Source: Curtobacterium salicis
GTDB taxonomy: Bacteria; Actinomycetota; Actinomycetes; Actinomycetales; Microbacteriaceae
Length of the DNA: 64,000 nt
Assembly (NCBI RefSeq): GCF_011759505.1
Contig: NZ_JAAOYO010000003.1
Span: 434,001 to 498,000 of the forward strand
Reading direction: 5' to 3'
Part shown: positions 1 to 64,000 of the stretch, in pieces
How positions within the stretch are numbered: position 1 is the stretch's first letter
Layout of the letters: each line of letters starts with the position of its first letter
Translations under genes and position numbers: made by a program
The notes under the pieces: generated by a model
Told to the model about the DNA's origin: nothing
What the model saw: only the letters and a program-made list of their open reading frames with translations
The model's database searches: none

Positions 1-110
1 CCATGCCCGAGCACCTCGGTCGGCGTCGCCGACGCGAGGGATGCTGGTCCGACGACGAGCGCGGACGCCAGCGCGAGACCGACCATCAGGACTGGTTTCT
101 TGTTCACCAT
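1..110 (-). CDS. Secreted protein, N-terminal part only
   Basis: The window edge cuts this gene after about 36 codons. The visible start reads MVNKKPVLMVGLALASALVV and continues to an Ala-rich cleavage region, a typical Sec signal peptide: two lysines, a hydrophobic core, then ASA. An AGGAAGAGG ribosome binding site lies a few bases upstream of the ATG. The mature domain is outside the window, so no function can be given. Confidence 0.6.
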   Translation of the reverse strand, partial: MVNKKPVLMVGLALASALVVGPASLASATPTEVLGH

Positions 111-209
111 GTGTGTTCCTCTTCCTGCCCCCGATCGAGGCAGGCCGAGGCTGGCAGGTGGACCGCGCCGATGCCAAGTACTTCGTATTCCAGATGGGCG
201 GAGGTGACG

Positions 210-1190
210 TCACACGACGATCGGCCCGGCGACCTCGACCTCGTCGTGCTCCACGAGCCACCGCACCGCGTCGAGCACGGTCTCCTCCGCCGTGTACCGC
301 GGGGCGTACCCGAGCAGCCGTCGTGCCTTGTCGATGCTGAACACGTGGCTGCGTGAGAGGTGCTCCCAGCTGGCGTCCGCGTGCTCGGCAGCGGTGCCCG
401 CGCGGAACCGGTCCCACGTGACGGACTCGAGCCGGGCCTCCCGGCCGAACCAGGACGCGGCGAGCGCCGCGTACCCCCGCACGTTCAGCGCGGTGGGGGC
501 GACGACGCTGAAGTCCTCGCCGACCGCCGCGTCGCGGTGCTCGACGGCGAGCTCGAACGCCTGGGCGACGTCGTCGGCGTGCACGTGGGCCATCGTCTCG
601 GCGCCGAGGCCGGGCACGAGCAGGGGTTCCCCGGCGGACAGCGTGCGCCAGACCGACGGGTCGAGGTTGCCGACCGGGCCGATCGGCGCCCAGCCCGGGC
701 CGCTGATGTGCCCGGGGTGCAGCGAGGTCGTCGCGACACCCCCATCGGCGGTCTCCTGCAGGAGCATCCGGGCGATGGCGTCCTTCTGCGTGCCGTACTC
801 ACCCTGCGGCGGGGTCGCGTTCTCCTCGGTGACGGGCAGGACCGCGCTGGGGCCGGCGCGCCAGATCGAGCCGCAGTGGACCAGGTGCACGTCGGTTCCG
901 CGGAGTGCCGCGACGAGTGCGGTGGCGGACTCGAGGGTGAAGCAGACGAGGTCGACGACGACGTCGGGACGCAGCCCGACGATGCGGTCGCCGAAGACGC
1001 CGTCGCGGTCCTCCTGCTCGCGGTCGGCCGTGACCTGCTCGACCTGCTGCCACTCCGGGGCGTCCACGTACGCCGAGCGGGTCCCGCGGCTGATGGTGAC
1101 GACGTCGTGGCCGGCACGCACCAGCCGGGGGACGAGGAAGGTGCCGATGTGGCCGGTGGCCCCGATGACGACGACGCGCTGTCTGCTCAT
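210..1190 (-). CDS. NAD-dependent epimerase/dehydratase family protein
   Basis: A 326-residue Rossmann-fold protein. It opens with MSRQRVVVIGATGHIGTFLV, the extended-SDR dinucleotide site GxxGxxG. A later YGTQK motif (about residue 140) supplies the catalytic Tyr-Lys pair. The middle and end resemble isomerase or epimerase proteins that act on sugars or nucleotide sugars. The open frame continues far upstream, but only the ATG at 1190 puts the glycine motif at the usual position. It is divergent from the aldo/keto reductase at 1281. The substrate is not predictable. Confidence 0.8.
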   Translation of the reverse strand: MSRQRVVVIGATGHIGTFLVPRLVRAGHDVVTISRGTRSAYVDAPEWQQVEQVTADREQEDRDGVFGDRIVGLRPDVVVDLVCFTLESATALVAALRGTDVHLVHCGSIWRAGPSAVLPVTEENATPPQGEYGTQKDAIARMLLQETADGGVATTSLHPGHISGPGWAPIGPVGNLDPSVWRTLSAGEPLLVPGLGAETMAHVHADDVAQAFELAVEHRDAAVGEDFSVVAPTALNVRGYAALAASWFGREARLESVTWDRFRAGTAAEHADASWEHLSRSHVFSIDKARRLLGYAPRYTAEETVLDAVRWLVEHDEVEVAGPIVV

Positions 1191-1280
1191 GGACGTCACC
1201 GTACGCGCGGCCCGCCGCCTCGCCACGCGCAGCGGACGATGCCACCGTCCGCCCGGCGACCAGGGGCTACCGTCGATCCC

Positions 1281-2261
1281 ATGCAGCGACGCACACTGGG
1301 CCGTACCGGCCGTGAGACCTCCGTGATCGGACTCGGCACCTGGCAGTTCGGCGGCGACTGGGGCCCGGTCGCGGCCGAGGACGCCTTCGCCGTGATGGAC
1401 GCCTCTGCCGAGGCCGGCACCACCCTGTTCGACACCGCCGACGTGTACGGGGACGGCCGGAGCGAGCAGCTCATCGGCCGCTGGATCGCCGCGCACCCGG
1501 AAGCCGGGGTGACGGTGGCGACGAAGATGGGCCGCCGGGTGGACCAGGTCCCGTCGAACTACGTGGCCGCGAACTTCCGGCAGTGGGTCGACCGGTCGCG
1601 GGAGAACCTCGGCCAGGACACGCTCGACCTCGTCCAGCTGCACTGCCCGCCGACTCCCGTGTTCGAGGACGACGCCGTCTACGACGCCCTCGACGCCCTG
1701 GTCGCCGACGGTTCGATCGCGGCCTACGGCGTCAGCGTCGAGACCGCCGACCAGGCCCTCACCGCGATCGCCCGCCCCGGGGTCGCGAGCGTCCAGGTCA
1801 TCCTCAACGCGTTCCGCCTCAAGCCGCTCGACCGCGTGCTGCCGGCCGCCCGGGAGGCCGGGGTCGCGATCCTGGCACGGGTCCCGCTGGCCTCGGGGCT
1901 GCTGACCGGCAAGTACACGACCGAGACCACGTTCGCGCCGGAGGACCACCGCACCTACAACCGCGAGGGTCAGGCCTTCGACCAGGGCGAGACCTTCAGC
2001 GGCGTGCCGTTCGAGGACGGCGTCCGTGCGGCGCAGGAGTTCGCCGCGTCCCTGCCCGAGGGCGTCTCGGTCCCGCAGGCAGCACTCGCCTGGGTCGTCG
2101 CGCAGGACGGCGTGACCGCGGCGATCCCGGGTGCCCGGAACGCCGAGCAGGCCCGGTCGAACGCGGCCGCCGGTTCGCTCGAGCTGCCCGCGGACCTCGA
2201 CGCGACGGTCCACGAGCTGTACGACCGGTGGTTCCGCGCCACGGTGCACGAGCGCTGGTGA
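1281..2261 (+). CDS. Aldo/keto reductase
   Basis: A 326-residue TIM-barrel oxidoreductase expected to reduce an aldehyde or ketone with NADPH. The start MQRRTLGRTGRETSVIGLGT is the classic N-terminus of the family. It is followed by the catalytic Asp/Tyr segment FDTADVYGDGRSE (about residues 55-67), the LDLVQLHCPP strand, and the C-terminal nucleotide-binding segment ending in AAIPGARNAEQA. The length is normal for the family. The open frame extends upstream, but the family N-terminus fixes the start. A strong hairpin terminator follows at 2328. Confidence 0.9.
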   Translation: MQRRTLGRTGRETSVIGLGTWQFGGDWGPVAAEDAFAVMDASAEAGTTLFDTADVYGDGRSEQLIGRWIAAHPEAGVTVATKMGRRVDQVPSNYVAANFRQWVDRSRENLGQDTLDLVQLHCPPTPVFEDDAVYDALDALVADGSIAAYGVSVETADQALTAIARPGVASVQVILNAFRLKPLDRVLPAAREAGVAILARVPLASGLLTGKYTTETTFAPEDHRTYNREGQAFDQGETFSGVPFEDGVRAAQEFAASLPEGVSVPQAALAWVVAQDGVTAAIPGARNAEQARSNAAAGSLELPADLDATVHELYDRWFRATVHERW

Positions 2262-2327
2262 CGCACCACCGCTGACGGCGGTCGGCGACGCGTCGCGGTC
2301 ACGGCTGTGACAGCGACCCGCACCACG

Positions 2328-2374
2328 ACGGACGGGAGGCCCGGCTCACCAGGTGAGTCGGGCCTCCCGTCCGT
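2328..2374. terminator. Bidirectional hairpin, ACGGGAGGC family
   Basis: Long inverted repeat with arms of about 22 bases (ACGGACGGGAGGCCCGGCTC paired with its complement, one mismatch) between the convergent aldo/keto reductase and DUF4126 genes. It shares the ACGGGAGGC/GCCTCCCGT core with five other hairpins in this window. Confidence 0.8.
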
Positions 2375-2386
2375 GACGTGGTCGGC

Positions 2387-2881
2387 TCAGCCGGCGCGCA
2401 CCACCGCGCGCGACCCGGCGATGACGGCGACGTCCTCGGCGACGGCGACGACCGGGTCCGGCAGGACCGACCCGACGGCCTTGCGGGCAGCCCAGGCGAC
2501 GTAGGAGCCGACGAGGGCCCCGATCGCGCCGAGGATGGCGCCCTCGATGCGCAGGTCCGACCCGCCGGACTTCGTCGTGGTGCCGAGGGCGAGACCGGCG
2601 AACGCGCCGGCGCCGATGCGGCCGAGGAGCGCCGGGAAGGCGATCCGGTTCGGGGTCTTCGGCATCTTGTCGCCGATGATCTCGCCGGCGGCACCGGCGA
2701 CGAGACCGGCGCGACCCAGCGACGAGTCGAAGGTCTTCCAGTCCTGCCAGTCGCCGCGCAGGTTCTTGTCACCGTGGTGCAGCCCGAGGACGGCGAGCGG
2801 CGTGGCGGAGCGGCCTCCGCTGAGGATCCCGAGCAGCAGGGCACGCGTCAGGGTGCTGGTGGTCCGGCTCTTCTTCGACAT
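2387..2881 (-). CDS. DUF4126-type small membrane protein
   Basis: A 164-residue protein rich in Gly, Ala and Leu with several short hydrophobic segments: the first about residues 12-32, a central pair rich in GAGAFAGLALG and GAIGALVGSYVAWA, and an end that returns to the membrane. The RSATPLA segment near the N-terminus and the overall layout match DUF4126 integral membrane proteins, whose role is unknown. It lies downstream of the ABC permease genes on the same strand, separated by about 57 bases, so it could be co-transcribed with them. No catalytic residues are apparent. Confidence 0.65.
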   Translation of the reverse strand: MSKKSRTTSTLTRALLLGILSGGRSATPLAVLGLHHGDKNLRGDWQDWKTFDSSLGRAGLVAGAAGEIIGDKMPKTPNRIAFPALLGRIGAGAFAGLALGTTTKSGGSDLRIEGAILGAIGALVGSYVAWAARKAVGSVLPDPVVAVAEDVAVIAGSRAVVRAG

Positions 2882-2938
2882 GTGTTTCGTCTCCTTCGTG
2901 TCCCGGTCGACGCTACTCAGCCCGGCTGGCCCCGAGGC

Positions 2939-3865
2939 TCAGCCCTTGACCGCGCCCGCGGACATGCCGGAGACCAGGTTCCGCTGGATGATCATGAAGA
3001 ACACCACGACGGGCAGCGAGAACAGCACCGACGCGGCCATCTGCCCGGTGAAGTCGGTGCCGGCGGTCTGCGTGGTGAACGACGCCAGCCAGACCGGCAG
3101 CGTGTAGTGCGCCTGGTCCTGCATGAACGTGTAGGCGACGATGTAGTCGTTCCACGCGGCGATGAACGCGAACACACTCGTCGCGATCATGCCGGGCATC
3201 ACGAGCGGGAACAGCACCTTCGTCAGGACCTGCCAGGTGCTCGCGCCGTCGATGCGGGCGGCTTCCTCGATCTCCATCGGGATGGCGAGGAAGAACCCGC
3301 GCATCACCCAGATCGAGAACGGCAGCACCGCGGCGACGTAGGCCAGGATCAGGCCGAAGTAGCTGCCGGTGAGCCCGGTCTGGTTGAAGATGAGGAACTG
3401 CGGGATGAGCAGTGCGGTGCCGGGCAGCATCTGGACGAGCAGGATCACCACGAGGATCGTGCGGCGTCCGCGGAACCGGAAGCGGGACAGTGCCGCCGAC
3501 GCCAGGATCCCGAGCACCAGCGACAGGACGACCGCGCCGACGACCACGATGCTCGAGTTCTTCAGGTAGACGAGGAAGTCGGCACGGGTGAAGGCGGTGA
3601 CGAAGTTGGCGATCGTCGGGTGTGCCGGGGCGAACAGCGGCGTGCTCGTCAACGCTTCGGACCGCGGCTTGAACGCGGTGTTCACCATCCAGTAGACCGG
3701 GAAGATCCACACCACGCAGAAGACGACGGCGATGGTGCTGCTGATCCACTTGACCGGTCGACGACGACGACGGATGCGCCTGGTGGCGGCGATGCCCTTC
3801 GGGGTGGGGACGGCGGCCGGGACGTCGGCCTCGACGGGGACGCCCGTCGGCAGTGCGGTGGTCAC
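2939..3865 (-). CDS. Carbohydrate ABC transporter permease, MalG type
   Basis: A 308-residue inner-membrane permease with six hydrophobic segments. It carries the EAA loop that docks the ATPase, seen as EEAARIDGASTWQVLTKVLF about 95 residues before the end. The N-terminus has an Arg-rich cytoplasmic patch before the first helix. The start is taken as the GTG at 3865, which overlaps the stop of the upstream permease by four bases (GTGA). This implies translational coupling. With the MalF-type protein and the lipoprotein upstream it makes a CUT1 importer. No ATPase gene is present locally, so a shared MsiK-type ATPase is expected. Confidence 0.9.
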   Translation of the reverse strand: MTTALPTGVPVEADVPAAVPTPKGIAATRRIRRRRRPVKWISSTIAVVFCVVWIFPVYWMVNTAFKPRSEALTSTPLFAPAHPTIANFVTAFTRADFLVYLKNSSIVVVGAVVLSLVLGILASAALSRFRFRGRRTILVVILLVQMLPGTALLIPQFLIFNQTGLTGSYFGLILAYVAAVLPFSIWVMRGFFLAIPMEIEEAARIDGASTWQVLTKVLFPLVMPGMIATSVFAFIAAWNDYIVAYTFMQDQAHYTLPVWLASFTTQTAGTDFTGQMAASVLFSLPVVVFFMIIQRNLVSGMSAGAVKG

Positions 3866-4848
3866 AGCTCTTCTCCCGATCGGACGAGGTTCCGGATGTA
3901 GAGGGCGCTGAGGACCATGAGGATCAGCGCGGCGATCACGGCGACCGCGGAGCCGGTGCCGATGTCGTGCCCGACGAAGGCGGTGATGTACGTGAAGACG
4001 CCGAGGGTCGAGGTGGCGCCGTCCGGGCCGCCCTGCGAGACGAGCCAGATCTGGTTGAAGACGTTGAAGTCCCAGATGATCGAGAGCATCGTCACGAGGA
4101 GCAGCGTCGGGCGGAGGTACTCGATGGTGACGACGCGGTAGACGGTCCACTCGGAGCCGCCGTCGAGTCGCACGGCCTCCTTCACCTCGAGCGGGATCTG
4201 CGTCTCGGCCGCGTACAGCGTCAGGGCGATGAACGGCACCGCCTGCCAGACGACGAGCATCCAGATCGACGTGTACGCCAGGCCGGCGCTGTTGCCCCAG
4301 TCGGTGTTCGTCATGTCGCCGAAGACGTGCAGCTGGGTGAGGGCCCAGTTCACGACGCCGTAGCCCGGCTGGAACAACCAGTTCCACACGAGCGACGAGG
4401 CCACGTTCGGCATGCCCCAGGCGCAGATCAGGACGATCGTCACCGCGTACCGGAGGACGACCCCGAGCCGGGTCATCAGGTGGGAGACGCCGGCGCCGAT
4501 GAGGATGCTGCCGAGCACCATCGCGGCGGTGAACAGGACCGTGCGCACCAGGGAGGCCCAGAACGTCGGGTCCGTGAGGATCTGCACGTACTGCGCCAGG
4601 CCCACGGCGTCGTAGGCCCCGGTGTAGAGCGAGCGCTGGTCGTAGTCGGTGAAGGACGTGAAGACCAGGAAGACGATGGGGGCGATCGTCACGAAGACGA
4701 GCACCAGGCCCGCCGGCGTGAGGAGCCACAGCGGAGCGAACGAGCGGGTGGCGCGCCGGCGGCGGGGCGACCCACCGGGCCGGTCGTCGCGCGAGCGGGT
4801 CGGGCGGTCGGTGCGCTCCTGGCTCGGGCGGGTGGCGGAGACGGTCAC
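3862..4848 (-). CDS. Carbohydrate ABC transporter permease, MalF type
   Basis: A 328-residue permease with six membrane segments and the EAA loop KEAVRLDGGSEWTVYRVV near residue 230. The first helix follows an Arg-rich cytoplasmic tail, FAPLWLLTPAGLVLVFVTIA. An ATG lies 57 bases further upstream, but the GTG at 4848 has a GGAAAGG ribosome binding site at proper spacing and is preferred. It heterodimerises with the MalG-type permease encoded next. Proteins of this type move mono- or oligosaccharides delivered by the extracellular lipoprotein. Confidence 0.9.
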   Translation of the reverse strand: MTVSATRPSQERTDRPTRSRDDRPGGSPRRRRATRSFAPLWLLTPAGLVLVFVTIAPIVFLVFTSFTDYDQRSLYTGAYDAVGLAQYVQILTDPTFWASLVRTVLFTAAMVLGSILIGAGVSHLMTRLGVVLRYAVTIVLICAWGMPNVASSLVWNWLFQPGYGVVNWALTQLHVFGDMTNTDWGNSAGLAYTSIWMLVVWQAVPFIALTLYAAETQIPLEVKEAVRLDGGSEWTVYRVVTIEYLRPTLLLVTMLSIIWDFNVFNQIWLVSQGGPDGATSTLGVFTYITAFVGHDIGTGSAVAVIAALILMVLSALYIRNLVRSGEEL

Positions 4849-4877
4849 GTCTGGCCTTTCCGTGAGGGGCGGACGGT

Positions 4878-4909
4878 GCGGGTGCCCTGGCGTGTGCCCG
4901 GGCACCCGC
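4878..4909 (-). terminator. Intercistronic hairpin behind the sugar-binding protein gene
   Basis: Ten-base arms GCGGGTGCCC and GGGCACCCGC around a twelve-base loop lie in the 90-base gap between the binding-protein gene and the permease genes. No T-run follows, so it more likely attenuates or stabilises the message than ends it. That would give excess binding protein over permease. Confidence 0.5.
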
Positions 4910-4938
4910 GCCGTCCTGCGTCGGTCGAGGAGTGCGGC

Positions 4939-6267
4939 CTACTTCTTGTTGAGCGCGGAGTCGGCTGCCGTGTCGAACGTCGCGGCGGCCGCTTCCGGGG
5001 TCTTCGAGCCGGAGACGATGCTCGAGAACAGGTCGTTGATGCTCTGGTCACCCTCGAGGTCCGCCCAGCGGGAGTTCGCCGGGGTCGCCTTCGAGTTCAG
5101 CGCTGCCGTGAAGAAGCCCTTGTTGATGTCGCTGAGCGTCGAGTCGGCCGCCTTGATGCCGTCGGTGCTGTTCGGGATCCAGCCGTTGTCGCCGTAGACG
5201 TACTTGCTCTGCATGTCCGGACCGGACGCGATCTTCACCCACTGCAGGGCCAGGTCGGTGTTCGCCGACTTGGCGGCCACACCCCAGTCGGAGCCGCCGA
5301 GCATGACCGGCTGGGTCTTGCCGGACTTGCCCGGGAACGGGAAGCTCCCGAGCTCGTCCGCGGTCATCTTCGGGTTGGCCTGCTCGATGAGCCCGAGTGC
5401 GCCGCTGGTGCTGAGGATGGCCGAGGCCTTCCCGTCGGCGAAGATCTGGTTCATGTCCGGGCTGTCGGTGTTGAGCGTCGCCGAGGCCTTCGAGGAGTAG
5501 TCGTTCGCGAACTCCTTGAAGTCCGCCAGACCCTGCTGCGCCTTCGCGTCACCGAAGCCGGCCTTCCAGGTGCCGTCCTGCTCGGTCGCGATCTCGCCGC
5601 CGGCGTCCCAGACGAACTGCATGCCGGCGTACCAGTACTGACCGGGCATGTAGAAGGCCGAGAAGTCGTTCGCAGTGTTCTTCGCCTTCACCTTGTCGAG
5701 GTCCGCGGTCAGTTCCTCGTACGTGGTCGGGGCCGTCGTGACGCCGGCGTCGGCCCACATCTGCTTGTTGTAGATGACCGATCGGGCACCGGCGAACCCG
5801 GGGACGCCGTACAGCGAGCCGTCGACGGTCGCCGGGTCCGAGAGCCCGTCGAGCCAGGTCTGCCCCTGCGCGAGGTCCTTCTTGTACGGGGTCAGGTCGA
5901 GGAGCGCTCCGTTGGCGGCGTAGCTCGCGACCTGGGTGTTGCCGAGGTCCAGGACGTCCGGCGGGGTCTTCGTCGCCAGTGCGGTGGAGATCTTGGTCGT
6001 GATGCCGTCCCACTGCTGGATCTGCACCTTGACCTTCGCACCGGTCTTGGACTCGAACTCCTTGTTGATCGCGGCGATCGTCTTGTCCGAGTAGTCCCCG
6101 GTCATGGCCCACACGGTCAGCGTCTTGCCGTCGCCCTTGACGTCGGCGACGTCCTTGGTCCCACCGCCGCCCCCGCCACCGGCGTTGCCGGCGCTGGAGC
6201 AGGCCGTGAGGCCCAGGGCGATGGTCAGGGCCACGGCAGCTGCTGCCGCGAACTTCTTCGTACGCAT
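4939..6267 (-). CDS. Extracellular sugar-binding lipoprotein of ABC importer
   Basis: A 442-residue solute-binding protein. The signal peptide ends in the lipobox LTAC, so the protein is a lipoprotein; a Gly-rich linker follows. The mature part starts with the usual TLTVWAMTGDYSD strand of family 1 binding proteins. Motifs such as INKEFESKTGAKVKVQ and LYGVPGFAGARSVIYNKQMW are typical of CUT1 receptors. It is the first gene of the transporter operon and lies just downstream of the ROK regulator gene on the same strand. The ligand is unknown; nearby sugar-kinase and glycosidase-like genes argue for a mono- or oligosaccharide. Confidence 0.9.
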   Translation of the reverse strand: MRTKKFAAAAAVALTIALGLTACSSAGNAGGGGGGGTKDVADVKGDGKTLTVWAMTGDYSDKTIAAINKEFESKTGAKVKVQIQQWDGITTKISTALATKTPPDVLDLGNTQVASYAANGALLDLTPYKKDLAQGQTWLDGLSDPATVDGSLYGVPGFAGARSVIYNKQMWADAGVTTAPTTYEELTADLDKVKAKNTANDFSAFYMPGQYWYAGMQFVWDAGGEIATEQDGTWKAGFGDAKAQQGLADFKEFANDYSSKASATLNTDSPDMNQIFADGKASAILSTSGALGLIEQANPKMTADELGSFPFPGKSGKTQPVMLGGSDWGVAAKSANTDLALQWVKIASGPDMQSKYVYGDNGWIPNSTDGIKAADSTLSDINKGFFTAALNSKATPANSRWADLEGDQSINDLFSSIVSGSKTPEAAAATFDTAADSALNKK

Positions 6268-6307
6268 TGCTTCTCCTTGGTGGTCGTTCTGCTGTGTCGG
6301 TGTCAGG

Positions 6308-7453
6308 TCAGCTCACGCCGAGCTCCGCGGCGAGCAGGAAGGCTGCTCCGCCCCGGAGGATCAGGTCGCTGTTGGTGGAGGTGGCGGTCACGGCGAGGTC
6401 GTTGCCGACGCTCGCGAGGGTGCGGGCCGTGGCCGTCGCCCGGACGGCCTGGATGAAGGGGCCCGCGACGAGGTCGGCGGGGCCGGTGACGACGATCTCG
6501 GTGATGTTCACCGCGCTGATGATCGGCGCGAGGACACCGCCCAGGGTGCTGCCGGCCGAGCGCAGGACCTCGTCGCGGCCGTCGGGCGACGCGGCGATCC
6601 GTCGGGTCAGGTGTTCGGCGCCGATGATCACCTCGAGGCACCCGCGTCGACCGCAGAGGCAGGGTTCGCCGTCCTCGTCGATGGTCAGGTGTCCGATCTC
6701 ACCGGCGGCGAACCGCTCGCCGAGGACCAGGCGGCCGCCGAGGACCATGCCCGTGCCGACGCCGTGCTCGAGTGCGACGACGAGCAGGTCGTTGCCGGGT
6801 TCGACCTCGAACGCATGGACCCCGAGCGCTGCCGTGTTGGCGTCGTTCAGCACGTGCACGGGCAGGCGGAAGTGCTCGGTGAGCTGCGCCTGCAGCGGCA
6901 GGTCGGCGCCGAGGGCCACCGAGTGCAGCACGGTGCCGGCGGCGTCGATGACCCCGGGGCAGCCGACCGCGATGCCGAGCAGGCGGCGGGAAGTCATCGT
7001 GGTGAGGCGTTCCACCAGCCGGATGATCCGGACGACGGCCTGTTCCCCCGTCGCACCGTCGACCTCGATCTTGGCGCTGTTCACGACGTCCCCGCGGAGG
7101 TTCGTGACGGCGCCGACGAAGTGGTCCGGCAGCGACAGGTCGACGACGACGATGTGGAAGGCGTCGACGTTGAGGTTGATGAGGGTCGCGGGCTTGCCGA
7201 CCCGCAGGTCCTCGCGCGGGCCGAGTTCGGTGACGAGTGCGTCCGCCTCGAGCTCCGCCACGAGTCCGGACACGGTCGGCCGGGTGAGTCCCGACTGCCG
7301 GGACAGGTCGGCGCGGCTCATGGCCCCGTCGGTGAAGAGCGTCTGCAGGATGAGCGAGCGGTTGTGAGCCCGGCTGTGCTGCGGCAGCGCCTTGGTCCGC
7401 GAGCGTCGGAGCTGCGCGCCGAAGGCGGTCTGTGCGTCCGTCTCGTTCGGCAT
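6308..7453 (-). CDS. ROK-family transcriptional regulator
   Basis: A 381-residue XylR/NagC-type repressor. The N-terminal winged helix (about residues 20-80: RSLILQTLFTDGAMSRADLS, then GLTRPTVSGLVAEL) precedes a sugar-kinase-like ROK domain. The zinc-binding cluster CLCGRRGCLE is intact near residue 265, and ALEHGVGTGMVLGGRL is the phosphate/sugar loop. It is expected to release DNA when it binds a sugar. It lies upstream of the importer operon and divergent from a ROK kinase. Two related 21-bp palindromes lie in that divergent region and are its likely operators. Confidence 0.88.
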   Translation of the reverse strand: MPNETDAQTAFGAQLRRSRTKALPQHSRAHNRSLILQTLFTDGAMSRADLSRQSGLTRPTVSGLVAELEADALVTELGPREDLRVGKPATLINLNVDAFHIVVVDLSLPDHFVGAVTNLRGDVVNSAKIEVDGATGEQAVVRIIRLVERLTTMTSRRLLGIAVGCPGVIDAAGTVLHSVALGADLPLQAQLTEHFRLPVHVLNDANTAALGVHAFEVEPGNDLLVVALEHGVGTGMVLGGRLVLGERFAAGEIGHLTIDEDGEPCLCGRRGCLEVIIGAEHLTRRIAASPDGRDEVLRSAGSTLGGVLAPIISAVNITEIVVTGPADLVAGPFIQAVRATATARTLASVGNDLAVTATSTNSDLILRGGAAFLLAAELGVS

Positions 7454-7480
7454 CAGATCTCCTCCCTCCGAGCGGTTGCC

Positions 7481-7501
7481 TTAGTAAAGGACCGTTCCTA
7501 A
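7481..7501. promoter_or_regulatory. Predicted ROK operator, site 1
   Basis: Two seven-base half sites, TTAGTAA and TTCCTAA, separated by seven bases, form an imperfect 21-bp palindrome just upstream of the ROK regulator start. The same 7-7-7 layout recurs at 7582. An autoregulatory site is inferred. Confidence 0.55.
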
Positions 7502-7581
7502 TCACCTGTCAAGACCCGATCTGCAGCCGTAACAAGCGCGTGATCTGGCGGAAACAGGCGGAAGTCGTTGCTTGCCACGGA

Positions 7582-7602
7582 TGCGTAAGGCGTGTTTACT
7601 AA
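7582..7602. promoter_or_regulatory. Predicted ROK operator, site 2
   Basis: Half sites TGCGTAA and TTACTAA with a seven-base spacer, about 100 bases from site 1 and 68 bases before the ROK kinase start. The right half mirrors the left half of site 1 exactly (TTAGTAA). This suggests one regulator controls both directions. Confidence 0.5.
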
Positions 7603-7669
7603 CCCGCATGCGCAGCCCAGACGCCGCGTCCTCGACGCCGAGGCCGGACACCCCGACGACCGGTTCCCC

Positions 7670-8575
7670 ATGAGGATCGGCCTGGACATCGGCGGGACGA
7701 AGATCGACGCCGTCGCGGTCGCTCCGACCGGGCAGACCGTCGACCGGGTCCGTGTGCCGACCGGCTTCGGCGCCGAGCAGGTCGTCGCCAACACCCTGCA
7801 GGTGATCGATGCGCTGCGCGGACGGACCGGCACGACGCCCACCGCCGTCGGCATCGGGATCCCGGGGCTCATCGACCACGAGACCGGCTGGGTCCGGCAC
7901 GCCGTGAACCTCGGACTGTCCGAGGTCGCCCTCGGTCCACTCGTCGCCGAGCACGTCGGGCTGCCCGTGCAGGTGGAGAACGACGTCAACGTCGCGGCCC
8001 TCGGGGCGGCGCAGGCGATGCACCTCGACGGTGCACACGCCTACCTCAACATCGGCACCGGCCTCGCGGCCGGCATCGTCGTCGACCGGCGGCTCTGGCG
8101 GGGCGCCCGGGGGAACGCGGGCGAGGTCGGCCACATCCCGGTGCTCGCCGACGGTCCGCCGTGCGTGTGCGGACAACGCGGCTGCCTCGAGACGGTCGCC
8201 TCGGGCTCCGCACTGGCGGCTGCATGGCCCGGGCACCCGGGCACCACCGCCACCGAGGTCTTCGACAGCGCGGACGCCGGGGACCCGGCCGCGACCGCGG
8301 TCCGCGACCGGTTCGTCGCCGGCGTCGCCTCCGCCGTCCGGATCCTCGTCGTGACGGTCGACGTGGACTCCGTCGTCATCGGCGGTGGGCTCGCCGCCCT
8401 CGGCGAGCGCCTCCTCCTGCCGCTCCGCGCGGACTTCGACGAGGCCGCACGCTCCTCCCCCTTCGTCGCGTCGCTCGGCCTGTCGTCCCGCGTGCTCCTT
8501 GCGCCGCTCGACCAGCCGCTCGCCGCACTCGGCGCCGCCCACCTGGCTCCCGAGTCCGCCGTGACGACCGCCTGA
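7670..8575 (+). CDS. ROK-family sugar kinase
   Basis: A 301-residue glucokinase-like protein that should phosphorylate the sugar imported by the adjacent ABC system. It begins MRIGLDIGGTKIDAVAVAP, containing the ATP-phosphate loop DIGGTK. It has the sugar-binding ENDVNVAALG strand, the ROK signature GTGLAAGIVVDRRLWRGARG and the zinc cluster CVCGQRGCLE. A GTG 78 bases upstream also opens the frame, but the ATG places DIGGTK at the usual position. It is divergent from the ROK regulator and shares its operator region. ROK kinases vary in specificity, so glucokinase is only one option. Confidence 0.88.
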   Translation: MRIGLDIGGTKIDAVAVAPTGQTVDRVRVPTGFGAEQVVANTLQVIDALRGRTGTTPTAVGIGIPGLIDHETGWVRHAVNLGLSEVALGPLVAEHVGLPVQVENDVNVAALGAAQAMHLDGAHAYLNIGTGLAAGIVVDRRLWRGARGNAGEVGHIPVLADGPPCVCGQRGCLETVASGSALAAAWPGHPGTTATEVFDSADAGDPAATAVRDRFVAGVASAVRILVVTVDVDSVVIGGGLAALGERLLLPLRADFDEAARSSPFVASLGLSSRVLLAPLDQPLAALGAAHLAPESAVTTA

Positions 8576-8726
8576 CGCGAGGGGCGGGACCCGGCCGAGC
8601 CGAACCTCCCGTCCGCCGCGTCGGTCGCCACGACCCCTGTCGGCGCCGACCACCCGGTCGGGCCGGCGCACTCCCCGTCCGGATCCACCGTCCGCCGCGG
8701 CACCCGCGGCTGGAAGTGAGCACGCC

Positions 8727-10097
8727 ATGCCCGACACATCCCGTCCCACCGAGCCGTCCGTCCCGTCCGACGCCCGCACGGGCGGTGCCCGCGCGTCCGG
8801 TGCCCGCGCGTCTGGTGCGCTGAGCCGTCGCGGCGTCGTCCTCGGCGGTGCTGCCGCCGTCGCGGCCGCAGCCGTCGCCCTCGGCGCCCCGGGCGTCGCC
8901 TCGGCCAGCCCGGGAGGCGCGGCGACCGTCACGAGCGCCGGCCGCCGCCCCGGCGCTCCCACGCTGTCCCGCACGCGCTCCCGGGACCTGGCGTACGAGT
9001 ACCTGGACCTGCGGATGGACGAGTACGGCAGCGGGAGCGCGCTCCGGCTGCCGCGGAGCTACTCCGGCGGGTACTTCGCGTCCCTGCCGACGGAGTTCGT
9101 GTCCTCGTTCGCGTACGACGACGCCCTGATGGTCCTGGCGTGGCTCGGCCGCGGTCGTCGGGATGACGTGCAGCGGGCGACGGTCCTCGGTGACGCGCTG
9201 CTGTCCCTGCAGGCGGCGGACCCGATCGGGGACGGGCGGACCCGCGCCTCGTACCAGCCGGACACGTTCCCGGTCGCGACCCCGCCGCGGCCGATCGACA
9301 TCGGCTCCCCGGCGGCGTACACGGGCAACCAGTCCTGGGTGGGGATGGCGTTCTGCCGGCTCTACGCGGTGACACGGCAGCGACGGTTCCTGGACGGCGC
9401 CCTCCGCCTCGGCACGTGGATCGAGGAGCACGCCCGCGACGACGTCCGTCAGCCGGCCGGGTACACCGGTGGGCGGAACGCCGACGACCAGCCGATCACG
9501 TACAAGTCCACCGAGCACAACATCGACGTGACCGCGTTCTTCACCCAGCTCGCGCAGCTCACCCACGACCGGGCGTGGAAGCGACGGGCGGCCCTGGCGG
9601 AGTCGTTCGTCCGGGCCATGCAGGACCGGACGGACGGGCACCTGTGGACCGGCACCGACCCGGACGGCGTGACGATCAACCGGGTGCCGATCCCCGAGGA
9701 CGTGCAGGTCTGGGCGTACCTGGCAACGCTCGACCGGCGGTACTCGGCGTCGGTGACGTGGGTCCTCGACACCCTCATCGCGCACGACGGTCCGTACACC
9801 GGTCCGTCGTTCTCGGACACCGACACCAGCAAGGTCTGGTTCGAGGGCTCCGGGCAGCTGGCGCTCGCCCTGGAGGCCCGTGGTGCACGCGGTGACCGGG
9901 CACGGGCCTCGTCGGTCCTGGACAGCGTGCAGCTCGCGCAGCGGACGCAGCCGGACGGCGACGGGAAGGGGATCGTGTCGGCGTCCTCGGACGGGCTCGA
10001 CACCGGGTTCGGCGACCTCTACTACGCGAGCCTGCACACGGGTGCGACCGCGTGGTACCTGCTGGCGGTGACCCGGACGAACCCGTTCCGCCTCTGA
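8727..10097 (+). CDS. Tat-exported six-hairpin glycosidase-like protein
   Basis: A 456-residue protein with a twin-arginine signal: SRRGVVLGGAAAVAAAAVAL at about residues 33-52, then ASA. The mature part has repeated helix-hairpin segments, for example AYDDALMVLAWLGRGRRDDV, VGMAFCRLYAVTRQRRFLDG and EHNIDVTAFFTQLAQLTHDR. They suggest an alpha/alpha-toroid fold as in unsaturated-glucuronyl, endoglucanase or cellobiose-phosphorylase-like enzymes. Acidic residues in AYDDAL and EHNIDV are candidate catalytic groups. It follows the sugar kinase by 150 bases on the same strand, consistent with external glycan breakdown feeding the importer. Family and substrate are unassigned. Confidence 0.6.
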   Translation: MPDTSRPTEPSVPSDARTGGARASGARASGALSRRGVVLGGAAAVAAAAVALGAPGVASASPGGAATVTSAGRRPGAPTLSRTRSRDLAYEYLDLRMDEYGSGSALRLPRSYSGGYFASLPTEFVSSFAYDDALMVLAWLGRGRRDDVQRATVLGDALLSLQAADPIGDGRTRASYQPDTFPVATPPRPIDIGSPAAYTGNQSWVGMAFCRLYAVTRQRRFLDGALRLGTWIEEHARDDVRQPAGYTGGRNADDQPITYKSTEHNIDVTAFFTQLAQLTHDRAWKRRAALAESFVRAMQDRTDGHLWTGTDPDGVTINRVPIPEDVQVWAYLATLDRRYSASVTWVLDTLIAHDGPYTGPSFSDTDTSKVWFEGSGQLALALEARGARGDRARASSVLDSVQLAQRTQPDGDGKGIVSASSDGLDTGFGDLYYASLHTGATAWYLLAVTRTNPFRL

Positions 10098-10175
10098 CCC
10101 GGCGGGTCGGTCGGTTCGGGAACACGCCGAGGCCCGCGCGTGTTCAGACCACCACCTCGACGAAAGGAGTCCGCC

Positions 10176-10301
10176 GTGATCGACGACGACCGCACCCCAG
10201 GCCAGCGCACCGACGTGGCCCAGCACCCGCAGTTCCGCCTGCAGGACGACGAACCGACGGGCTTCGGCCGCTGGCTCGGACTCATCAACGCCGGAGACTG
10301 A
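10176..10301 (+). CDS. Small acidic protein, unknown
   Basis: A 41-codon frame starting GTG, with a perfect AAAGGAG ribosome binding site seven bases upstream. It encodes an Asp-rich start (IDDDRTPGQRTD), a polar middle (QHPQFRLQDDEPT) and an amphipathic tail (GFGRWLGLINAGD). High GC at third positions and the strong binding site support translation. It follows the glycosidase-like gene by 78 bases and is closed by the hairpin at 10328. No family is recognised. Confidence 0.5.
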   Translation: MIDDDRTPGQRTDVAQHPQFRLQDDEPTGFGRWLGLINAGD

Positions 10302-10327
10302 CCCCTCCGGGCACGACCAGCAGACAG

Positions 10328-10374
10328 ACAGGAGGCCCGGCGCCGGTCCACGAGACCGGTGCCGGGCCTCCTGT
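10328..10374. terminator. Hairpin terminator, GGAGGC family
   Basis: Arms of about 20 bases (CAGGAGGCCCGGCGCCGGTC with a single G-T mismatch) around a short loop, immediately after the small gene at 10176. The core is one base away from the ACGGGAGGC core of the other hairpins. Confidence 0.75.
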
Positions 10375-10426
10375 GCGTTGTCCCGGCGACCGGCGGCACG
10401 TCCACGCACGCGGGTACGGTCGGAGC

Positions 10427-10954
10427 GTGCACGGGATCGGTGAGGTCGACGAGGCCGGGCGGCTGCGGCTGCTCGGCAGCGCGGCGGCGGGCGCGGGCTT
10501 CGCGCTCGTGTTCACCATGCTCGTCCTGTCCTCGTTCCGGACCGCGACCCCGCAGGTGCTCGTCTCCGTCGGACTCCCCGCGGCCCTCGTCGGCGCGGCG
10601 GTCGCCGGCTGGTTGCAGCTCCGGTCGTGGCGCACCGACGGCGGCTACGAGGCCGTCGTGATGGCCGAACGGTGGGTGAGCGAACGGCACGTGCCGTCCG
10701 GGGTCCCCGCCGAGATCTGGGTCCCGCGACTGCAGGCCCAGGCCGACCAGCAGACCGCCGGGTGGGGCAAGATCGTGCTCGCCGTGTTCTGGAGCGCGAT
10801 GACGTGGTCGATGCGCGACCAGCACGGCACCGTGATCACGCTGCTGCTGCTCGGGCTGTGGGCCGGCCTCGCGCTGTGGAGTGCGCTGTGGGTGATCCCG
10901 CGCTCGCGGGTCGCCAGGGACATGCTGCGGCAGGGCGTCGTCGTCCGCGACTGA
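10427..10954 (+). CDS. Hypothetical four-helix membrane protein
   Basis: A 175-residue protein starting at a GTG (HGIGEVDEAGRLRLLGSAAA). Two hydrophobic segments lie near residues 15-35 and 42-62. A soluble stretch with QAQADQQTAGWGK follows, then another pair at about 112-150 before a basic tail. The layout suggests four helices with a short cytoplasmic middle. It does not match a family I can name. It converges on the antiporter gene with only four bases between the stops. Confidence 0.55.
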   Translation: MHGIGEVDEAGRLRLLGSAAAGAGFALVFTMLVLSSFRTATPQVLVSVGLPAALVGAAVAGWLQLRSWRTDGGYEAVVMAERWVSERHVPSGVPAEIWVPRLQAQADQQTAGWGKIVLAVFWSAMTWSMRDQHGTVITLLLLGLWAGLALWSALWVIPRSRVARDMLRQGVVVRD

Positions 10955-10958
10955 GTCG

Positions 10959-12656
10959 TCAGGTGCCCGGACCGCCGCGCAGTTCGAGGGCGATCTGTTC
11001 GGCATCGAGGTTCCGGAGCACGGACGCGAGCACCTCGGCGTCGAACGTGCCGTCGTCGCGTGCGTCGAGCAACGCCGTCCGCTGTGCCCGCAGGACGGCG
11101 AGGCGACGGGCCTTCTCGCGACCGAGCCAGGCACGGAGCTCCGTCGGGTCGGCAGCTGCCAGTTCCGCCCGCGTCACGGTGGACTCCCCCGACGTCGGCA
11201 CCGTGTCGGACGCCGTCCGCAGCAGGTCGAGGAGACGACGCCGTTCACCCTCGTCCTCCTCCGTGGTGTCGCCTGGCTGTGGGCTGATCCGGCGCATCAG
11301 CGGACCGATCGTCAGGCCCTGCAGCACCAGGGACAGCAGGGCGACCGCGAACGCGACGAAGACCAGGAGCGCCCGCTGCGGGGTCCCCTCCGGCAGGGTC
11401 TGCGCGGCTGCGACGGTCACCGCACCGCGCATCCCCGCCCACACGACGGCGGTGCCGTCGCGCCAGCCGAGGGGTGCCTTCCGGAAGTAGGCGATGTCCC
11501 CGAGCGCCTGCCGCACCCGGCTGCCGAACCGCTCGACGTCGCGCGCGGTCGGGATGCGTCGCCCGCGCCGGTGCTCCTGGACGGCGGCGCGGGCAGCCTC
11601 CGGGTCGTCCAGCTTCGACCGCATCGACTCGACCCGGGCCTGCATGCCCGCACTCCGCCGAGCGCTCGCGCGCAGTGAGCGGAGCAACGGGACGACGTAC
11701 GCCGCTCGGACCGCCAACGTCACGACGAGGGCACCGAGCGCGATGAGGAGTGCCGACCACACCCCGGTGTGTTCGCGCTCGACAGCACCCACGATCGACG
11801 CCAGCTGCAGCCCCATCACGAGGAACACCCCGCCCTCGAGGACGAACTCCACCGTGCTCCAGTTCTGCGCGTCGGAGAGACGGTGGTCGGGCGGCAGCAC
11901 CCGGGGGGCGCGGACACCCGTCACGAGACCGGCGACGACCGCGGCGACGAGACCGGAGGCTCCGAAGTGCTCCGCCGGGATCGAGGCCACGAACGGGACG
12001 GCGAACGAGATCGCGGTGTTCACCGGGGCACTCGTGACGCGTGCACGGACCGCGAGGTTGAGGAGCCCCACGGCCCCGCCGATGACCACGGCCACCACCA
12101 CGGCGAAGGCGAAGTCGCCCACCGCTCCCCAGAACGAGAACGCAGCCGCCGCCGCCGCCGCGATCGCCGTCCGCAGCAGGACGAGCGCCGTCGCGTCGTT
12201 GAGCAGCGACTCCCCGTCGAGGATCGCGATGACCCGGCGGGACACCGACGTCTGCTTGACGATCGACGTCGCGACGGCATCGGTCGGGCTCACGATCGCC
12301 CCGAGCGCGATCCCCCAGGCCAGCCCGAGGCCCGGGACTGCCCAGGCGAAGAACAGCCCGAGCACGACCGACGTCGCGACGACCAGCACCACGGACAACC
12401 CGCTGATGGCGGTGAACTCCCGCCGGAAGTCCATCGCCGGCATCGACACCGCCGACGAGTAGAGCAGCGGTGGCAGCACCCCGACGAGGATCCACTCCGG
12501 GTCGATCTCCACGTGCGGGATCCAGGGCACCAGGCTCGCGACGATGCCGACGACGACGAGGACGAGCGGTGCGGCGATGCCCAGCCGTGGTCCGAGCACC
12601 GCCGCCGCCGCGATCACGAGCAGCGCGACGACACCGACGACGAGGATCTCGATCAC
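10959..12656 (-). CDS. Na+/H+ antiporter, CPA1 family
   Basis: A 565-residue transporter. About twelve hydrophobic segments fill the first 400 residues; a charged cytoplasmic tail rich in Arg, Glu and Ala follows. Two CPA1 signatures are visible: SPTDAVATSIVKQTSVS, with the ion-binding Asp region, and DGESLLNDATALVLLRTA. It should exchange Na+ or K+ for H+ at the plasma membrane for pH and salt balance. The frame stays open for 13 more codons to an ATG; the GTG at 12656 directly precedes the first helix and is preferred, though its ribosome binding site is weak. Confidence 0.85.
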   Translation of the reverse strand: MIEILVVGVVALLVIAAAAVLGPRLGIAAPLVLVVVGIVASLVPWIPHVEIDPEWILVGVLPPLLYSSAVSMPAMDFRREFTAISGLSVVLVVATSVVLGLFFAWAVPGLGLAWGIALGAIVSPTDAVATSIVKQTSVSRRVIAILDGESLLNDATALVLLRTAIAAAAAAAFSFWGAVGDFAFAVVVAVVIGGAVGLLNLAVRARVTSAPVNTAISFAVPFVASIPAEHFGASGLVAAVVAGLVTGVRAPRVLPPDHRLSDAQNWSTVEFVLEGGVFLVMGLQLASIVGAVEREHTGVWSALLIALGALVVTLAVRAAYVVPLLRSLRASARRSAGMQARVESMRSKLDDPEAARAAVQEHRRGRRIPTARDVERFGSRVRQALGDIAYFRKAPLGWRDGTAVVWAGMRGAVTVAAAQTLPEGTPQRALLVFVAFAVALLSLVLQGLTIGPLMRRISPQPGDTTEEDEGERRRLLDLLRTASDTVPTSGESTVTRAELAAADPTELRAWLGREKARRLAVLRAQRTALLDARDDGTFDAEVLASVLRNLDAEQIALELRGGPGT

Positions 12657-12710
12657 GTGCCCCAGCGTGGCATCCCGGGGCGCTGGGGGCCACACCGGGA
12701 TCCGGCGGAC

Positions 12711-13289
12711 TCAGCCGAGCGCCGCCGTCGCGGTCCGGAGCTCCTGCAGGACCTGGAGCGCGTGCCGGGCGAGTCCGTCGTCGTCGCTCCGTTCGCCCTC
12801 CGACCAGCGCGCGTAGCCCTGCTTGAACGCCAGGACCCCCATCTCGCTGGCCAGGTGCGCGGTCGTCTCGGGCACCCCGCGCTCGAGCAGCGCGGCCGTC
12901 ATCGCCGCGGCCATGCCGACGCTCTTCAACGCATCGCGTTCCTGCAGCTCCGTGCTCGCTGCGACGGCGGCCTTGAGGCGCGGTCCGAGTTCGCGGTTCC
13001 GGGGACCCATCTCGCCGGAGGCGCGTTCGAGTCCGGCGGCGACGGCCTCCAGCGGGCTGGCATCGGCGGGCGCTTCGGTGATGCCCTCGGCGAGCAGGCG
13101 GCTGAGGGTCTCCTGCCCGGCGACGAGGAGCTCGCGCTTGTCGGGGAAGTGCCGGAAGAACGTGCTCTTCGTGACGCCAGCACGCTCGGCGATCTCGGTC
13201 ACGGTCGTCGCGTCGTAGCCCTGCTCGGTGAACAGGTCGACGGCGGCGATCACGAGTCGTTCCCGTGCTCCTGGTTCCCATCGCGCCAT
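12711..13289 (-). CDS. TetR-family repressor
   Basis: A 192-residue regulator. The N-terminal HTH is intact: RLVIAAVDLFTEQGYDATTV, then RAGVTKSTFFRHFPDK at about residues 30-50. A variable ligand domain follows. It is divergent from an NAD-dependent epimerase-type gene, and a perfect 22-bp palindrome sits between the two starts. This indicates autoregulation plus control of the neighbour. The inducer is unknown. Confidence 0.9.
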   Translation of the reverse strand: MARWEPGARERLVIAAVDLFTEQGYDATTVTEIAERAGVTKSTFFRHFPDKRELLVAGQETLSRLLAEGITEAPADASPLEAVAAGLERASGEMGPRNRELGPRLKAAVAASTELQERDALKSVGMAAAMTAALLERGVPETTAHLASEMGVLAFKQGYARWSEGERSDDDGLARHALQVLQELRTATAALG

Positions 13290-13303
13290 GGTCCGATCCT
13301 AGT

Positions 13304-13325
13304 CGATGGGACAATTGTCCCATCG
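13304..13325. promoter_or_regulatory. Perfect 22-bp palindrome, TetR operator
   Basis: Reading CGATGGGACAA and its exact complement, the site is completely symmetric. It lies 15 bases from the TetR start and 53 bases before the SDR start. Position and symmetry make it the likely operator of the adjacent TetR. Confidence 0.75.
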
Positions 13326-13377
13326 TAGGTCTACAGTGACGGTACACAAGTCCCGTCACTCGACTTCAGGAGTCCCC

Positions 13378-14259
13378 ATGCACGTCTTCGTCACCGGCGG
13401 CACCGGCACGATCGGCACCGCCGTCGTCGCCGAGCTGCTCACCCACGGCCACACCGTCCTCGGGCTCGCCCGGTCCGACGCCTCCGCCGCCGCCCTCACG
13501 GCCGCCGGCGCGGAACCGCTGCGCGGTTCCCTCACCGACCTCGACGTCCTGCGTGACGGCGCCACCCGCGCCGACGGGGTCATCAGCCTCGCCTTCAGCC
13601 GCGACTACGGCAGCGCCGAGGCGCTCGAGCAGGGGCTGACCGAGGAACGCGACGCGATGGCGACCCTCGGGGCCGCGCTGATCGGCACCGACAAGCCACT
13701 CGTCACGGTCTCGGGCACCCCGTGGGTGACGGGACGTGCCTCGACCGAGGCCGACCCGCTGCCGACCGAGGGCCCGGTCGCAAGCCGCGCGATCGCCGTC
13801 GGCGACCTGCTCGCACTGTCGTCGCAGGGGGTCCGGACCTCGGCCGTCCGGATGCCCCGCACGGTCCACGAGGACGGGCAGGGTGGCTTCGCCGGACTGC
13901 TCACCGACGCCGCCAGGCGGTCCGGGATCGCCGGCTACCCCGGCGACGGCGAACAGCGTTGGCCCGCCGTGCACGCCCGCGACGCGGCTGCGCTCTTCCG
14001 GCTCGCGCTCGAGTCCGCACCCGGCGGCACCGCCTGGCACGCCGTTGCCGACGAGGGCGACCGGGTCGTCGACATCGCGACCGTCGTCGGGCGTCGCCTC
14101 GGCCTGCCGGTGCAGTCCGTTCCGGACGAGACGTTCGGCCCGTTCGGTCCGATCTTCGCGATGGACCAGCCGTCCTCCAGCGCGCACACCCGGCAGGCGC
14201 TCGGGTGGGAGCCGACGCACCCGTCCCTGCTCGAGGACCTCGAGGCGCTGCAGCCCTGA
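13378..14259 (+). CDS. NAD-dependent epimerase/reductase, extended SDR
   Basis: A 293-residue Rossmann protein beginning MHVFVTGGTGTIGTAVVAEL, with the TGGxGxIG dinucleotide loop. It has EERDAMATLGAAL and the SGTPWVTGR segment where the catalytic Ser/Thr usually lies. Such proteins are often annotated as NAD(P)H-binding or 3-beta-HSD-like reductases. A CAGGAG ribosome binding site precedes the ATG. The palindrome upstream suggests repression by the divergent TetR. The substrate is unknown. Confidence 0.85.
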   Translation: MHVFVTGGTGTIGTAVVAELLTHGHTVLGLARSDASAAALTAAGAEPLRGSLTDLDVLRDGATRADGVISLAFSRDYGSAEALEQGLTEERDAMATLGAALIGTDKPLVTVSGTPWVTGRASTEADPLPTEGPVASRAIAVGDLLALSSQGVRTSAVRMPRTVHEDGQGGFAGLLTDAARRSGIAGYPGDGEQRWPAVHARDAAALFRLALESAPGGTAWHAVADEGDRVVDIATVVGRRLGLPVQSVPDETFGPFGPIFAMDQPSSSAHTRQALGWEPTHPSLLEDLEALQP

Positions 14260-14278
14260 CCGACGCACCACGCGGCGG

Positions 14279-14315
14279 ACGGGAGGCGCCCCACCAGCTG
14301 GTGGGCGCCTCCCGT
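14279..14315. terminator. Hairpin terminator, ACGGGAGGC family
   Basis: Arms ACGGGAGGCGCC and GGCGCCTCCCGT extend through CCACCAG/CTGGTGG with one bulged C. The hairpin lies between the convergent SDR and small membrane protein genes. Confidence 0.8.
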
Positions 14316-14332
14316 GCGTGCCAGACAGGCGA

Positions 14333-14536
14333 TCAGTGCCGATCGCTACGGTTGCGGATGCGCAGGCGCGCAACGATGCCGACGTACATCCCGCTCAGCC
14401 CGGTGGCCACGCTCGAGGCCAGTACGCCGATCCAGTGGGCCGGGGTCCCAGCGGTCGCTGCGAAGCAGGCGGAGCCGCCGACGAGAGCGCCGATGGAGAC
14501 GATGATCGCGAACCGCAGGCTCGTGAGCGCTTTCAT
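14333..14536 (-). CDS. Small two-helix membrane protein
   Basis: A 67-residue protein. The ATG at 14536 follows an excellent AGGGAGGAGG ribosome binding site, so the longer upstream frame is rejected. Hydrophobic segments cover about residues 8-30 and 34-56, with a basic tail (RLRIRNRSDRH) expected on the cytoplasmic side. No family is recognised. It may be a small stress or envelope peptide. Confidence 0.6.
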   Translation of the reverse strand: MKALTSLRFAIIVSIGALVGGSACFAATAGTPAHWIGVLASSVATGLSGMYVGIVARLRIRNRSDRH

Positions 14537-14672
14537 CAGCCCTCCTCCCTGCACAGATCGCCAGGAGTGACGACAGTCCGGAACGTAGCGGAGGAGTACC
14601 ACGTTTCACCACGGTGGTACATCACCATGCTGGTCATCTGGTCACAGGGCCGGCCAGCGCCTCCCGTCCCAC

Positions 14673-15863
14673 TCAGCGCTCGACGAGCACCGGCAACTCG
14701 CGGTCGGTCTCGGCGACCTGCGTGAGCTTCGCCGCCAGCGGTCGGAGTGGCTTCGACGTCAGCACCTTGCCCATGACGCCACGGAGCGCGAGCGCCAGCC
14801 GGGACTGCGGGTAGGCGAACGCCTTCAGCCCGCGCGGGAGGTCCTGCACGTCGTCGACGAGCGGTCGCATCCACGACTCGTACGCGGCCAGGGCCGCCTC
14901 CTGGTCCTGCGTCGTGTCCGCCAGCTGCGCGGCCAGGACGTACCCGGCGGTGAGCGCGAGAGAGGCGCCACCACCGCCCATCGGCGTGACGCACCAGCCG
15001 GCGTCACCGGCCATCACCACGTGCCCGCGGTGCCAGGTCGACATCCGCACCTGCTGGAGCTGGTCGATGTAGACGTCTGGCGACGTGTCGAGGGCGTCGA
15101 GGATCCGCGGCGCCTCCCACCCGACCCCGTCGTACCGGCGTCGCACGGCGGCCAGCGTCTCCGCCCGGGTCAGCCCGATCACGTCGTCCCCGGGCGAGTA
15201 GGCGAGGATCGCACGGATGGTGCCGTACGGGTCGGGCCGGAGGTGGACCTGGCGCCCGCGGACGGCGTTGTGCCACCGCCAGCGGTCGTCGTCGCGGTCG
15301 GTCCGGGGGATGGTGCCGAAGACCATGGTGACGTCGAGGTCGCGCTGGTCGACGACGTCCTCGCCGAACACGGTCGCCCGGGTACGGGAGCGGACACCCT
15401 CGGCGATGACGAACAGGTCGGCACGGAGGCTCCGCCCGGCCTCGGTCGTGAGGGTGACACCGTCCGCGTCGTCGTCGACGGCCGACACGGCGTCGCCGTA
15501 CACGAACGTGACGCCGGACGGCAGGGCCTCGAGGACCGTCCGCGCGAGGTCGCCGCGGAGGATCTCGAGCTCCGCGGTCGCGCCGCCGGCCCCGTCGGAG
15601 GGCAGCTCGGTGGTGACGGCACCACGCTCGTCGACGAGGACCGTGCCCGTCTCGGTGGTGTTCCGTGCCTTGACGGCGTCGAAGAGGTCCATCCGGCGGA
15701 GGACGTCCCGTGCGACTCCGCGGACGTCGACGTTCTGTCCACCGTCCCGGAAGGCAGCGGCTCGTTCGATGACGGTCACGTCCCAGCCGGTCCGGCGGAG
15801 CCAGTAGGCGGTCGACAGGCCAGCGATACTGGCTCCTGAGACGACGGCAGTGCGGTGCTCCAT
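14673..15863 (-). CDS. FAD-dependent monooxygenase
   Basis: A 396-residue group A flavoprotein. The N-terminal FAD loop (AVVSGASIAGLSTAYWLRRT) ends in an acidic residue, VIERA. The GD motif is VVMAGDAGWCVTPMGGGGA near residue 290. The DG-type stretch is LFVIAEGVRSRTR. It should hydroxylate an aromatic or polyketide-like compound, or a drug such as a tetracycline, with NAD(P)H. The ATG at 15863 has an AGAGGAG ribosome binding site. The divergent MarR gene and a shared palindrome suggest substrate-inducible expression. Confidence 0.88.
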   Translation of the reverse strand: MEHRTAVVSGASIAGLSTAYWLRRTGWDVTVIERAAAFRDGGQNVDVRGVARDVLRRMDLFDAVKARNTTETGTVLVDERGAVTTELPSDGAGGATAELEILRGDLARTVLEALPSGVTFVYGDAVSAVDDDADGVTLTTEAGRSLRADLFVIAEGVRSRTRATVFGEDVVDQRDLDVTMVFGTIPRTDRDDDRWRWHNAVRGRQVHLRPDPYGTIRAILAYSPGDDVIGLTRAETLAAVRRRYDGVGWEAPRILDALDTSPDVYIDQLQQVRMSTWHRGHVVMAGDAGWCVTPMGGGGASLALTAGYVLAAQLADTTQDQEAALAAYESWMRPLVDDVQDLPRGLKAFAYPQSRLALALRGVMGKVLTSKPLRPLAAKLTQVAETDRELPVLVER

Positions 15864-15884
15864 GGTGCTCCTCTGATGGTTGAG

Positions 15885-15897
15885 CTTTACAGTAAAG
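15885..15897. promoter_or_regulatory. Short palindrome, likely MarR operator
   Basis: CTTTAC-A-GTAAAG is exactly symmetric and lies 22 bases from the monooxygenase start and 21 bases before the MarR start. It is the only obvious palindrome in the divergent gap. Confidence 0.55.
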
Positions 15898-15917
15898 ACA
15901 CTACACATTGAAGGAGC

Positions 15918-16412
15918 ATGATGACGAACGTGTTCGAGACGCAGTGGGATGCGCCCCAGGTCGAGGTGATGGAGGCGCTCCAGGCCTGGGCCGTGGCATC
16001 CGCCGAACTCAACCAGCAGATGTCGTCCTGGCTCGACCTGCCCACCACCGACGCGAACGCCCTCGGACAGGTGCTCTGGGCCGACTCGTCCGGAGATCCG
16101 CTCTCGCCCGCGCGGCTCGGTCAACGGATCGGGATGACCTCCGGCTCGGTCACCGTCCTGGTGGACCGCCTGGAGGCAGCCGGCCTCCTCGCACGCAGCC
16201 GTGAGCACAGTGACCGGCGCCGGGTGACCCTGCGGCCCACGCCAGTGGCACGGGAGCGCGCCGGGGCGTTCCTGGAGGAGTCGAGCGCGGAGATCGCCGC
16301 TGCGTTGCAGGGCTCGTCCGCCGCCGAGCTCGTGACCTCGACGGCGTTCCTCCGGAAGATGGTCGCGGCCGCCTCGGACGCCACGACGAGACTCCGGGCA
16401 GGACGCTCGTAG
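15918..16412 (+). CDS. MarR-family regulator
   Basis: A 164-residue winged-helix regulator. After a helical dimerisation segment, SPARLGQRIGMTSGSVTVLV (about residues 62-82) forms the HTH recognition helix. The wing HSDRRRVTLRPTP follows; the Asp-Arg-Arg signature is typical of MarR. Two adjacent ATG codons exist; GAAGGAG sits before the first. It probably represses the divergent FAD monooxygenase and responds to its substrate or a phenolic compound. Confidence 0.88.
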   Translation: MMTNVFETQWDAPQVEVMEALQAWAVASAELNQQMSSWLDLPTTDANALGQVLWADSSGDPLSPARLGQRIGMTSGSVTVLVDRLEAAGLLARSREHSDRRRVTLRPTPVARERAGAFLEESSAEIAAALQGSSAAELVTSTAFLRKMVAAASDATTRLRAGRS

Positions 16413-16620
16413 CCGGCACCTCGGCCCGGTCCGGTCCGGCCCGATCCGGCGCGTGCCGGCCACCGCGAGGCGGAGGGCCCGGATGACCGACACCACCAGC
16501 ACCGAGGACCAGGTCGCGGGCGGCTCGACGACGCGGAACCGGACTCGCGATCCGGGCAGTGGTCGCAGCTCCGGAAGCCGTGGGTGCGCCCGGCCCTGGT
16601 GGCGGGCCTACGCCACGAGA

Positions 16621-16664
16621 CGGACGGGAGGCCCGGTGCCAGCTGGCACCGGGCCTCCCGTCCG
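16621..16664. terminator. Perfect 44-bp hairpin, ACGGGAGGC family
   Basis: Completely symmetric: arms CGGACGGGAGGCCCGGTGCC and complement meet at AGCT. It lies 27 bases before the end of the beta-helix gene. The 200 bases before it, after the MarR stop, hold no supported gene. Confidence 0.85.
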
Positions 16665-16690
16665 TCAGGTGGTCGCGATCGCGACCGCCG

Positions 16691-18469
16691 TCAGTTGTAG
16701 CTCGCCACCCGGTTCGGCGCGGTGTTGCCCGCCGGGGTCGGGACGGCGCCACCGACGCCGTTGATGACGCTGGAGATGGTGCCGGTGTCGCCGAGCGAGA
16801 CCGTGACCAGCCCGTGCGCCTTCACGCCGGCCGTCTGCGGCACCTCGAACGCGCGATCCGCGTGCACCGACTTGTTCGTGTTGAAGAAGCAGTAGACACC
16901 GCCGCCCCAGATCTCGTGCGTCGTGACCGTCGACGCCACCTTGTAGGCCGCGTACCCGGCTCCGGTCGGGCTCTGCCACGAGGCGTTGTCGGGCACGTCG
17001 TACGGCATCTCGTTCTGGAAGAAGATCGTCTTCCCGTTGTTGCCGTTCCACTGCACCTCGTACTTCTGGTAGTGCTCGACGAAGAGTCCGGTGGCCAGGA
17101 CGTCGTTGCCGTTCACCTCGACACCGGTCGCGCCGGTGTTGACCGTCCAGCCCGTGGCGGCTCCGCCGTGGTCGGCGCGCCAGGCCCAGATGTGGTCGAC
17201 GAGGGTGTCGTCCGCGTTCACCTGCAGGGTCGTGGTCGCCCGGCCCTGGATGCTCGAGCCGACTCGGAAGAACACGTCCTGGATGCTCTGCGGGTCGGCC
17301 GCGTGGTCGACGTGCGACCCGCTGGTACCGAGGCGGAGCAGCTGCGCGCTGTTCTGCGACCCGGCGTCGACGACGAGGTTCGACACGTTCACGCCGGCGA
17401 CGTCGGACGAGGTCAGCACGGCGTTGCCGGCCGTCGGCACGAGCGTCGGGAAGCCGATGCCCGTGACGACGGTGTCCGCCCGCGTCACGTTGAGCGCCGC
17501 GTTGAGCTGGTACGTGCCGGGTGTGAAGAACAGGTTGAGGCCCTGCGCCAGCGCACTGTTGATCGTCGCCGCCGAGTCTCCAGGGTGCGCCACGTAGAAG
17601 TTCCGCATCGGGATGTCCGTGCCGCCGGTGTTCGGCCAGGTGACGCCGCTCGAGTTCTGCTTGAGCGACGGCACGAAGACGTGGTACTTGTTCGACGAGT
17701 CGATTTACAGGTACGGCTTCTCGCGGGTCGTCGGCGTGGTGGCGAGCGTCGTGTAGCTCTTCGAGAAGTCGTTCGCCGGTGCGCCCTGGACGCCCGAGAA
17801 CGTCATGTTCCAGTTGCCGCCCTGCCACGACCCGAGCGTGGAGTTGCGGGTGTACCACTGCTGCTGCGACCCCGAGGTGACGGTGCCGTCGACCTTGCTG
17901 TCCGCGATGTACCCGCCGGACGAGTACCCCTGGCCACCGTCCTGGTTCGACGGACCCATGGTCAGGTTGCCCTTGACGTGCACGCGCCGCATCGGCGCGG
18001 CCTGCGAGACGGCCCAGCGGTCGGTCCCGCCCTCGGGCACGATCGCGAGGTTCTCGACGGAGCGCCAGAAGTTCTGCGTGGCGTTCGACTCGTCACCGGC
18101 GTTCCACCCGGAGTCGACGTTGACCGCGCCGTTGATGGTGACGTCGTCCGGGTTCTTCCCCAGGCCGGCGACCGAGGTGTAGAACCCCAGGTTGGCCCAC
18201 ACACGGCCGTAGCTGCCGGGCTTGAACAGGAACGCCGACCGCTGCGTCCCGAACTGCGCGGTCGGGCTGCGGAGCTGGGCGTTGAACGCGGCGTCGACGT
18301 CGGCCTGGATGGTCGAGGTCGGTGTCGATGGGCTGTAGACCTTGACGTTGCTGCCGAAGTCCGGGGTGTCGCTCGTCGTGACCGCCTGGGCCGACATCGC
18401 CGGGACCAGCGCCCCCACGACGCCGGCACTCACGGCGAAGGCGACGAGACTTCTCATCCGTCGTTGCAT
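16691..18469 (-). pseudogene. Secreted right-handed beta-helix protein with internal stop
   Basis: One reading frame of 592 sense codons interrupted by a single TAA at codon 255 (17705-17707), with no change of frame. The N-terminus is a Sec signal (MRSLVAFAVSAGVVGALVPA, then AQA). The body has repeated short beta-strands such as GVNVSNLVVDAG and TLVDHIWAWRADHGG, as in pectate-lyase-like beta-helix surface proteins. Coding character continues at once after the stop. CTG-TAA-ATC differs by one base from CTG-TAC-ATC, so the ancestral residue was probably Tyr. It is a recent nonsense mutation, a sequencing error or readthrough. The start could also be the ATG at 18457. Confidence 0.75.
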
Positions 18470-18759
18470 GATGCTCGATTCATGACCGGTGCGGCCCCGT
18501 TGCCGCACGGTCGCGACGGTAGACCCCATCGAGCACGCTCCGCAGTCGGACGAACGGCGGACAAGTGCCGGTCCGGCGAACGCGTTCGGCCGCCTGATCA
18601 CCACCCGAAGGCGACCAGACGGCCGGCTCACCACCCTGGGTGAGAGAGCAGAGCGCGGATACCCGGTCCACGCCCTGGGACCATCATGGCCGACCCGGGA
18701 GCGCTCCACCGCCCCCACTCCACGGGCAGACCGCACGGTCCCGGATCGACCGGTAGCGT

Positions 18760-19812
18760 TCAGCGCGTCGGCGCGACCGGGATGTCCCAGTAGGTGGGCT
18801 GCTCGTACTGCTCCGACCAGCCGCGGCGCATCCGGGCGGCGGCGCGGTCGAACGCGTCGAGCGGGTCGGTGTCCGGCGTGAGCAACGCCTGCAGACGGAG
18901 GCCGTCGTAGAGCGCCAGGAGCTGCTGCGCACCGCGCTCGGGGTCCATCGTCGCCGGCTCACGGCCGTCGCGGACGTCCGCGGCGAGCGCCGTGCGGATC
19001 GTCTGCCGGAACTGCAGGTAGGCCGACCGGTAGTAGTCGGCGCCGTCGACGGTCGGGTCCGTGGCGGCCCCGAGGATGGAGGCGAGCAGGCGCATCAGGC
19101 CCGGCTCCTCGACGTGGGCGGCGAGCAGCGCGTGCATGAACGCGACCGTGCCGCGTTCGGCGATCATCGGCAGGAGCGGCGCCGAGACGGCCAGGCTCCA
19201 CCGCTCGACGGTCGCCGCCAGCAGGGCGTGCCGGTTCGGGAAGAGACCCTCGACCTCGGCGACGCGCATGCCGCAGCGCTCGGCGACCGCCTCGATGGAG
19301 AAGGCGAACGTGCCGGCGTCGTGCAGCACCGCGATCGCGCCGTTGAGCGCTCGGGTCCGCGGGGCTTCCGCGTCTGCCGCGTCCTGGCTCGTCAGCGGGG
19401 CGAGCGGGTGCTTGCGGAACCACTCCAGGAGCGCGCGGGCCCGGGAGGCGCCGAACTCCGCGTCCGTCGGCCGCTGCGTGTCGAACAGGTCGCTGAAGCC
19501 CGGGACCTCGCGCATCAGCGGGTCGAGGGGCTGGAACGCCATCGACCAGTCCGGGAACGAGCGCTGCTGCACGGGGTCGTCGCAGAGCACCCGGACGTTG
19601 GTGTGCCGCGGGTCGACGCGGATCTGTTCGAGGCGCTCGTGGACGACGTCGTCCTCGCCCTCGATGATGCCGATGCAGTTCGCGTCACGGTGCGCGAGCA
19701 TGCCCGTGACCCCCATGCGCGTGTTCTTCTCGCGACCGACGGCGAGGATCTGGGCCAGTTCGGAGTCCGAGATCGGTCGCGTCTGCGTACTGGTGTAGAC
19801 GAGCGAGCGCAT
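18760..19812 (-). CDS. BLUF domain fused to TetR-type regulator
   Basis: A 350-residue fusion. Residues 1-93 match a BLUF blue-light flavin domain: Tyr6 in RSLVYTST, Asn30 in EKNTRMGVTG, and the late FPDWSMAF with Trp89 and Met91. The conserved Gln three residues before the EG pair is replaced by Gly48 (CIGIIEG). Residues about 150-345 match TetR: an HTH at 172-195 (SIEAVAERCGMRVAEVEGLF), then helices ending QQLLALYDGLRLQALLTPD. The ATG at 19812 has an AGGGAGG ribosome binding site. Light-dependent DNA binding would be expected from the fusion, but the missing Gln argues for altered or lost photochemistry. The target is unknown. Confidence 0.75.
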   Translation of the reverse strand: MRSLVYTSTQTRPISDSELAQILAVGREKNTRMGVTGMLAHRDANCIGIIEGEDDVVHERLEQIRVDPRHTNVRVLCDDPVQQRSFPDWSMAFQPLDPLMREVPGFSDLFDTQRPTDAEFGASRARALLEWFRKHPLAPLTSQDAADAEAPRTRALNGAIAVLHDAGTFAFSIEAVAERCGMRVAEVEGLFPNRHALLAATVERWSLAVSAPLLPMIAERGTVAFMHALLAAHVEEPGLMRLLASILGAATDPTVDGADYYRSAYLQFRQTIRTALAADVRDGREPATMDPERGAQQLLALYDGLRLQALLTPDTDPLDAFDRAAARMRRGWSEQYEQPTYWDIPVAPTR

Positions 19813-19928
19813 GGTCGGCCTCCCTGGTCGAGGAACAGGGCGGGGTGCCCTGGCACGAGTCAAGCGCGGGTCGGGCGGCGGCACCAGTCCCGTCTTCGGG
19901 TCGCGTGCCGGGGTGGTGGCGGGACCGT

Positions 19929-19972
19929 CGGACGGGAGGCGCGTGGCGGGCTGGGGACGGGCCTCCCGTCCG
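19929..19972. terminator. Hairpin, ACGGGAGGC family
   Basis: Arms CGGACGGGAGGC and GCCTCCCGTCCG enclose a twenty-base loop that does not pair well, unlike the fully paired copies elsewhere. Confidence 0.6.
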
Positions 19973-20084
19973 GCGCGGGCCGGTCAGGCCGCGGCGGTGC
20001 AGGGAGACGCCCGGTTCGGTGGGGTCGTCCGTGGCTGGACTGGACGCCATCGCCGGGTGGGTGACGACGGCGGACCACGACGAA

Positions 20085-20112
20085 GGGCGGGTGACCTCGT
20101 GGTCACCCGCCC
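20085..20112 (-). terminator. Terminator of the secreted hydrolase gene
   Basis: Perfect twelve-base arms GGGCGGGTGACC/GGTCACCCGCCC with a four-base loop, 20 bases past the stop of the gene at 20133. Confidence 0.8.
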
Positions 20113-20132
20113 TCGTCGTGATCAGTGTCCGA

Positions 20133-23100
20133 CTACTTGTGGATCCGTCCCGACAGCCCGGCCGTGGTGCCGTTCGCGTACCCGGCCTTCGTGGCACGGA
20201 CGGTGACCGTCAACCGTTCCCCGACGTCCTTCGACGTCGTCGTGTAGGTCGACTTCGTCGCCTTGGGGATCGACTTGCCGTCACGCGACCACTTGTAGGT
20301 GAACGTGATGCCGGTCGCGTTCCAGGAACCGGGCTTCGCGGTGATGGTCCGGCCGACCTTCCACGACCCGACGACGGTCGCCCGGCTGCCCTCCTGCAGT
20401 GCGAGCTTCGGCGTGGTCGCGACGACCGTGACGGTGGCCCGGGCCTCACGACCGGAGCCAGCGCCGACGGCGGACACGGCGAGCGCACCGAGGTCCGCGT
20501 CGGCCGGTACCTGCAGGGTCCCGGCGACCGCACCGCTCGACCCGGCGACCGCCGTGTCGACGACCGTCGTGCCGGAGCGGAACGTGACGCCTTCGCCCTG
20601 ACGGAAGCCCGTGCCCGTGAGCAGGACCGTCGTGCCCGGCGTGACCTTCGAGGAGGAGGTGCCGAGCGTCACCGGAGTGGCCGCGGCGGTCCGCTCGGCG
20701 CACACGTCGCCCTGCTTCCCGACCGGGGCGATCGCCTTCGCGGGCGCCGTGACGCCGTCGTCCTCGCGGACGGTCAGGTTGGTGAACGCGGATGCGCCCA
20801 TGACGGCGTTGCTGGTGTTCGTGACGCTCACCTTCAAGGCGGAGCTGGGCGTCGCCGAGGCGATGGTGTTGCCGGCCGTCGGCACGGTGACCGCGCGGCA
20901 GGTCTCGCCCGGTGCGAACGTCACGCGCTCCATGCCGACGCCGACGGTGCCGGTCGCCGATCCGAGGACACTGACGTACGCGGTGACCGGACGGGAGTCG
21001 GCACGCGACAGGGAGACGGCGATGTCGGCGGTGCCGGGGCCGGCGCCCTCCTCCACCGCGGTGGGGGCGACGTTCACCGTGGTGCGCGTCTGGGCGACGG
21101 CAGTGCCGACGCTCGGGGTGTCGAACGCCAGGTCGGACAGGTAGACCCCGCCCGTCCCGGTGCCGTCGGCGCCGACGCCCGCGGTGAAGCGGACCTCGCG
21201 GACGTCGGTCAGGTCCAGACCGGTCATCGTCGCCGTGGGGATCGTCAGCTGCTGCAGGACGATCTTGTTCAGGGTCGCGTTCGTGCCACCGGGCATCCGG
21301 TTGACGGCGAGCGGGTTGATCGCCGAGGCGGCGGTCGACCAGCTGCCACCGGAGCCGTCGAGGACGGTGATCCGGAAGTCGGTGCCGGTGGGCACGGCCT
21401 CGTCGGGGGCGGTCTTCACCGTCAGCTGGGTGCTGCCGGTGACGTTGCGTGCGGACGCGGGGACCGAGACGCGCAGTTCACCGGTGCTCGGCACTGCCGG
21501 GTCGGTGGTGGAGGCACCGGTCCACAGGAACCGGGTGGTGGGGAACGCGGGGACGTTCGGTGCGAACGAGCCGGGCGTCCAGTGCGGCACCTGGGCGGAG
21601 CCCTTGGTGGTGGCGCAGAAGGGCTGGGACTGCGGCAGGGTGCGGCCGGTCAGGTTCGTGCAGACCGGGGCGGTGGCGCTGCCGACGGTGCGGACGAGCG
21701 AGCTCGACGAGGTGAAGTCCGTGACGAGCTGGGTCTTCGAGGTGGGCTGCGTGGCCATGGTGCGGACGTCGGCGAACGGCGTCGCGGTGGTGGCGGGCTT
21801 GACCGAGCCGTCGAACATCGACTGGAACTGGGTCTCGCCGCCCATGGTCAGGCGGAAGAAACCGGTCATGTAGCTGACGCCGACCTGGTACTGCTGCGCA
21901 GAGGTCAGACGGGTCGGGCTGGTGGTGGCACAGGTCGACGTGGTGTCGCGCGTGTTCCAGTCGTCACCGGTCGCGGCCGGGTACTGGCCGGGGGTCCACA
22001 CCGTGTTGAAGAAGTTGTGGTTCGCGCCCATCACCCACACCGCGGAGCGGAGGACCTCGTCACCGAAGGCGTGCCGGGAGTCGTCGATGAAGTGCTGACC
22101 CTGCTGGTTCGACACGTCGCCGTCGCAGTAGGGCAGGAAGACGGCGGTCGGGACGTCGGGCAGGGTCATGCGGCCGAAGTCGACGGGTGCGAGCGGCAGG
22201 ACCGCTTCGATGCCGTACGGCTTCGGGAGCGCCTCGTTGAGGGTGGCGGCCGAGACCACGCCCTCACCACCGCGGGAGTGGCCCATGATGCCGACGTGGG
22301 TCAGGTCGAAGCGGCCGGCGAGGGACGCTGCGGTGACACCGGTCGCGGCGGCGGGCTGGTCGGCCCGGGTCGTCGCGCGGACGAGGGCGTCGTCGAGGGT
22401 GCGGGTCGTCGTGGTGCTCGGGCTCGCGTCGGTCGCCGTGGTGACGTCGTCGTAGGAGACGGGCGTGCCGGCGTCGGCCTTGCCGAGCATCGCCAGCGTG
22501 TCCAGGATGAGCTGACCGCGGGCCTCGGCGCCGTAGTCGAGTGCGAGCTGGTTGTCGTTCGAGTTCACGGCGTTCGCGGCGATCGAGACGACGTTGTAGC
22601 CGCGGGTGGCGAGTGCACGCGCGGTGCCCTCGTAGCCGAGGTACGAGCGGACGTTCGACTGCGTCGGGCCACAGGGCCAGCGCAGCGGGTTGGCGCCGGT
22701 GCCCGCACACGAGGTGTGGCGACCGTGCAGCAGCACCACGGTCGGGCGCTCGCCTGCGGCGCTCGTCAGGTACATCTTGCCCGTGAGCTCGCCCCGGATG
22801 CCGCCGATCGCCGCGAGCGGGATCGCCTGGTCACCGAAGTCGTACTCGGCTTCCGTCACCTCGTACTCGCCGGGCGTGGACGGGTCCTCGACCGCGTCGG
22901 CCGTCGCCAGGGACTTCATCTGGCGCTTCAGGGTGCGGTTCTCGGGGACGGGCGGGGTGACCGGTGCCGTCGTCGTCTCGGTGGCCTTGTCCGCGTCGCC
23001 GCTCGACCAGGCCTTGGTGACGTCCGTGGCCTTGGCGACGGACGGGTCGGCGGTGAGGACCTGGAGGGTCTTCCCGTCCGCGGACTCGGTGGCGAGGCCG

Positions 23101-23342
23101 ATCGGTTCGCCGTCCACGACGAGCGTGGGGGCGTCGTCGACCATCGGCAGGGGCGCGTCGAGGTCGAGGGACACGAGGTAGCCGCCGGGAGCGGTCGTGA
23201 CGTCCCAGTCGCTGCCGGAGGCGACGACGGGGTCAGGGGTCGGTGCCGCGAACGCAGGGACTGCGGTCAGGACGAGGGCGGGAGTCAGCGTGGCGGTGAT
23301 CGCCAGTGCGGCGAGACGACTCCGGGAACGGGTTCTGGACAA
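20133..23342 (-). CDS. Large secreted alpha/beta hydrolase with Ig-like C-terminal domains
   Basis: 1069 residues. It starts with TTG behind a GAGGAG ribosome binding site; the Sec signal peptide ends AVPAFA. The catalytic domain spans about residues 170-520: RPTVVLLHGRHTSCAG carries the oxyanion loop, GIMGHSRGGEG the Ser nucleophile near residue 354, and GANHNFFN a candidate His. Cys pairs are plausible outside the cell. After it come a Calx-beta-like repeat (APTAVEEGAGPGTADIAVSL), an Ig/TIG-like unit (SKVTPGTTVLLTGTGF) and a final module with KPGSWNATGITFTYKW. These are typical binding or surface modules. No LPXTG motif or membrane anchor is seen. The substrate is unknown (ester or polymer). 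Confidence 0.75.
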   Translation of the reverse strand: MSRTRSRSRLAALAITATLTPALVLTAVPAFAAPTPDPVVASGSDWDVTTAPGGYLVSLDLDAPLPMVDDAPTLVVDGEPIGLATESADGKTLQVLTADPSVAKATDVTKAWSSGDADKATETTTAPVTPPVPENRTLKRQMKSLATADAVEDPSTPGEYEVTEAEYDFGDQAIPLAAIGGIRGELTGKMYLTSAAGERPTVVLLHGRHTSCAGTGANPLRWPCGPTQSNVRSYLGYEGTARALATRGYNVVSIAANAVNSNDNQLALDYGAEARGQLILDTLAMLGKADAGTPVSYDDVTTATDASPSTTTTRTLDDALVRATTRADQPAAATGVTAASLAGRFDLTHVGIMGHSRGGEGVVSAATLNEALPKPYGIEAVLPLAPVDFGRMTLPDVPTAVFLPYCDGDVSNQQGQHFIDDSRHAFGDEVLRSAVWVMGANHNFFNTVWTPGQYPAATGDDWNTRDTTSTCATTSPTRLTSAQQYQVGVSYMTGFFRLTMGGETQFQSMFDGSVKPATTATPFADVRTMATQPTSKTQLVTDFTSSSSLVRTVGSATAPVCTNLTGRTLPQSQPFCATTKGSAQVPHWTPGSFAPNVPAFPTTRFLWTGASTTDPAVPSTGELRVSVPASARNVTGSTQLTVKTAPDEAVPTGTDFRITVLDGSGGSWSTAASAINPLAVNRMPGGTNATLNKIVLQQLTIPTATMTGLDLTDVREVRFTAGVGADGTGTGGVYLSDLAFDTPSVGTAVAQTRTTVNVAPTAVEEGAGPGTADIAVSLSRADSRPVTAYVSVLGSATGTVGVGMERVTFAPGETCRAVTVPTAGNTIASATPSSALKVSVTNTSNAVMGASAFTNLTVREDDGVTAPAKAIAPVGKQGDVCAERTAAATPVTLGTSSSKVTPGTTVLLTGTGFRQGEGVTFRSGTTVVDTAVAGSSGAVAGTLQVPADADLGALAVSAVGAGSGREARATVTVVATTPKLALQEGSRATVVGSWKVGRTITAKPGSWNATGITFTYKWSRDGKSIPKATKSTYTTTSKDVGERLTVTVRATKAGYANGTTAGLSGRIHK

Positions 23343-23505
23343 GGGGCTCCTCGAGTGAAGGGGTTCTCATGAGGAAGCTTCGAGGTACCTCAGCGTTCGC
23401 CGTGGATCGGAAACGGGCTCGTAACCAACACTTGACGGGCGGGAAACACCGCGGGCACGCCTGAGCCGCAGAACGCAACGCGGAGCCGGGCGGGGTGCTC
23501 CGGGG

Positions 23506-23790
23506 TCAGCGCGTGACGAGGATCTGCACGACGGCGATCACGGCCACCGCACCGATCGGGATGCCCGCGATGAGGAGCGCCGCGGGGATCTGGGTGCGAC
23601 GGATGGTCCGAGGGCCGCCGGCGCCGCGCGCGAACTCCGTCGCGGCGACGAGTTCCGGGGCCGCGGCGGGCGGGATCGGTGGCGGCGCCGGGCGGTCGTC
23701 CTCGAACGCCGGGACCTCGACCACGAAGGCCGCCGGGTCGACGGTCGGGGGCAGCTGCGTGTACCGGTCGCGTGCGTCGCGCTCGTCCAT
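23506..23790 (-). CDS. Small membrane-anchored protein, unknown
   Basis: A 94-residue protein with a polar, Pro-rich N-terminal half (FEDDRPAPPPIPPAAAPE) and a single hydrophobic segment at about residues 68-92 (IPAALLIAGIPIGAVAVIAV). That gives a C-terminal tail-anchor layout. No family is recognised. It lies 21 bases from the PfkB operon end on the same strand, so it may be read through from that operon. Confidence 0.5.
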   Translation of the reverse strand: MDERDARDRYTQLPPTVDPAAFVVEVPAFEDDRPAPPPIPPAAAPELVAATEFARGAGGPRTIRRTQIPAALLIAGIPIGAVAVIAVVQILVTR

Positions 23791-23811
23791 GGTGGCCTCC
23801 TGGAGGGCAGC

Positions 23812-24729
23812 CTACGCAGCGAGCAACGCGTCCGTCTCGTCCGCCGTGGGTGCGGTCGCCGGTCCGGTCCGGGTCACCGCCAGCGCGGCCGCCGCGTTGG
23901 CCCGTCGGACGGCGTCCGGGAGGCTCGCCCCGCGTCCCAGCGCCGCCACCAGCACGCCGTCGTGCGCGTCTCCCGCCCCGTTGGTGTCGACCGCGACGAC
24001 GGGGAACCCGGGGACCAGGACCGGTTCGCGGCCGGGTTCGACCATCCAGCAGCCGTCGGCGCCGTCGCGGACGAGGGCGGTGCCGCGCGCTGCCGCGGCG
24101 ATGGCCGAGGTCGCCTCGGCGAGGGTGGCCGACGTCGGGGACATCAGACGTGCCTCCCGGCTGTTGGCACTGACCACGTCCGACCGCGCCGACACGGCGG
24201 CGAGCACGGCCGTGGGCAGGGTGTCGACGAGTGGCGACGGGTCGAACACCACGCGGACGCTGGACGGCACGGTGTCGAGCCAGTCGGCGATGGCGGCACC
24301 GTTCACCGGGTGCGCCAGCCCGTACCCGGAGACGAACACCACATCGTCGTCGCGGAGTTCCACACGGTCGAGGTCCGCGCGGGTGAGCTGTCCTTCCGCG
24401 CCGACGCTCGTGACGAAGGTGCGCTCGGTCGTGGCGTCGACGAGGGCCACGCAGTAGCCGCTGTCGACGTCGGGCAGCCCCGGCTGCACCACGGTGACGC
24501 CGGACCCGGCGAGCGCCCGGCGCACGACGTCACCGAACGGTCCGGTGCCGTACTGCCCTGCGAAGACCACGTCCATGCCGTCGCGGCGGGCGGCGACCAT
24601 CGTGTTGAGGCCGCCGCCGGCCGTGATCTCGGAGCCGTCGGCGATCACGTCGCCGCCCGGTTCCGGCAGGGTGCCGATGCGCATGACGATGTCGACGATG
24701 ACGTTGCCGACCGAGACAAGGCGGCTCAT
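23812..24729 (-). CDS. PfkB-family carbohydrate kinase
   Basis: A 305-residue ribokinase-fold kinase. The opening MSRLVSVGNVIVDIVMRI leads to the substrate loop GGDVIADGSEITAGGGLNTM. The C-terminal signature VDTNGAGDAHDGVLVAALG carries the anion hole and catalytic Asp, with His where Phe is usual (GDAHDG). Its start overlaps the permease stop by four bases (ATGA). With a nucleobase/nucleoside permease and an ADP-ribosylglycohydrolase-like enzyme next to it, a ribose, nucleoside or pseudouridine kinase role is the best inference; the open frame extends far upstream, but the overlap fixes the start. Confidence 0.85.
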   Translation of the reverse strand: MSRLVSVGNVIVDIVMRIGTLPEPGGDVIADGSEITAGGGLNTMVAARRDGMDVVFAGQYGTGPFGDVVRRALAGSGVTVVQPGLPDVDSGYCVALVDATTERTFVTSVGAEGQLTRADLDRVELRDDDVVFVSGYGLAHPVNGAAIADWLDTVPSSVRVVFDPSPLVDTLPTAVLAAVSARSDVVSANSREARLMSPTSATLAEATSAIAAAARGTALVRDGADGCWMVEPGREPVLVPGFPVVAVDTNGAGDAHDGVLVAALGRGASLPDAVRRANAAAALAVTRTGPATAPTADETDALLAA

Positions 24730-26234
24730 CGGACGGTGTGCTCGGTGCGGGGCAGCGGCGCGGACTGGTCGGGCTGCTCGTGCAGGGTGCCGCGCGGGCC
24801 GCCGGTGAGCAGGTAGACCGCCGCGGCGACGATGAAGGTGACGACCCAGCCGAGGCCGTTCGCACCGATCCAGGTGTCCGAGAACGCGCCGACGAACACC
24901 GGGTCGGCGTCGCCCACCTGGACGTTGGTGAACAGGAAGCCGACGACGATCGCGACGACCCACGCGGTCACGGCACGCCAGGCGATCCCGCCCGCGTACC
25001 AGTAGCGGCCACCACGACGCAGGTCGAGCAGTGCGGTCGGGTCGTACCAGGTGCGGCGGAGCATGTCGGCGATGAAGACGCCGAGCCAGGCGGTGATCGG
25101 GACGGCGAGCACCGAGATGAACGTGATGAACGGTGCGTAGAAGCCGTCGGCGACCAGCATGAAGTACATGGCACCGAGGGTGGTGATCACGACGTCGACC
25201 GCGACGGCCCACACGCGCGGCACCTTGACGCCGAGCGTCAGGGTGGTGAGGCTCGCCGAGTACACCGACAGGTGGTTCGACAGCAGGAGTCCACCGAACG
25301 CGGCGATCAGGTACGGCACGGCCATCCAGCTGGGCAGCATGTCGCGGATCGCGGCGACCGGGTCACCGGCCTGGGCCAGGGTCGGGTCGCCGGCCGACAC
25401 CAGCGAACCGAGGCCGACGAGGACGACCAGGGGGATACCCGCGCCCGCGGCGCTGGCCGCGACGAGCTTGCCGGCGCGGACTCCGGTGCGGGTGTACCGG
25501 GCGATGTCGGCGCCGGCGGTGGCCCAACCGATGCCGGTGCCGGCGGCGATCGTGCCGATGCCGATCACCATCGCAGCGACGGGCCCGGCGGGCTGGGCAC
25601 CGACGACGTCCCAGTCGATGCGGGCGACGAGGAACACGGCGACGAAGACGTTCAGGGCACCGAAGACCCACGTCGCCCACTTCTGCACGGCGACGATGAA
25701 CGCGTGGCCGAGACCCGAGATGAGCACGGTCGCGGCGACGAACAGCAGGATCGCGACGACGGTGATGACCGGGTGCGCCTTCGAGCCGCCGTCCGTGCCG
25801 AACAGGATCGTGAAGAGCGAGAGCAGCACGAACGCGGCCGTCGTGGTGTTGACGGTCTCCCAGCCCAGGCGGCTGAGGAGCGAGACGGCGGTCGGACCGA
25901 CGTTGCCGCGGACACCGAAGACCGCGCGGCTCAGCGTCAGGCCGGGCGCTCCGCCGCGTCGGCCGGCGATCGAGATGACCCCGACGACCGCGAAGGACCC
26001 GGCGGCTCCCATGACGGCGACGAGCAGCGCCTGCCAGACGGTCAGGCCCTGGAACGCGACGAGGGTGGCGCCGAGCGGCAGGCCGAGGATCGAGATGTTC
26101 GCGGCGAACCAGACCCAGAACAGTGCTCCGGGGGTGCCGGTGCGCTCGGCCACGGGGACGGGTTCGATACCGCGCTGCTCGATCGTGGTCAGGGTGCCGG
26201 ACTTGGTGCCGGCGTCCGTGGGGGTGGTGGTCAT
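24726..26234 (-). CDS. NCS1-type nucleobase/nucleoside permease
   Basis: A 502-residue cytosine/purine permease. The N-terminal cytoplasmic segment carries IEQRGIEPVPVAERTG, the usual entry to the family. About twelve helices follow, with GLPLGATLVAFQGLTVWQAL, GWETVNTTTAAFVLLSLF and the YTRTGVRAGKL loop. It is second in a coupled operon, sharing four bases with the kinase gene. Cytosine, purine, uridine or related compounds are possible cargo. Uptake is expected by Na+ or H+ symport. Confidence 0.88.
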   Translation of the reverse strand: MTTTPTDAGTKSGTLTTIEQRGIEPVPVAERTGTPGALFWVWFAANISILGLPLGATLVAFQGLTVWQALLVAVMGAAGSFAVVGVISIAGRRGGAPGLTLSRAVFGVRGNVGPTAVSLLSRLGWETVNTTTAAFVLLSLFTILFGTDGGSKAHPVITVVAILLFVAATVLISGLGHAFIVAVQKWATWVFGALNVFVAVFLVARIDWDVVGAQPAGPVAAMVIGIGTIAAGTGIGWATAGADIARYTRTGVRAGKLVAASAAGAGIPLVVLVGLGSLVSAGDPTLAQAGDPVAAIRDMLPSWMAVPYLIAAFGGLLLSNHLSVYSASLTTLTLGVKVPRVWAVAVDVVITTLGAMYFMLVADGFYAPFITFISVLAVPITAWLGVFIADMLRRTWYDPTALLDLRRGGRYWYAGGIAWRAVTAWVVAIVVGFLFTNVQVGDADPVFVGAFSDTWIGANGLGWVVTFIVAAAVYLLTGGPRGTLHEQPDQSAPLPRTEHTVR

Positions 26235-26322
26235 CAGGTCCTCTTACGTCATCGGAAGGGTGCGAGGGGTGGGGCCGGGCGACGGTGACGGGGGATCACC
26301 GCCGCCCGGCGGTCTGGGGGCG

Positions 26323-27363
26323 CTACCGGTGTGCGGCGGCGCGGAGGGCGAGGAGCTGCTCGGTGAGCTCCTCGAGGTGCAGGTCGTTGACGGTCTCGAC
26401 CTGGTGCACGGCGGCATCGGGCCAGGCCGCTGCCCCGTGGACGGCGCCGAGGACGGCTCCGGCCATGGCGGCGATCGTGTCGGTGTCGCCGCCGATGCTC
26501 GCCGCCGTGCACACGGTCTGCCACGGGTCGAGGTCGAGGGCGACGAGGGCGAGCGCGGCGACGACGGACTCCTGCGAGGCCACGCTCGTGCCGATGAGTC
26601 CGGAGACGACGTCGATCCGCTGGTCGGTCGGCACGGTGGCCAGGTGTCCCCGGGCCCACTCGGTGCGATCGGCGATCGAGGCTCCGGCGACCCAGTGCCC
26701 GCGGGTCGCACCGAGGCGGGCGGCAGCGACGGCCATGTCGAGAGCTCCGGACCGGCTCGCACCGTCGATGCCGGCGGAGACCGCCGCGGCGATGGCGCTG
26801 GCGCCGGCGATGCCGAGCCCGGTGTCGTGGGTGACCCGAGAGGCGTCCTGCGCGGCGTCGACGAGGGCCGCGACACCGTCCGAGCCGGTTGCACCGGTCC
26901 CCCCGAGGGGCGTGGCGATGCCGACCGGGGTGATCCGCATCGCGGCCCCGTTCGTGGTGCCCGTCGACCCGGCCTCGGACGCCGGGACACCGTCGAGGAT
27001 GCGCTGCACGGCCGTCTTCGTGCTCGGGCCGAGCAGGTCGAGCGACCCCTTGGCCGCCATCGTCCGTTCCCAGGCGATGAGGGCTTCGGCGAACTGCACC
27101 GGATCGAGTCGACCGTCGCCCTGCACGAGCAGCTGCGCCACCAGGACGGCCTGCTCGGTGTCGTCGGTGATGCTCGCCGCGGGCATGCCGTGCGCGATCC
27201 GCTGGTGGGGCCCGGCGTCGACGAAACCGCTGATGACGCCGTGGTCGGCGCGGATCTGGTCGAGGGACATCGACTGCGTGGGCATGCCGAGTGCGTCCCC
27301 GATCGCGAGCCCACGGAAGGCCGCGAGCGCGTGCTCGTGCACGGTGCCGGTGGTGGGGGTCAC
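26323..27363 (-). CDS. ADP-ribosylglycohydrolase-family protein
   Basis: A 346-residue DraG/ARH-type hydrolase with a di-metal site. GLAIGDALGMPTQSMS opens the fold, ITDDTEQAVLVAQLLVQG gives the paired Asp ligands, and the late SIGGDTDTIAAMAGAVLGAV gives the second GDTD cluster. The family cleaves N-glycosidic bonds of ADP-ribose. Between a permease and a kinase in a salvage operon, it may instead hydrolyse a nucleoside. The GTG start at 27363 overlaps the GntR stop by four bases (GTGA). A longer upstream reading is rejected. Confidence 0.85.
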   Translation of the reverse strand: MTPTTGTVHEHALAAFRGLAIGDALGMPTQSMSLDQIRADHGVISGFVDAGPHQRIAHGMPAASITDDTEQAVLVAQLLVQGDGRLDPVQFAEALIAWERTMAAKGSLDLLGPSTKTAVQRILDGVPASEAGSTGTTNGAAMRITPVGIATPLGGTGATGSDGVAALVDAAQDASRVTHDTGLGIAGASAIAAAVSAGIDGASRSGALDMAVAAARLGATRGHWVAGASIADRTEWARGHLATVPTDQRIDVVSGLIGTSVASQESVVAALALVALDLDPWQTVCTAASIGGDTDTIAAMAGAVLGAVHGAAAWPDAAVHQVETVNDLHLEELTEQLLALRAAAHR

Positions 27364-28070
27364 GATGCGCTCCCGAACTTCATGTGGATGCGGAACCGGC
27401 TCGGGTCGAGCAGGCTGTCGACAGCCTCCACGAACGTGCCGTCCGCCGTGCGGGAGACCCGTCGGCTGTGGAGGAACGGCTCGCCGGCCGCCCTGTGGAG
27501 GGACGCCGCCTCCTCCGCGGTGAGTGGCTGGACGTCGACCCACTGCTCGGCGAGCGCGGGCACCAGGCCGGCACTGGCGATGGTGGCGGTGAGGGAGTCG
27601 TCGACGAGCCCGTCGTCGACGGCGCGGGCGAGCCTCCCGAGTGGTGGGACCAGGCTGCGCTCGAGCGAGACGTCCGGCCCGCCGACGATGTGGCGGACAC
27701 GGTCGACGGCGATGAAGTCGGGGTCGTCGAGGCCGAGCTCTGCTGCCTGGCCCGGTCGGCTGACCCGGGCGATGCGCAGGACCCGGACGGCGATCTCGGT
27801 GCCGGTGGCCTCGAGCGAGCGCGCCCATCCGCTGCGGGGGTCGAGCGCGGCGCCGTCGAAGGTGACGATCGAGCCGATGCCGCCGTGGATGGCGATGTAC
27901 TCCTGGTCGGCGAGGTCGGCGAGCGCAGCCCGCACGGTGCCGCGGCTGACGGCGAAGCGTTCGGCCAGGTCGTGTTCGCCCGGCAGGCGTTGGCCCGGCG
28001 CGTAGCGACCCGTGGCGATCGCGTCGCGCAGGGCGTCGGCGACGAGGCGTCGCTTCGATGAGACCGGCAT
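27360..28070 (-). CDS. GntR/HutC-family regulator
   Basis: A 236-residue regulator. The N-terminal winged helix is APGQRLPGEHDLAERFAVSR followed by GTVRAALADLADQEYIAIHGG. The UTRA sensor domain follows from about residue 85. It is the first gene of the kinase-permease-glycohydrolase operon and overlaps the next gene by four bases. An interrupted palindrome lies immediately upstream, suggesting autoregulation and substrate induction. Confidence 0.9.
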   Translation of the reverse strand: MPVSSKRRLVADALRDAIATGRYAPGQRLPGEHDLAERFAVSRGTVRAALADLADQEYIAIHGGIGSIVTFDGAALDPRSGWARSLEATGTEIAVRVLRIARVSRPGQAAELGLDDPDFIAVDRVRHIVGGPDVSLERSLVPPLGRLARAVDDGLVDDSLTATIASAGLVPALAEQWVDVQPLTAEEAASLHRAAGEPFLHSRRVSRTADGTFVEAVDSLLDPSRFRIHMKFGSAS

Positions 28071-28101
28071 GGACAGGAGACTACATGTACAAGACCTGTC
28101 C
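28071..28101. promoter_or_regulatory. Candidate GntR operator
   Basis: An outer inverted repeat GGACAGG/CCTGTCC encloses TACATGTA. The two centres differ by half a base, so the whole 31-bp site is nearly symmetric. It directly abuts the GntR start codon. Confidence 0.5.
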
Positions 28102-28132
28102 AGTCCACACGGTGTCGATCAGACGCTCGGGT

Positions 28133-28870
28133 TCACGGCGTCGGGACCGGGTCCCACGCTCCGTTCAACCGGAGGGTGAACAGCAGCGGATCGTCGTTCG
28201 GCCGGAACGACGTGCTGGGCCCGAAGTCCAACCCACCAGCCTTCGGCACGCCGGCCTCGACACCGACCCGCTGGGACGCATCCACCGGGTCGACCGCGTC
28301 GGCCGATGCGATCTTCTCCTCGAGCTCGCCGACGGAGGTGTCGGGCAGATCGAGCTGTCGGAGCACGTCGCGGTAGCCGTCCACCCCGGCCTTCGCGCCG
28401 GCCACCGGCACCGTGTTGACACGGAGGTGGAACAGCCGTCCCTTCGGCAGGACCACCTCGCCCGACGCGTCCTTCATCTCCTGCGCGTTGTCGAGCGCGT
28501 CGAAGATCACCTGGGTCGCCTGGACCCGGACCTGCTCGCCGCCGGGGAGCAGGAACCGGACCGGTCGTCCCCCGGCTGCCTCCGAGCCGTACGCACCGAC
28601 CCGGGTCCGCGCGCCGTCCGGGACGTCCGTGTCGATCCCGAACGCCTCGACCGAGGGCGGCACCGTCAGGTCCCAGGTCTCGATCCCGTTCTCGGAGGAC
28701 CGTGCGGTGGGTTCGGGGCCTCGATGGCTCACGCCGTGCTCGCTTCCGTCGGAGCTGGCCGACCCGGCGGGTGCCGGGCCGTCGGGTCCGGGTGTGCACC
28801 CGGTGAGGAGCACGACCACGAGGGTCGCGACCGCGGGCCCGAGGACCCGCCGTGTCGGTGTCACCGCCAT
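28133..28870 (-). CDS. Lipoprotein, unknown
   Basis: A 245-residue protein with lipobox LLTGCTPG near residue 25, followed by a Pro/Gly/Ser-rich linker. The globular part contains VRVQATQVIFDALDNAQEMK and GRLFHLRVNTVPV, with charged helices. The family is not recognised. It overlaps the stop of the upstream frameshifted gene by ten bases, so both belonged to one operon. It is probably anchored on the outer face of the membrane and may be a partner of the upstream protein. Confidence 0.65.
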   Translation of the reverse strand: MAVTPTRRVLGPAVATLVVVLLTGCTPGPDGPAPAGSASSDGSEHGVSHRGPEPTARSSENGIETWDLTVPPSVEAFGIDTDVPDGARTRVGAYGSEAAGGRPVRFLLPGGEQVRVQATQVIFDALDNAQEMKDASGEVVLPKGRLFHLRVNTVPVAGAKAGVDGYRDVLRQLDLPDTSVGELEEKIASADAVDPVDASQRVGVEAGVPKAGGLDFGPSTSFRPNDDPLLFTLRLNGAWDPVPTP

Positions 28871-29605
28871 GAGAACTCCGTGTCGTGGAGATCGTCCACC
28901 AGGTCGCCCAGGCGGTTGTCGAGCCGGCGGTCCTCGATCCGGTCCGGGACCGATGTGCCGACGAGCGCTCTTGCCCGCTCCGGGTCGTCGTGCGCGAGGG
29001 CCTGCCAGGCGGGCAACGTGTCGTGTTCGATGTAGTCCCAGCGGACCGAGAAGTCGGCGAGGTTCTCCGTCGGGACGTACACCGTCTCGGTCGCTCCCTG
29101 CACCCCGGGGACGGCCGGCATCGCGTCGTAGGAGAATGACGCCCCGCCCTCGTACTGGCCGAGCGTCTTGGTCCCCGGAACGGATGCGTCACCGACGATG
29201 CCGAGCACCGTGGTGAAGGCCTCACCGGTGACGGGGTGTTCCCGCATGACGTCGTACTGGACCGAGTGGCTGCGTCCGTCGACGCTCGTCCCGGTCGGCC
29301 TCGCGTCCCTCCCACGCGCGCACGGCGTCCAACCGTCGGTTCTCGTCGGCGGCTTGCTGCTTCGCATGCTCGACCTGTCGCGTAAGCTCGTCCATCGCAC
29401 GCGCGAGCCGACCCCGCTCCGCGGACTCCGTGACGCTCGCTGTCCGGAACAACTCGGCGTACCCGCCGCGGAACTCCTGCAACGCGGTCTCCACCGCGCC
29501 GCGCCGCGCACCGCTCTGCCCGGTGAACACCGCGTCTGCAGACTGCGTCGCCCTGACCAGCGCCCCCGCTGCAGCGTCGTCGAACTCGACCCCCATGGAC
29601 GGCAT
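28861..29605 (-). pseudogene. Frameshifted helical protein of unknown function
   Basis: Two frames carry one protein. From the start at 29605 the first frame reads a coding-like helical N-terminus: MGVEFDDAAAGALVRATQSA, later LARAMDELTRQVEHAKQQAADENRR and EGREADRD. The +1 frame then carries VDGRSHSVQYDVMREHPVTG and VPTENLADFSVRWDYIEHDT to the stop at 28861. Past the junction near 29281-29310 the first frame turns into Arg-rich nonsense, and the second frame is nonsense before it. One extra base would explain this: a mutation or a sequencing error. The helical start resembles WXG/LXG-like T7SS substrates only loosely. Confidence 0.6.
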
Positions 29606-29658
29606 GGTAACCGCATTGCCCGGACAGGGGTCCGGGATGTTCGCGATCAGCGGTTCGA

Positions 29659-29702
29659 CGGACGGGAGGCCCGTGCCCGGCTGGTCCGGCGCCTCCCGTC
29701 CG
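29659..29702. terminator. Hairpin terminator, ACGGGAGGC family
   Basis: Arms CGGACGGGAGGC and GCCTCCCGTCCG with an imperfect inner stem, just past the stop of the alcohol dehydrogenase gene on the minus strand. Confidence 0.75.
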
Positions 29703-29714
29703 CCTCGCACCCGA

Positions 29715-30752
29715 CTACAGGACGACGACCGTCGTCCCTGCCGACGTCGCCGGGCGGTCCATCGCCTCGAGCGCCGCCGGCGCCTCGTCGAGCGGGATGG
29801 TCCGGCCGACCAGCGGCGCGGGGTCGAGCCGGCCGTCGGCGATCTCGGCGAGCATCGCCGGGTACTCGTGGGCGGACATGCCGTGGCTGCCGAGCAGTTC
29901 GAGCTCGAGTCCGATGACGCGGCCCAGGTCGACCTGCGGGGTCGCGTCCGCGCCCGCGAGGAGTCCGACCTGCACGTGCCGACCACCCGGGCGGAGGGCG
30001 GCGATGCCCTGGCGGACGAGGGACGCACGACCGAGGGCCTCGACGACGACGTGGGCGCCGCCGTCCGTGGCGATGCGGATCTGCTCGTCGACGTCGTCGG
30101 TCTGTGCGTCGACCGTGGTGGCGGCGCCGAGGGTGCGGGCGAGTGCGAGTGCCTCGGCGGAGACGTCGACCGCGACGACCCGGGCGCCCCGCGAGACGGC
30201 GACGACGATCGCCGAGAGCCCGACTCCCCCGCAGCCGAGGACGACCACGTGCTCCCCCGATGCCGTGCGGCCGCGGTTCACGACGGCCCGGTAGGCGGTG
30301 GCGAACCGGCAGCCCAGCCCCGCGGCCGTGGCGTCGTCGATGGCGTCCGGCACGGCGACCAGGTTCGTGTCCGCGTGGTGCACGACGACCTGCTCGGCGA
30401 ACGAGCCGGGGCGGTCGAAGCCGGGCTGGGTCTGGTTCGGGCAGATGCTCTGGCGGCCGGCGACGCACGTCGGGCAGGTGCCGCACGCGTTGACGAACGG
30501 AGCGGTCACCCGTGTGCCGGGCCGCCACTGTCGGACCTGGTCGCCGACGCGCTCGACGACGCCGACGAACTCGTGGCCGGGGACGTGCGGCAGCGCGACG
30601 GTGTCGTCGTGGCCGTGCCAGGCGTGCCAGTCGCTGCGGCAGACCCCGGTGGCGACGACCCGGACGACGGCGGCGTGCGGTGGGCACGCGGGCTCCGGGA
30701 CGTCGGTGACGACGGGCGTCGCGGAGAAGGAGTCGAAGGTCACGGCACGCAT
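29715..30752 (-). CDS. Zinc-dependent alcohol dehydrogenase
   Basis: A 345-residue MDR-superfamily enzyme. Catalytic zinc ligands are seen in TGVCRSDWHAWHGHD and the following HVPGHEF. The structural zinc loop is NACGTCPTCVAGRQSICPN. The nucleotide-binding site is VVVLGCGGVGLSAIVVAVSR. It should oxidise an alcohol or reduce an aldehyde with NAD(H). It is alone between two hairpins, with a TetR gene upstream on the same strand. That TetR is divergent from another oxidoreductase pair, so control of this gene is uncertain. Confidence 0.9.
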   Translation of the reverse strand: MRAVTFDSFSATPVVTDVPEPACPPHAAVVRVVATGVCRSDWHAWHGHDDTVALPHVPGHEFVGVVERVGDQVRQWRPGTRVTAPFVNACGTCPTCVAGRQSICPNQTQPGFDRPGSFAEQVVVHHADTNLVAVPDAIDDATAAGLGCRFATAYRAVVNRGRTASGEHVVVLGCGGVGLSAIVVAVSRGARVVAVDVSAEALALARTLGAATTVDAQTDDVDEQIRIATDGGAHVVVEALGRASLVRQGIAALRPGGRHVQVGLLAGADATPQVDLGRVIGLELELLGSHGMSAHEYPAMLAEIADGRLDPAPLVGRTIPLDEAPAALEAMDRPATSAGTTVVVL

Positions 30753-30784
30753 GTGCCCGATCCTGCCACCCGGGCGGATCGGGG

Positions 30785-31336
30785 TCAGGGCAGCGCGGCC
30801 AGGACCTCGTCGATCGTCGCCGACATCGGGCGGTCGGCGGCCGGGTCCTCGTCGACCCAGGACTCCAGCGCCACCTGGAACACGAGCACGCCGAGCTCAC
30901 CCAGGACGGTGGCCTGCAGGGGTGTCTCCCCCCGCTCGACGAAGGCGGCCTGCGCAGCGCGGACCAGGTCGGAGCGCTTCCGGGCGTCCCGGTCGCGCAG
31001 TTCGTCGTTGCCCTCGACGATCCGGCGCCAGGCGGCGGTCTGCGCGTGGTTGCCGTCGAAGCGGGCGGCGGCGACCTGGTGCAGGACGCGGCGGATGACC
31101 TCCATCGGCGCGAGGTCGGCGGGTGCCTCGGTGATGAGTCGTGCGGCGGTGACCGGGATCTCGTCGCCGGCGAAGACCACCTCGCGCTTGTCGGCGAAGT
31201 GCCGGAAGAACGTCCGCGTGGTCAGGCCGGCGCGTGCGGTGATCTGCGGCACGGTGGTCGCGGCGAAGCCCTGCTCGGCGAAGAGCTCGAAGGCCGCCCG
31301 CTCGAGTCGACCTCGTGCATCCGGAGCCCATCGCAT
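30785..31336 (-). CDS. TetR-family repressor
   Basis: A 183-residue regulator with HTH ERAAFELFAEQGFAATTVPQ and ARAGLTTRTFFRHFADKREV. The C-terminal domain is a typical all-helical ligand pocket. The frame is open further upstream, but MRWAPDARGRLERAAF places the HTH at the usual distance. It is divergent from an oxidoreductase/NAD(P)-binding operon. Two copies of a similar palindrome in the divergent gap are its likely operators. Confidence 0.88.
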   Translation of the reverse strand: MRWAPDARGRLERAAFELFAEQGFAATTVPQITARAGLTTRTFFRHFADKREVVFAGDEIPVTAARLITEAPADLAPMEVIRRVLHQVAAARFDGNHAQTAAWRRIVEGNDELRDRDARKRSDLVRAAQAAFVERGETPLQATVLGELGVLVFQVALESWVDEDPAADRPMSATIDEVLAALP

Positions 31337-31351
31337 CGGTCGATCGTACCT

Positions 31352-31370
31352 GATGACACGACGTGCCATG
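31352..31370. promoter_or_regulatory. TetR operator, copy 1
   Basis: GATGACA, five bases, TGCCATG: the second half differs from the ideal TGTCATC at two positions. It repeats the arrangement of copy 2, 28 bases away. Confidence 0.45.
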
Positions 31371-31379
31371 AGGGCATAC

Positions 31380-31398
31380 GATGACATCACGTGTCATC
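31380..31398. promoter_or_regulatory. TetR operator, copy 2
   Basis: GATGACA, five bases, TGTCATC: perfect seven-base arms, 32 bases before the start of the quinone-oxidoreductase-like gene. Confidence 0.6.
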
Positions 31399-31429
31399 AC
31401 AGTGAGACATCCAGGAGCGAGGAGCTCGC

Positions 31430-32503
31430 ATGACCGCCGACCCCACCACCACACCACCGAACGAAGCCCTCTGGCTGCTCGGACCCCGCGGTCCCTTCGA
31501 GGTCCGCCCGACCCCGATGCCGACCCCGGGCGCCAGCGAGCTCGTCGTCCGCGTCCACGCCGTCGCCGTGAACCCCGTCGACGCCATCACCGGCCCGCTC
31601 CGCCGACTCGTCTCACCGTGGGTGCGCTTCCCGACCGTCCTCGGCAGCGACGTCGCCGGCGAGGTCGTCGCGATCGGCCCCGACGTCACGGACCTCCGCG
31701 TCGGCGACCGGGTGACCGCGTTCGCCGCCGGACAGGAGAAGGCCCGGAACCGCGCGTCCGAAGGCGGGTTCCAGCGGTACGTGACGGTCCTCGACCGCGT
31801 CACCACGCGCCTCCCGGCCGACGTGTCCGCCGAGCGTGCCGCGGTCCTGCCGCTGGCACTCGCGACGGCCTCGGCCGGCCTGTACGAGACCGACCAGCTC
31901 GGCCTGCCGTTCCCCACGCTCGGGGCCTCCCGCGCCGACGAGGTCGTCCTGGTCTGGGGCGCGTCGACGAGCGTCGGGATGAACGCCGTCCAGCTCGCCC
32001 GCGCCAGCGGCTACACGGTCGTCGCGACGGCCGGCCGAGCGAACCACGACCTCGTCCGCTCCCTGGGCGCCGAGACCGCCGTCGACTACCGCGACGCCGA
32101 CGTCGACCGGCAGGTCGTCGCCGCGATCGGCGGACGGCGACTCGTCGGCACCGTCGCAATCGGGAAGGGCTCCCTCGGCCACGCACTACGCATCGCGCGC
32201 GCCGTCCCCGGCACGAAGCGGATCGCATCCGCCTACCCCGACCCGGTGACCGCCGTGCGCTCGCGCATCGAGCGGTTCCGCGGCATGCACGTCACCGCGA
32301 TCTGGGGCGGGACCCCCGTCGTCTCGCCGGTCGGCCCGGCGGTCTTCCGCGACTTCCTGCCCGCGGCCCTGGCCGACGGACGGTTCCGGCCGGCACCCGA
32401 CCCGACGGTCGTCGGTCACGGACTGGAGGCACTCCCCGCCGCCCTGCAGACCCTCCGGGACGGCGTCTCGGCGACCAAGGTCGTCGTCGGGATGGACGCC
32501 TGA
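31430..32503 (+). CDS. Quinone-oxidoreductase-like MDR enzyme
   Basis: A 357-residue zinc-independent alcohol-dehydrogenase-family enzyme. The N-terminal GroES-like part has VHAVAVNPVDAITGPLRRLV and VLGSDVAGEVVAIGPDV. The NADP(H) loop is VLVWGASTSVGMNAVQLARA. No structural-zinc cysteines are present, as expected for enoyl-reductase or quinone reductase types. It ends TGATG with the next gene, an overlap of one base, so the two are co-translated. Probably repressed by the divergent TetR. The substrate is unknown. Confidence 0.85.
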   Translation: MTADPTTTPPNEALWLLGPRGPFEVRPTPMPTPGASELVVRVHAVAVNPVDAITGPLRRLVSPWVRFPTVLGSDVAGEVVAIGPDVTDLRVGDRVTAFAAGQEKARNRASEGGFQRYVTVLDRVTTRLPADVSAERAAVLPLALATASAGLYETDQLGLPFPTLGASRADEVVLVWGASTSVGMNAVQLARASGYTVVATAGRANHDLVRSLGAETAVDYRDADVDRQVVAAIGGRRLVGTVAIGKGSLGHALRIARAVPGTKRIASAYPDPVTAVRSRIERFRGMHVTAIWGGTPVVSPVGPAVFRDFLPAALADGRFRPAPDPTVVGHGLEALPAALQTLRDGVSATKVVVGMDA

Positions 32504-33159
32504 TGGAGTCGCAGCGCACGATCCTGGTGTTCGGCGGGACCGGGCAGACCGGGCGACACCTCACGGATCTCGCCCTCGCGGCCGGACACCGCGTCCGTGT
32601 CCTCGCCCGGACGCCCGCCAAGGCCGGTCCCCCGCGTGCCGGCCTCGACGTGCGGCAGGGGTCGGTGACCGACGAGCTCGACCTGGACGGGCTGCTCGAC
32701 GGCGTCGACTCGGTGGTCTCGCTACTCGGCGACGTGCAGGCGCAGCGGACCGCGCTGGTGAACACGGCGTTCGTCCACCGTCTGGTGCCGGCGATGCGCC
32801 GGACCGGGGTCCGCCGGTTCCTCTACCAGGCGGGTGCCCTGAGCGCCCCGCCGCACGCGCGGCTGACGCCGGTGCTCTGGGCGATCCGGAACACGGTCGC
32901 CCGCAGCTACGACGGCCAGCACCGGGACAACGAGGCGGTGATGCGGTACCTGGCCGACGACGCGATGGACATCGAGTGGATGGTGCACCGTGCCGGCATC
33001 GGGTCGGACGGACCCTCGAAGGGCGTGCTCGAGCGGACCGAGGGGACGCCGGGCATCGGGACGTTCGGGGACTGCGCGGCCTACGACCTGCGGTTGCTCG
33101 ACGACCCGACGGCGGTGCACACGACGAGCCTGAGCGCCTACCGGAAGACGGCGGGCTGA
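32503..33159 (+). CDS. NAD(P)H-binding SDR-like protein
   Basis: A 218-residue atypical SDR. It starts TILVFGGTGQTGRHLTDLAL with a GxxGxxG loop and an Arg-containing second loop (VRVLART), indicating NADP(H). RFLYQAGALSAPPHARLTP holds the region where the catalytic residues of extended SDRs sit, but a clear YxxxK is absent. This fits the NmrA/HSCARG-like binding group. Its ATG overlaps the stop of the preceding oxidoreductase by one base. Confidence 0.8.
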   Translation: MESQRTILVFGGTGQTGRHLTDLALAAGHRVRVLARTPAKAGPPRAGLDVRQGSVTDELDLDGLLDGVDSVVSLLGDVQAQRTALVNTAFVHRLVPAMRRTGVRRFLYQAGALSAPPHARLTPVLWAIRNTVARSYDGQHRDNEAVMRYLADDAMDIEWMVHRAGIGSDGPSKGVLERTEGTPGIGTFGDCAAYDLRLLDDPTAVHTTSLSAYRKTAG

Positions 33160-33222
33160 GCGGACGGCGACGCGGACCGGTCTGCGAGCTGCCCGGACGG
33201 AGGGCACGGACCGGACGGCCGG

Positions 33223-33390
33223 TCAGCGGATGCGGGGCTCGGCGCGGAAGAAGTCGGAGTAGCGCGGCTCGCTCGGCTCCCACAGACGGGCCGTCACGAT
33301 CGCTGCCAGGTCCTCCGGCGGCGTCAGCCCGTGCCGTCGCCACTGCGCCGGGTCGGCGCGAGCAGCCCTGATCGCGTGCCGGTCAGCCAC
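33223..33390 (-). CDS. Small protein, unknown, second of a coupled pair
   Basis: A 55-codon frame starting with GTG (ADRHAIRAARADPAQWRRHG, then LTPPEDLAAIVTARLWEPSE and a tail ending AEPRIR). The start overlaps the stop of the small frame upstream by eight bases, so translational coupling is likely. Composition is coding-like with high GC at third positions. No known family. The Trp and Arg spacing suggests an amphipathic helical peptide. Confidence 0.5.
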   Translation of the reverse strand: MADRHAIRAARADPAQWRRHGLTPPEDLAAIVTARLWEPSEPRYSDFFRAEPRIR

Positions 33391-33541
33391 GGACTGCCGC
33401 CGGTCGGTCGACGCGGTGCAGGGACTCGCGTGGGGCGTCGGACGGCTGGTGGCACCGACCGAGGCTGATCGAGCGGGTCGGCGGCAGGGACACGTCGGCC
33501 GGGTCGATCCGGGTCGCGATCGGGGTGATGGTGGTGAGCAC
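33383..33541 (-). CDS. Small protein, unknown, first of a coupled pair
   Basis: A 52-codon frame from a GTG with a strong GGGAGGG ribosome binding site seven bases upstream. The protein begins LTTITPIATRIDPADVSLPP and ends HRVDRPAAVRG. The longer open frame upstream is discounted because the binding site fixes this start. It shares eight bases with the next small gene. No family is recognised. Confidence 0.45.
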   Translation of the reverse strand: MLTTITPIATRIDPADVSLPPTRSISLGRCHQPSDAPRESLHRVDRPAAVRG

Positions 33542-33762
33542 GGTCGTCCCTCCCGGGGATCGGTGGAGCGCCGGATCGAACGGATCTGAACGCTGATGTT
33601 TCAACGTCCTCATTTGTACGTGATGGCAACTGATATGGCAACGCGCTCCTCGCGGGGGATCCGTGGTAAGAGCCACCGGCTGAGCGGTCCCGCAGCGTGT
33701 CGTGAGGACCTCTCCAGTCCGCGCTGGGAACGTCGTGGCATCCACACCGGAAGAGGGGTCCG

Positions 33763-34647
33763 ATGCCGACACTGTCCCGACGCACGCTGCTCATCGGCGG
33801 CGGATCGGCCGTCCTCGCCGCTGCAGCCGGCGCCGTCCTGGTCGAGCAGGGTGTCTTGCCCGGACGGGCATCGGCCGAACGGGCGCTCGGCATGACCGGA
33901 CCGGCTGGCGTCGTCCCGACCACCGAGGCCGGCCGACGCCTCCAGGGTTCGTTCGCCTCGGCCGCCCGTGGTGGCGCGGAGACGGGGTGGACGATCAGCT
34001 ACCCGCCCGGCTCTGCAGAGGGTGACCCACTGCCGGTGGTCGTGTCCCTGCACGGGTACGGCGGCGACCACCGCAGCAGCTTCGACCACGGCATGCACCT
34101 CGACCGGTTCCAGGCCGCGGGTCGGGCAGCGGGCGAGCCGGCCGTCGCGATCGCCTCCGTCGACGGCGGGAACGACTACTGGCACCCCCGCGCCGCAGGT
34201 CGTGACCCGCACAGGATGCTCGTCGACGAGTTCCTACCCCTGCTGCACGACCGCGGGTTGGACGTCGGACGGCTCGGGCTGTTCGGCTGGTCGATGGGGG
34301 CGTACGGAGCGCTCCTGGTCGGCAGCACGCTCGGACCGGAGCGCGTCCGGGCCGTCGCTGCGAGTTCGGTGGCGCTCTGGCCCACCCCGCAGCGGGCGGC
34401 CTCGGGGGCGTTCGACAGCGCGAAGGACTTCGCGCAGCACGACCTGACGACCCGGACGGCGGCGCTCGGGGCCCTGCACGCACGGATCACCTGCGGCACC
34501 GCGGACGCCTTCTGCCCCGGCGACGAGCAGCTCGTCCACCGCATCACACCGGCGCCGCAGTCGAGCTTCACGCTCGGGGCGCACGACTGGTCGTACTGGC
34601 GGCGGGTGGCGCCGGACCAGTTGCGGTTCCTCGCTGCGGCCCTCTGA
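33763..34647 (+). CDS. Tat-exported alpha/beta hydrolase (esterase)
   Basis: A 294-residue hydrolase. The N-terminus has a twin-arginine signal (TLSRRTLLIGGGSAVLAAAA). The oxyanion loop VVVSLHGYGGDHRSSF and the nucleophile elbow GLFGWSMGAYGALL (Ser near residue 177) define the fold. A late GAHDWSYWRRV offers the catalytic His. The pattern matches esterase-D/antigen-85-like secreted esterases. It acts outside the membrane. The substrate is unknown. Confidence 0.8.
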   Translation: MPTLSRRTLLIGGGSAVLAAAAGAVLVEQGVLPGRASAERALGMTGPAGVVPTTEAGRRLQGSFASAARGGAETGWTISYPPGSAEGDPLPVVVSLHGYGGDHRSSFDHGMHLDRFQAAGRAAGEPAVAIASVDGGNDYWHPRAAGRDPHRMLVDEFLPLLHDRGLDVGRLGLFGWSMGAYGALLVGSTLGPERVRAVAASSVALWPTPQRAASGAFDSAKDFAQHDLTTRTAALGALHARITCGTADAFCPGDEQLVHRITPAPQSSFTLGAHDWSYWRRVAPDQLRFLAAAL

Positions 34648-34959
34648 CCAGCCGCGCACCAGCCGCTGACCAGCCGTGGCCGAGCCGCTGACGAGAGCGG
34701 TCACCACCCCTGGTGCATGCGGCTGCATCGGCGTAGCCTTCCGCGCAGTGACCCTGGACCCCGGCCACCCGATCGAGCTCGACCGTGCCGCACCGGCACG
34801 GGCCGACCCGCGGGACCCGGGCGACAGCACACCCGACGGCCGTCCCGCGTGGGCGAGTGCACCGTCGCGGAGGGGCGGCGGCGCGCTCTGGGCCGGCGGG
34901 GTCCCGACCCGACGGGGCCCCGCCGGCTGCCGAGGCCGTGCGCGCGCTAGGGTCGCGTC
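34648..34959. other. 312-base intergenic region
   Basis: The first 45 bases repeat CCAGCCGC/CCAGCCGT units (GACCAGCCGCGCACCAGCCG and similar). The rest is very GC-rich with an open frame on the plus strand whose product looks random. No gene is supported. Confidence 0.4.
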
Positions 34960-35472
34960 ATGGACGCACCGTCGCCTTCCGTGGCTGCCTTCTGGGCCGC
35001 CCGCCGTCTGGAGTCGCCGGACCTGCCGGGCGAGGTCCCCCTTGCGTGGGGCTTCGGCGCGACGCCCGAGCATGCCGACGGACTGCTCGCGCTGGTCCTC
35101 GCCGGCGTGAAGGACGGCACGGCGTCGTCGCGCTGGGACTACGAGGCGACCGCGGACCCACTGCCCGAGGTCGGTGAACACAGCGTCGTCCTCGACGGAG
35201 CCGGTCAGCCCCGAGCGGTCATCGTGACGACGGACGTCCGGACCGTGTCGTTCGACCAGGTCGACGCCGAGCACGCTCGGGCCGAGGGTGAGGGCGACCG
35301 GACACTGGACTACTGGCGGGCCTCGCACGAGCGCTACTGGCGTGAGCACTCCGAGGACCCGCGGCGCTGGGCGCCGGACATGCCCGTCGTCTGCGAGCGC
35401 TTCCGGCTGGTCTGGCCCGACCCGAGCGACTGGCCCGACCCGAGCGACTGGCCCACCCGGAGCGAGCCGTGA
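34960..35472 (+). CDS. ASCH-domain protein
   Basis: A 170-residue protein of the ASCH/RNA-binding-like fold. AWGFGATPEHADGLLALVLA and GTASSRWDYEATADPLPEVG carry the typical ASCH beginning, followed by HSVVLDGAGQPRAVI and TVSFDQVDAEHARAEGEGDR. The family is thought to bind RNA or act on RNA modifications. The C-terminus ends with a short tandem repeat of WPDPSD (three W units), coded by a tandem repeat in the DNA, likely an expansion. The stop overlaps the next gene by four bases. Confidence 0.75.
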   Translation: MDAPSPSVAAFWAARRLESPDLPGEVPLAWGFGATPEHADGLLALVLAGVKDGTASSRWDYEATADPLPEVGEHSVVLDGAGQPRAVIVTTDVRTVSFDQVDAEHARAEGEGDRTLDYWRASHERYWREHSEDPRRWAPDMPVVCERFRLVWPDPSDWPDPSDWPTRSEP

Positions 35473-35993
35473 CCCGGCTCCGGCTCGGCACCCTCGCCGC
35501 TGCGGCCCTGCTCGCCGCGGGCCTGCTGACCGTCGCCGGCTGCTCGTCCGAGTCGAGCGGCTCACGGGCGCGGATGTACGACTCCGTCAGCAGCATGGCT
35601 GACGACAGCTCCCTCGTCGTGACCGGAACCGTCGGCGAGCAACGGGTCGCGGACGACGTCGCGGACGCCGGCTCCACCACACTGTCCACCGTCCGGGTCG
35701 TGGACACCGCCAAGACCGACGCCGACCACCCGGCGGGATCCACGGTCGTCGTCCGCCAGCACGGCACCGCCCGGTCGTCGGACCCGGGGATGCTCCTCGA
35801 GGAGGGGAGCACGTACCTGCTCTACCTCAGCCCGTCCGCACTCGACGGCGACCTGGCCAGCCAGTACTTCGTCACCGGCGGGGCCGCCGGTGTGTACGTC
35901 GGCGAGGACGGTCGCAGCGACTTCCGGCGCGGCATGGACGAGGGCGACGAACTCCCTGACCGCCTCACCCTCGCCGACGCCCTGCACGGCTGA
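35469..35993 (+). CDS. Lipoprotein, unknown
   Basis: A 174-residue protein starting GTG, overlapping the ASCH gene by four bases (GTGA). The signal peptide LGTLAAAALLAAGLLTVAGC ends with a lipobox cysteine, then Ser-rich residues. The mature part begins with a polar stretch and has VVTGTVGEQRVADDVADAGS and a hydrophobic centre LEEGSTYLLYLSPSALDG. It resembles exported uncharacterised actinobacterial lipoproteins. Co-translated with the ASCH gene, but the link in function is unclear. Confidence 0.65.
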   Translation: MTRLRLGTLAAAALLAAGLLTVAGCSSESSGSRARMYDSVSSMADDSSLVVTGTVGEQRVADDVADAGSTTLSTVRVVDTAKTDADHPAGSTVVVRQHGTARSSDPGMLLEEGSTYLLYLSPSALDGDLASQYFVTGGAAGVYVGEDGRSDFRRGMDEGDELPDRLTLADALHG

Positions 35994-36047
35994 CCGCGCC
36001 GCCACGGTCGAGCCCTGCCGTCAGATGAGTCCGGTCGTGCGGACAGC

Positions 36048-37250
36048 TCAGTCCACGACCAGTTCACGGACGAGCGCCGGGATGCGCTCGCGGAACGGGA
36101 AGAACCCGCGGGACGCGTACGGCCACGCCGCACTGTCCCACCGGCGACGAACGGTGACGAGGCCGACACCCTCCGCCGCGAGGGCGGCACGCAGTGCGCC
36201 GAGGCGCTCGTGGACCGGCCCGACCGGCGCGTACGGGACCACCACGGTGTCGAGCTGCTCGGACTCCGCCCAGCGCAGGACCGTCGACGGCAGCGTGTCG
36301 CCCAGCACCTGCGCCCGACGGCCGCTCGCGTCCAGCGTCCGTTCGGCCGCGTCGTCGACGGCGGTCGCCGTGAAGGCCTCGACGAGGTCCGAGACCGCGA
36401 ACGGTGACCGCGCGGCGGAGTCCGAGGAGACCGCTGTCGCGACGGGGTCGGACAGCCGAGGGTGCTCGGCGAGCAGGCTCGACGCCTCCAGGTCCTCCTC
36501 GTGGAGCAGCAGCCCGACCCGCTCGCCGATGGTCCCCACAACGTCCTCGGATGCAACCGGTGTGCGTGGTGGCAACGGCTCCTCGGAGAGTGCCCGGGCG
36601 GTCGTCGCCAGTCCACCCGGCGAGAACCGCCCGTCCGTGTACCGCGCGATGTTCGACGCCGACGCCAGGTAGGTCTTGCCGGCGGTCTGCAGCCCTGCGA
36701 CCCACCGCCACGACAGCGTGTTCGACGCGGCATCGCCGTCGAGCAGGTGGCCGGAGAAGAAGTCGGCGCCGAGCTGCCACGGCAGCCCGAGCGTGAAGAC
36801 CCAGATGCTCGCGAACCACATGCGCGTGTGGTTGTGCAGGTAGCCCGTGTCGATGAGCTCCCGCGCCCAGGCGTCCATCGCGTCGATGCCGGTCCGGCCG
36901 TTGACCGCGTCGTCGTAGCCGGCCGGCCGGGTCCCCGTCGCGAACTCGTCGACCTCGCGCCGGTACCGCCGCCACACCTCGGGGTTCTGCTCGAGCCAGC
37001 CCTTCCAGTAGGTCCGCCAGAACACCTCCTGCACGAACTTCTCGGCGGCCGGCAGGCTGTGCCGTTCGAGGACGGCCGCGACGACCTCGTGCTCGGTCAC
37101 CAGGCGGTGCCGGACGTACGGCGACAAACCCGAGACGTTCGTCCGCGAAGCCCCGAGGTCGGCGTTGCGGTCGCGGGCGTAGTCCCGGCCGGCGCGCGGG
37201 ACGAACTCGTCGAGGGCGTCGAGGCCGGCAGCTCTGGTCGGGATGAACAC
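36048..37250 (-). CDS. Photolyase/cryptochrome-like protein, domains in swapped order
   Basis: A 400-residue protein. The first 200 residues match the FAD-binding helical domain of photolyases: KFVQEVFWRTYWKGWLEQNP, AMDAWARELIDTGYLHNHTR, FSGHLLDGDAASNTLSWRW and SASNIARYTDGRF. After a linker, the last 90 residues resemble the second half of the photolyase alpha/beta antenna domain (WAESEQLDTVVVPYAPVGPV; ASRGFFPFRERIP where photolyases have YxVFTPF). In canonical enzymes the alpha/beta domain is N-terminal and complete. This points to a circular permutation or rearranged relative. FAD binding is likely; repair activity is not certain. The GTG start is poorly supported by a binding site. Confidence 0.6.
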   Translation of the reverse strand: MFIPTRAAGLDALDEFVPRAGRDYARDRNADLGASRTNVSGLSPYVRHRLVTEHEVVAAVLERHSLPAAEKFVQEVFWRTYWKGWLEQNPEVWRRYRREVDEFATGTRPAGYDDAVNGRTGIDAMDAWARELIDTGYLHNHTRMWFASIWVFTLGLPWQLGADFFSGHLLDGDAASNTLSWRWVAGLQTAGKTYLASASNIARYTDGRFSPGGLATTARALSEEPLPPRTPVASEDVVGTIGERVGLLLHEEDLEASSLLAEHPRLSDPVATAVSSDSAARSPFAVSDLVEAFTATAVDDAAERTLDASGRRAQVLGDTLPSTVLRWAESEQLDTVVVPYAPVGPVHERLGALRAALAAEGVGLVTVRRRWDSAAWPYASRGFFPFRERIPALVRELVVD

Positions 37251-37332
37251 CCCCTGATCATGCGGGCGACCTCCGACGGTGCTGCCGTGCGCAGCGCGTG
37301 CCGGCCACGGACCGTGACGCTACCGTCGAGCC

Positions 37333-38277
37333 ATGCCCTACCCGAGGACCGAACCCACCGCCTCCGGGATGCTCGACGTCGGCGACGGGACCTCCCTGTA
37401 CTGGGAGGAGTCCGGCTCCCCCGACGGCGTCCCCGCGCTCTGGCTGCACGGCGGCCCCGGCGGTTCGCTCGGCAGCGGCTGGTACCGGACCCACTTCGAC
37501 CCGACCCGGTACCGCCTGATCGGCATCGACCAGCGCGCCAGCGGCCGCAGCCGGCCGCTCGTCACCGAGTCCCGTGACCGTCTCGCCGACCACACCACGC
37601 AGCGGCTGATCGCCGACATCGAGGCGGTCCGGCAGCACCTGGACATCGAGGACTGGGTCGTCACCGGGATCTCGTGGGGCACCACCCTCGCCCTCGCGTA
37701 CGCGCAGCAGCACCCGGCGCGCGTCCGCGCGCTGGCCCTGATGGCCGTCACGACGACGAGCCGCGAGGAGGTCGACTGGATCACCGAGGGCGTGGGACGC
37801 GTGTTCCCGGCGGAGTGGGACGCGTTCGAGCAGGCCGGCCAGCGCCTCCCGGGTGAGCGCGTCGTCGACGCGTACGCGCGTCGCCTGGCCGGCACCGACC
37901 GGGAGGCACGTGCGGACGCCGCGCAGGCCTGGGACCGGTGGGAGAACGTCCACGTCTCCCTCGACGACCCCGGCCTCCGCGAGCACGGTCACCTGGGTCC
38001 GGAGCTCCGCGAGGGCTTCGCCACCCTCGTCACGCACTACTGGGCGAACGACGGGTTCCTGCCGGGCGACCAGGCCGTGCTCGCACGGCTGGACCGCATC
38101 GCACACGTCCCGACGGCGCTCGTGCACGGGCGGCGGGACATCAGCGGGCCCGCCGTCGCCGCCTGGCGACTGCACCAGGGGCTGCCGGGGAGCACGCTCA
38201 CCATCGTGGAGGACGAGGGGCACGGTGGGCCGGGCGGGAGCGCGACGCTGACGGCGGCCCTCGACGGGTTCAGCTGA
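37333..38277 (+). CDS. Proline iminopeptidase-like alpha/beta hydrolase
   Basis: A 314-residue hydrolase that should remove N-terminal proline from peptides. The oxyanion loop HGGPGGSLGSGWYRTHFD and IGIDQRASGRSRPL are the family signatures. The nucleophile elbow is GISWGTTLALAYAQQHPARV (Ser near residue 116). A final VEDEGHGG places the catalytic His. It is cytosolic with no signal. The gene is alone; its stop is followed by a convergent SDR gene. Confidence 0.82.
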   Translation: MPYPRTEPTASGMLDVGDGTSLYWEESGSPDGVPALWLHGGPGGSLGSGWYRTHFDPTRYRLIGIDQRASGRSRPLVTESRDRLADHTTQRLIADIEAVRQHLDIEDWVVTGISWGTTLALAYAQQHPARVRALALMAVTTTSREEVDWITEGVGRVFPAEWDAFEQAGQRLPGERVVDAYARRLAGTDREARADAAQAWDRWENVHVSLDDPGLREHGHLGPELREGFATLVTHYWANDGFLPGDQAVLARLDRIAHVPTALVHGRRDISGPAVAAWRLHQGLPGSTLTIVEDEGHGGPGGSATLTAALDGFS

Positions 38278-38334
38278 GGGGCGTCTGCGGTGGCGGCGCA
38301 GCCGCAGGCGGCGCGGACACTCCCCCGCAGCGCG

Positions 38335-39072
38335 TCACCAGGCCACCGGTCCGTTGACGTCGGTGAAGGTGCCGGTCGGCCCGTCGGCGGCGATGGTCGC
38401 CATCGTCACGGCGGACCGGGCTCCTTCTGCCGGGGTGAGCAGACCGCGGTGGCCGTTGAGGTCCGTCGCCACGAAGCCCGGGCAGACGGCGTTCACGAGG
38501 ATGCCCTCCGCGGCCAGGTCGCGGGCGTACATCATCGTCACGGCCGTCAGCGCGGTCTTCGACGGCACGTAGCCGAGGGCGATCGGGTCGGTGTTGCCGA
38601 AGTCCGAGATGGCCGCCAGCGACCCCGCGCTGCTCGAGACGTTGACGATCCGGGGCGATGCCGAACGGCGCAACAGCGGCAGGAACGCGCTCGTGACGGT
38701 GATGACGCCGAAGACGTTCGTCTCGAACACGGCTCGGACGTGGTCGACGTCGGCCGAGCGCGGCAGCTGGCCGGCGAAGTCGGCGCCGGGCTGGTGACTG
38801 ATGCCGGCGTTGTTGACCAGGGCGTCGAGCCGGCCGTGTGCCTCGGCGACGTGCTCCGCGGCGGCGGCGACCGAGGCGGCGTCGGTGACGTCGAGCGCGA
38901 CGGCCGAGACCTCGCCTCCGTCGGCCCGGAGTTCCGCCGCGGTCTCCTCCCCACGCTCCAGGCTCCGTGCGCCGATGACGACGGTGTGGCCGAGGCGTGC
39001 GAGCTGTGCGGCGATCTCGCGGCCGATGCCCTTGTTACCTCCGGTGACCAGGGTGATCAGTGGTGCGGTCAT
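38335..39072 (-). CDS. SDR-family oxidoreductase
   Basis: A 245-residue classical short-chain dehydrogenase. TLVTGGNKGIGREIAAQLAR is the cofactor loop, NNAGIS the stabilising motif, and YVPSKTALTAV the catalytic YxxxK. Ser is present in the preceding NVSSSAGSL. An Arg in GARSLERG suggests NADP(H). The ATG at 39072 has an AAAGGGA ribosome binding site. Divergent from an AraC regulator, which likely controls it. Confidence 0.9.
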   Translation of the reverse strand: MTAPLITLVTGGNKGIGREIAAQLARLGHTVVIGARSLERGEETAAELRADGGEVSAVALDVTDAASVAAAAEHVAEAHGRLDALVNNAGISHQPGADFAGQLPRSADVDHVRAVFETNVFGVITVTSAFLPLLRRSASPRIVNVSSSAGSLAAISDFGNTDPIALGYVPSKTALTAVTMMYARDLAAEGILVNAVCPGFVATDLNGHRGLLTPAEGARSAVTMATIAADGPTGTFTDVNGPVAW

Positions 39073-39207
39073 GTGGGGTCCCTTTCGTGCCGCCGAGCGG
39101 CGACGTGACGTCATGACCAGGGGCGCCTGGTCCGGAGACCAGCCTCCAGGTCGGCCGTCGCATCCGGAATCATGCAGCGTCCGCTTTCCATGTCCTAGAG
39201 TCCAGGA

Positions 39208-40131
39208 ATGCCTGCCGATCGCCTGTCCGAGGTACTCGACCTGATCGAGGTCCGCGGGGTCGTATCCGGCAGCTCGGCCCTGCGGGGCCGGTGGCACACC
39301 CAGAGCGTCATCGACGACGACCTGAAGTTCATCGCCGTCGTCCGTGGGTGGGCGACGCTGGACACCGAGGGGGCCGCAGCACCGGTCCGCCTCGTCGCCG
39401 GCGACGTCGCCGTCCTGAACGGGAGGTCGTGGTTGACACTCGACGGCGGTGACGGCCCGGAAGCACCCGCGATCGTCGAGCCGCCCACCGCGGGATCGAG
39501 GATCTCTGACGCCGACGTGGCCGCGACCGACGTGGACGTCGTCATCGGAGGCCGCATCGACCTGAACGCCACCGGACGGGAACTGCTCCTGCGCGTCCTG
39601 CCTCCCCTGATGCACGTCGGTGTGGACAGCACGGTGGGCGCACACGCTCGGGGCCACGTGCAACGGCTGTTCAACGAGATCACCGGCCAGCGGATGGGGT
39701 CGGACTTCGCGATGCGGCAGTACGCGCAGCTGCTGGTGCTCGACGTCATCCGCGGGTTCGCCGACGACGCCGAACTGCCAGCCGGGTGGCTCAAGGTCCT
39801 GGCGGACGAGCAGCTCCGGCCCGCGCTGGACCTGATCCACGACGGGCCCGCCAGGAGCTGGAGCCTGGAGGACCTGGCCCGCGCGTCATCGATGTCCCGC
39901 AGCACGTTCGCGGCACGCTTCCGCGAAGCGGCCGGGACTCCCCCGCTGGCTTACCTGATCGCCTGGCGGATGCTGCTGGCACAGCGTGCACTGCGCTCGA
40001 GTGACACCCGCGTCGGAGCGTTGGCGTTCACCCTCGGGTACAGCTCGGAGAGCGCGTTCAGTGCGGCGTTCAAGCGGCACGTCGGGGTGTCGCCGGCGGT
40101 GTTCCGAGGGCGGGTCGCCGGTACTTCGTGA
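39208..40131 (+). CDS. AraC-family regulator with cupin sensor
   Basis: A 307-residue regulator. The N-terminal cupin region (about residues 10-170) senses a small molecule. The C-terminus holds two HTH motifs: WSLEDLARASSMSRSTFAAR and the second in VGALAFTLGYSSESAFSAAF with the KRHVGVSPAVF end. Divergent from the SDR gene; the 135-base gap between them should contain its sites, though no clear repeat was seen. Confidence 0.9.
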   Translation: MPADRLSEVLDLIEVRGVVSGSSALRGRWHTQSVIDDDLKFIAVVRGWATLDTEGAAAPVRLVAGDVAVLNGRSWLTLDGGDGPEAPAIVEPPTAGSRISDADVAATDVDVVIGGRIDLNATGRELLLRVLPPLMHVGVDSTVGAHARGHVQRLFNEITGQRMGSDFAMRQYAQLLVLDVIRGFADDAELPAGWLKVLADEQLRPALDLIHDGPARSWSLEDLARASSMSRSTFAARFREAAGTPPLAYLIAWRMLLAQRALRSSDTRVGALAFTLGYSSESAFSAAFKRHVGVSPAVFRGRVAGTS

Positions 40132-40157
40132 CCGCCCCGACCTGCCGGCCGTGCTCA

Positions 40158-41240
40158 TCATGGTCGGGGGGTGAGTGCCAGGATCGACAACCCGCGGCTC
40201 TGCTCCGCCTGCGTGAGCGCTGCCTCGGGATCCTCGAGCCCGACGGTGCGGACGTCGAGGGCACTGAGGTCGATGACGCCCGCTTCGACCTGACGCCACA
40301 CTCGGAACGCGGTCTCCTCCGAGCACATCCACGACCCGCGGAGCGTGATCCGGCGGCGCATCAGCTGGTCGTACGGGATGGGGAGGGACTGACGAACTCC
40401 CCCGAGGAGGACCATCGTGCCGTCGGTGCGGACGGTGTCGAACCCCGCCATCGTCAGATCGGAAGTCGGTGTCGGACCGAGAGCGTCGATGACCACGTCC
40501 GCCTCCCCGCCGAGCGCCGCGCTGATCGCCGCCGCGTCGCCAGCGCGACCGCTGACGGACCGTACGGCACCCACCCGGCTGTCCAGGGTCTCCAGGCGGT
40601 CGAGGCTGGCGGCGTCACGCCCGACCGCGACGACTCGCGAAGCGCCACGCGCAAGCGCCACGAGGACCGCGGCTCCGCCCATCTGGCCACTCGCGCCGAG
40701 CACGACGACTCGGTCCCCCGCCGTCATCCCGCTGCGCTCCACCGCACCCGCAGCAACGCTCAACCACGGCAGGAACGCGAGCTTCGTCGGGTCCGCGTGG
40801 ACATCCGCTCCGGGCAGTGCGAGGACCGCCGACCCGGGCATCAGGGCGCGCTCGGCGAAGGTCCCTGTGCGCCACACCCGCCGCATCCGGTCCGTGGTCG
40901 CCGTCGTGACACCGCGACCGCCGATCCCGGTCCAGCCGAGCAGGACCTCCTCCGGGTCGGCGACCCGACCGCTCCGCAGGAAGCCCGTGCACAGTGCGGT
41001 CTCCCCCGGGCGGACCGTCGTGACGTCGTCCGCGACCTCCTCGACCACCCCGATGCCACCGATACCGAGGACCGTCGGGGTCGCGATGACGCCGCGTCCG
41101 CCCTCGACGAGCGCCCGTGTGTAGGCGGGCACCTGCACCGCGAGCATCCGCAGCACCACGCCGCCGCTCCGGACCAGGGGGTCGGGTACCTCCTCGAGGG
41201 TGAGCGCCGAGCCGAGTTCATCGAGTGTCCATGCCTGCAT
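40158..41240 (-). CDS. MDR-family dehydrogenase/quinone reductase
   Basis: A 360-residue MDR-superfamily enzyme with a GroES-like N-terminal part and the dinucleotide loop VVVLGASGQMGGAAVLVALA. Zinc-ligand cysteines of alcohol dehydrogenases are mostly missing, so it is probably a quinone or enoyl reductase type. Divergent from an XRE regulator with 79 bases between, so it may be the regulated partner. The open frame continues upstream, but the ATG at 41240 fits the family start. Confidence 0.8.
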   Translation of the reverse strand: MQAWTLDELGSALTLEEVPDPLVRSGGVVLRMLAVQVPAYTRALVEGGRGVIATPTVLGIGGIGVVEEVADDVTTVRPGETALCTGFLRSGRVADPEEVLLGWTGIGGRGVTTATTDRMRRVWRTGTFAERALMPGSAVLALPGADVHADPTKLAFLPWLSVAAGAVERSGMTAGDRVVVLGASGQMGGAAVLVALARGASRVVAVGRDAASLDRLETLDSRVGAVRSVSGRAGDAAAISAALGGEADVVIDALGPTPTSDLTMAGFDTVRTDGTMVLLGGVRQSLPIPYDQLMRRRITLRGSWMCSEETAFRVWRQVEAGVIDLSALDVRTVGLEDPEAALTQAEQSRGLSILALTPRP

Positions 41241-41319
41241 GTCCCGAGTCTCCGGCGCTTCCGGGACAGCATCCAGAGCCGCCGCATACTGGTACCCAGA
41301 CCACCAGGGAAGGACCGGC

Positions 41320-42102
41320 GTGAGCGACGTCAGCGAGCAGCAGCGCCGGGAACTCGGCGCGTTCCTGCGGGCGCGTCGCGAGCGCACACCTCCGGAGGAC
41401 GTCGGGATGCCGGGCTCGCCCCGGCGACGCACACCGGGCCTCCGTCGCGAGGAACTGGCGATGCTCGCCGGGATCAGCCCCACCTGGTACACCTTCCTGG
41501 AACAGGGCCGCGACGTCCGCCCGTCGCACCAGGTGCTCGACGCAGTCGCCCGGGCGCTCGGACTCAGCGGTGCCGAGCGGACCCACCTGTTCGCGATCGC
41601 GACGGAGCCGCCCGCAGATCGCGTCACGGCGCAGCAGCTGGACACCGAGGTGGCGCGGATCGTCGACCAGCTCGACCCGAACCCGGCCTACGTGACCGGG
41701 GAGACCTTCGACGTGCTTGCGTGGAACCGCTCCGCGGCCGAGCTGTTCCGGGGCGCCCTGAAGGACGACGAGCACCCGAACCTGGTCCGCTGGGTGTTCC
41801 TCTCCCCCGACGCTCGCGACGTCCTGCCCGACTGGACAGACGTGGCGCAGAGCCTGCTCGCACGGCTGCGCACGCGCGCCGGACGACAGCTGGGTCGCAC
41901 GTCCTTCGCGGAGCTCGAGGCCGAACTGCGGAGCGCCAGCCCGGAGGCCGACCTCTGGTGGCCGCGGTACGACATCGGGACCGAGGGGGCCGGCATCAAG
42001 CGCGTGCGTCTGGTCGACGGTGAGGATCAGCGTCTGGCGTTCACGTCGTTCGACGTCGCAGAACGCCCGGGCCAGACCATGACCGTGTACCGACGGCTCT
42101 GA
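41320..42102 (+). CDS. XRE regulator with MmyB-like sensor domain
   Basis: A 260-residue regulator. The HTH domain is LGAFLRARRERTPPEDVGMP, then GLRREELAMLAGISPTWYTFLEQGR. A PAS-like MmyB ligand domain follows (NPAYVTGETFDVLAWNRSAA and a WVFLSPDARDVLPDW segment). The GTG start has GGAAGGA at proper spacing. A near palindrome CTGGTACCCAG lies in the short gap to the divergent MDR gene and could be its site. Confidence 0.88.
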   Translation: MSDVSEQQRRELGAFLRARRERTPPEDVGMPGSPRRRTPGLRREELAMLAGISPTWYTFLEQGRDVRPSHQVLDAVARALGLSGAERTHLFAIATEPPADRVTAQQLDTEVARIVDQLDPNPAYVTGETFDVLAWNRSAAELFRGALKDDEHPNLVRWVFLSPDARDVLPDWTDVAQSLLARLRTRAGRQLGRTSFAELEAELRSASPEADLWWPRYDIGTEGAGIKRVRLVDGEDQRLAFTSFDVAERPGQTMTVYRRL

Positions 42103-42129
42103 CGCCCGCCCGCTCGGTACGGTGGAGGC

Positions 42130-43080
42130 GTGACCGTCCGCCGTCCTCGCAGCCCGATGTTCTGGGCCCTCGCACAAGTCGGGTCCCGCGTCCGCGCCGG
42201 ATCCCCGCGCGGCCTGCCGGGACCGAGCACGCCGCTGCCCGCCCCGACGGACCTCCAGATCCCGACCCGGCACGGCACGGTCCGCGCGGTGGTGCAACGC
42301 CCCGCCGTCGACGTCACCGACGCTCCGGTCGTGATGCAGCTGCACGGCGGCGGCTTCGTCAACCGGTACCCCGAGCAGGACCTCCACATCGCCCGAGCGA
42401 TGGCCGACCGGCTGGGTGCCGTCGTGGTGTTGCCCGACTACGACACCGGCACGCGTGTGCAGTACCCGGTCGCCGAGGAAGAGGCCTACGACATCGCGCG
42501 GTGGCTTCAGGACGAGATCGGAGCCGGGCGGTCCGGGTCTCGGCTCCTGCTCAGCGGCGTCAGCGCTGGAGCAAAACTCGCGATCAACGTCTGCCAACAG
42601 CTGCATGCCGCGTCGCTGCCGAGTCCCCTGGCCGTCGCGCTCGTCGTCCCGGTGACGGACGTGATGCGCACGGACCGCACGTCGAACGTCCGTCGCCCGG
42701 CGATCAGTCCGTTCGTGCAGCGCTTCGTCGGCTGGGCGTACTTCCCGGACACCGCCCGCCAGCAGGAGCCGCTCGCGTCCCCGTCCCGCGACAACGCGCT
42801 ACCCGAGGCGATGCCGCCGACGCTCGTACTGACCGGCGGTGACGACACGCTCGCCCCCGAGGCGGCCGAGCTCGTCGCGCAGCTCCGGAACGGGGGCGTC
42901 CACACGGAGCACCACGTCTTCGTCGGGTCGGACCACGACTTCGTCGCGGGCCGCGATCGATCGGTCATCGTAGAGACACTCGACCGGCTCACCGACTTCT
43001 TCGCCACGCAGCTCGCGCGCCCGAGCCTGGACCCGAGCGTCGACCCGGACACGGACACGGACGAGCGGAGCACCCGGTAG
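42130..43080 (+). CDS. HSL-type alpha/beta hydrolase (esterase)
   Basis: A 316-residue hydrolase. The HGGGF motif at about residues 72-76 supplies the oxyanion hole of hormone-sensitive-lipase-type esterases. The Ser elbow is GVSAGAKLAI near residue 144. TLVLTGGDDTLAPEA and VFVGSDHDFV hold the catalytic Asp and His. No signal peptide. It is the last gene before the low-GC island. Confidence 0.85.
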   Translation: MTVRRPRSPMFWALAQVGSRVRAGSPRGLPGPSTPLPAPTDLQIPTRHGTVRAVVQRPAVDVTDAPVVMQLHGGGFVNRYPEQDLHIARAMADRLGAVVVLPDYDTGTRVQYPVAEEEAYDIARWLQDEIGAGRSGSRLLLSGVSAGAKLAINVCQQLHAASLPSPLAVALVVPVTDVMRTDRTSNVRRPAISPFVQRFVGWAYFPDTARQQEPLASPSRDNALPEAMPPTLVLTGGDDTLAPEAAELVAQLRNGGVHTEHHVFVGSDHDFVAGRDRSVIVETLDRLTDFFATQLARPSLDPSVDPDTDTDERSTR

Positions 43081-43453
43081 TCGACCGACCACCGGGCGGA
43101 GCCCGTCGCAGCGCAGAGTGGCCTGCCGATCACTTCGCTGCGGCCTGCTCATCACATCGCGAGGAGCTGCGCGTTCCGGGCTGCGATCTCCTCGTCGGTG
43201 TCCGGGGAGATCATCGGCAAACACAAGCGCCGCTTTTTAAAGCGTGACGGGATCGCCGTAAATACCTCCGTCATCCCCGTCAACGGTTCGGTTCGTCGGG
43301 TGCACGGTGATCATCACGATCGTGATGGCCTCGCGTGACTTTCGCTCCTCGACAAGTTGGCCCACCTGGAACTTTTTGGCAGGCGTGCTCGGTGAATAGG
43401 CAGGAGGAAGGAGCCACTATCCGCGAGAATGCGGCAAACACGGCACCACTGGG
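43081..43453. other. Intergenic boundary of the accessory island
   Basis: From about 43215 the sequence turns visibly AT-richer (GCCGCTTTTTAAAGCG at 43229-43244, a six-base-arm palindrome). A 20-codon gene remnant lies at 43152. Otherwise no gene, tRNA or clear repeat is seen; this looks like the left junction of the island. Confidence 0.45.
43152..43214 (-). pseudogene. C-terminal remnant of a gene, 20 codons
   Basis: The frame reads MISPDTDEEIAARNAQLLAM and then stops. It is codon-biased like the core genome and ends in a helical DEEIAARNAQLL segment. No ribosome binding site precedes it and the reading frame upstream turns into AT-rich sequence. It is best explained as the tail of a gene cut off by the island insertion, though a chance frame cannot be excluded. 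Confidence 0.35.
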
Positions 43454-43750
43454 TCAGTGAGTCAGGGCACCAATCACGTTCCGCCAGTCCATGCCATCGA
43501 GGGCACGGTCGAAACTGATCGAGTTCGACGAGTTACCGACTTCGTTCTTCGTGCGAAGGTCAAATATCAGGACAATGTACGAGCCGTCACTCACGCCCTT
43601 CGGCCCGTGGAAATCAACTCTAAGCGGGTTCCCGTCCACCGCACCATAGATGGTCACCAGGACGTCGGGGATCTCCGGACCCCTTGCACCTGCGATGAAA
43701 GTGACGCCGCGGGTCGCGAACTGCCGCGCAACGCCCGCTTCCATTTCCAA
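43454..43750 (-). CDS. Hypothetical protein in the island
   Basis: A 98-residue protein: MEMEAGVARQFATRGVTFIA, then PEIPDVLVTIYGAVDGNPLR, VDFHGPKGVSDGSYIVLIFD and an end at NVIGALTH. The strand-like middle (TIYGAVDGNPLRVDFHG and SYIVLIFDLRTK) suggests a compact beta fold. A coding-like frame just upstream (43934-43760, VECLLIRGFRELGSAFGSW) is shifted against it, so the gene may be a truncated or frameshifted longer protein. The ribosome binding site is weak. No family. Confidence 0.4.
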   Translation of the reverse strand: MEMEAGVARQFATRGVTFIAGARGPEIPDVLVTIYGAVDGNPLRVDFHGPKGVSDGSYIVLIFDLRTKNEVGNSSNSISFDRALDGMDWRNVIGALTH

Positions 43751-44352
43751 TGCCGAGATATTGGCTTCCTCTCAAGCGCGTCATCCGCTGCGAGCAGCCT
43801 TCCGCACACTTGCGGTCGGAAAGTGCGATGTGTCGCGGATCCCAAGAACCGAAAGCGCTGCCAAGTTCTCTGAACCCGCGGATCAAGAGGCACTCGACGT
43901 CCACGAGGCTAACAGTTGTCGTCCGCCAGGTCATCGACCCCTACGCACGACAGCTCGCCCGGTGGGTTGCCGAGGGACGGATGAGCGGTGATGAGGCGGT
44001 CGCGTTCATCACAGTCCTAATCGACGACGAGGCCTGCCTTCTCGATCCCGATGCACCTTCCGATCCCGGGCACCAGGTGGAGACAACGCATTGGGGTGTT
44101 GACCTGCAGGGGGCAGTCGACCGCCGCGACACCGCACATTTCGACGCAACAGCTCGGGCTTCTAGTGCGAAGCGGTGCGACAGGGCGTTCCGACAGGCGG
44201 TCGGCGCTTCGGGTCTCGATAACAACCTGGAGCTTCGGGATCAATTTCTCGTGGAACTCATCCGCGATGTGCTGCGCGGCCAGCGGTCCGAAGACGAAGC
44301 GCTCTCCGCTGGCCTCCGCCACATTCGCGAAGCGCACCAGACCGGTGACTGA
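43750..44352 (+). CDS. Hypothetical island protein, start uncertain
   Basis: Up to 200 codons. The first 55 or so, from the ATG at 43750, look non-coding. Coding quality begins near IDPYARQLARWVAEGRMSGD. A good ribosome binding site (GAGGGA) precedes the ATG at 43981 (MSGDEAVAFITVLIDDEACL), giving 123 residues. Two segments look like an internal repeat: GRMSGDEAVAF and GQRSEDEALSA, each after a helix. This hints at a small helical protein, perhaps a regulator or antitoxin, but no family is recognised. Confidence 0.35.
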   Translation: MPRYWLPLKRVIRCEQPSAHLRSESAMCRGSQEPKALPSSLNPRIKRHSTSTRLTVVVRQVIDPYARQLARWVAEGRMSGDEAVAFITVLIDDEACLLDPDAPSDPGHQVETTHWGVDLQGAVDRRDTAHFDATARASSAKRCDRAFRQAVGASGLDNNLELRDQFLVELIRDVLRGQRSEDEALSAGLRHIREAHQTGD

Positions 44353-44445
44353 CTGGGCGCCACGCTCTCGCCGCGACTGGCCTGATCCACGCGAGCCACG
44401 GATTCACACCCGCAGCCTGAGTGTCGCCATCATGGGTCGGCGGAC

Positions 44446-47148
44446 CTAGGGGAGGCGCTTTAGGCCACGTCGTGCCTTCATCAGACCCACGTCGCTCCCA
44501 TTTCGTTTCGGGTCGAGCTGACTCATGACCTTGGCCTGGGTCTCAGGGGTCCAGTAGATCTTCAGCTCTTCGCGAGCGCGGGTGATCGCTGTGTAGAAGA
44601 TTCCGTGCGAGATATCGTCCTCGTTGGCGTCGGTAATGACGACCTTCACGGAGTCGTATTCGAGGCCCTGTGAGCGGTGAATCGAGACGGCGTAAGCAAC
44701 TTGGAACGGCACAGTACTGCGGTCGTCTTCACTGTCGGCGTCAGTGTTAGCAGGCAGATAGACGCTGAACCGAACGACGGACTCGTCGACGTACTCGAGA
44801 TCGTCGACGCCCCACACGCTTAGCTCGGAGAAATTGCGATCGAGCCACACGTCGAACTGAATTCGACCCGCATCGACCTGAACATCGACAATTCGACCCT
44901 TGAGATTGTTGTGGATCAGCGGCGCGAATCGACCGGAGTTTCCGAAGACAATCGGATCTCCGACCTTGTACGTGCTGGCACCCCAGGTAACTGTATTGCC
45001 TGTATTACCCGCCTGAAGGAATCGGTTGATGTTATTGATGCCGTAGAGTCCGTCGTAGTTCAAGCAGAGGATGATTTCGTCTTCTCGAAGCGGCGTAAAC
45101 AGGGAATCATCGAGCACCCCGGAGAAGCCGTGATGCGCAATTGATTCTTCGATGCCGTCTTCGAGGTTTCGCACCTTGTCCCAGAAATCGAGCAGGCCCT
45201 CGTCACTGGTGCGCCATGGTTTCGTGAGCTGGAAAACCGCCTGCTTTGGCAAGAACTCCGGAACGATGCTGAACCAGTTGCCGAACTGGATCGCCTCGAT
45301 CTGGAAGACGTCACCCACGAGAACGAGCAGCTGGAAGTTGGTGTTGTCCAGAATCTTGATCATGTCAGCGTTGCTGACGACACTGCACTCATCAATGACG
45401 AGCACGTCGTAGCTACCCCCGCCCCCGCGACCCAGGTGGCTTGCGATGGTACGGAACTCGGCATTTTGGGCAGCGACCTTGCGCTCCAGATTGGCCTTTG
45501 CAGGGTTGGTGTGTGCGAGGAAGAGCTTGGAGTTCTCGCCGAAGTAGTTGGCGATGTAGTTGACCATCGTGGACTTGCCAGTGCCTGCGGCTCCGTAAAT
45601 GAAGGCGACGCGGGATCGCGCGAAGAGCGACTTCAGAGCTTCGCGCTTCGACTCGTCGTCTACCTTCAGTGGCGTTTCGTCGAGCCAGCGGTCGACCGCT
45701 TGCTCGTGTCCGCTTACGCCGCTGTCCGCCAGCGCCTGCAGGCGCTCGACGATGCCGACCGTGTCATCTTCGTACTGATGCATGAAGACATGACCCTTGT
45801 CTTTCTCGAGCGCGCGTCCTGCATGGCGAGGGGTCGGCGGCAGGGTGTCGTTGTGCCGCTTGATCAGGGCGTCGAGGTCGTCTAAGCCAGCCAGATCGTC
45901 GACAGACGTATAGAGCCGACCCTCTTGCTCCACGTTCGTTCGTATCCGTCGGCCGAGGAGCTCGTGCTCGCGGCCAGAGGTGTCGAGAGCTTCGAACAGG
46001 TCCGCCATGCGCGGTACGTGGCCGGCGGGGCTGGCAGCGAATGGCATGGAGTCAAATGGACTCGCACGAGACGTTAGCCGGAGATTCGACAGATACCGGT
46101 TCGGTCGGCCATCCTGTTGCAGCTTGATGACGCGGTTGTTCATCTCCAGCATCAGATACCGGACGATATTGGTGCCTGGAGCCTTCGACTGCACTAACGA
46201 GCGCACGCTATCGAGCATCGGGAAGATTCGAGGTGGCTTCGCAGTGGCAACGGCAAATGCCTTGATGCGGTCGTACTGGGCCTGATCCATGTCCATGAGA
46301 TCGAGCAAGCTCGCGCCGACCTCGGTGAGGTAGCGCATGAGCGCGTTGTACTCATTCGTCCGACTGGACGACGTCTCCTTGCCGAAGATTTCGGCGAGGT
46401 GCTGGATCTCGCAGGGTCGGATCGCCACCTTCCAACCACGAATAATAGTGATCGGCATCTTGCGCCCGAGCACCATAATCTCGTCGTGGACAAGGAACAG
46501 GTGAGCGGCATAGCGCGACGTCATGTCGATGTCCGTGAACGCAATGATGCGGGCGAACTTGCTTGTATTATCAGTGATGCTCGTGAAGGTGACCTCGTAA
46601 AGGATGCGGCCACCCGTTACGAACGGCCTCACGGACTGCACGTAGAAGTGGTCCTCCTTACCCTCGCCGGGAGCCAACATCGCCGTGGCATCGATCCGCT
46701 CTGCGATCTTCTCGTGATACTCGCGAAGCGATGGATCCAGATCCACCGGGAAGTCTTCAAGATTCGCGAGGACGTCCAGCCCGAACTCGTCTCGAAGAAG
46801 AGCGCGGATGCGAAGGAGGTACGTATAGTACTTCAGCATTAAACGCTCGGAGACGTCACCGTCGAACGTGTAGTGCGACTCGCTCTGCTGCAGCAGCTTG
46901 TGGAACCGGTGCAGAAAAACGAACTTCTTCCCGGACGAGCCAATCCAGGATGTCCCCGCCTTGATCGCATCGTGATCGTACGTCGTGTCATCCGACTTCG
47001 TGTGTGCGCGGACGATGACGCCTTCAGTTAGATCGCGCAGCTGCTTAATGACATTCTTCGACATTAGCTTTCGGTTGCCGGCGAGTTCCTCGATATTCTC
47101 CGAGATAGTCGTGGCGGCAGACGCGATCTGACTTCCTACGCTCGCCAT
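44446..47148 (-). CDS. Large RecD/UvrD-type helicase with novel N-terminal half
   Basis: 900 residues. The C-terminal half is an SF1 helicase: Walker A GAAGTGKST at 519-527, Walker B VLVIDECSVV at 582-591 (DEC), motif III LVGDVFQIEAI at 610-620, LTKPWRT at 641-647, motif V VSIHRSQGLEYDSVKVV at 821-837 and motif VI YTAITRARE at 852-860. All key ATPase residues are present. Residues 1-500 contain no recognised domain, with alternating helices and strands. The ATG sits three bases after the Schlafen-type gene stop, behind AGGAGGA, so the pair is co-translated. Likely an ATP-driven nucleic-acid motor in a defence module. Confidence 0.8.
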   Translation of the reverse strand: MASVGSQIASAATTISENIEELAGNRKLMSKNVIKQLRDLTEGVIVRAHTKSDDTTYDHDAIKAGTSWIGSSGKKFVFLHRFHKLLQQSESHYTFDGDVSERLMLKYYTYLLRIRALLRDEFGLDVLANLEDFPVDLDPSLREYHEKIAERIDATAMLAPGEGKEDHFYVQSVRPFVTGGRILYEVTFTSITDNTSKFARIIAFTDIDMTSRYAAHLFLVHDEIMVLGRKMPITIIRGWKVAIRPCEIQHLAEIFGKETSSSRTNEYNALMRYLTEVGASLLDLMDMDQAQYDRIKAFAVATAKPPRIFPMLDSVRSLVQSKAPGTNIVRYLMLEMNNRVIKLQQDGRPNRYLSNLRLTSRASPFDSMPFAASPAGHVPRMADLFEALDTSGREHELLGRRIRTNVEQEGRLYTSVDDLAGLDDLDALIKRHNDTLPPTPRHAGRALEKDKGHVFMHQYEDDTVGIVERLQALADSGVSGHEQAVDRWLDETPLKVDDESKREALKSLFARSRVAFIYGAAGTGKSTMVNYIANYFGENSKLFLAHTNPAKANLERKVAAQNAEFRTIASHLGRGGGGSYDVLVIDECSVVSNADMIKILDNTNFQLLVLVGDVFQIEAIQFGNWFSIVPEFLPKQAVFQLTKPWRTSDEGLLDFWDKVRNLEDGIEESIAHHGFSGVLDDSLFTPLREDEIILCLNYDGLYGINNINRFLQAGNTGNTVTWGASTYKVGDPIVFGNSGRFAPLIHNNLKGRIVDVQVDAGRIQFDVWLDRNFSELSVWGVDDLEYVDESVVRFSVYLPANTDADSEDDRSTVPFQVAYAVSIHRSQGLEYDSVKVVITDANEDDISHGIFYTAITRAREELKIYWTPETQAKVMSQLDPKRNGSDVGLMKARRGLKRLP

Positions 47149-47151
47149 CGG

Positions 47152-48552
47152 CTATTCCTCCTCGTCCTGGAGAAGAAGCACACGTCTTGCTGCGCTCGTT
47201 ACGTCGACTGGGCTCGCGACCGGGATCGAGATCTCGCCCTTAAACACCTCGTTGTGGTCGCGGGCCGTCAGCTGCCAAGTGCCGTGGATGGCGGTGAGAG
47301 AGGCATCCGCCACGAAGAGTACGAACTCTTCGTCTTCAGACTCGTAGCTCCCGAGCGGTCGAAGCTCGCCGATGTCGAGATCGAGATCTACCGATCCGCC
47401 GTTCTTGAAGCTGACAGACGGCGGGAAAGACTGACCCGGCGTCGAGGGATGCATATAGGCAAGGTGCGAGTAGTCCGGAACCCCGAGCGTCCGCTGGGTC
47501 GGTCCCCAAATGCGTGGAGGGCGTGGAAGCTCGAGATTCGAGAAGTCATCTGCCCACTCCGGATCCACGAATGCTGTCGCGAACACCTCGCCTTCGAGAT
47601 GAAGCTTCATTTCGACATCGTGGAAGAACACGGTTGTCCGGTTGGTCACTTTGACGATGATCGGGGTGAGCAAGCTAGCCGCGACTCGGGCGCGCGCCGA
47701 GGACCATGCAGCGCGAAAACGATCCTCCCAAGCATCGATGGAGGCACGATAGGTCTCTTCGGTTCGCTCTTCCGGGATCAGCATTGCGCTCACGATCGAT
47801 GAGATCCCGTTGAGCCCCATAAGCGCCGTACGGCCAGAGCTGCCCGGATAATCATCGTCGACGGTGGTGGGCGGCTGCGGAGTCGGGAGGGCGCCAAGCA
47901 GCCGAGCGGTCTGTCGGCTCAGATACTCATCGATCGTTCGCTCGTCGTCGTGACTGATCGGCGAGATCTCCCCGAGCACCTCTACCGCGAAGTCGACCTC
48001 CACCTTCGACGCAGCGCTTCCACGTTGGATAAGAAGGTCGACTTCGTCAGCATTCGCCTCGCGCGTTTCGCCATCGGCCCGGATGTAGATGCGGCCGTTG
48101 GTCAGCGAGTCACCACTGCTGCGGCACGGGAAGGGCCCCTGTCCGGGCATAGGCGGGTCAACCAGCACGACCAGTACCTGATTCGTGGCGTTGTGGATTG
48201 GCACCCACACGATGTCCCAGCGAGGGCCGGCTGCACCGACGTACTGCTGGACGATCTTTGCGATCTCCATCATCTCGATCGGCGGAATACCCATGATCGA
48301 ACCTCCGCCAACGCCGATCACCATCGCGGCGTAGCCCTCGAAGGCAGCCGCTGCTGTCTCCGGCATGCGGTTCGCTGCGCCGAGGATGAACTTGGCAATC
48401 TTCTCCTTGTCCTTCTTCGTGGACAGATCGAGGATGCTCTTCAGTTCGAGATAGTGACGCTCGGCCAAGTCTCCGTGCTCAGCAGCAGCCATCACGAGAC
48501 GTTGCGCAGCCAGGACTCCTCGCGGCGCTAGCGAGGTGTCGATACCAGTCAT
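47152..48552 (-). CDS. Schlafen/AlbA_2-domain protein
   Basis: 466 residues from the ATG at 48552 (GGAG upstream); a longer frame of 14 residues is possible. An AlbA_2-type domain covers about residues 20-180: ERHYLELKSILDLS opens it, AMVIGVGGGSIMGIPP is the GxGG core, and NGRIYIRADGETREANADEV is the typical R-G-x-T-x-x-A end. Some members of this fold are RNases (Schlafen), others bind nucleic acid. The remaining 285 residues, with DVEMKLHLEGEVFATAFVDP and beta-rich stretches, are unassigned. Upstream partner of the helicase in a two-gene operon. Nuclease activity is not proven from the sequence. Confidence 0.7.
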   Translation of the reverse strand: MTGIDTSLAPRGVLAAQRLVMAAAEHGDLAERHYLELKSILDLSTKKDKEKIAKFILGAANRMPETAAAAFEGYAAMVIGVGGGSIMGIPPIEMMEIAKIVQQYVGAAGPRWDIVWVPIHNATNQVLVVLVDPPMPGQGPFPCRSSGDSLTNGRIYIRADGETREANADEVDLLIQRGSAASKVEVDFAVEVLGEISPISHDDERTIDEYLSRQTARLLGALPTPQPPTTVDDDYPGSSGRTALMGLNGISSIVSAMLIPEERTEETYRASIDAWEDRFRAAWSSARARVAASLLTPIIVKVTNRTTVFFHDVEMKLHLEGEVFATAFVDPEWADDFSNLELPRPPRIWGPTQRTLGVPDYSHLAYMHPSTPGQSFPPSVSFKNGGSVDLDLDIGELRPLGSYESEDEEFVLFVADASLTAIHGTWQLTARDHNEVFKGEISIPVASPVDVTSAARRVLLLQDEEE

Positions 48553-49019
48553 AGCGCGCTCCGTACGTAAGAGGGACTGAGTAGGTGGCCACACATCTTC
48601 GCGTCGTCAGCGCCGATTCAGCGGAGGCGCCAACGGTTGCGATAGCCACGAGGCTTTAGGTTATCCGTGGTATCCGACGATCCACGCCTGGCGCTTCGGG
48701 AGGCCGCGACGTTGCTGACGCTGGCGGAGAGGTTCACACTGGCGGCCGGTCGCCGGCGTCGTGCGTGGGGTCGACGGTTGTTGTGGTGCGCGTTCAGACC
48801 TTTGAGGCCTCGGCTGCCCCGAGGTGAAAGGGCTCTTCGCAGTTGACGGGATACAGGACAAAAAACATGCCCGTCTGTCAAGCGTCATCAAACGCCTTTG
48901 AGAGGCTCGACGTGTCTTGCAGGCGTGACGCGATGGTCAGGCAATCTGTCGCTCCGAGCTGCCGGCGACACGTTTCGTGAGCCGACGACACTTTGCGTGT
49001 CCGTTCACAGACAACTCCC
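48553..49019. other. 467-base leader region of the island operon
   Basis: Between dnaB and the Schlafen-type gene. On the minus strand a TTGACA at 48876-48881 is followed by TGTATC at 48850-48855 (spacing 20) or TCCTGT at 48853-48858 (spacing 17): a possible promoter about 300 bases before the operon. GACGGG/CCCGTC around 48846-48875 could be a hairpin. On the plus strand a frame from GTG (about 48669; SDDPRLALREAATLLTLAER) has some coding character but no binding site. No gene is claimed. Confidence 0.4.
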
Positions 49020-50384
49020 TTACTGCGGCATGTCCACGAACCGCGAGAACATCCCGTGGAACGCAACAGTGATGGTGTCCGTCGGCCCGTTACGGTGCTT
49101 CGCCACGATCAGGTCCGCCTCACCCTGACGCGGGTTGTCCTTTTCGTACGCGGACTCGCGGTGCAGCAGGATGACCATGTCGGCGTCCTGCTCGATCGAC
49201 CCGGACTCACGGAGGTCGGAGATCATCGGCTTCTTGTCGGCACGCTGCTCGGGCCCACGGTTCAGCTGCGACAGGGCGATGACGGGCACCTGCAGCTCCT
49301 TCGCCATGAGCTTGAGCGCACGTGAGAACTCGGAGACCTCTTGCTGGCGGCTCTCGACCTTCTTGCCGGAGGTCATCAGCTGCAGGTAGTCGATGACGAC
49401 GAGCTTCAGGTTGTGCTGCTGCTTGAGGCGACGGCACTTGGCGCGGATCTCGACGAGGGTCATGTTCGGGGAGTCGTCGATGAAGAACGGGGCGTCGTTG
49501 ATGCGGCCGCGGGTCTGCGCGATGGTGGTCCAGTCGCGGGCGTCGACGGTGCCCTTGCGCATGTTCTGCAGCGGCACGCTGGACTCGGCGGACAGCAGGC
49601 GCATGGCGATCTCGGCGCGCCCCATCTCGAGCGAGAAGAACGCGGCGGTCTGGTTGTGCTTGAGCGCTGCGGAGCGGCACAGGTCGAGCGCCAGGGTCGA
49701 CTTGCCCAGTGCGGGTCGTGCGGCGACGATGATCAGCTGTCCGGGGTGGAAGCCGTTGGTCAGGGCGTCCATCTGGGCGAACCCGGTGGGGACGCCGGTC
49801 ATCTGTCCGTCGCGGCCCTTGGCGGCTTCGATCTCGTCGATGGCGGTGCCGATGGCTTCGGTGAGGGGGACGTAGTCCTCGGTCTGCACGCCGCCGGCGA
49901 CGTTGTAGACCTCGGCCTGGGCGCTGTTGACGAGGTCGGTGACCTCGCCTTCGCTGGCGTAGCCCATCTGGACGATGCGGGTGCCGGCTTCGACCAGGCG
50001 GCGGAGGACGGCCTTCTCGGCGACGATGGCGGCGTAGTAGCCGGCGTTCGCCGCGGTCGGCACCATGCTCGTCAGGCTGTGCAGGTACTCGGCGCCGCCG
50101 CCGCGGGACAGCAGGCCCGTCTTCGTCAGCTCGTCGGTGACGGCGATGACGTCGGTCGGCTCGCCGTGCGAGTACAGCGAGAGGATCGCGTCGAAGATGA
50201 CCTCGTGCTTGGGGATGTAGAAGTCGACGCCGCGGGCGGTCTCGATGACGTCGGCGACGGCGTCCTTCGACAGCATCATGCCGCCGATGGTCGACTGCTC
50301 GGCGAGCATGTCGTGCGGGGGAGTCCGGTCGGCGTTCCGCTCGGCGTACTCCCGGGGGGCCGGGTCCAGATGCGCGATCGACAC
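49020..50384 (-). CDS. dnaB: Replicative DNA helicase
   Basis: 454 residues starting GTG. The N-terminal primase-interaction domain (DMLAEQSTIGGMMLSKDAVA, VDFYIPKHEVIFDAI) precedes the RecA-like motor: Walker A ARPALGKSTLALDLC near residue 225, SLEMGRAEIAMRL, VVIDYLQLM, and QLNRGPEQRADKKPMISDLR with the DLRESGSIEQDAD sequence. It unwinds DNA at the replication fork. No intein is present. It is flanked by DnaA-box-like repeats upstream. Confidence 0.97.
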   Translation of the reverse strand: MSIAHLDPAPREYAERNADRTPPHDMLAEQSTIGGMMLSKDAVADVIETARGVDFYIPKHEVIFDAILSLYSHGEPTDVIAVTDELTKTGLLSRGGGAEYLHSLTSMVPTAANAGYYAAIVAEKAVLRRLVEAGTRIVQMGYASEGEVTDLVNSAQAEVYNVAGGVQTEDYVPLTEAIGTAIDEIEAAKGRDGQMTGVPTGFAQMDALTNGFHPGQLIIVAARPALGKSTLALDLCRSAALKHNQTAAFFSLEMGRAEIAMRLLSAESSVPLQNMRKGTVDARDWTTIAQTRGRINDAPFFIDDSPNMTLVEIRAKCRRLKQQHNLKLVVIDYLQLMTSGKKVESRQQEVSEFSRALKLMAKELQVPVIALSQLNRGPEQRADKKPMISDLRESGSIEQDADMVILLHRESAYEKDNPRQGEADLIVAKHRNGPTDTITVAFHGMFSRFVDMPQ

Positions 50385-50826
50385 ACGTGCTCCTCAGTGT
50401 TTGGCGGTGCTGGCGGACGGCTCGGTGAACCGTTCCCCACCGAGCAGTTCTACCCCGGGCGACCGACATCCCCGAGTCGCTCGCACAAGCTACGGGTACG
50501 GAGTTATCCCCAGCAAACGGCCCTGTGGACAACTCTGTGGAGAGATCGTGGAACACGCCGGACTCCTGTGTGGAGGGTTGTGCACTCAGCTGTGGAGAAC
50601 TGCCCTGGGGAACACACTTTCGACACTTGACCGGGGCTTTCCTGTTCCACACCGTGTGTGGAGAACTCGGCTTCAAGTGGGAGTCGAAGGTTCCCTTCCG
50701 AGGCCCCCGGTGGGCAGAACCGACTTGACAAACGGTCTCGGCGTCCCGATGCACTCGGCTGGCTCCCAGGTGGGCAGACCGGGGCAGGAGGTAACCAGCC
50801 AGTCGTGTTTCGGGGGCCGGACCTGC
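50385..50826. promoter_or_regulatory. dnaB upstream region with six DnaA-box-like nonamers
   Basis: Nonamers: TTATCCCCA (50504), then on the other strand TGTGGACAA (50524), TGTGGAGAG (50536), TGTGGAGGG (50569), TGTGGAGAA (50591) and TGTGGAGAA (50657). TGTGGACAA is an exact TTGTCCACA box of high-GC actinobacteria; the others differ by one to three bases. They span 162 bases between dnaB and the type VII ATPase gene. No coding frame is supported here. Confidence 0.6.
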
Positions 50827-53800
50827 TCAGCCGGCCCGCGCCTCCAGGACGTCCCCGGCCGCCGCCGACACGCCGTCACCGGCCGAAGACACGGCGACGG
50901 CGGAGGACACGGCCACGACGGAGGACGACACGTCGATCGAACCGGTCCGGGTCGCAGCCGTGACCATCGGCACCTGGACGGTCGAGGCGATGCCCGTCCC
51001 CAGGTGCACGAGCGCCGTACCGGGCTGCACGCGTGACGAGAGCGACGAGCGCGAGATCCGCACGCCCACCAGGTCCCCGGCGAGCGTGTCCTGCGGCGAC
51101 AGCAGCGCACCGCGACGGTTCTTCTTGGCGTCCACCTGCCACCCGCCGAACCCGGAGGCCAGCCCGGTCGTGTTGCCCCCGAGCACCAGCCCCTGCCCGT
51201 TGTCGGCCAACCCGCGGACGAAGGTGCGGAGCTCCGCCTTGGCGGAGCAGTCGATGAGCAGCTCACCGTCGTCGACGACGAGCACGACGCCGGGCCGGCC
51301 GAGCAGCACCTCGACGTCGGACGCGGTGACGTCGTCCCCGGTGACGGTCGCCAGGACACCGGGCAGGCCGGCGAGGTCGCGGACGGCGCCGGGCCTCGGT
51401 GCGAAGACCACGATCGGCGTCCCGCCCGCCAGCAGCGACCGCGCCATCGCGGCGACCATGGTGGATCGGCCGGCGCGGGACGGCCCGGCCACCACGAAGG
51501 TGCCGCCGCCCTCGCGCAGGTCCACGGTCTGCAGCGACATGTCGTCGCCGCCGATGCCGGTGACCGCGACCATCGGTGCCGGCGCGGGCGCCCCGCCGAG
51601 GGCGAGCGCGCCGTCGAGGTCCAGGTCCTTCGGCAGCGCGTCGACCCGGAACGGCCGGATGCGGGGGAGTCCACGCGTCTCCTCGTCCGCCCGGATCCGT
51701 CGCGCGAGCGCCTGGACGGCAGCGGTCTGCCCCTGACCCGAGACGTCCTCGCCGAGGGTGGCGACGTGCAGCTCGGTCGCGCTGTCCGCACGGAAGCCGC
51801 GGCCCGGTGGGATGGCGGCCGGCAGCTGCCGGTGGTTGATGCCACCGAGCGAGTAGTCGAGCCGGTCGGTCAGGCGCATCACGATCTTGTCGTCGGTGAG
51901 CGTCGACATCCGCGAGGTCAGCAGCGTCCGGTCGCCGGAGATCACGACGTGGATGCCGGCTCCGGTGCCGTCCCGGAGCAGGGACTGGATCGCCTCGGTG
52001 AGGGACCCGCCGTCGAACTCGCCGAGCGTGGTCGTGAAGTTCTCCCACCGGTCGACCAGGACGAGCACGTGCGGCAGGCGGTCCGCCACGGCGGCGAGCA
52101 TCCGCTGCTCGGTGATGTTCGCGGCCCCGGCCGCGGCGATCACGTCGTGCCGTCGCGCCATCTCGCGGGTCAGCCGTTCGATCAGCCGGGAGGCACGCTC
52201 CACCTGGGTGCGCTGGGCGACGGCCCCGCAGTGGGGCAGGGACTGCAACGACGCCAGGGCGCCGTTGCCGCAGTCGACGACGTAGAGGTGCAGGTCGCTG
52301 GAGGCGATCGAACCGGCTGCCGAGGCAGCCAGGGTGCGGAGCGCCTGCGACCGGCCGGAGCCGGGGGCACCCACGACGTAGAGGTGGCCGAAACGCTCGA
52401 GGTCGATGGTCGCGGCACGCTGCTGCTGGGTGTCGGGCAGGTCCTCGAGGCCCCAGGCGAAGGTCAGCGCCGAACCCCCGACGGTGGTTTCGCCGACAGC
52501 AGCATCGGCATCGACGCCGGATGACGTGCCTCCGACGGACGCCGAGGCCACCGTGGACAGGGGGAGCAGCTCGGGCAGCGGCGGCAGCCACGGCGAGTGC
52601 AGTGGGCCGATGCCCATCTGCTCCCGGGCGTCCCGCATCGCGCCGACCAGGACGGACAGGTCGGTCGCCGCCGACCCCGGCCCGGACTTCGACGGTCGCT
52701 CGGGCGGCGACATCGCGAAGTCCCGCCACTCCAGCACGCGGACGAACGGCAGGACGGCACTCGCGTCCGCTTCTCCGGCCCATCGTCCACCGACGCGGGC
52801 GGACTGGAACGGCACGACCGACGAGTGCCCCAACCGGGCGTATGCCCGTCCGGGCACGCTCTTCGGGATGCGTGCCGCATCGGCCACGTCGATGACGTCG
52901 GTGCTCTCGCCGCCGTCCGTCATCCGGAGCGCGACGCGCAGGTTCGTGTTCGCGCGGATGTCCGGACCGACCACGCCACCGGGGCGCTGGGTGGCGAGGA
53001 TCAGGTGCACGCCGAGGGACCGACCGCGCTGGGCGATGCCGATCAACCCGGCGACGAAGTCGGGCAACTCGGTGACCATCGCGGCGAACTCGTCGATGAC
53101 CAGCACGAGCCGGGGCATCTGCTCGCCCGACCCACCGCGGGCCAGGTGCGCCTCGTGGTCCTCGATGTCCTTCGCCCCGGACGCGGCCAGCACGTGCTCG
53201 CGGCGGGTCAGCTCGGCACGCAGGGAACGGAGTGCCCGCTCCACCAGGTGCTGGTCCAGGTCGGTGACCAGCCCGACGGTGTGCGGCAGCTCCGAGGCGA
53301 CGCTGAAGGCCGCACCGCCCTTGTAGTCGACGAGCACGAAGGTCATCCGGTCCGGCCGGTTGGCGGCGGCGAGCGAGGCGACGAGGGTCTGCAGGAACTC
53401 GGACTTGCCCGACCCGGTGGTGCCGGCGACGAGCCCGTGGGGGCCGTCCCGCACCAGGTCGAGGGCGAACGGCCCGTCGATGCCGACGCCGACGACCGCC
53501 GAGGTCGTGGGGGAGCCGGAGCGCCAGCGGGCCGCCATCACCGATCCCGTCGGCTGGGGCAGGTCGAGCACGTCGAGCAGCCGCGCACTGTCGGGCACGA
53601 GGCCGTCGCTGCCCGAGCCCGAGGTGTCGCGGAGTGGGGACAGCGCCCGGGCGACCTCGTCGAACCAGTCGTCGTCGACGCGGTCGGCCAGCACGAGGTC
53701 GACCGGCGCGGACATCTGGCGGCGGAGGACGAGCTGCGTCGGCGAGCGGTGCAGCACCGTGGCGACGCACTCCTCCGGCAGCTGCCACTCCTCCTCGTCG

Positions 53801-55425
53801 ATGCAGATGAGTCGGATGCCCAGGGCGGGCCCGTCCCGGAGCAGTCCGACCACCCCGGGCATCGCACGGAGCCGCCGTGCACCGTCCAGCACGACGACGA
53901 CCTCGGGCGAGAACCGACGCCGGCTGTTGACGTGCTTCTGCCGTTCGGCCCGACGCTCGGCGAGCACCTGCGTCAGTTCGGCCAGGCGACGGCCGATCGT
54001 CTCGGCGTCCGACCCGACCAGGGCCAGTGCCTCCTGCCCGTCGACCGGTCGCACGTGGGGGAGCCAGACCGTCCACGCCCAGTCCGGCACGGCGGCCTTC
54101 GACGTCAGCACGACGAACTGCACCTCGCGCGGGGACTGCGTGACGGCGAGCTGGCCGAGCAGCCAGCGTCCGACCGAGCGGGGCCAGGTGCCGGGCCCCG
54201 CGATGCCGACCACGCCGACCTCGGCGAGCGGCACCGTCACGGGCACACCGCGGGTCCACCGGGGTTCCTGGCCCAGGCGGTCCTGGTCGCGCTCGTCCTC
54301 CACGGTGACGGTGGCGGGCAGGTCGCCGATGCCGACGCGGACGTGCAGGTGGTCGGCGTCCGTCGGCCGTCGCTCCCACAGCCGCCGGGTCGGGGTCGTC
54401 GCGGTGATCCGGAGCGCCGCGGCGTCGAGGGAGTCCTCGCGGCGCTGGTCCCGCTCGGCGAGCACGGCTCCGGCGACGGCGGCCTCGATCGCCCGCACCC
54501 GGTCGGCGTGGTCCGCCAGGGCCTTGCGGTGGCTCTTCTTGCCGGTCTTCCGCGCGGTCACGGTCTGGCCGATCACCATGATCGGCGTCATCGCGGCGAA
54601 CAGCAGGTAGAACGGCGAGTGGAAGACGGTCGCCATCACGATGCCGAACATCGCCGGCACGAACACCATGATCCACGGCAGTGCCGACCGCTGCGGCGGC
54701 ACGGGCGGCTTCGGGATCCGGAACGCGGTCGGACGGAGCGGCGGCAGCAGGCGGGGCGGCCGGTTGAAGTCGAGCTGGCCGGAGTCCGGCGGCCGCAGCA
54801 GCATCCGGTCGACCACGGCCACCGGACGGACGGTCAGTGCCGTCTCGGCCACCCGGAGGACCGCGCCCGGCTCCCACTCGGTCCACTCGTCGCCGATCCG
54901 TCCGCCGTCGACGGTGACCTCGGGCAGCGCGGCGCCGTCCGGAGCACCCTCGGTCGCGGACGGGCCGTCGTCGTCGGTGTCCGGGTCCGGCTCGGCGACG
55001 AGGGCCGGGGCGAGGCGGACGGTGACGGTGCCGTCGAAGGCGATCCGTGCCTCCAGGCCGGCCAGCCCCGCCGTCTCGGAACCGGTGAGCGTGTCGCTGT
55101 CCGGGGTGAACGCCAGGCGGACGGTCCCGACGCCGACCCGGACGCACCGGCCGGCCCCGACGCCACCGGCGACGAGCAGGTCGACCAGACCTCGCCCCGC
55201 ACCGGTGTCGGCGTCCGCGCCGATGTGCAGGACGGCGCCGTCCACCAGGCCGCTGTCGGCGAACCGGACGTCGGCGTCACCGGCCTCGGCGGGCAGCGGT
55301 GTGCCACCGGTCCGGCGGGCGAGCGCGTCCACGACGGAGCGCATGGTGGCGGATCCGGGCGCGTCGATGAGGACGTCCGAGCGCACGCCCGTGACGTCGT
55401 CGACGACGGTGACGACGACCTGCAT
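50827..55425 (-). CDS. eccC: Type VII secretion ATPase, EccC/EssC type
   Basis: 1532 residues. The N-terminal 200 residues are beta-rich, FHA/ubiquitin-like, as in EssC. Two hydrophobic segments (ALPWIMVFVPAMFGIVMATV, FYLLFAAMTPIMVIGQTV) anchor it near residues 245-290. Three FtsK-type ATPase domains follow: D1 GTTGSGKSEFL near 665 with Walker B LVLVIDEFAAMV; D2 GAPGSGRSQAL near 1017; D3 GPSRAGRSTMV near 1312. In D2 and D3 the Walker lysine is Arg, so only D1 is expected to be fully active. It powers export of WXG100 proteins. It is coupled to the next gene by a one-base overlap. Confidence 0.9.
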   Translation of the reverse strand: MQVVVTVVDDVTGVRSDVLIDAPGSATMRSVVDALARRTGGTPLPAEAGDADVRFADSGLVDGAVLHIGADADTGAGRGLVDLLVAGGVGAGRCVRVGVGTVRLAFTPDSDTLTGSETAGLAGLEARIAFDGTVTVRLAPALVAEPDPDTDDDGPSATEGAPDGAALPEVTVDGGRIGDEWTEWEPGAVLRVAETALTVRPVAVVDRMLLRPPDSGQLDFNRPPRLLPPLRPTAFRIPKPPVPPQRSALPWIMVFVPAMFGIVMATVFHSPFYLLFAAMTPIMVIGQTVTARKTGKKSHRKALADHADRVRAIEAAVAGAVLAERDQRREDSLDAAALRITATTPTRRLWERRPTDADHLHVRVGIGDLPATVTVEDERDQDRLGQEPRWTRGVPVTVPLAEVGVVGIAGPGTWPRSVGRWLLGQLAVTQSPREVQFVVLTSKAAVPDWAWTVWLPHVRPVDGQEALALVGSDAETIGRRLAELTQVLAERRAERQKHVNSRRRFSPEVVVVLDGARRLRAMPGVVGLLRDGPALGIRLICIDEEEWQLPEECVATVLHRSPTQLVLRRQMSAPVDLVLADRVDDDWFDEVARALSPLRDTSGSGSDGLVPDSARLLDVLDLPQPTGSVMAARWRSGSPTTSAVVGVGIDGPFALDLVRDGPHGLVAGTTGSGKSEFLQTLVASLAAANRPDRMTFVLVDYKGGAAFSVASELPHTVGLVTDLDQHLVERALRSLRAELTRREHVLAASGAKDIEDHEAHLARGGSGEQMPRLVLVIDEFAAMVTELPDFVAGLIGIAQRGRSLGVHLILATQRPGGVVGPDIRANTNLRVALRMTDGGESTDVIDVADAARIPKSVPGRAYARLGHSSVVPFQSARVGGRWAGEADASAVLPFVRVLEWRDFAMSPPERPSKSGPGSAATDLSVLVGAMRDAREQMGIGPLHSPWLPPLPELLPLSTVASASVGGTSSGVDADAAVGETTVGGSALTFAWGLEDLPDTQQQRAATIDLERFGHLYVVGAPGSGRSQALRTLAASAAGSIASSDLHLYVVDCGNGALASLQSLPHCGAVAQRTQVERASRLIERLTREMARRHDVIAAAGAANITEQRMLAAVADRLPHVLVLVDRWENFTTTLGEFDGGSLTEAIQSLLRDGTGAGIHVVISGDRTLLTSRMSTLTDDKIVMRLTDRLDYSLGGINHRQLPAAIPPGRGFRADSATELHVATLGEDVSGQGQTAAVQALARRIRADEETRGLPRIRPFRVDALPKDLDLDGALALGGAPAPAPMVAVTGIGGDDMSLQTVDLREGGGTFVVAGPSRAGRSTMVAAMARSLLAGGTPIVVFAPRPGAVRDLAGLPGVLATVTGDDVTASDVEVLLGRPGVVLVVDDGELLIDCSAKAELRTFVRGLADNGQGLVLGGNTTGLASGFGGWQVDAKKNRRGALLSPQDTLAGDLVGVRISRSSLSSRVQPGTALVHLGTGIASTVQVPMVTAATRTGSIDVSSSVVAVSSAVAVSSAGDGVSAAAGDVLEARAG

Positions 55426-56366
55426 CAGGCGCTGGCCGTCTGCGCCGGGGCGGTCCCGGTCGGCGCCGGAGCGGCCGTGCCGGACTCCTCGACGACCGGT
55501 TCGGACAGCCCGAGGTCCGTCCACCGGACCGTCCCGAGCTCCGCCGAGGTCGACGTGCCGTCACGTCGGCACTCGAGCGTCCAGCGGGCGAGCGGACTCG
55601 GTTGCATCGCGAGGACCGCCCAGCGGCCGCTCGGCCGCTCGAGCAGACGCACCAGTTCGCGGCCGTCCGCACCGCCGGGCAGGCTCTGGACGACCAGGAG
55701 GCCCGGGGTCGTGTCCGCCGCGACCGTCGCGACCGCCTCGGCGACGGACACGGACGCCGCGGGTCCGAACAGGTCGGCGCGGACGCCGACCGTGAGGACC
55801 GGCGTCGTCCGGGACCACGGGTCGGTGCGCACCTGGTCGACGACCCGGCGGGCGAGGGCGACCCGGGCGGCGCGGTCCCCGCCCAGGGCGACGACCCCGG
55901 CGACCGCGGAGAGGTCGACCAGGACGCTGCCGTCCTCGTCGGTGCCGAGTCCCACGACGGTCGCGAACGCGGCCGAGGCGTCCTCGGTCAGGGCGACCGC
56001 CTGCAGGGCGTGCATCGGAGCGGACCACGAGCGGCCGTCCGCGGTGGCGGTCCACGGTTCGGGCGGGGCCACCGTGGGCGAGGTCAGGTCGAGTCGGACG
56101 GTCGCCCCGACGGCGGCACGCACGAACCCGGGGAACACCACGCCGGCCACGCGACACGAGGCCTCGACGCTCCGGAGCACACGGTCGACGGCCCACGGGG
56201 TCGCGTCGTCGCGGCGGACCCGGTCGGCCCAGGCGATGGCGTCGGTCGCGGTGCCGCGGCGGAGGGCGACCATCACCGGGACGACGAAGGCCAGGGTGGC
56301 GGCGAACAGCAGGGCCGCGCAGGTGAGCACCAGGTGGGACACCGGGTGCAGGAAGTCCCAGGTCAC
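55425..56366 (-). CDS. Membrane-anchored T7SS-associated protein
   Basis: 313 residues with one hydrophobic segment at about 12-34 (LVLTCAALLFAATLAFVVPV) and then a cytoplasmic domain with AMHALQAVALTEDASAAFAT and DRAARVALARRVVDQV. No family is recognised. Its start overlaps the preceding gene by four bases (GTGA) and its stop overlaps the ATPase start by one. The tight coupling indicates a structural or regulatory subunit of the secretion machine. Confidence 0.6.
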   Translation of the reverse strand: MTWDFLHPVSHLVLTCAALLFAATLAFVVPVMVALRRGTATDAIAWADRVRRDDATPWAVDRVLRSVEASCRVAGVVFPGFVRAAVGATVRLDLTSPTVAPPEPWTATADGRSWSAPMHALQAVALTEDASAAFATVVGLGTDEDGSVLVDLSAVAGVVALGGDRAARVALARRVVDQVRTDPWSRTTPVLTVGVRADLFGPAASVSVAEAVATVAADTTPGLLVVQSLPGGADGRELVRLLERPSGRWAVLAMQPSPLARWTLECRRDGTSTSAELGTVRWTDLGLSEPVVEESGTAAPAPTGTAPAQTASA

Positions 56367-57103
56367 GCGGTGCCACCGATCTCGGCCAGGCGGAGTTCGA
56401 GCGGGGTCGGTTCGACGTCGGGGACGTCGGTCCAGCGGAACGTGGTCATCATCGCGTCGAACAGCATCACCAGGGCGTCGGTGATCCGTTCGTCGGTGCC
56501 GACGTCGGGCCGCTGGCCCGTGCTGGGAGCGGGCTCGTCGCGCGGCGCGCTGATGGCCGAGAACGACATGACCACCCAGCGGCCCGGTCGGTGCGGCACC
56601 GGGATCGTGTACACGACCTGACGGTCGTCGACGACGGGCAGCTCACCCGCGACCTCGTCCGGCACGGCGCGACGGAGCTGCGTCTCGGTGCGGGCGGCGA
56701 TGCCACCGTCGACCTCGCGGAGGCCCGGGTCCTGTCGGTCGTGCCGGTCCGGCAGGGCGTCGGCCAGCAGTTCGGCGATGACCTGCTCCGGCGCCTGGTC
56801 GGACTCGTCGTCGACCTCGCTCTCGATGATCGACACCGGGGGCGTGAACCCGTCGACGGGCTGCACGGGCAGGTAGACCGCCGTCGCGCCGGTGTCGCCC
56901 GCCTCGACGACCGTCGACAGCAGGCGCTTCTGCATCTCCTGGCGGAGGGGTTCGGCGCGGTCGCGCGGCAGGGTGTCCGGCAGTGCTCGGGCGACGACCT
57001 CGCGGACCGTGGCGGCGAGGGCCTGCCGGTCGTCCTCCCGTGCGGGCAGGCGTGCCCATCCCGGCGGGACGACCATGAGGAACGAGGAGATCGGGGCGGT
57101 CAT
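56363..57103 (-). CDS. T7SS-locus soluble protein, unknown
   Basis: 246 residues without a signal or membrane segment. ISSFLMVVPPGWARLPARED opens it, followed by EPLRQEMQKRLLSTVVEAG and a beta-rich centre (TAVYLPVQPVDGFTPPVSII; VVYTIPVPHRPGRWVVMSF). It overlaps both neighbours by four bases. It may be a cytoplasmic chaperone or assembly factor for the secretion apparatus. No homologous family named. Confidence 0.5.
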   Translation of the reverse strand: MTAPISSFLMVVPPGWARLPAREDDRQALAATVREVVARALPDTLPRDRAEPLRQEMQKRLLSTVVEAGDTGATAVYLPVQPVDGFTPPVSIIESEVDDESDQAPEQVIAELLADALPDRHDRQDPGLREVDGGIAARTETQLRRAVPDEVAGELPVVDDRQVVYTIPVPHRPGRWVVMSFSAISAPRDEPAPSTGQRPDVGTDERITDALVMLFDAMMTTFRWTDVPDVEPTPLELRLAEIGGTA

Positions 57104-57723
57104 GCGGACACCTCGTTCACGACGCAGCCGACCAGGGCGACGACCGCCGGGGCGAAGACGGGCACGACGTCGAGGTCGCGGGTGCGCCAGAGCACGCGGG
57201 TGTCGATGCCGTCCTGGCGGCGGACGGCGCAGACCGTGGCCCAGATCGCCCCGTCGTCGTCGATGTCGTACCGGGTGACGACCGGCCCCTCGCCGCCCAG
57301 GCCCTCGGGCAACTCGTCGACCTGCGGCGGATCGGTCGGTAGTCCACCCGTCGCCCCGGCCAGCGTGAGCAGGTCGGCGGGGGCGAGCAGGTCCACGATC
57401 TCGACCGAGACGACGACCGGCAACGGCCACCGGTCCGGCACGCCGAGACCGGCCACGAGCCACTGGCCGTCACCGAGCGATGCGGCGGGGGCGAGCAGGT
57501 CCTCGATCGTCGCGCGGGTGTCGACGTGCCGCGTCCCGGCGAACAGCGCACCGTCGTCATCGTCGAGCGCTCCGTGTTCGCCTCGGTCGACCTCGGCGAT
57601 CACGGTGAACAGCGCTTCCACCTCGGTCCGCCAGGCGGTGGTGACGTCCTCGGGCCGCGGTACGACGAGCCACTCGGGCAGCTCGACGTCGAGGCGCGAC
57701 GACACGGCGGATGGTGCGGGCAT
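57100..57723 (-). CDS. T7SS-locus protein, unknown
   Basis: 207 residues. The N-terminus (LDVELPEWLVVPRPEDVTTA) is acidic; the centre has DGQWLVAGLGVPDRWPLPVV, and the end RDLDVVPVFAPAVVALVGCV is hydrophobic, possibly a tail anchor. It overlaps the downstream gene by four bases (ATGA). The family is not recognised; its place between the substrate-like gene and the ATPase suggests an accessory role. Confidence 0.5.
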   Translation of the reverse strand: MPAPSAVSSRLDVELPEWLVVPRPEDVTTAWRTEVEALFTVIAEVDRGEHGALDDDDGALFAGTRHVDTRATIEDLLAPAASLGDGQWLVAGLGVPDRWPLPVVVSVEIVDLLAPADLLTLAGATGGLPTDPPQVDELPEGLGGEGPVVTRYDIDDDGAIWATVCAVRRQDGIDTRVLWRTRDLDVVPVFAPAVVALVGCVVNEVSA

Positions 57724-57781
57724 GGTCCTTCTTCCGGTGTGGAGCGAACGGGCGGACGGCGGACGGGCCGGAGCCCGCCGG

Positions 57782-59200
57782 TCAGAACCCGTGCGTGAGC
57801 GTCTTCGCGGCCTCGTTGTACCCCGGCAGCCGCTGCTGGTCGGTACCGAAGCCGGTGGGCTTGAGCCCCTGCCCGTAGATAATCGTGTTGCCCCAGCTCG
57901 CGACGACCCGGCCGCCGGACGCCCAGGAGTGCCACGTGGGCGACGCGGCGATCTGCACGCCGTACTTCGACCACATCTCCTTCTGCATCTTCAGCATCTC
58001 GTTCTGCCGGTCCACGCTGAACAGACGCTCGGCCCGCCAGTCGCCCTTCTGGAAGACGTCGCGGAACTTGCCCTTGTCCTCGTTCCAGAGCGTCTTGCCG
58101 GGGTGCCACCAGTTCGGCTTCTCCTTGAAGCCGTCGAGCACGTTCTTCGTCCGCACGTCCGTCCGCACCTGGGTGAGCCGGTTGATGTGCCGGTTGATCG
58201 TGCCGACCGTGCGCGCGGCAGCGGGGTCGGTCAGGGCGTCCTTGATGTGGATGCTCCGGACGTTCTGGAGCTTCTCGATCTTCGCCGCGTTGACCTTCTC
58301 GAAGCCGCGGATGCCCTTCGCCAGCCCCGCGGTCTTCAGCGTCGACACCGCCTTGGTCAGTGCGCCGCCCATGCCGACCAGGACGAGTCCGACGGCCGAG
58401 GTGATGACGTCCAGCCAGGACCCCTCGCCCATGCCCGCGAGCGTGATGTTCGCCACGAGGACCACCGAGGCCGCGACCGCCGCCATGAACGTGAACATGC
58501 CGACGCCGGGGATGAGGATCGCCAGGGCCGCCAGGGCGATGCCGATGTACGTGAAGATCTTGACCAGGATCTTCAGCAGCTTCGAGAAGAAGGCCTTGAT
58601 CTTGTCGCCGCGGGTGTCGTGCAGGCCGTCGTCCCAGGCGGCGCGGATCGTCGCGGCGGCGGCCTTGCCGGCACCGTTCAGCGCGTCGACGGAGCGTCGC
58701 AGGCGGGCGGTCGCGGCGTCCGCGTCGGCCTTCGCGCCCTCGACCGCGCGGTGCTTGGCGTCGACCTGTCCCTGCTCGTCGCTCGTGATGGCGGGCGCGT
58801 CCGCGGCGCGGTCCTGCGACGGGTCGGGCATCGAACCCGCTCGGCTGCCGGACGCCTCGGCGTTCTCGGCGTCCTGCAGCGCTGCGGCCGACTCGGCGAG
58901 ACCGTGCTCGAGTTCCGGCAGGTACCCCGTCAACGCATCGCGGATGGCGTCGTAGCGTCCGGACAGCTTCGTCAGGGACCCGGCGACCTCGCCGCTCTTC
59001 TTGCGGACCGCGTCAGCTGTCGACCCCTTGAACTGCGAGTCGTCGCCGTCGCCGATGCTCTTGAGGACCGCGGCTTCGGAGGTGATCTCCTGCGCCATGG
59101 TCGAGTAGTACGACACGAGCTCCTGCACGACGGAGACGTCGGCGACCATCGGGTCGGACGCCTCGCCGACCAGGGTCCAGTTGCCACCGCGGGCGGGCAT
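57782..59200 (-). CDS. Candidate T7SS substrate/effector with two membrane helices
   Basis: 472 residues. The first 130 residues are helical and WXG/LXG-like (VVQELVSYYSTMAQEITSEA, GSTADAVRKKSGEVAGSLTK). Then a polar linker. Residues about 210-270 hold two hydrophobic helices (ILVKIFTYIGIALAALAILI, FTFMAAVAASVVLVANITLA). The C-terminal 160 residues are soluble (KGKFRDVFQKGDWRAERLF; PTWHSWASGGRVVASWGNTI) with His, Trp and Asp residues and could be an enzymatic or toxin domain. The stop-start overlap with the WXG100 gene upstream is one base. No cognate immunity gene is obvious. Confidence 0.55.
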   Translation of the reverse strand: MPARGGNWTLVGEASDPMVADVSVVQELVSYYSTMAQEITSEAAVLKSIGDGDDSQFKGSTADAVRKKSGEVAGSLTKLSGRYDAIRDALTGYLPELEHGLAESAAALQDAENAEASGSRAGSMPDPSQDRAADAPAITSDEQGQVDAKHRAVEGAKADADAATARLRRSVDALNGAGKAAAATIRAAWDDGLHDTRGDKIKAFFSKLLKILVKIFTYIGIALAALAILIPGVGMFTFMAAVAASVVLVANITLAGMGEGSWLDVITSAVGLVLVGMGGALTKAVSTLKTAGLAKGIRGFEKVNAAKIEKLQNVRSIHIKDALTDPAAARTVGTINRHINRLTQVRTDVRTKNVLDGFKEKPNWWHPGKTLWNEDKGKFRDVFQKGDWRAERLFSVDRQNEMLKMQKEMWSKYGVQIAASPTWHSWASGGRVVASWGNTIIYGQGLKPTGFGTDQQRLPGYNEAAKTLTHGF

Positions 59201-59520
59201 CAGGCGGCCGTCCCGGAGTCGGCACCGGACGGCTGCGACTCGGTGGTGAGCTTCTCGGTCAGGTCGTGCTCGAGGTCGGTGAAGTTCTCGGTCGCCTTCT
59301 GCATCTTCTCGTGCAGGTCCTTCACTGCGCCCTTCATCTTGTTCCGGTGGATCTTCCAGTCGCCGGAGAAGTCGTGCATCGCCTTCTGCACGTCGTGCTG
59401 GCCGTACACCTCGGTCAGGGCGCGGTCGTCCGACTTCTGGTGCTCGAGCTCGTCCGAGATGTGCTGCAGCTTGCTGGCCGAGTCCTCGAGGACGGCTCTG
59501 GTGATGATGAGGTCTGCCAT
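59200..59520 (-). CDS. WXG100-type secreted protein
   Basis: 106 residues, largely helical: LIITRAVLEDSASKLQHISD, DVQKAMHDFSGDWKIHRNKM, AVKDLHEKMQKATENFTDL. A Trp in the loop between two long helices (SGDWKIHRN) stands where the WxG motif would be. It ends with an Ala/Ser-rich tail. Size, helix pattern and context identify it as a WXG100/ESAT-6-like substrate or a chaperone-like partner of the large protein downstream. Its stop overlaps the next start by one base. Confidence 0.65.
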   Translation of the reverse strand: MADLIITRAVLEDSASKLQHISDELEHQKSDDRALTEVYGQHDVQKAMHDFSGDWKIHRNKMKGAVKDLHEKMQKATENFTDLEHDLTEKLTTESQPSGADSGTAA

Positions 59521-59596
59521 GGGTGCTCCCGATCGATGCCCGTGCCGGTGGAGGTGGACCGGGCGGCCCGTCGTCGGGCCGCCCGGAGTCCGTGCG

Positions 59597-59890
59597 CTAC
59601 TTGATGGCGTTGGCGAGCTCGGTGTCGGTCTGCTGCAGGGCCTCGGCGGCCTTGTTGAGGTACATCGACATGCCCTCGAGACCCTCGATGGTCTTCGTGG
59701 CACCGTCGTTGAACTCCTGGTACGAGTTGCCGAAGGCGACGGACGACTGGTCGGTGACGTACCCGCCGGAGATGAGCGAGTCGACGAGGGACTTCAGCTC
59801 GCGGAGCTTCGAGGTGATGTCCTGCTCGCCGTTGACGAGGCGCGTGGCGGCATCCTGCATCTCGCCGTAGGTGACGTTCAAGTTGGGCAT
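59597..59890 (-). CDS. WXG100 family protein
   Basis: 97 residues. Two helices are separated by a loop (SVAFGNSYQEFNDGATK), where a FGN replaces WxG. The N-terminal helix is VTYGEMQDAATRLVNGEQDI and the second TKTIEGLEGMSMYLNKAAEAL. This is the ESAT-6-like fold of about 100 residues. A GGAG binding site precedes the ATG at 59890; the longer upstream frame is rejected. First gene of the secretion operon. Confidence 0.75.
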   Translation of the reverse strand: MPNLNVTYGEMQDAATRLVNGEQDITSKLRELKSLVDSLISGGYVTDQSSVAFGNSYQEFNDGATKTIEGLEGMSMYLNKAAEALQQTDTELANAIK

Positions 59891-60046
59891 GTGGTGCTCC
59901 TGCTCTCGATCTCGTTCACCTCCGGTACTGGAGGCCTCGTCGAACGTACCGAGCGGTCGACCCCCGGACGAGGGCCTGCAACGCTTGTTCACCGAGCGTT
60001 CGTCAGGAGCACGCCTGGGCAGGATCGCGCCCGGCAGGAACACGGA

Positions 60047-60083
60047 AACGGGCGGGTCTCCCACTCGGGGAGACCCGCCCGTT
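60047..60083 (-). terminator. Terminator of the ribosomal protein operon
   Basis: Perfect 16-base arms (AACGGGCGGGTCTCCC and complement) with a five-base loop, 36 bases past the rplI stop. Confidence 0.85.
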
Positions 60084-60118
60084 CCGGCGGTGCTGGTGCT
60101 GCGTGTGCAGCGACCGGA

Positions 60119-60571
60119 CTACTTCGCGGCGACGACCTTCAGCGAGATGGTCGCGACGATGTCCTCGCGCAGACGCACGGTGGCCTCGTGGTCACCGACG
60201 GTCTTGATGGTCGCGGGGACCTCGACCTTGCGCTTGTCGAGCGAGCCGACGCCCTGCGCCTGGACGGCGTCAGCGACGTCACCCGGGCGGACGGAGCCGA
60301 AGAGACGACCGTCCTTGCCGGCCTTGACCGACAGCTGGATGGTGGCGTTCTCGAGCTTCATCTTGAGGTCCTGTGCCTCTTCGATGGTGGCGAGCTCGCG
60401 TGCGGTGCGAGCAGCACGGATCGACTCGATCTGCTTCTCGCCGCCCTTCGACCACGACACGGCGAAGCCCTGCGGGATCAGGTAGTTGCGGGCGTAGCCG
60501 TTCTTGACGTCGACGACGTCACCGGCGGAACCGAGGCCAGAGACCTCGTGGGTGAGGATGAGCTTCGACAT
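60119..60571 (-). CDS. rplI: Ribosomal protein L9
   Basis: 150 residues. It begins [20 protein letters not shown] and has the L9 signature [14 protein letters not shown] with the long central helix [20 protein letters not shown]. It binds 23S rRNA in the large subunit. Last gene of rpsF-ssb-rpsR-rplI. Confidence 0.97.
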
Positions 60572-60585
60572 TCGTCGACCTCCGA

Positions 60586-60843
60586 TCAGCGGCCGGAGCC
60601 GGCGTAGGGGAGGAGCGCCATCTCACGGGCGTTCTTCACGGCACGGGCGATGAGGCGCTGCTCCTGGACGGAGACGCCGGTGATGCGACGGGCGCGGATC
60701 TTCCCACGCTCCGAGATGAACTTGCGAAGGGTCGCAACGTCCTTGTAGTCGATGACGCCGACCTTGATCGACTTCGCGGGAGCGGCGTTCTTGCCGCCCT
60801 TACCGCGAGGCTTCCGGCGGTCGCCGGTGCTCTTTCCAGCCAT
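60586..60843 (-). CDS. rpsR: Ribosomal protein S18
   Basis: 85 residues with the S18 core [40 protein letters not shown] and the C-terminal LLPYAGSGR. No CxxC pairs, so the zinc-free form. It lies 14 bases upstream of rplI. Confidence 0.96.
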
Positions 60844-60890
60844 TGTGTGTCCTTAGAGAAGAAGAAGTTGTGTCGTCAGACCGCTGAGGA

Positions 60891-61481
60891 TCAGAACGGG
60901 GTCTCGTCGTCGTAGGTGCCGCCGGGGGTGGACCACACGTCGTTCGACTGTGCGTTCCCGCCACCCTGCTGACCACCCTGCGGCGACCACGGGGCGTCGG
61001 ACTGACCGCCACCGTTGCCAGCGGACGCGCCACCGTTGTAGCCGCCGTTGCCACCGCCGGAGGAGTTCCCTCCACCGACCTGGCCACGGCCACCACCGGC
61101 GCCACCACCACTGCCACCCGGTGCACGGGTGATCTGGGCGGTCGCGTACCGCAGCGAGGGGCCGATCTCGTCGACCTCGAGCTCGATGCTCGTCCGCTGC
61201 TGACCCTCACGGTCCTGGTAGGAACGCTGACGGAGACGACCCTGCACGATGACGCGCGAGCCCTTCGTCAGCGACCCCGCCACGTGCTCGGCGAACTCGC
61301 GCCACACACTCGCACGGAGGAACAGCGCGTCGCCGTCCTTCCACTCGTTCGCCTGACGGTCGAACGTGCGAGGGGTCGACGCGATGGTGAAGTTCGCCAC
61401 GGCGAGCCCGTTCTGCGTGTAGCGCAGCTCCGGGTCCGCGGTGAGGTTGCCCACCACCGTGATGACGGTTTCGCCGGCCAC
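60891..61481 (-). CDS. ssb: Single-stranded DNA-binding protein
   Basis: 196 residues. The OB-fold covers residues 1-110 ([40 protein letters not shown]). A long Gly/Asn-rich linker follows. The acidic tail ends DDETPF, a variant of the usual DDDIPF tail that recruits replication proteins. It lies in the same operon as the ribosomal genes, 4 bases from rpsF. Confidence 0.96.
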
Positions 61482-61484
61482 GGG

Positions 61485-61874
61485 CTACTCGGCGCTCGCG
61501 GTCGTGGCGGCCGAGGCCGACGCGTTGGCTGCCTTGCGGGCGGCACGGGCTTCGTCGCGCTGCTTCTGCGCGGCGACCTGGGCCATGCCCTCTTCGGCGC
61601 GGAGGACCTTGGTGCGCAGGACGGCCTCGGAGAGACCGAGCTGGCGGTCCAGCTCCTTGGCGGAGTCGGCGGACGACGTGAAGTTCACGACGGCGTAGAT
61701 GCCCTCGTTCTTCTTCGCGATCTCGTAAGCGAGCCGGCGACGGCCCCAGACGTCCACGTTGTCGACGGTGCCACCGTCGTTGCGGATGACCGCGAGGAAC
61801 TTGTCCAGGCTGGGAGCGACGGTGCGCTCATCGATCTCGGGGTCGAGGATCGCCATCAGTTCGTACTGGTGCAT
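61485..61874 (-). CDS. rpsF: Ribosomal protein S6
   Basis: 129 residues: [40 protein letters not shown] and [19 protein letters not shown] are S6 features. The C-terminal Ala/Ser/Lys-rich extension is typical of actinobacteria. GGAGGTGG lies upstream of the ATG at 61874; the longer frame upstream is rejected. First gene of the operon. It binds S18 in the small subunit. Confidence 0.96.
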
Positions 61875-62022
61875 GCGGAACCCACCTCCTTTGGTCTCGA
61901 ACGGCTCCGGGCGGTTCCCGGAACAGGAGGGTTGATGCATGTGTGCCCGCACGCAGGTGCGCCGGCACAACCCCGCAAGCTTAGCGGACGCCTCCCGGCC
62001 GCGCTACCGCCTGGGGAAGACC

Positions 62023-62092
62023 GCGAAACACCGGTGTTCGTCGGTCACGCCGCGTGATTCCGCGGCTGGACGCATGAACACCGGTGTTTCGC
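62023..62092. repeat. Perfect 17-base inverted repeat, each arm palindromic
   Basis: GCGAAACACCGGTGTTC at 62023-62039 and GAACACCGGTGTTTCGC at 62076-62092, 36 bases apart. Each arm contains the 12-base palindrome AACACCGGTGTT. It lies between rpsF and cca, both minus-strand genes. Confidence 0.75.
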
Positions 62093-62141
62093 CGGCCCGC
62101 CGGCCCGCCCGCCAGCCCGCCAGCCCGCCGGCCCGCCAGGT
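62087..62141. repeat. GC tandem repeat of CGGCCCGC/CAGCCCGC units
   Basis: Several 7-9 base units (CGGCCCGC, CAGCCCGC) in a row next to the inverted repeat. It is strongly GC and low in complexity, which may cause sequencing or replication slippage. Confidence 0.6.
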
Positions 62142-62169
62142 GGTCGCCTCTCCGGACGGGAGGCACGGG

Positions 62170-63615
62170 TCAGGCGTCGCGCGTGGCCCACCAGGTGCGG
62201 AGGCGCGCCTCCGCGTCCTCGGGCCCGAGGGGCCCCTCGTCCATCCGCGCCTCGAGCAGGAAGCGGTACGCCTCGCCCACCGCGCGCCCCGGCGGGATCC
62301 CGAGGATCCGCATGATGTCGTCCCCGGAGAGGTCGGGACGCATGGAGTCGAGTTCCTCCTGCTCCGCGAGGACGGCGATCCGTGCCTCCAGGTCGTCGTA
62401 GGCGAACCCGAGCCGGTCCGCCTTCCGACGGTTCCGGGTGGTGACGTCCGAGCGGGTGAGCTCGTGCAGCCGCTCGAGCTGGTCGCCGGCGTCGCGGACG
62501 TAGCGGCGGACGGCCGCGTCGGTCCAGGCGCCCTCGGTGTAGCCGAAGAAGCGCAGGTGCAGCTCGATCAGGCGCGAGACCGAGGCGATGGTGTCGTTGT
62601 CGAAGCGCAGGGCACGGAGCCGCTTCTTCGCGAGCTTCGAGCCGACCAGGTCGTGGTGGTGGAAGCTCACGGCGCCGCCCGGCTCGAGCTTCCGGGTCGC
62701 CGGCTTGCCGATGTCGTGCAGCAGTGCGGCGAGGCGCAGGACCGTGTCCGGGGCGTCGCCGGGGTGGCGTTCGGCCTCGTACCCGATGGCCTGCGTCAAG
62801 ACGGTGAGCGAGTGCTCGTACACGTCCTTGTGGTGGTGGTGCTCGTCGATCTCGAGCTTCATCGCGGGGAGCTCGGGCAGGATCCGCTCGGCGATGCCGG
62901 AGTCGACCAGCAGCCGGATGCCCTCGACCGGGTCGTCCGTGTCCAACAGCTTCACGAGCTCGTCACGCACACGCTCGGCGGAGATGTTCTCGATCGAGTC
63001 GGCGAGGTCGGTCATCGCGTCGCGCACGTCCTCGGACACGGTGAACCCGAGCTGTGCGGTGAACCGGGCGGCCCGCATCATCCGGAGCGGGTCGTCGCGG
63101 AACGAGACCCGTGCGGCCTGCGGGGTCGCCAGGCGCTGCGCGAGCAGGTCCTCGACGCCGCCGTGCACGTCGACGAGCTCGCGCTGGGGGAGTCGGAGCG
63201 CCATCGCGTTGACGGTGAAGTCGCGCCGGAGCAGATCCGCTTCGATGGTGTCGCCGAAGGTGACCTCGGGCTTGCGGGTCTCGCCGTCGTAGACGTCACT
63301 GCGGTACGTGGTGATCTCGACCTGCTCGCCGCGGACCATCGCGGCGATCGTCCCGAACTGGCGACCGACGTCCCAGGTGCTGCTCGCGAGGGGCTCGACG
63401 ATCGCCAGGACGGCGTCGGGTCGGGCGTCGGTGGTGAAGTCGAGGTCGGTCACCGGGCGACCGAGGAAGGCGTCGCGGACGGGCCCGCCGACGAGGGCGA
63501 GCTCGTGACCGGCTGCGGCGAACGCCCGTGCGAGGACGTCGACGGTGTCGGTGGCGGCGAGTGCGTCGAGTCGCTCGACGGCCTGGGCTACGGACTGCAT
63601 GACGCCGTCGATCAT
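62170..63615 (-). CDS. cca: CCA-adding tRNA nucleotidyltransferase
   Basis: 481 residues. The class II nucleotidyltransferase head carries ELALVGGPVRDAFLGRPVTD and LDFTTDARPDAVLAIVE with the catalytic DxD. Later RFTAQLGFTVSEDVRDAM and the HD domain LAALLHDIGKPATRKL, with VSFHHHDLVGSKLAK, suggest additional phosphohydrolase or regulatory capability. It adds or repairs the CCA end of tRNA. The start may be MIDGVM or the second Met, 15 bases later. Divergent from the secreted protein gene at 63711. Confidence 0.92.
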   Translation of the reverse strand: MIDGVMQSVAQAVERLDALAATDTVDVLARAFAAAGHELALVGGPVRDAFLGRPVTDLDFTTDARPDAVLAIVEPLASSTWDVGRQFGTIAAMVRGEQVEITTYRSDVYDGETRKPEVTFGDTIEADLLRRDFTVNAMALRLPQRELVDVHGGVEDLLAQRLATPQAARVSFRDDPLRMMRAARFTAQLGFTVSEDVRDAMTDLADSIENISAERVRDELVKLLDTDDPVEGIRLLVDSGIAERILPELPAMKLEIDEHHHHKDVYEHSLTVLTQAIGYEAERHPGDAPDTVLRLAALLHDIGKPATRKLEPGGAVSFHHHDLVGSKLAKKRLRALRFDNDTIASVSRLIELHLRFFGYTEGAWTDAAVRRYVRDAGDQLERLHELTRSDVTTRNRRKADRLGFAYDDLEARIAVLAEQEELDSMRPDLSGDDIMRILGIPPGRAVGEAYRFLLEARMDEGPLGPEDAEARLRTWWATRDA

Positions 63616-63710
63616 CCCAGATAGTGAGCGCGAGCACCTGCGCGCTCGCCTGCTGTCATGGTCACCCCTCGTACACTCGTCGTGGCCCGCCCCGACCAGG
63701 GCCCTCCCAC

Positions 63711-64000
63711 ATGCAGATTCTCCGTACCGTGCTCGCCGCCGCCGCGTCCGCCCTGGTCGCCACCGGTCTGGTCATCGCGCCGTCCGCGGTGGACGTCGCC
63801 GACGCCGCCACCAGTTCCCGACCCGCCGCCCCGGCCGCGGCCCAGGCCGGCACCACGTCGGTCCAGCTCACGCCCGGCGGCCGCGGTGTCCTCGACCTCG
63901 GCGACGACCTGTCCCTGACGCTCACGGTGACGAACGACACCGACACCGCCCTGCCCGCGGGCCGCGCCGACCTGGACATCATCCGGCCGGTGGTGGGTAC
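63711..64000 (+). CDS. Secreted DUF6049-like protein, N-terminal part
   Basis: Cut by the window edge after about 96 codons. The signal peptide MQILRTVLAAAASALVATGL ends near an AxA site. The mature part SVQLTPGGRGVLDLGDDLSL and TLTVTNDTDTALPAG looks like the beginning of DUF6049-type surface proteins that usually precede murJ. Identification rests on this beginning and the location after cca. Confidence 0.6.
   Translation, partial: MQILRTVLAAAASALVATGLVIAPSAVDVADAATSSRPAAPAAAQAGTTSVQLTPGGRGVLDLGDDLSLTLTVTNDTDTALPAGRADLDIIRPVVG

Follow-up and report, generated by a model that had tools for sequence, protein, structure and literature searches.

Group III Schlafens consist of an AlbA_2 RNase core plus an SF1 helicase, and Schlafen immunity in animals combines tRNA cleavage with such a helicase. 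Among bacterial helicases, PDC-S53, a defence candidate of the PADLOC catalogue whose "S" we take to mean single, models one gene, the helicase alone. Schlafen-type RNases of bacteria have been described as a backup linked to BREX, a DNA-modifying defence system, in whose loci they form single proteins with a minimal histidine kinase and a wHTH domain (passages of PMC12839542). The RNase PrrC is encoded directly with HsdMSR in EcoPrrI and provides a second line of defence once restriction is blocked (passages of PMC12707154 and PMC3710099). Here, we compare with these systems a pair of adjacent genes, ALB and HEL, of Curtobacterium salicis, located in a stretch of 64,000 nucleotides (the window; positions 434,001 to 498,000 of contig NZ_JAAOYO010000003.1). 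The pair is probably a backup antivirus module, because its relatives often sit behind restriction enzymes and its genomic site swaps defence genes.

Both open reading frames are intact on the minus strand, in agreement with a sequence-only reading of this DNA that had described a two-gene Schlafen/AlbA_2 plus helicase operon. ALB (47152..48552) encodes 466 aa, with an AlbA_2/Schlafen-like N-terminal domain, a helical linker and a C-terminal beta-sandwich as its predicted parts, and HEL (44446..47148) encodes a 900-aa SF1B helicase. The stop codon of ALB (47152-47154) and the ATG of HEL (47146-47148) are separated by 3 bases, and the Shine-Dalgarno sequence AGGAGGA, formerly placed between the genes, lies instead within the last codons of ALB (47156-47162, minus strand) and ends 7 nt 5' of the HEL ATG. 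HEL has a normal start that is coupled to the end of ALB. For ALB itself, the ATG at 48552, preceded by GGAG, was preferred by reading over a GTG at 48594, and a scan for promoters and terminators gave no excess over shuffled sequence.

The pair lies in an island (43220..49009) of 59.7% GC, compared with 71.8% for the rest of the window and 68.8% for the lowest 5.8-kb stretch outside the island, which bears out the earlier remark that this DNA is AT-richer than its surroundings. To the left of the island lies an alpha/beta hydrolase-like gene (42130..43080, plus strand; motif assigned by reading), and in two relatives (L153 and L154) the similarity to the window extends as far as 43220, after which their DNA continues through a whole minus-strand gene of 388-392 aa, of which the window retains only the end. 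A 200-aa ORF convergent to HEL (43750..44352, plus strand), whose only match is GCP_N_terminal (E=0.24, below cut-off), may be a remnant. On the right, DNA homology ends at most 55 bases from the stop of dnaB (49020..50384, minus strand; identified by reading) in all 20 relatives fetched out of the 59 other genus genomes searched. No convincing att-type direct repeats were found at the island edges, and no tRNA was found in the 64-kb window.

The 3' flank of dnaB is variable within the genus and in some relatives holds Gabija (in L105), RmrA, CBASS and Dodola proteins, making it a ready place to look for more systems. Within the family, HEL was found in 9 of 299 genomes; the six further members of the genus in this sample lack it at E 1e-60, and homologues are accordingly not fixed at one place, nor was a known DNA-repair operon recognised in the neighbourhoods scanned. 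Relatives of HEL also occur on plasmids and phage-type contigs. Taken together, an antiphage-type island is well supported, because of the full-length PADLOC match described below, the sparse distribution, the plasmid and phage-type carriage, the known defence proteins in the flank of relatives and the linkage to restriction-modification (RM) genes.

By its Pfam matches to AAA_30 (E=2e-17) and UvrD_C_2 (E=1e-10), HEL is a clear SF1 helicase, and its earlier description as a RecD/UvrD-type helicase of 900 residues holds. The motor occupies residues 500-870, with the Walker A motif GAAGTGKS at residues 519-526 (45571..45594, minus strand), and is preceded by a conserved N-terminal region (residues 1-480) without its own Pfam match; the key helicase residues are invariant in the alignments. 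Against the NCBIfam equivalogs of RecD and RecD2, HEL scores below the cut-offs (TIGR01447, 88.3 against 310; TIGR01448, 83.6 against 500) and is therefore an SF1B relative that belongs to neither equivalog. In contrast, residues 1-897 align with positions 1-897 of the 900 in PDC-S53, at 1246.5 bits. Judged by this match HEL is not novel by itself, since it is already catalogued as a defence candidate. The name PDC-S53 was not found in the open-licence literature searched; other PDC-S systems are named in PMC11514479, S53 not being among those in the passages available. The N-terminal 480 residues gave a single, chance-level match to the PDB (RecF, E=0.35). A HEPN motif considered in this region was rejected: R38 is kept in 13 and S91-H92 in 15 of 26 rows, and there is therefore no Rx4-6H motif; R26 and R102 are invariant (22/22 and 26/26 rows). 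Relatives of HEL are also found in phages (PHROG 325, 'Dda-like helicase'; phi1605 and TPDSL_ph1), and phage antirepressors make up 6 of the 95 neighbours of HEL relatives at 27 IMG/VR loci; the family is therefore not confined to host defence.

ALB would be a Schlafen/AlbA_2-type nucleic-acid-binding protein and probably an RNase-type effector. The Schlafen domain noted earlier falls short of the Pfam threshold for SLFN_AlbA_2 (PF04326; E=0.028, 15.4 bits, gathering cut-off 25.3 bits), and the full 118-position profile nevertheless aligns to residues 31-167 (48052..48462, minus strand). The assignment is backed by the motif E31xxxxE36xK38, which 13 of 14 sequences in the alignment retain, the window ALB among them, together with a profile match over this domain to a PDB chain named CbCash, which is marginal (E=0.026), chance hits being similarly strong. 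The question of nuclease residues, which the first reading had left undecided, is answered in part. A catalytic Schlafen RNase is taken to carry three acidic residues, as do E205, E210 and D248 of SLFN13; E31 and E36 are the counterparts of two of them, with the E-x4-E spacing that passages of PMC5862951 give for E205/E210. For the third, no conserved Asp or Glu follows IGV in the ALB alignment, the site having been placed by reading, not by structure. A fold model from 5 sequences (pLDDT 56) is usable as a secondary-structure outline only, residues ~261-330 and ~411-460 alone being mostly at pLDDT 67-88.

What is new here is the context of HEL, namely its linkage to restriction. In 6 of 17 same-phylum genomes with HEL, it follows type I restriction genes, with HsdR no more than 10 kb away, compared with 0.095 genomes expected from the 16 HsdR_N matches found across all 17. 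The HsdR proteins of these six belong to three lineages (for at least three, P is 1e-4), and with one IMG/VR locus (L138) added the HsdR proteins form four groups with at most 31% local identity between groups. The 95 IMG/VR neighbours furthermore include four C5 methylases, AbiH, type I subunits and the endonucleases SacI, Eco47II and LlaJI. ALB is found downstream of HsdR in L002, L047 and L050 and downstream of a type III Mod-Res pair in L049. In the type I locus of L047, L002 and L043, HsdS and HsdR flank a Ymh (PF09509) protein, of a family that has been described as HEPN (passages of PMC3710099). In the window, no hsd genes adjoin the pair, and the only HsdR_N match of the genome is ~200 kb away. 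Linkage of this kind would also suit an accessory that serves restriction systems in self-protection or repair and is not itself antiviral, in which HEL unwinds DNA or restarts forks where HsdR has caused damage and thereby limits self-restriction; motors of the RecD2/Pif1/Dda class, to which HEL would belong, are used at forks and breaks. We consider this unlikely, given that HsdR is absent within 10 kb of HEL in 11 of the 17 genomes, among them that of the window, that the flank of the pair holds defence proteins in some relatives, and that HEL is sparse, unlike core repair genes.

Comparison of loci and trees indicates that the partners of HEL and ALB have changed over time. The type I loci L047 and L043 have HsdR proteins that are 89% identical and differ in the genes downstream, which are ALB and HEL in L047, and a 315-aa protein with hydrophobic stretches and another HEL in L043. 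The window HEL falls in a group with that of L043 (support 1.0) and not in the clade formed by the HELs that are paired with ALB in L047, L002 and L003, whereas the window ALB groups with L001, L047, L002 and L003; the combination in the window therefore has its own history. In 16 of the 27 IMG/VR loci, and likewise in the two phages, HEL is preceded by a member of one other partner family, which carries '...FPYDAFIDDW...', and HEL therefore often has a partner. As a candidate AlbA_2 protein the partner before HEL in prophages was rejected, no such Pfam match being present in the three scanned (L132, L129 and L143); the L132 protein has an N-terminus that matches PHROG 6948, a family of unknown function. 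Likewise rejected was an 'ATP-binding protein' downstream of HEL in L010, which matches a GHKL-type ATPase (25.1 bits, cut-off 25); RM operons with GHKL ATPases have been described (passages of PMC2292703).

Such variety bears on the role of ALB. HEL alone could be the defence gene, as the single-gene model of PDC-S53 has it, with ALB as an upstream DNA-binding regulator or adaptor whose AlbA_2 domain, lacking a full catalytic triad, binds nucleic acid and sets the expression or loading of the helicase. A protein of the HTH-IrrE-peptidase kind precedes HEL in L008, small HTH-like genes often follow it in prophage-type loci (by reading), some loci have no evident partner, and the undetected third acid of ALB fits as well. 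We nonetheless regard a purely regulatory ALB as rather unlikely: in L050 and L049 it stands behind restriction genes without HEL, and is therefore not just the regulator of HEL, and the E31/E36/K38 motif is kept.

The pair is rare and does not form a fixed system. Loci with both ALB and HEL number four among those seen, the window, L002, L003 and L047, of which the last three are close kin, and each gene is mostly found without the other; the earlier likeness to antiphage modules is thus supported for the island, but not for the pair as a constant unit. Across order-level samples of 396 genomes, HEL occurs in 8, ALB in 14 and both in 2 (P 0.03); without the window's own genome, both occur in 1 of 395, compared with 0.23 expected (P 0.21), and co-occurrence alone therefore proves nothing. 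The large helicase-like proteins beside ALB in L054 and L055 were rejected as a second such pairing, being TrwC relaxases. A decaying passenger, stranded after the loss of an RM operon, might look similar, with no adjoining hsd gene, with unassigned ORFs and a truncated gene on the left edge, and, in L003, a pair preceded by only an HsdM-like fragment. Intact frames, preserved key residues of HEL and the separate history of the window combination make such a leftover very improbable.

The explanation that we favour, with even confidence, takes the pair to be a mobile accessory module for defence, of the RM-trailing kind and now without its restriction enzyme, in which HEL is the sensor and ALB the effector. 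HEL would most likely be the constant motor and sensor that loads on DNA arising from restriction or phage replication, such as ends, single strands or forks, and translocates 5'-3' like RecD2, Pif1 and Dda, on a presumed DNA substrate and with a presumed polarity. ALB would be the exchangeable partner, an RNase-type effector kept inactive until a signal comes from HEL or from a restriction enzyme that has been blocked, in a role comparable to that of PrrC beside EcoPrrI. Contact between ALB and HEL, effector activity and trigger are putative parts of this scheme, and the host's own HsdR may or may not take part. A wider reading, which we hold tentatively as a possibility, sees HEL as the constant core of a widespread RM-coupled immune platform, sensing foreign or restricted DNA and driving a swappable effector encoded just upstream: Schlafen-like in the window, membrane-type in L043, HTH-IrrE in L008 and the FPYDAFIDDW protein elsewhere. 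The window module would then be freed from the restriction enzyme and would in effect correspond to a group III Schlafen in bacterial form, split over two genes.

Compared with known systems, the pair shares with group III Schlafens the AlbA_2-like and SF1 helicase parts, here split over two genes, and the E-x4-E spacing; it differs in the undetected third acid and in a helicase score below the cut-off of SLFN-g3_helicase (PF09848; 22.2 bits, cut-off 24), and the likeness is one of parts, with no common descent of the arrangement implied. A bacterial Schlafen-like partner nevertheless bears on the relation between animal Schlafen immunity and bacterial defence. As in BREX, a Schlafen-type protein accompanies DNA-modifying defence systems, here in relatives of ALB that stand with type I and type III RM; ALB itself has a C-terminal beta-sandwich in a model of low confidence. 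Gabija likewise has two genes and an SF1 helicase, the UvrD-like GajB, and shares the dnaB flank in L105, but HEL reaches 23.6 bits at most against the PADLOC GajB profiles, and ALB matches no PADLOC profile up to E=1 and is therefore no GajA. In L047, L002 and L050, ALB occupies a position comparable to that of PrrC; PrrC, however, is an anticodon nuclease of the ABC-ATPase-HEPN kind, encoded inside a type IC RM operon, whereas ALB resembles AlbA_2 proteins and has a helicase as its partner. No AlbA_2-helicase pair was among the matches listed from the open-licence literature, in line with the first reading, which knew of no system with exactly this pair; its helicase, on the other hand, is an existing entry. 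HEL matches PDC-S53 end to end and differs in being coupled to ALB and in having relatives that often stand beside RM genes. For this catalogue entry without known function, the four type I lineages and several type II systems nearby suggest a testable second-line job.

The gene pair studied here, an AlbA_2/Schlafen-like protein (ALB) and an SF1B helicase (HEL) encoded beside dnaB, is one combination within a modular family linked to restriction, not a fixed new system, and an antiphage-type defensive function, as proposed in the sequence-only reading, is likely. That reading correctly recognized a two-gene unit: ALB (466 aa, 47152-48552) and, directly after it, HEL (900 aa, 44446-47148) are intact, consecutive minus-strand genes, with three bases of window sequence between the ALB stop and the HEL start. 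The AGGAGGA motif serving HEL (47156-47162, minus strand) is likewise present, although it lies within the last codons of ALB and not, as had been described, between the genes. One full-length copy of each protein is encoded in the genome, and a second HEL match is partial and weak (E 4e-7).

HEL carries its Pfam motor domains (AAA_30, UvrD_C_2 and related domains) in residues 500-870, and in PDB and PHROG it matches RecD2, RecD, Pif1 and Dda-like helicases; it scores below the NCBIfam cut-offs for RecD and RecD2. The Walker A residues G522, G524 and K525, together with D586-E587, G612-D613, Q616, Q827-G828 and T856-R857, are invariant in alignments of 22 and 26 rows; a T-to-V change within Walker A occurs in 13 of the 26 rows. 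Residues 1-480 are also conserved; neither a separate Pfam family nor any solved structure matched them. PHROG 325, "Dda-like helicase", matches residues 25-880, and the PADLOC profile PDC-S53, an uncharacterised defence candidate, spans the entire protein. HEL itself had thus been listed before as a defence candidate. HEL is sparse: at E 1e-60, and with the window's own genome always counted, it was found in 9/299 genomes of the family, 8/396 of the order and 3/396 of the phylum. Five plasmid records contain copies aligned over 99-100%, including one annotated piecemeal; HEL also occurs in 28 IMG/VR loci (two partial) and two phage genomes, with a partial third phage record.

The link to restriction-modification (RM) was examined in 17 HEL genomes, drawn from the searches of family, order and phylum by HEL score only and containing 16 HsdR_N matches. 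In six of them (G073, G180, G187, G360, G909 and G926) HsdR lies less than 10 kb from HEL, against 0.095 expected (Poisson P 9e-10, the six not being independent), and HEL is always downstream of HsdR on the same strand; in the other 11, HsdR is more than 10 kb away or absent. HsdR is 94-95% identical among G187, G073 and G909 (loci L040, L042 and L121) and 89% identical between G180 and G360 (L043 and L047), and that of G926 (L118) is separate; counted as three lineages, the linkage retains P = 1e-4. A fourth lineage, of EcoR124 type, comes from the IMG/VR locus L138, and local identity among these HsdR groups is 23-31% over stretches of more than 150 residues. The HEL of L121 is broken, occupying two frames (7983-10804). 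A survey of 95 IMG/VR neighbours of at least 180 aa, up to four genes from HEL in 27 loci and tallied per protein rather than per locus, gave, among the matches listed (25 of 73 families), four C5 DNA methylases, three ResIII, two HsdM and two HsdS proteins, SacI, Eco47II and LlaJI endonucleases and one AbiH, as well as six phage antirepressors and four recombinases. HEL of phage phi1605 adjoins genes annotated as type IIS endonuclease and Dam, and that of phage TPDSL_ph1 two annotated methyltransferases.

The proteins encoded upstream of HEL vary. They include an HTH-IrrE peptidase protein (L008; one gene farther off in L117), an SMC-like ATPase (L039), a SpoU methylase (L013) and an nSTAND ATPase with a 141-aa ORF between (L041). 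Directly before HEL, with a gap of 6-56 bp, 16/27 IMG/VR loci, on contigs probably of Firmicutes origin, and both phages (L162 5089-5925; L163 5146-5982) encode a 277-464-aa protein whose end reads DAFIDDW or a near variant. Its common C-terminus around YVKLHPD...FPYDAFIDDW is found in L126, L127, L129, L131-L136, L139-L141, L143, L144, L146 and L148; in L144, where HEL is split, it lies two genes up. Three scanned members had no Pfam family above cut-off. Among the loci examined, ALB is the partner only in the window, L002, L003 and L047. The type I enzymes of L047/L002 and L043 are nearly identical (HsdR 89%), and in L043 the place of ALB between HsdR and HEL is taken by an unrelated 315-aa protein (7050-7997), hydrophobic at both ends and, as read, of a membrane type; the HELs of L043 and L047 are 53% identical.

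The trees of the two proteins differ. Window HEL joins that of L043 (support 1.0), and the ALB-paired HELs of L047, L002 and L003 fall in a neighbouring clade (support 1.0) among HELs without ALB, the two clades being joined with support 0.86. Window ALB groups with those of L001, L002, L003 and L047 (support 1.0). Between the window and L047, HEL is 50% and ALB 66% identical. These differing positions indicate that ALB and HEL were paired more than once, that one partner was replaced, or that ALB was lost several times. Treating the order samples as one genome set, from their shared handles and counts, 8 of 396 genomes have HEL, 14 ALB and 2 both (P 0.03); excluding the window's own genome, both occur in 1/395 (0.23 expected, P 0.21), and co-occurrence is by itself weak evidence.

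The only Pfam match of ALB, SLFN_AlbA_2, is below cut-off (E=0.028), and a profile of 14 sequences found one PDB chain over the AlbA_2-like domain, named CbCash, at E=0.026 amid similarly strong chance hits. E31, E36 and K38 are present in 13/14 sequences, the exception (L057) having an unrelated N-terminus. The active site of SLFN13 comprises E205, E210 and D248, and E205A and E210A are inactive, according to PMC5862951. ALB has the identical E-x4-E spacing, but no conserved acid follows IGV, where we presumed the third residue to lie. An AlphaFold model (pLDDT 56, 5 sequences) gives outlines only: an alpha/beta domain, a long helix and a C-terminal beta-sandwich. Relatives of ALB occur at E 1e-10 in 14/396 order genomes, at 15 places. 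ALB lies behind type I HsdR in L002, L047 and L050, and in L049, one 103-aa ORF intervening, behind a Mod-Res pair of type III; the relative in L056 is in two separate pieces (6058-8497). Two of the four HsdR_N matches in the 14 genomes are less than 10 kb from ALB (G360, also among the six HEL cases, and G078), against 0.03 expected (P 4e-4).

The pair lies in an island (43220-49009) of 59.7% GC, compared with 71.8% in the remaining window and at least 68.8% in its other 5.8-kb stretches. The dnaB query matched 60/60 genus genomes, own included (G1071 and G1110 by short weak pieces only), and the 3' flank, mostly about 8 kb, was fetched from 20 of the 59 others. In 20/20 flanks, homology to the window ends no more than 55 bases from the dnaB stop; these pieces, which extend no farther than the dnaB start, matched no other window part at E 1e-8. 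At the left border, the hydrolase region matches L153 and L154 at 89% identity up to 43220, beyond which both run through a minus-strand gene of 388-392 aa (L153 4495-5673, L154 4442-5608) that from its start looks like an FAD-dependent oxidoreductase, and of which only the last part is left in the window (43120-43220). Part of this left region was found in 16/60 genus genomes, own included. The island is therefore an insertion or replacement that truncated one neighbouring gene.

The dnaB 3' flank (window 49009, with L089-L108) is a strongly variable site in the genus: the 20 relatives' flanks differ, with only pieces of ~200 to 1,440 bases in common in some pairs. A PADLOC scan of 83 proteins from them, all 225 aa or longer, gave, among the matches listed (25 of 155 families), one protein each for GajA, GajB, RmrA, a CBASS cyclase, E1-E2 and SAVED-type effector, and Dodola DolA and DolB. 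Gabija is located in L105 and RmrA in L100; the CBASS and Dodola proteins lie somewhere among the 20 flanks scanned together. Of 20 proteins scanned singly (E 1e-10 or E 1e-20), three gave Gabija/RmrA matches and 16 no PADLOC match; the remaining one, from L107, gave a marginal match of transporter type. Known defence systems are therefore present in some of the 20 flanks, with none demonstrated in most. Farther along the window, a 1565-aa ORF (50827-55524) may, by reading, encode a type VII secretion ATPase of the FtsK/EccC kind.

Next to the window pair, no restriction genes were found. The genome's one HsdR_N match lies ~200 kb away (G000:C3 about 679.7-685.6 kb; L122 5707-11650), adjoining two upstream genes whose sizes resemble those of HsdS and HsdM, the HsdM-like one backed by BLAST, and is 57% identical to the HsdR of L138, where HEL is next to HsdR; this distant type I enzyme might possibly act in trans with the pair. 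That the family constitutes a helicase platform coupled to restriction, with exchangeable effectors, is a bolder and tentative idea, which we consider less likely than not. RM operons can carry second-line RNases, as in PrrC beside EcoPrrI, which is freed once a phage inhibits the enzyme (PMC12707154 and PMC3710099). Loci of the L047 type have the order HsdM, HsdS, Ymh protein, HsdR, ALB, HEL, and Ymh is assigned to a HEPN family in PMC3710099; this layout reads as a layered system akin to EcoPrrI/PrrC. On that view, ALB would act as an effector of Schlafen type or bind nucleic acid, with HEL as a DNA-tracking sensor or motor.
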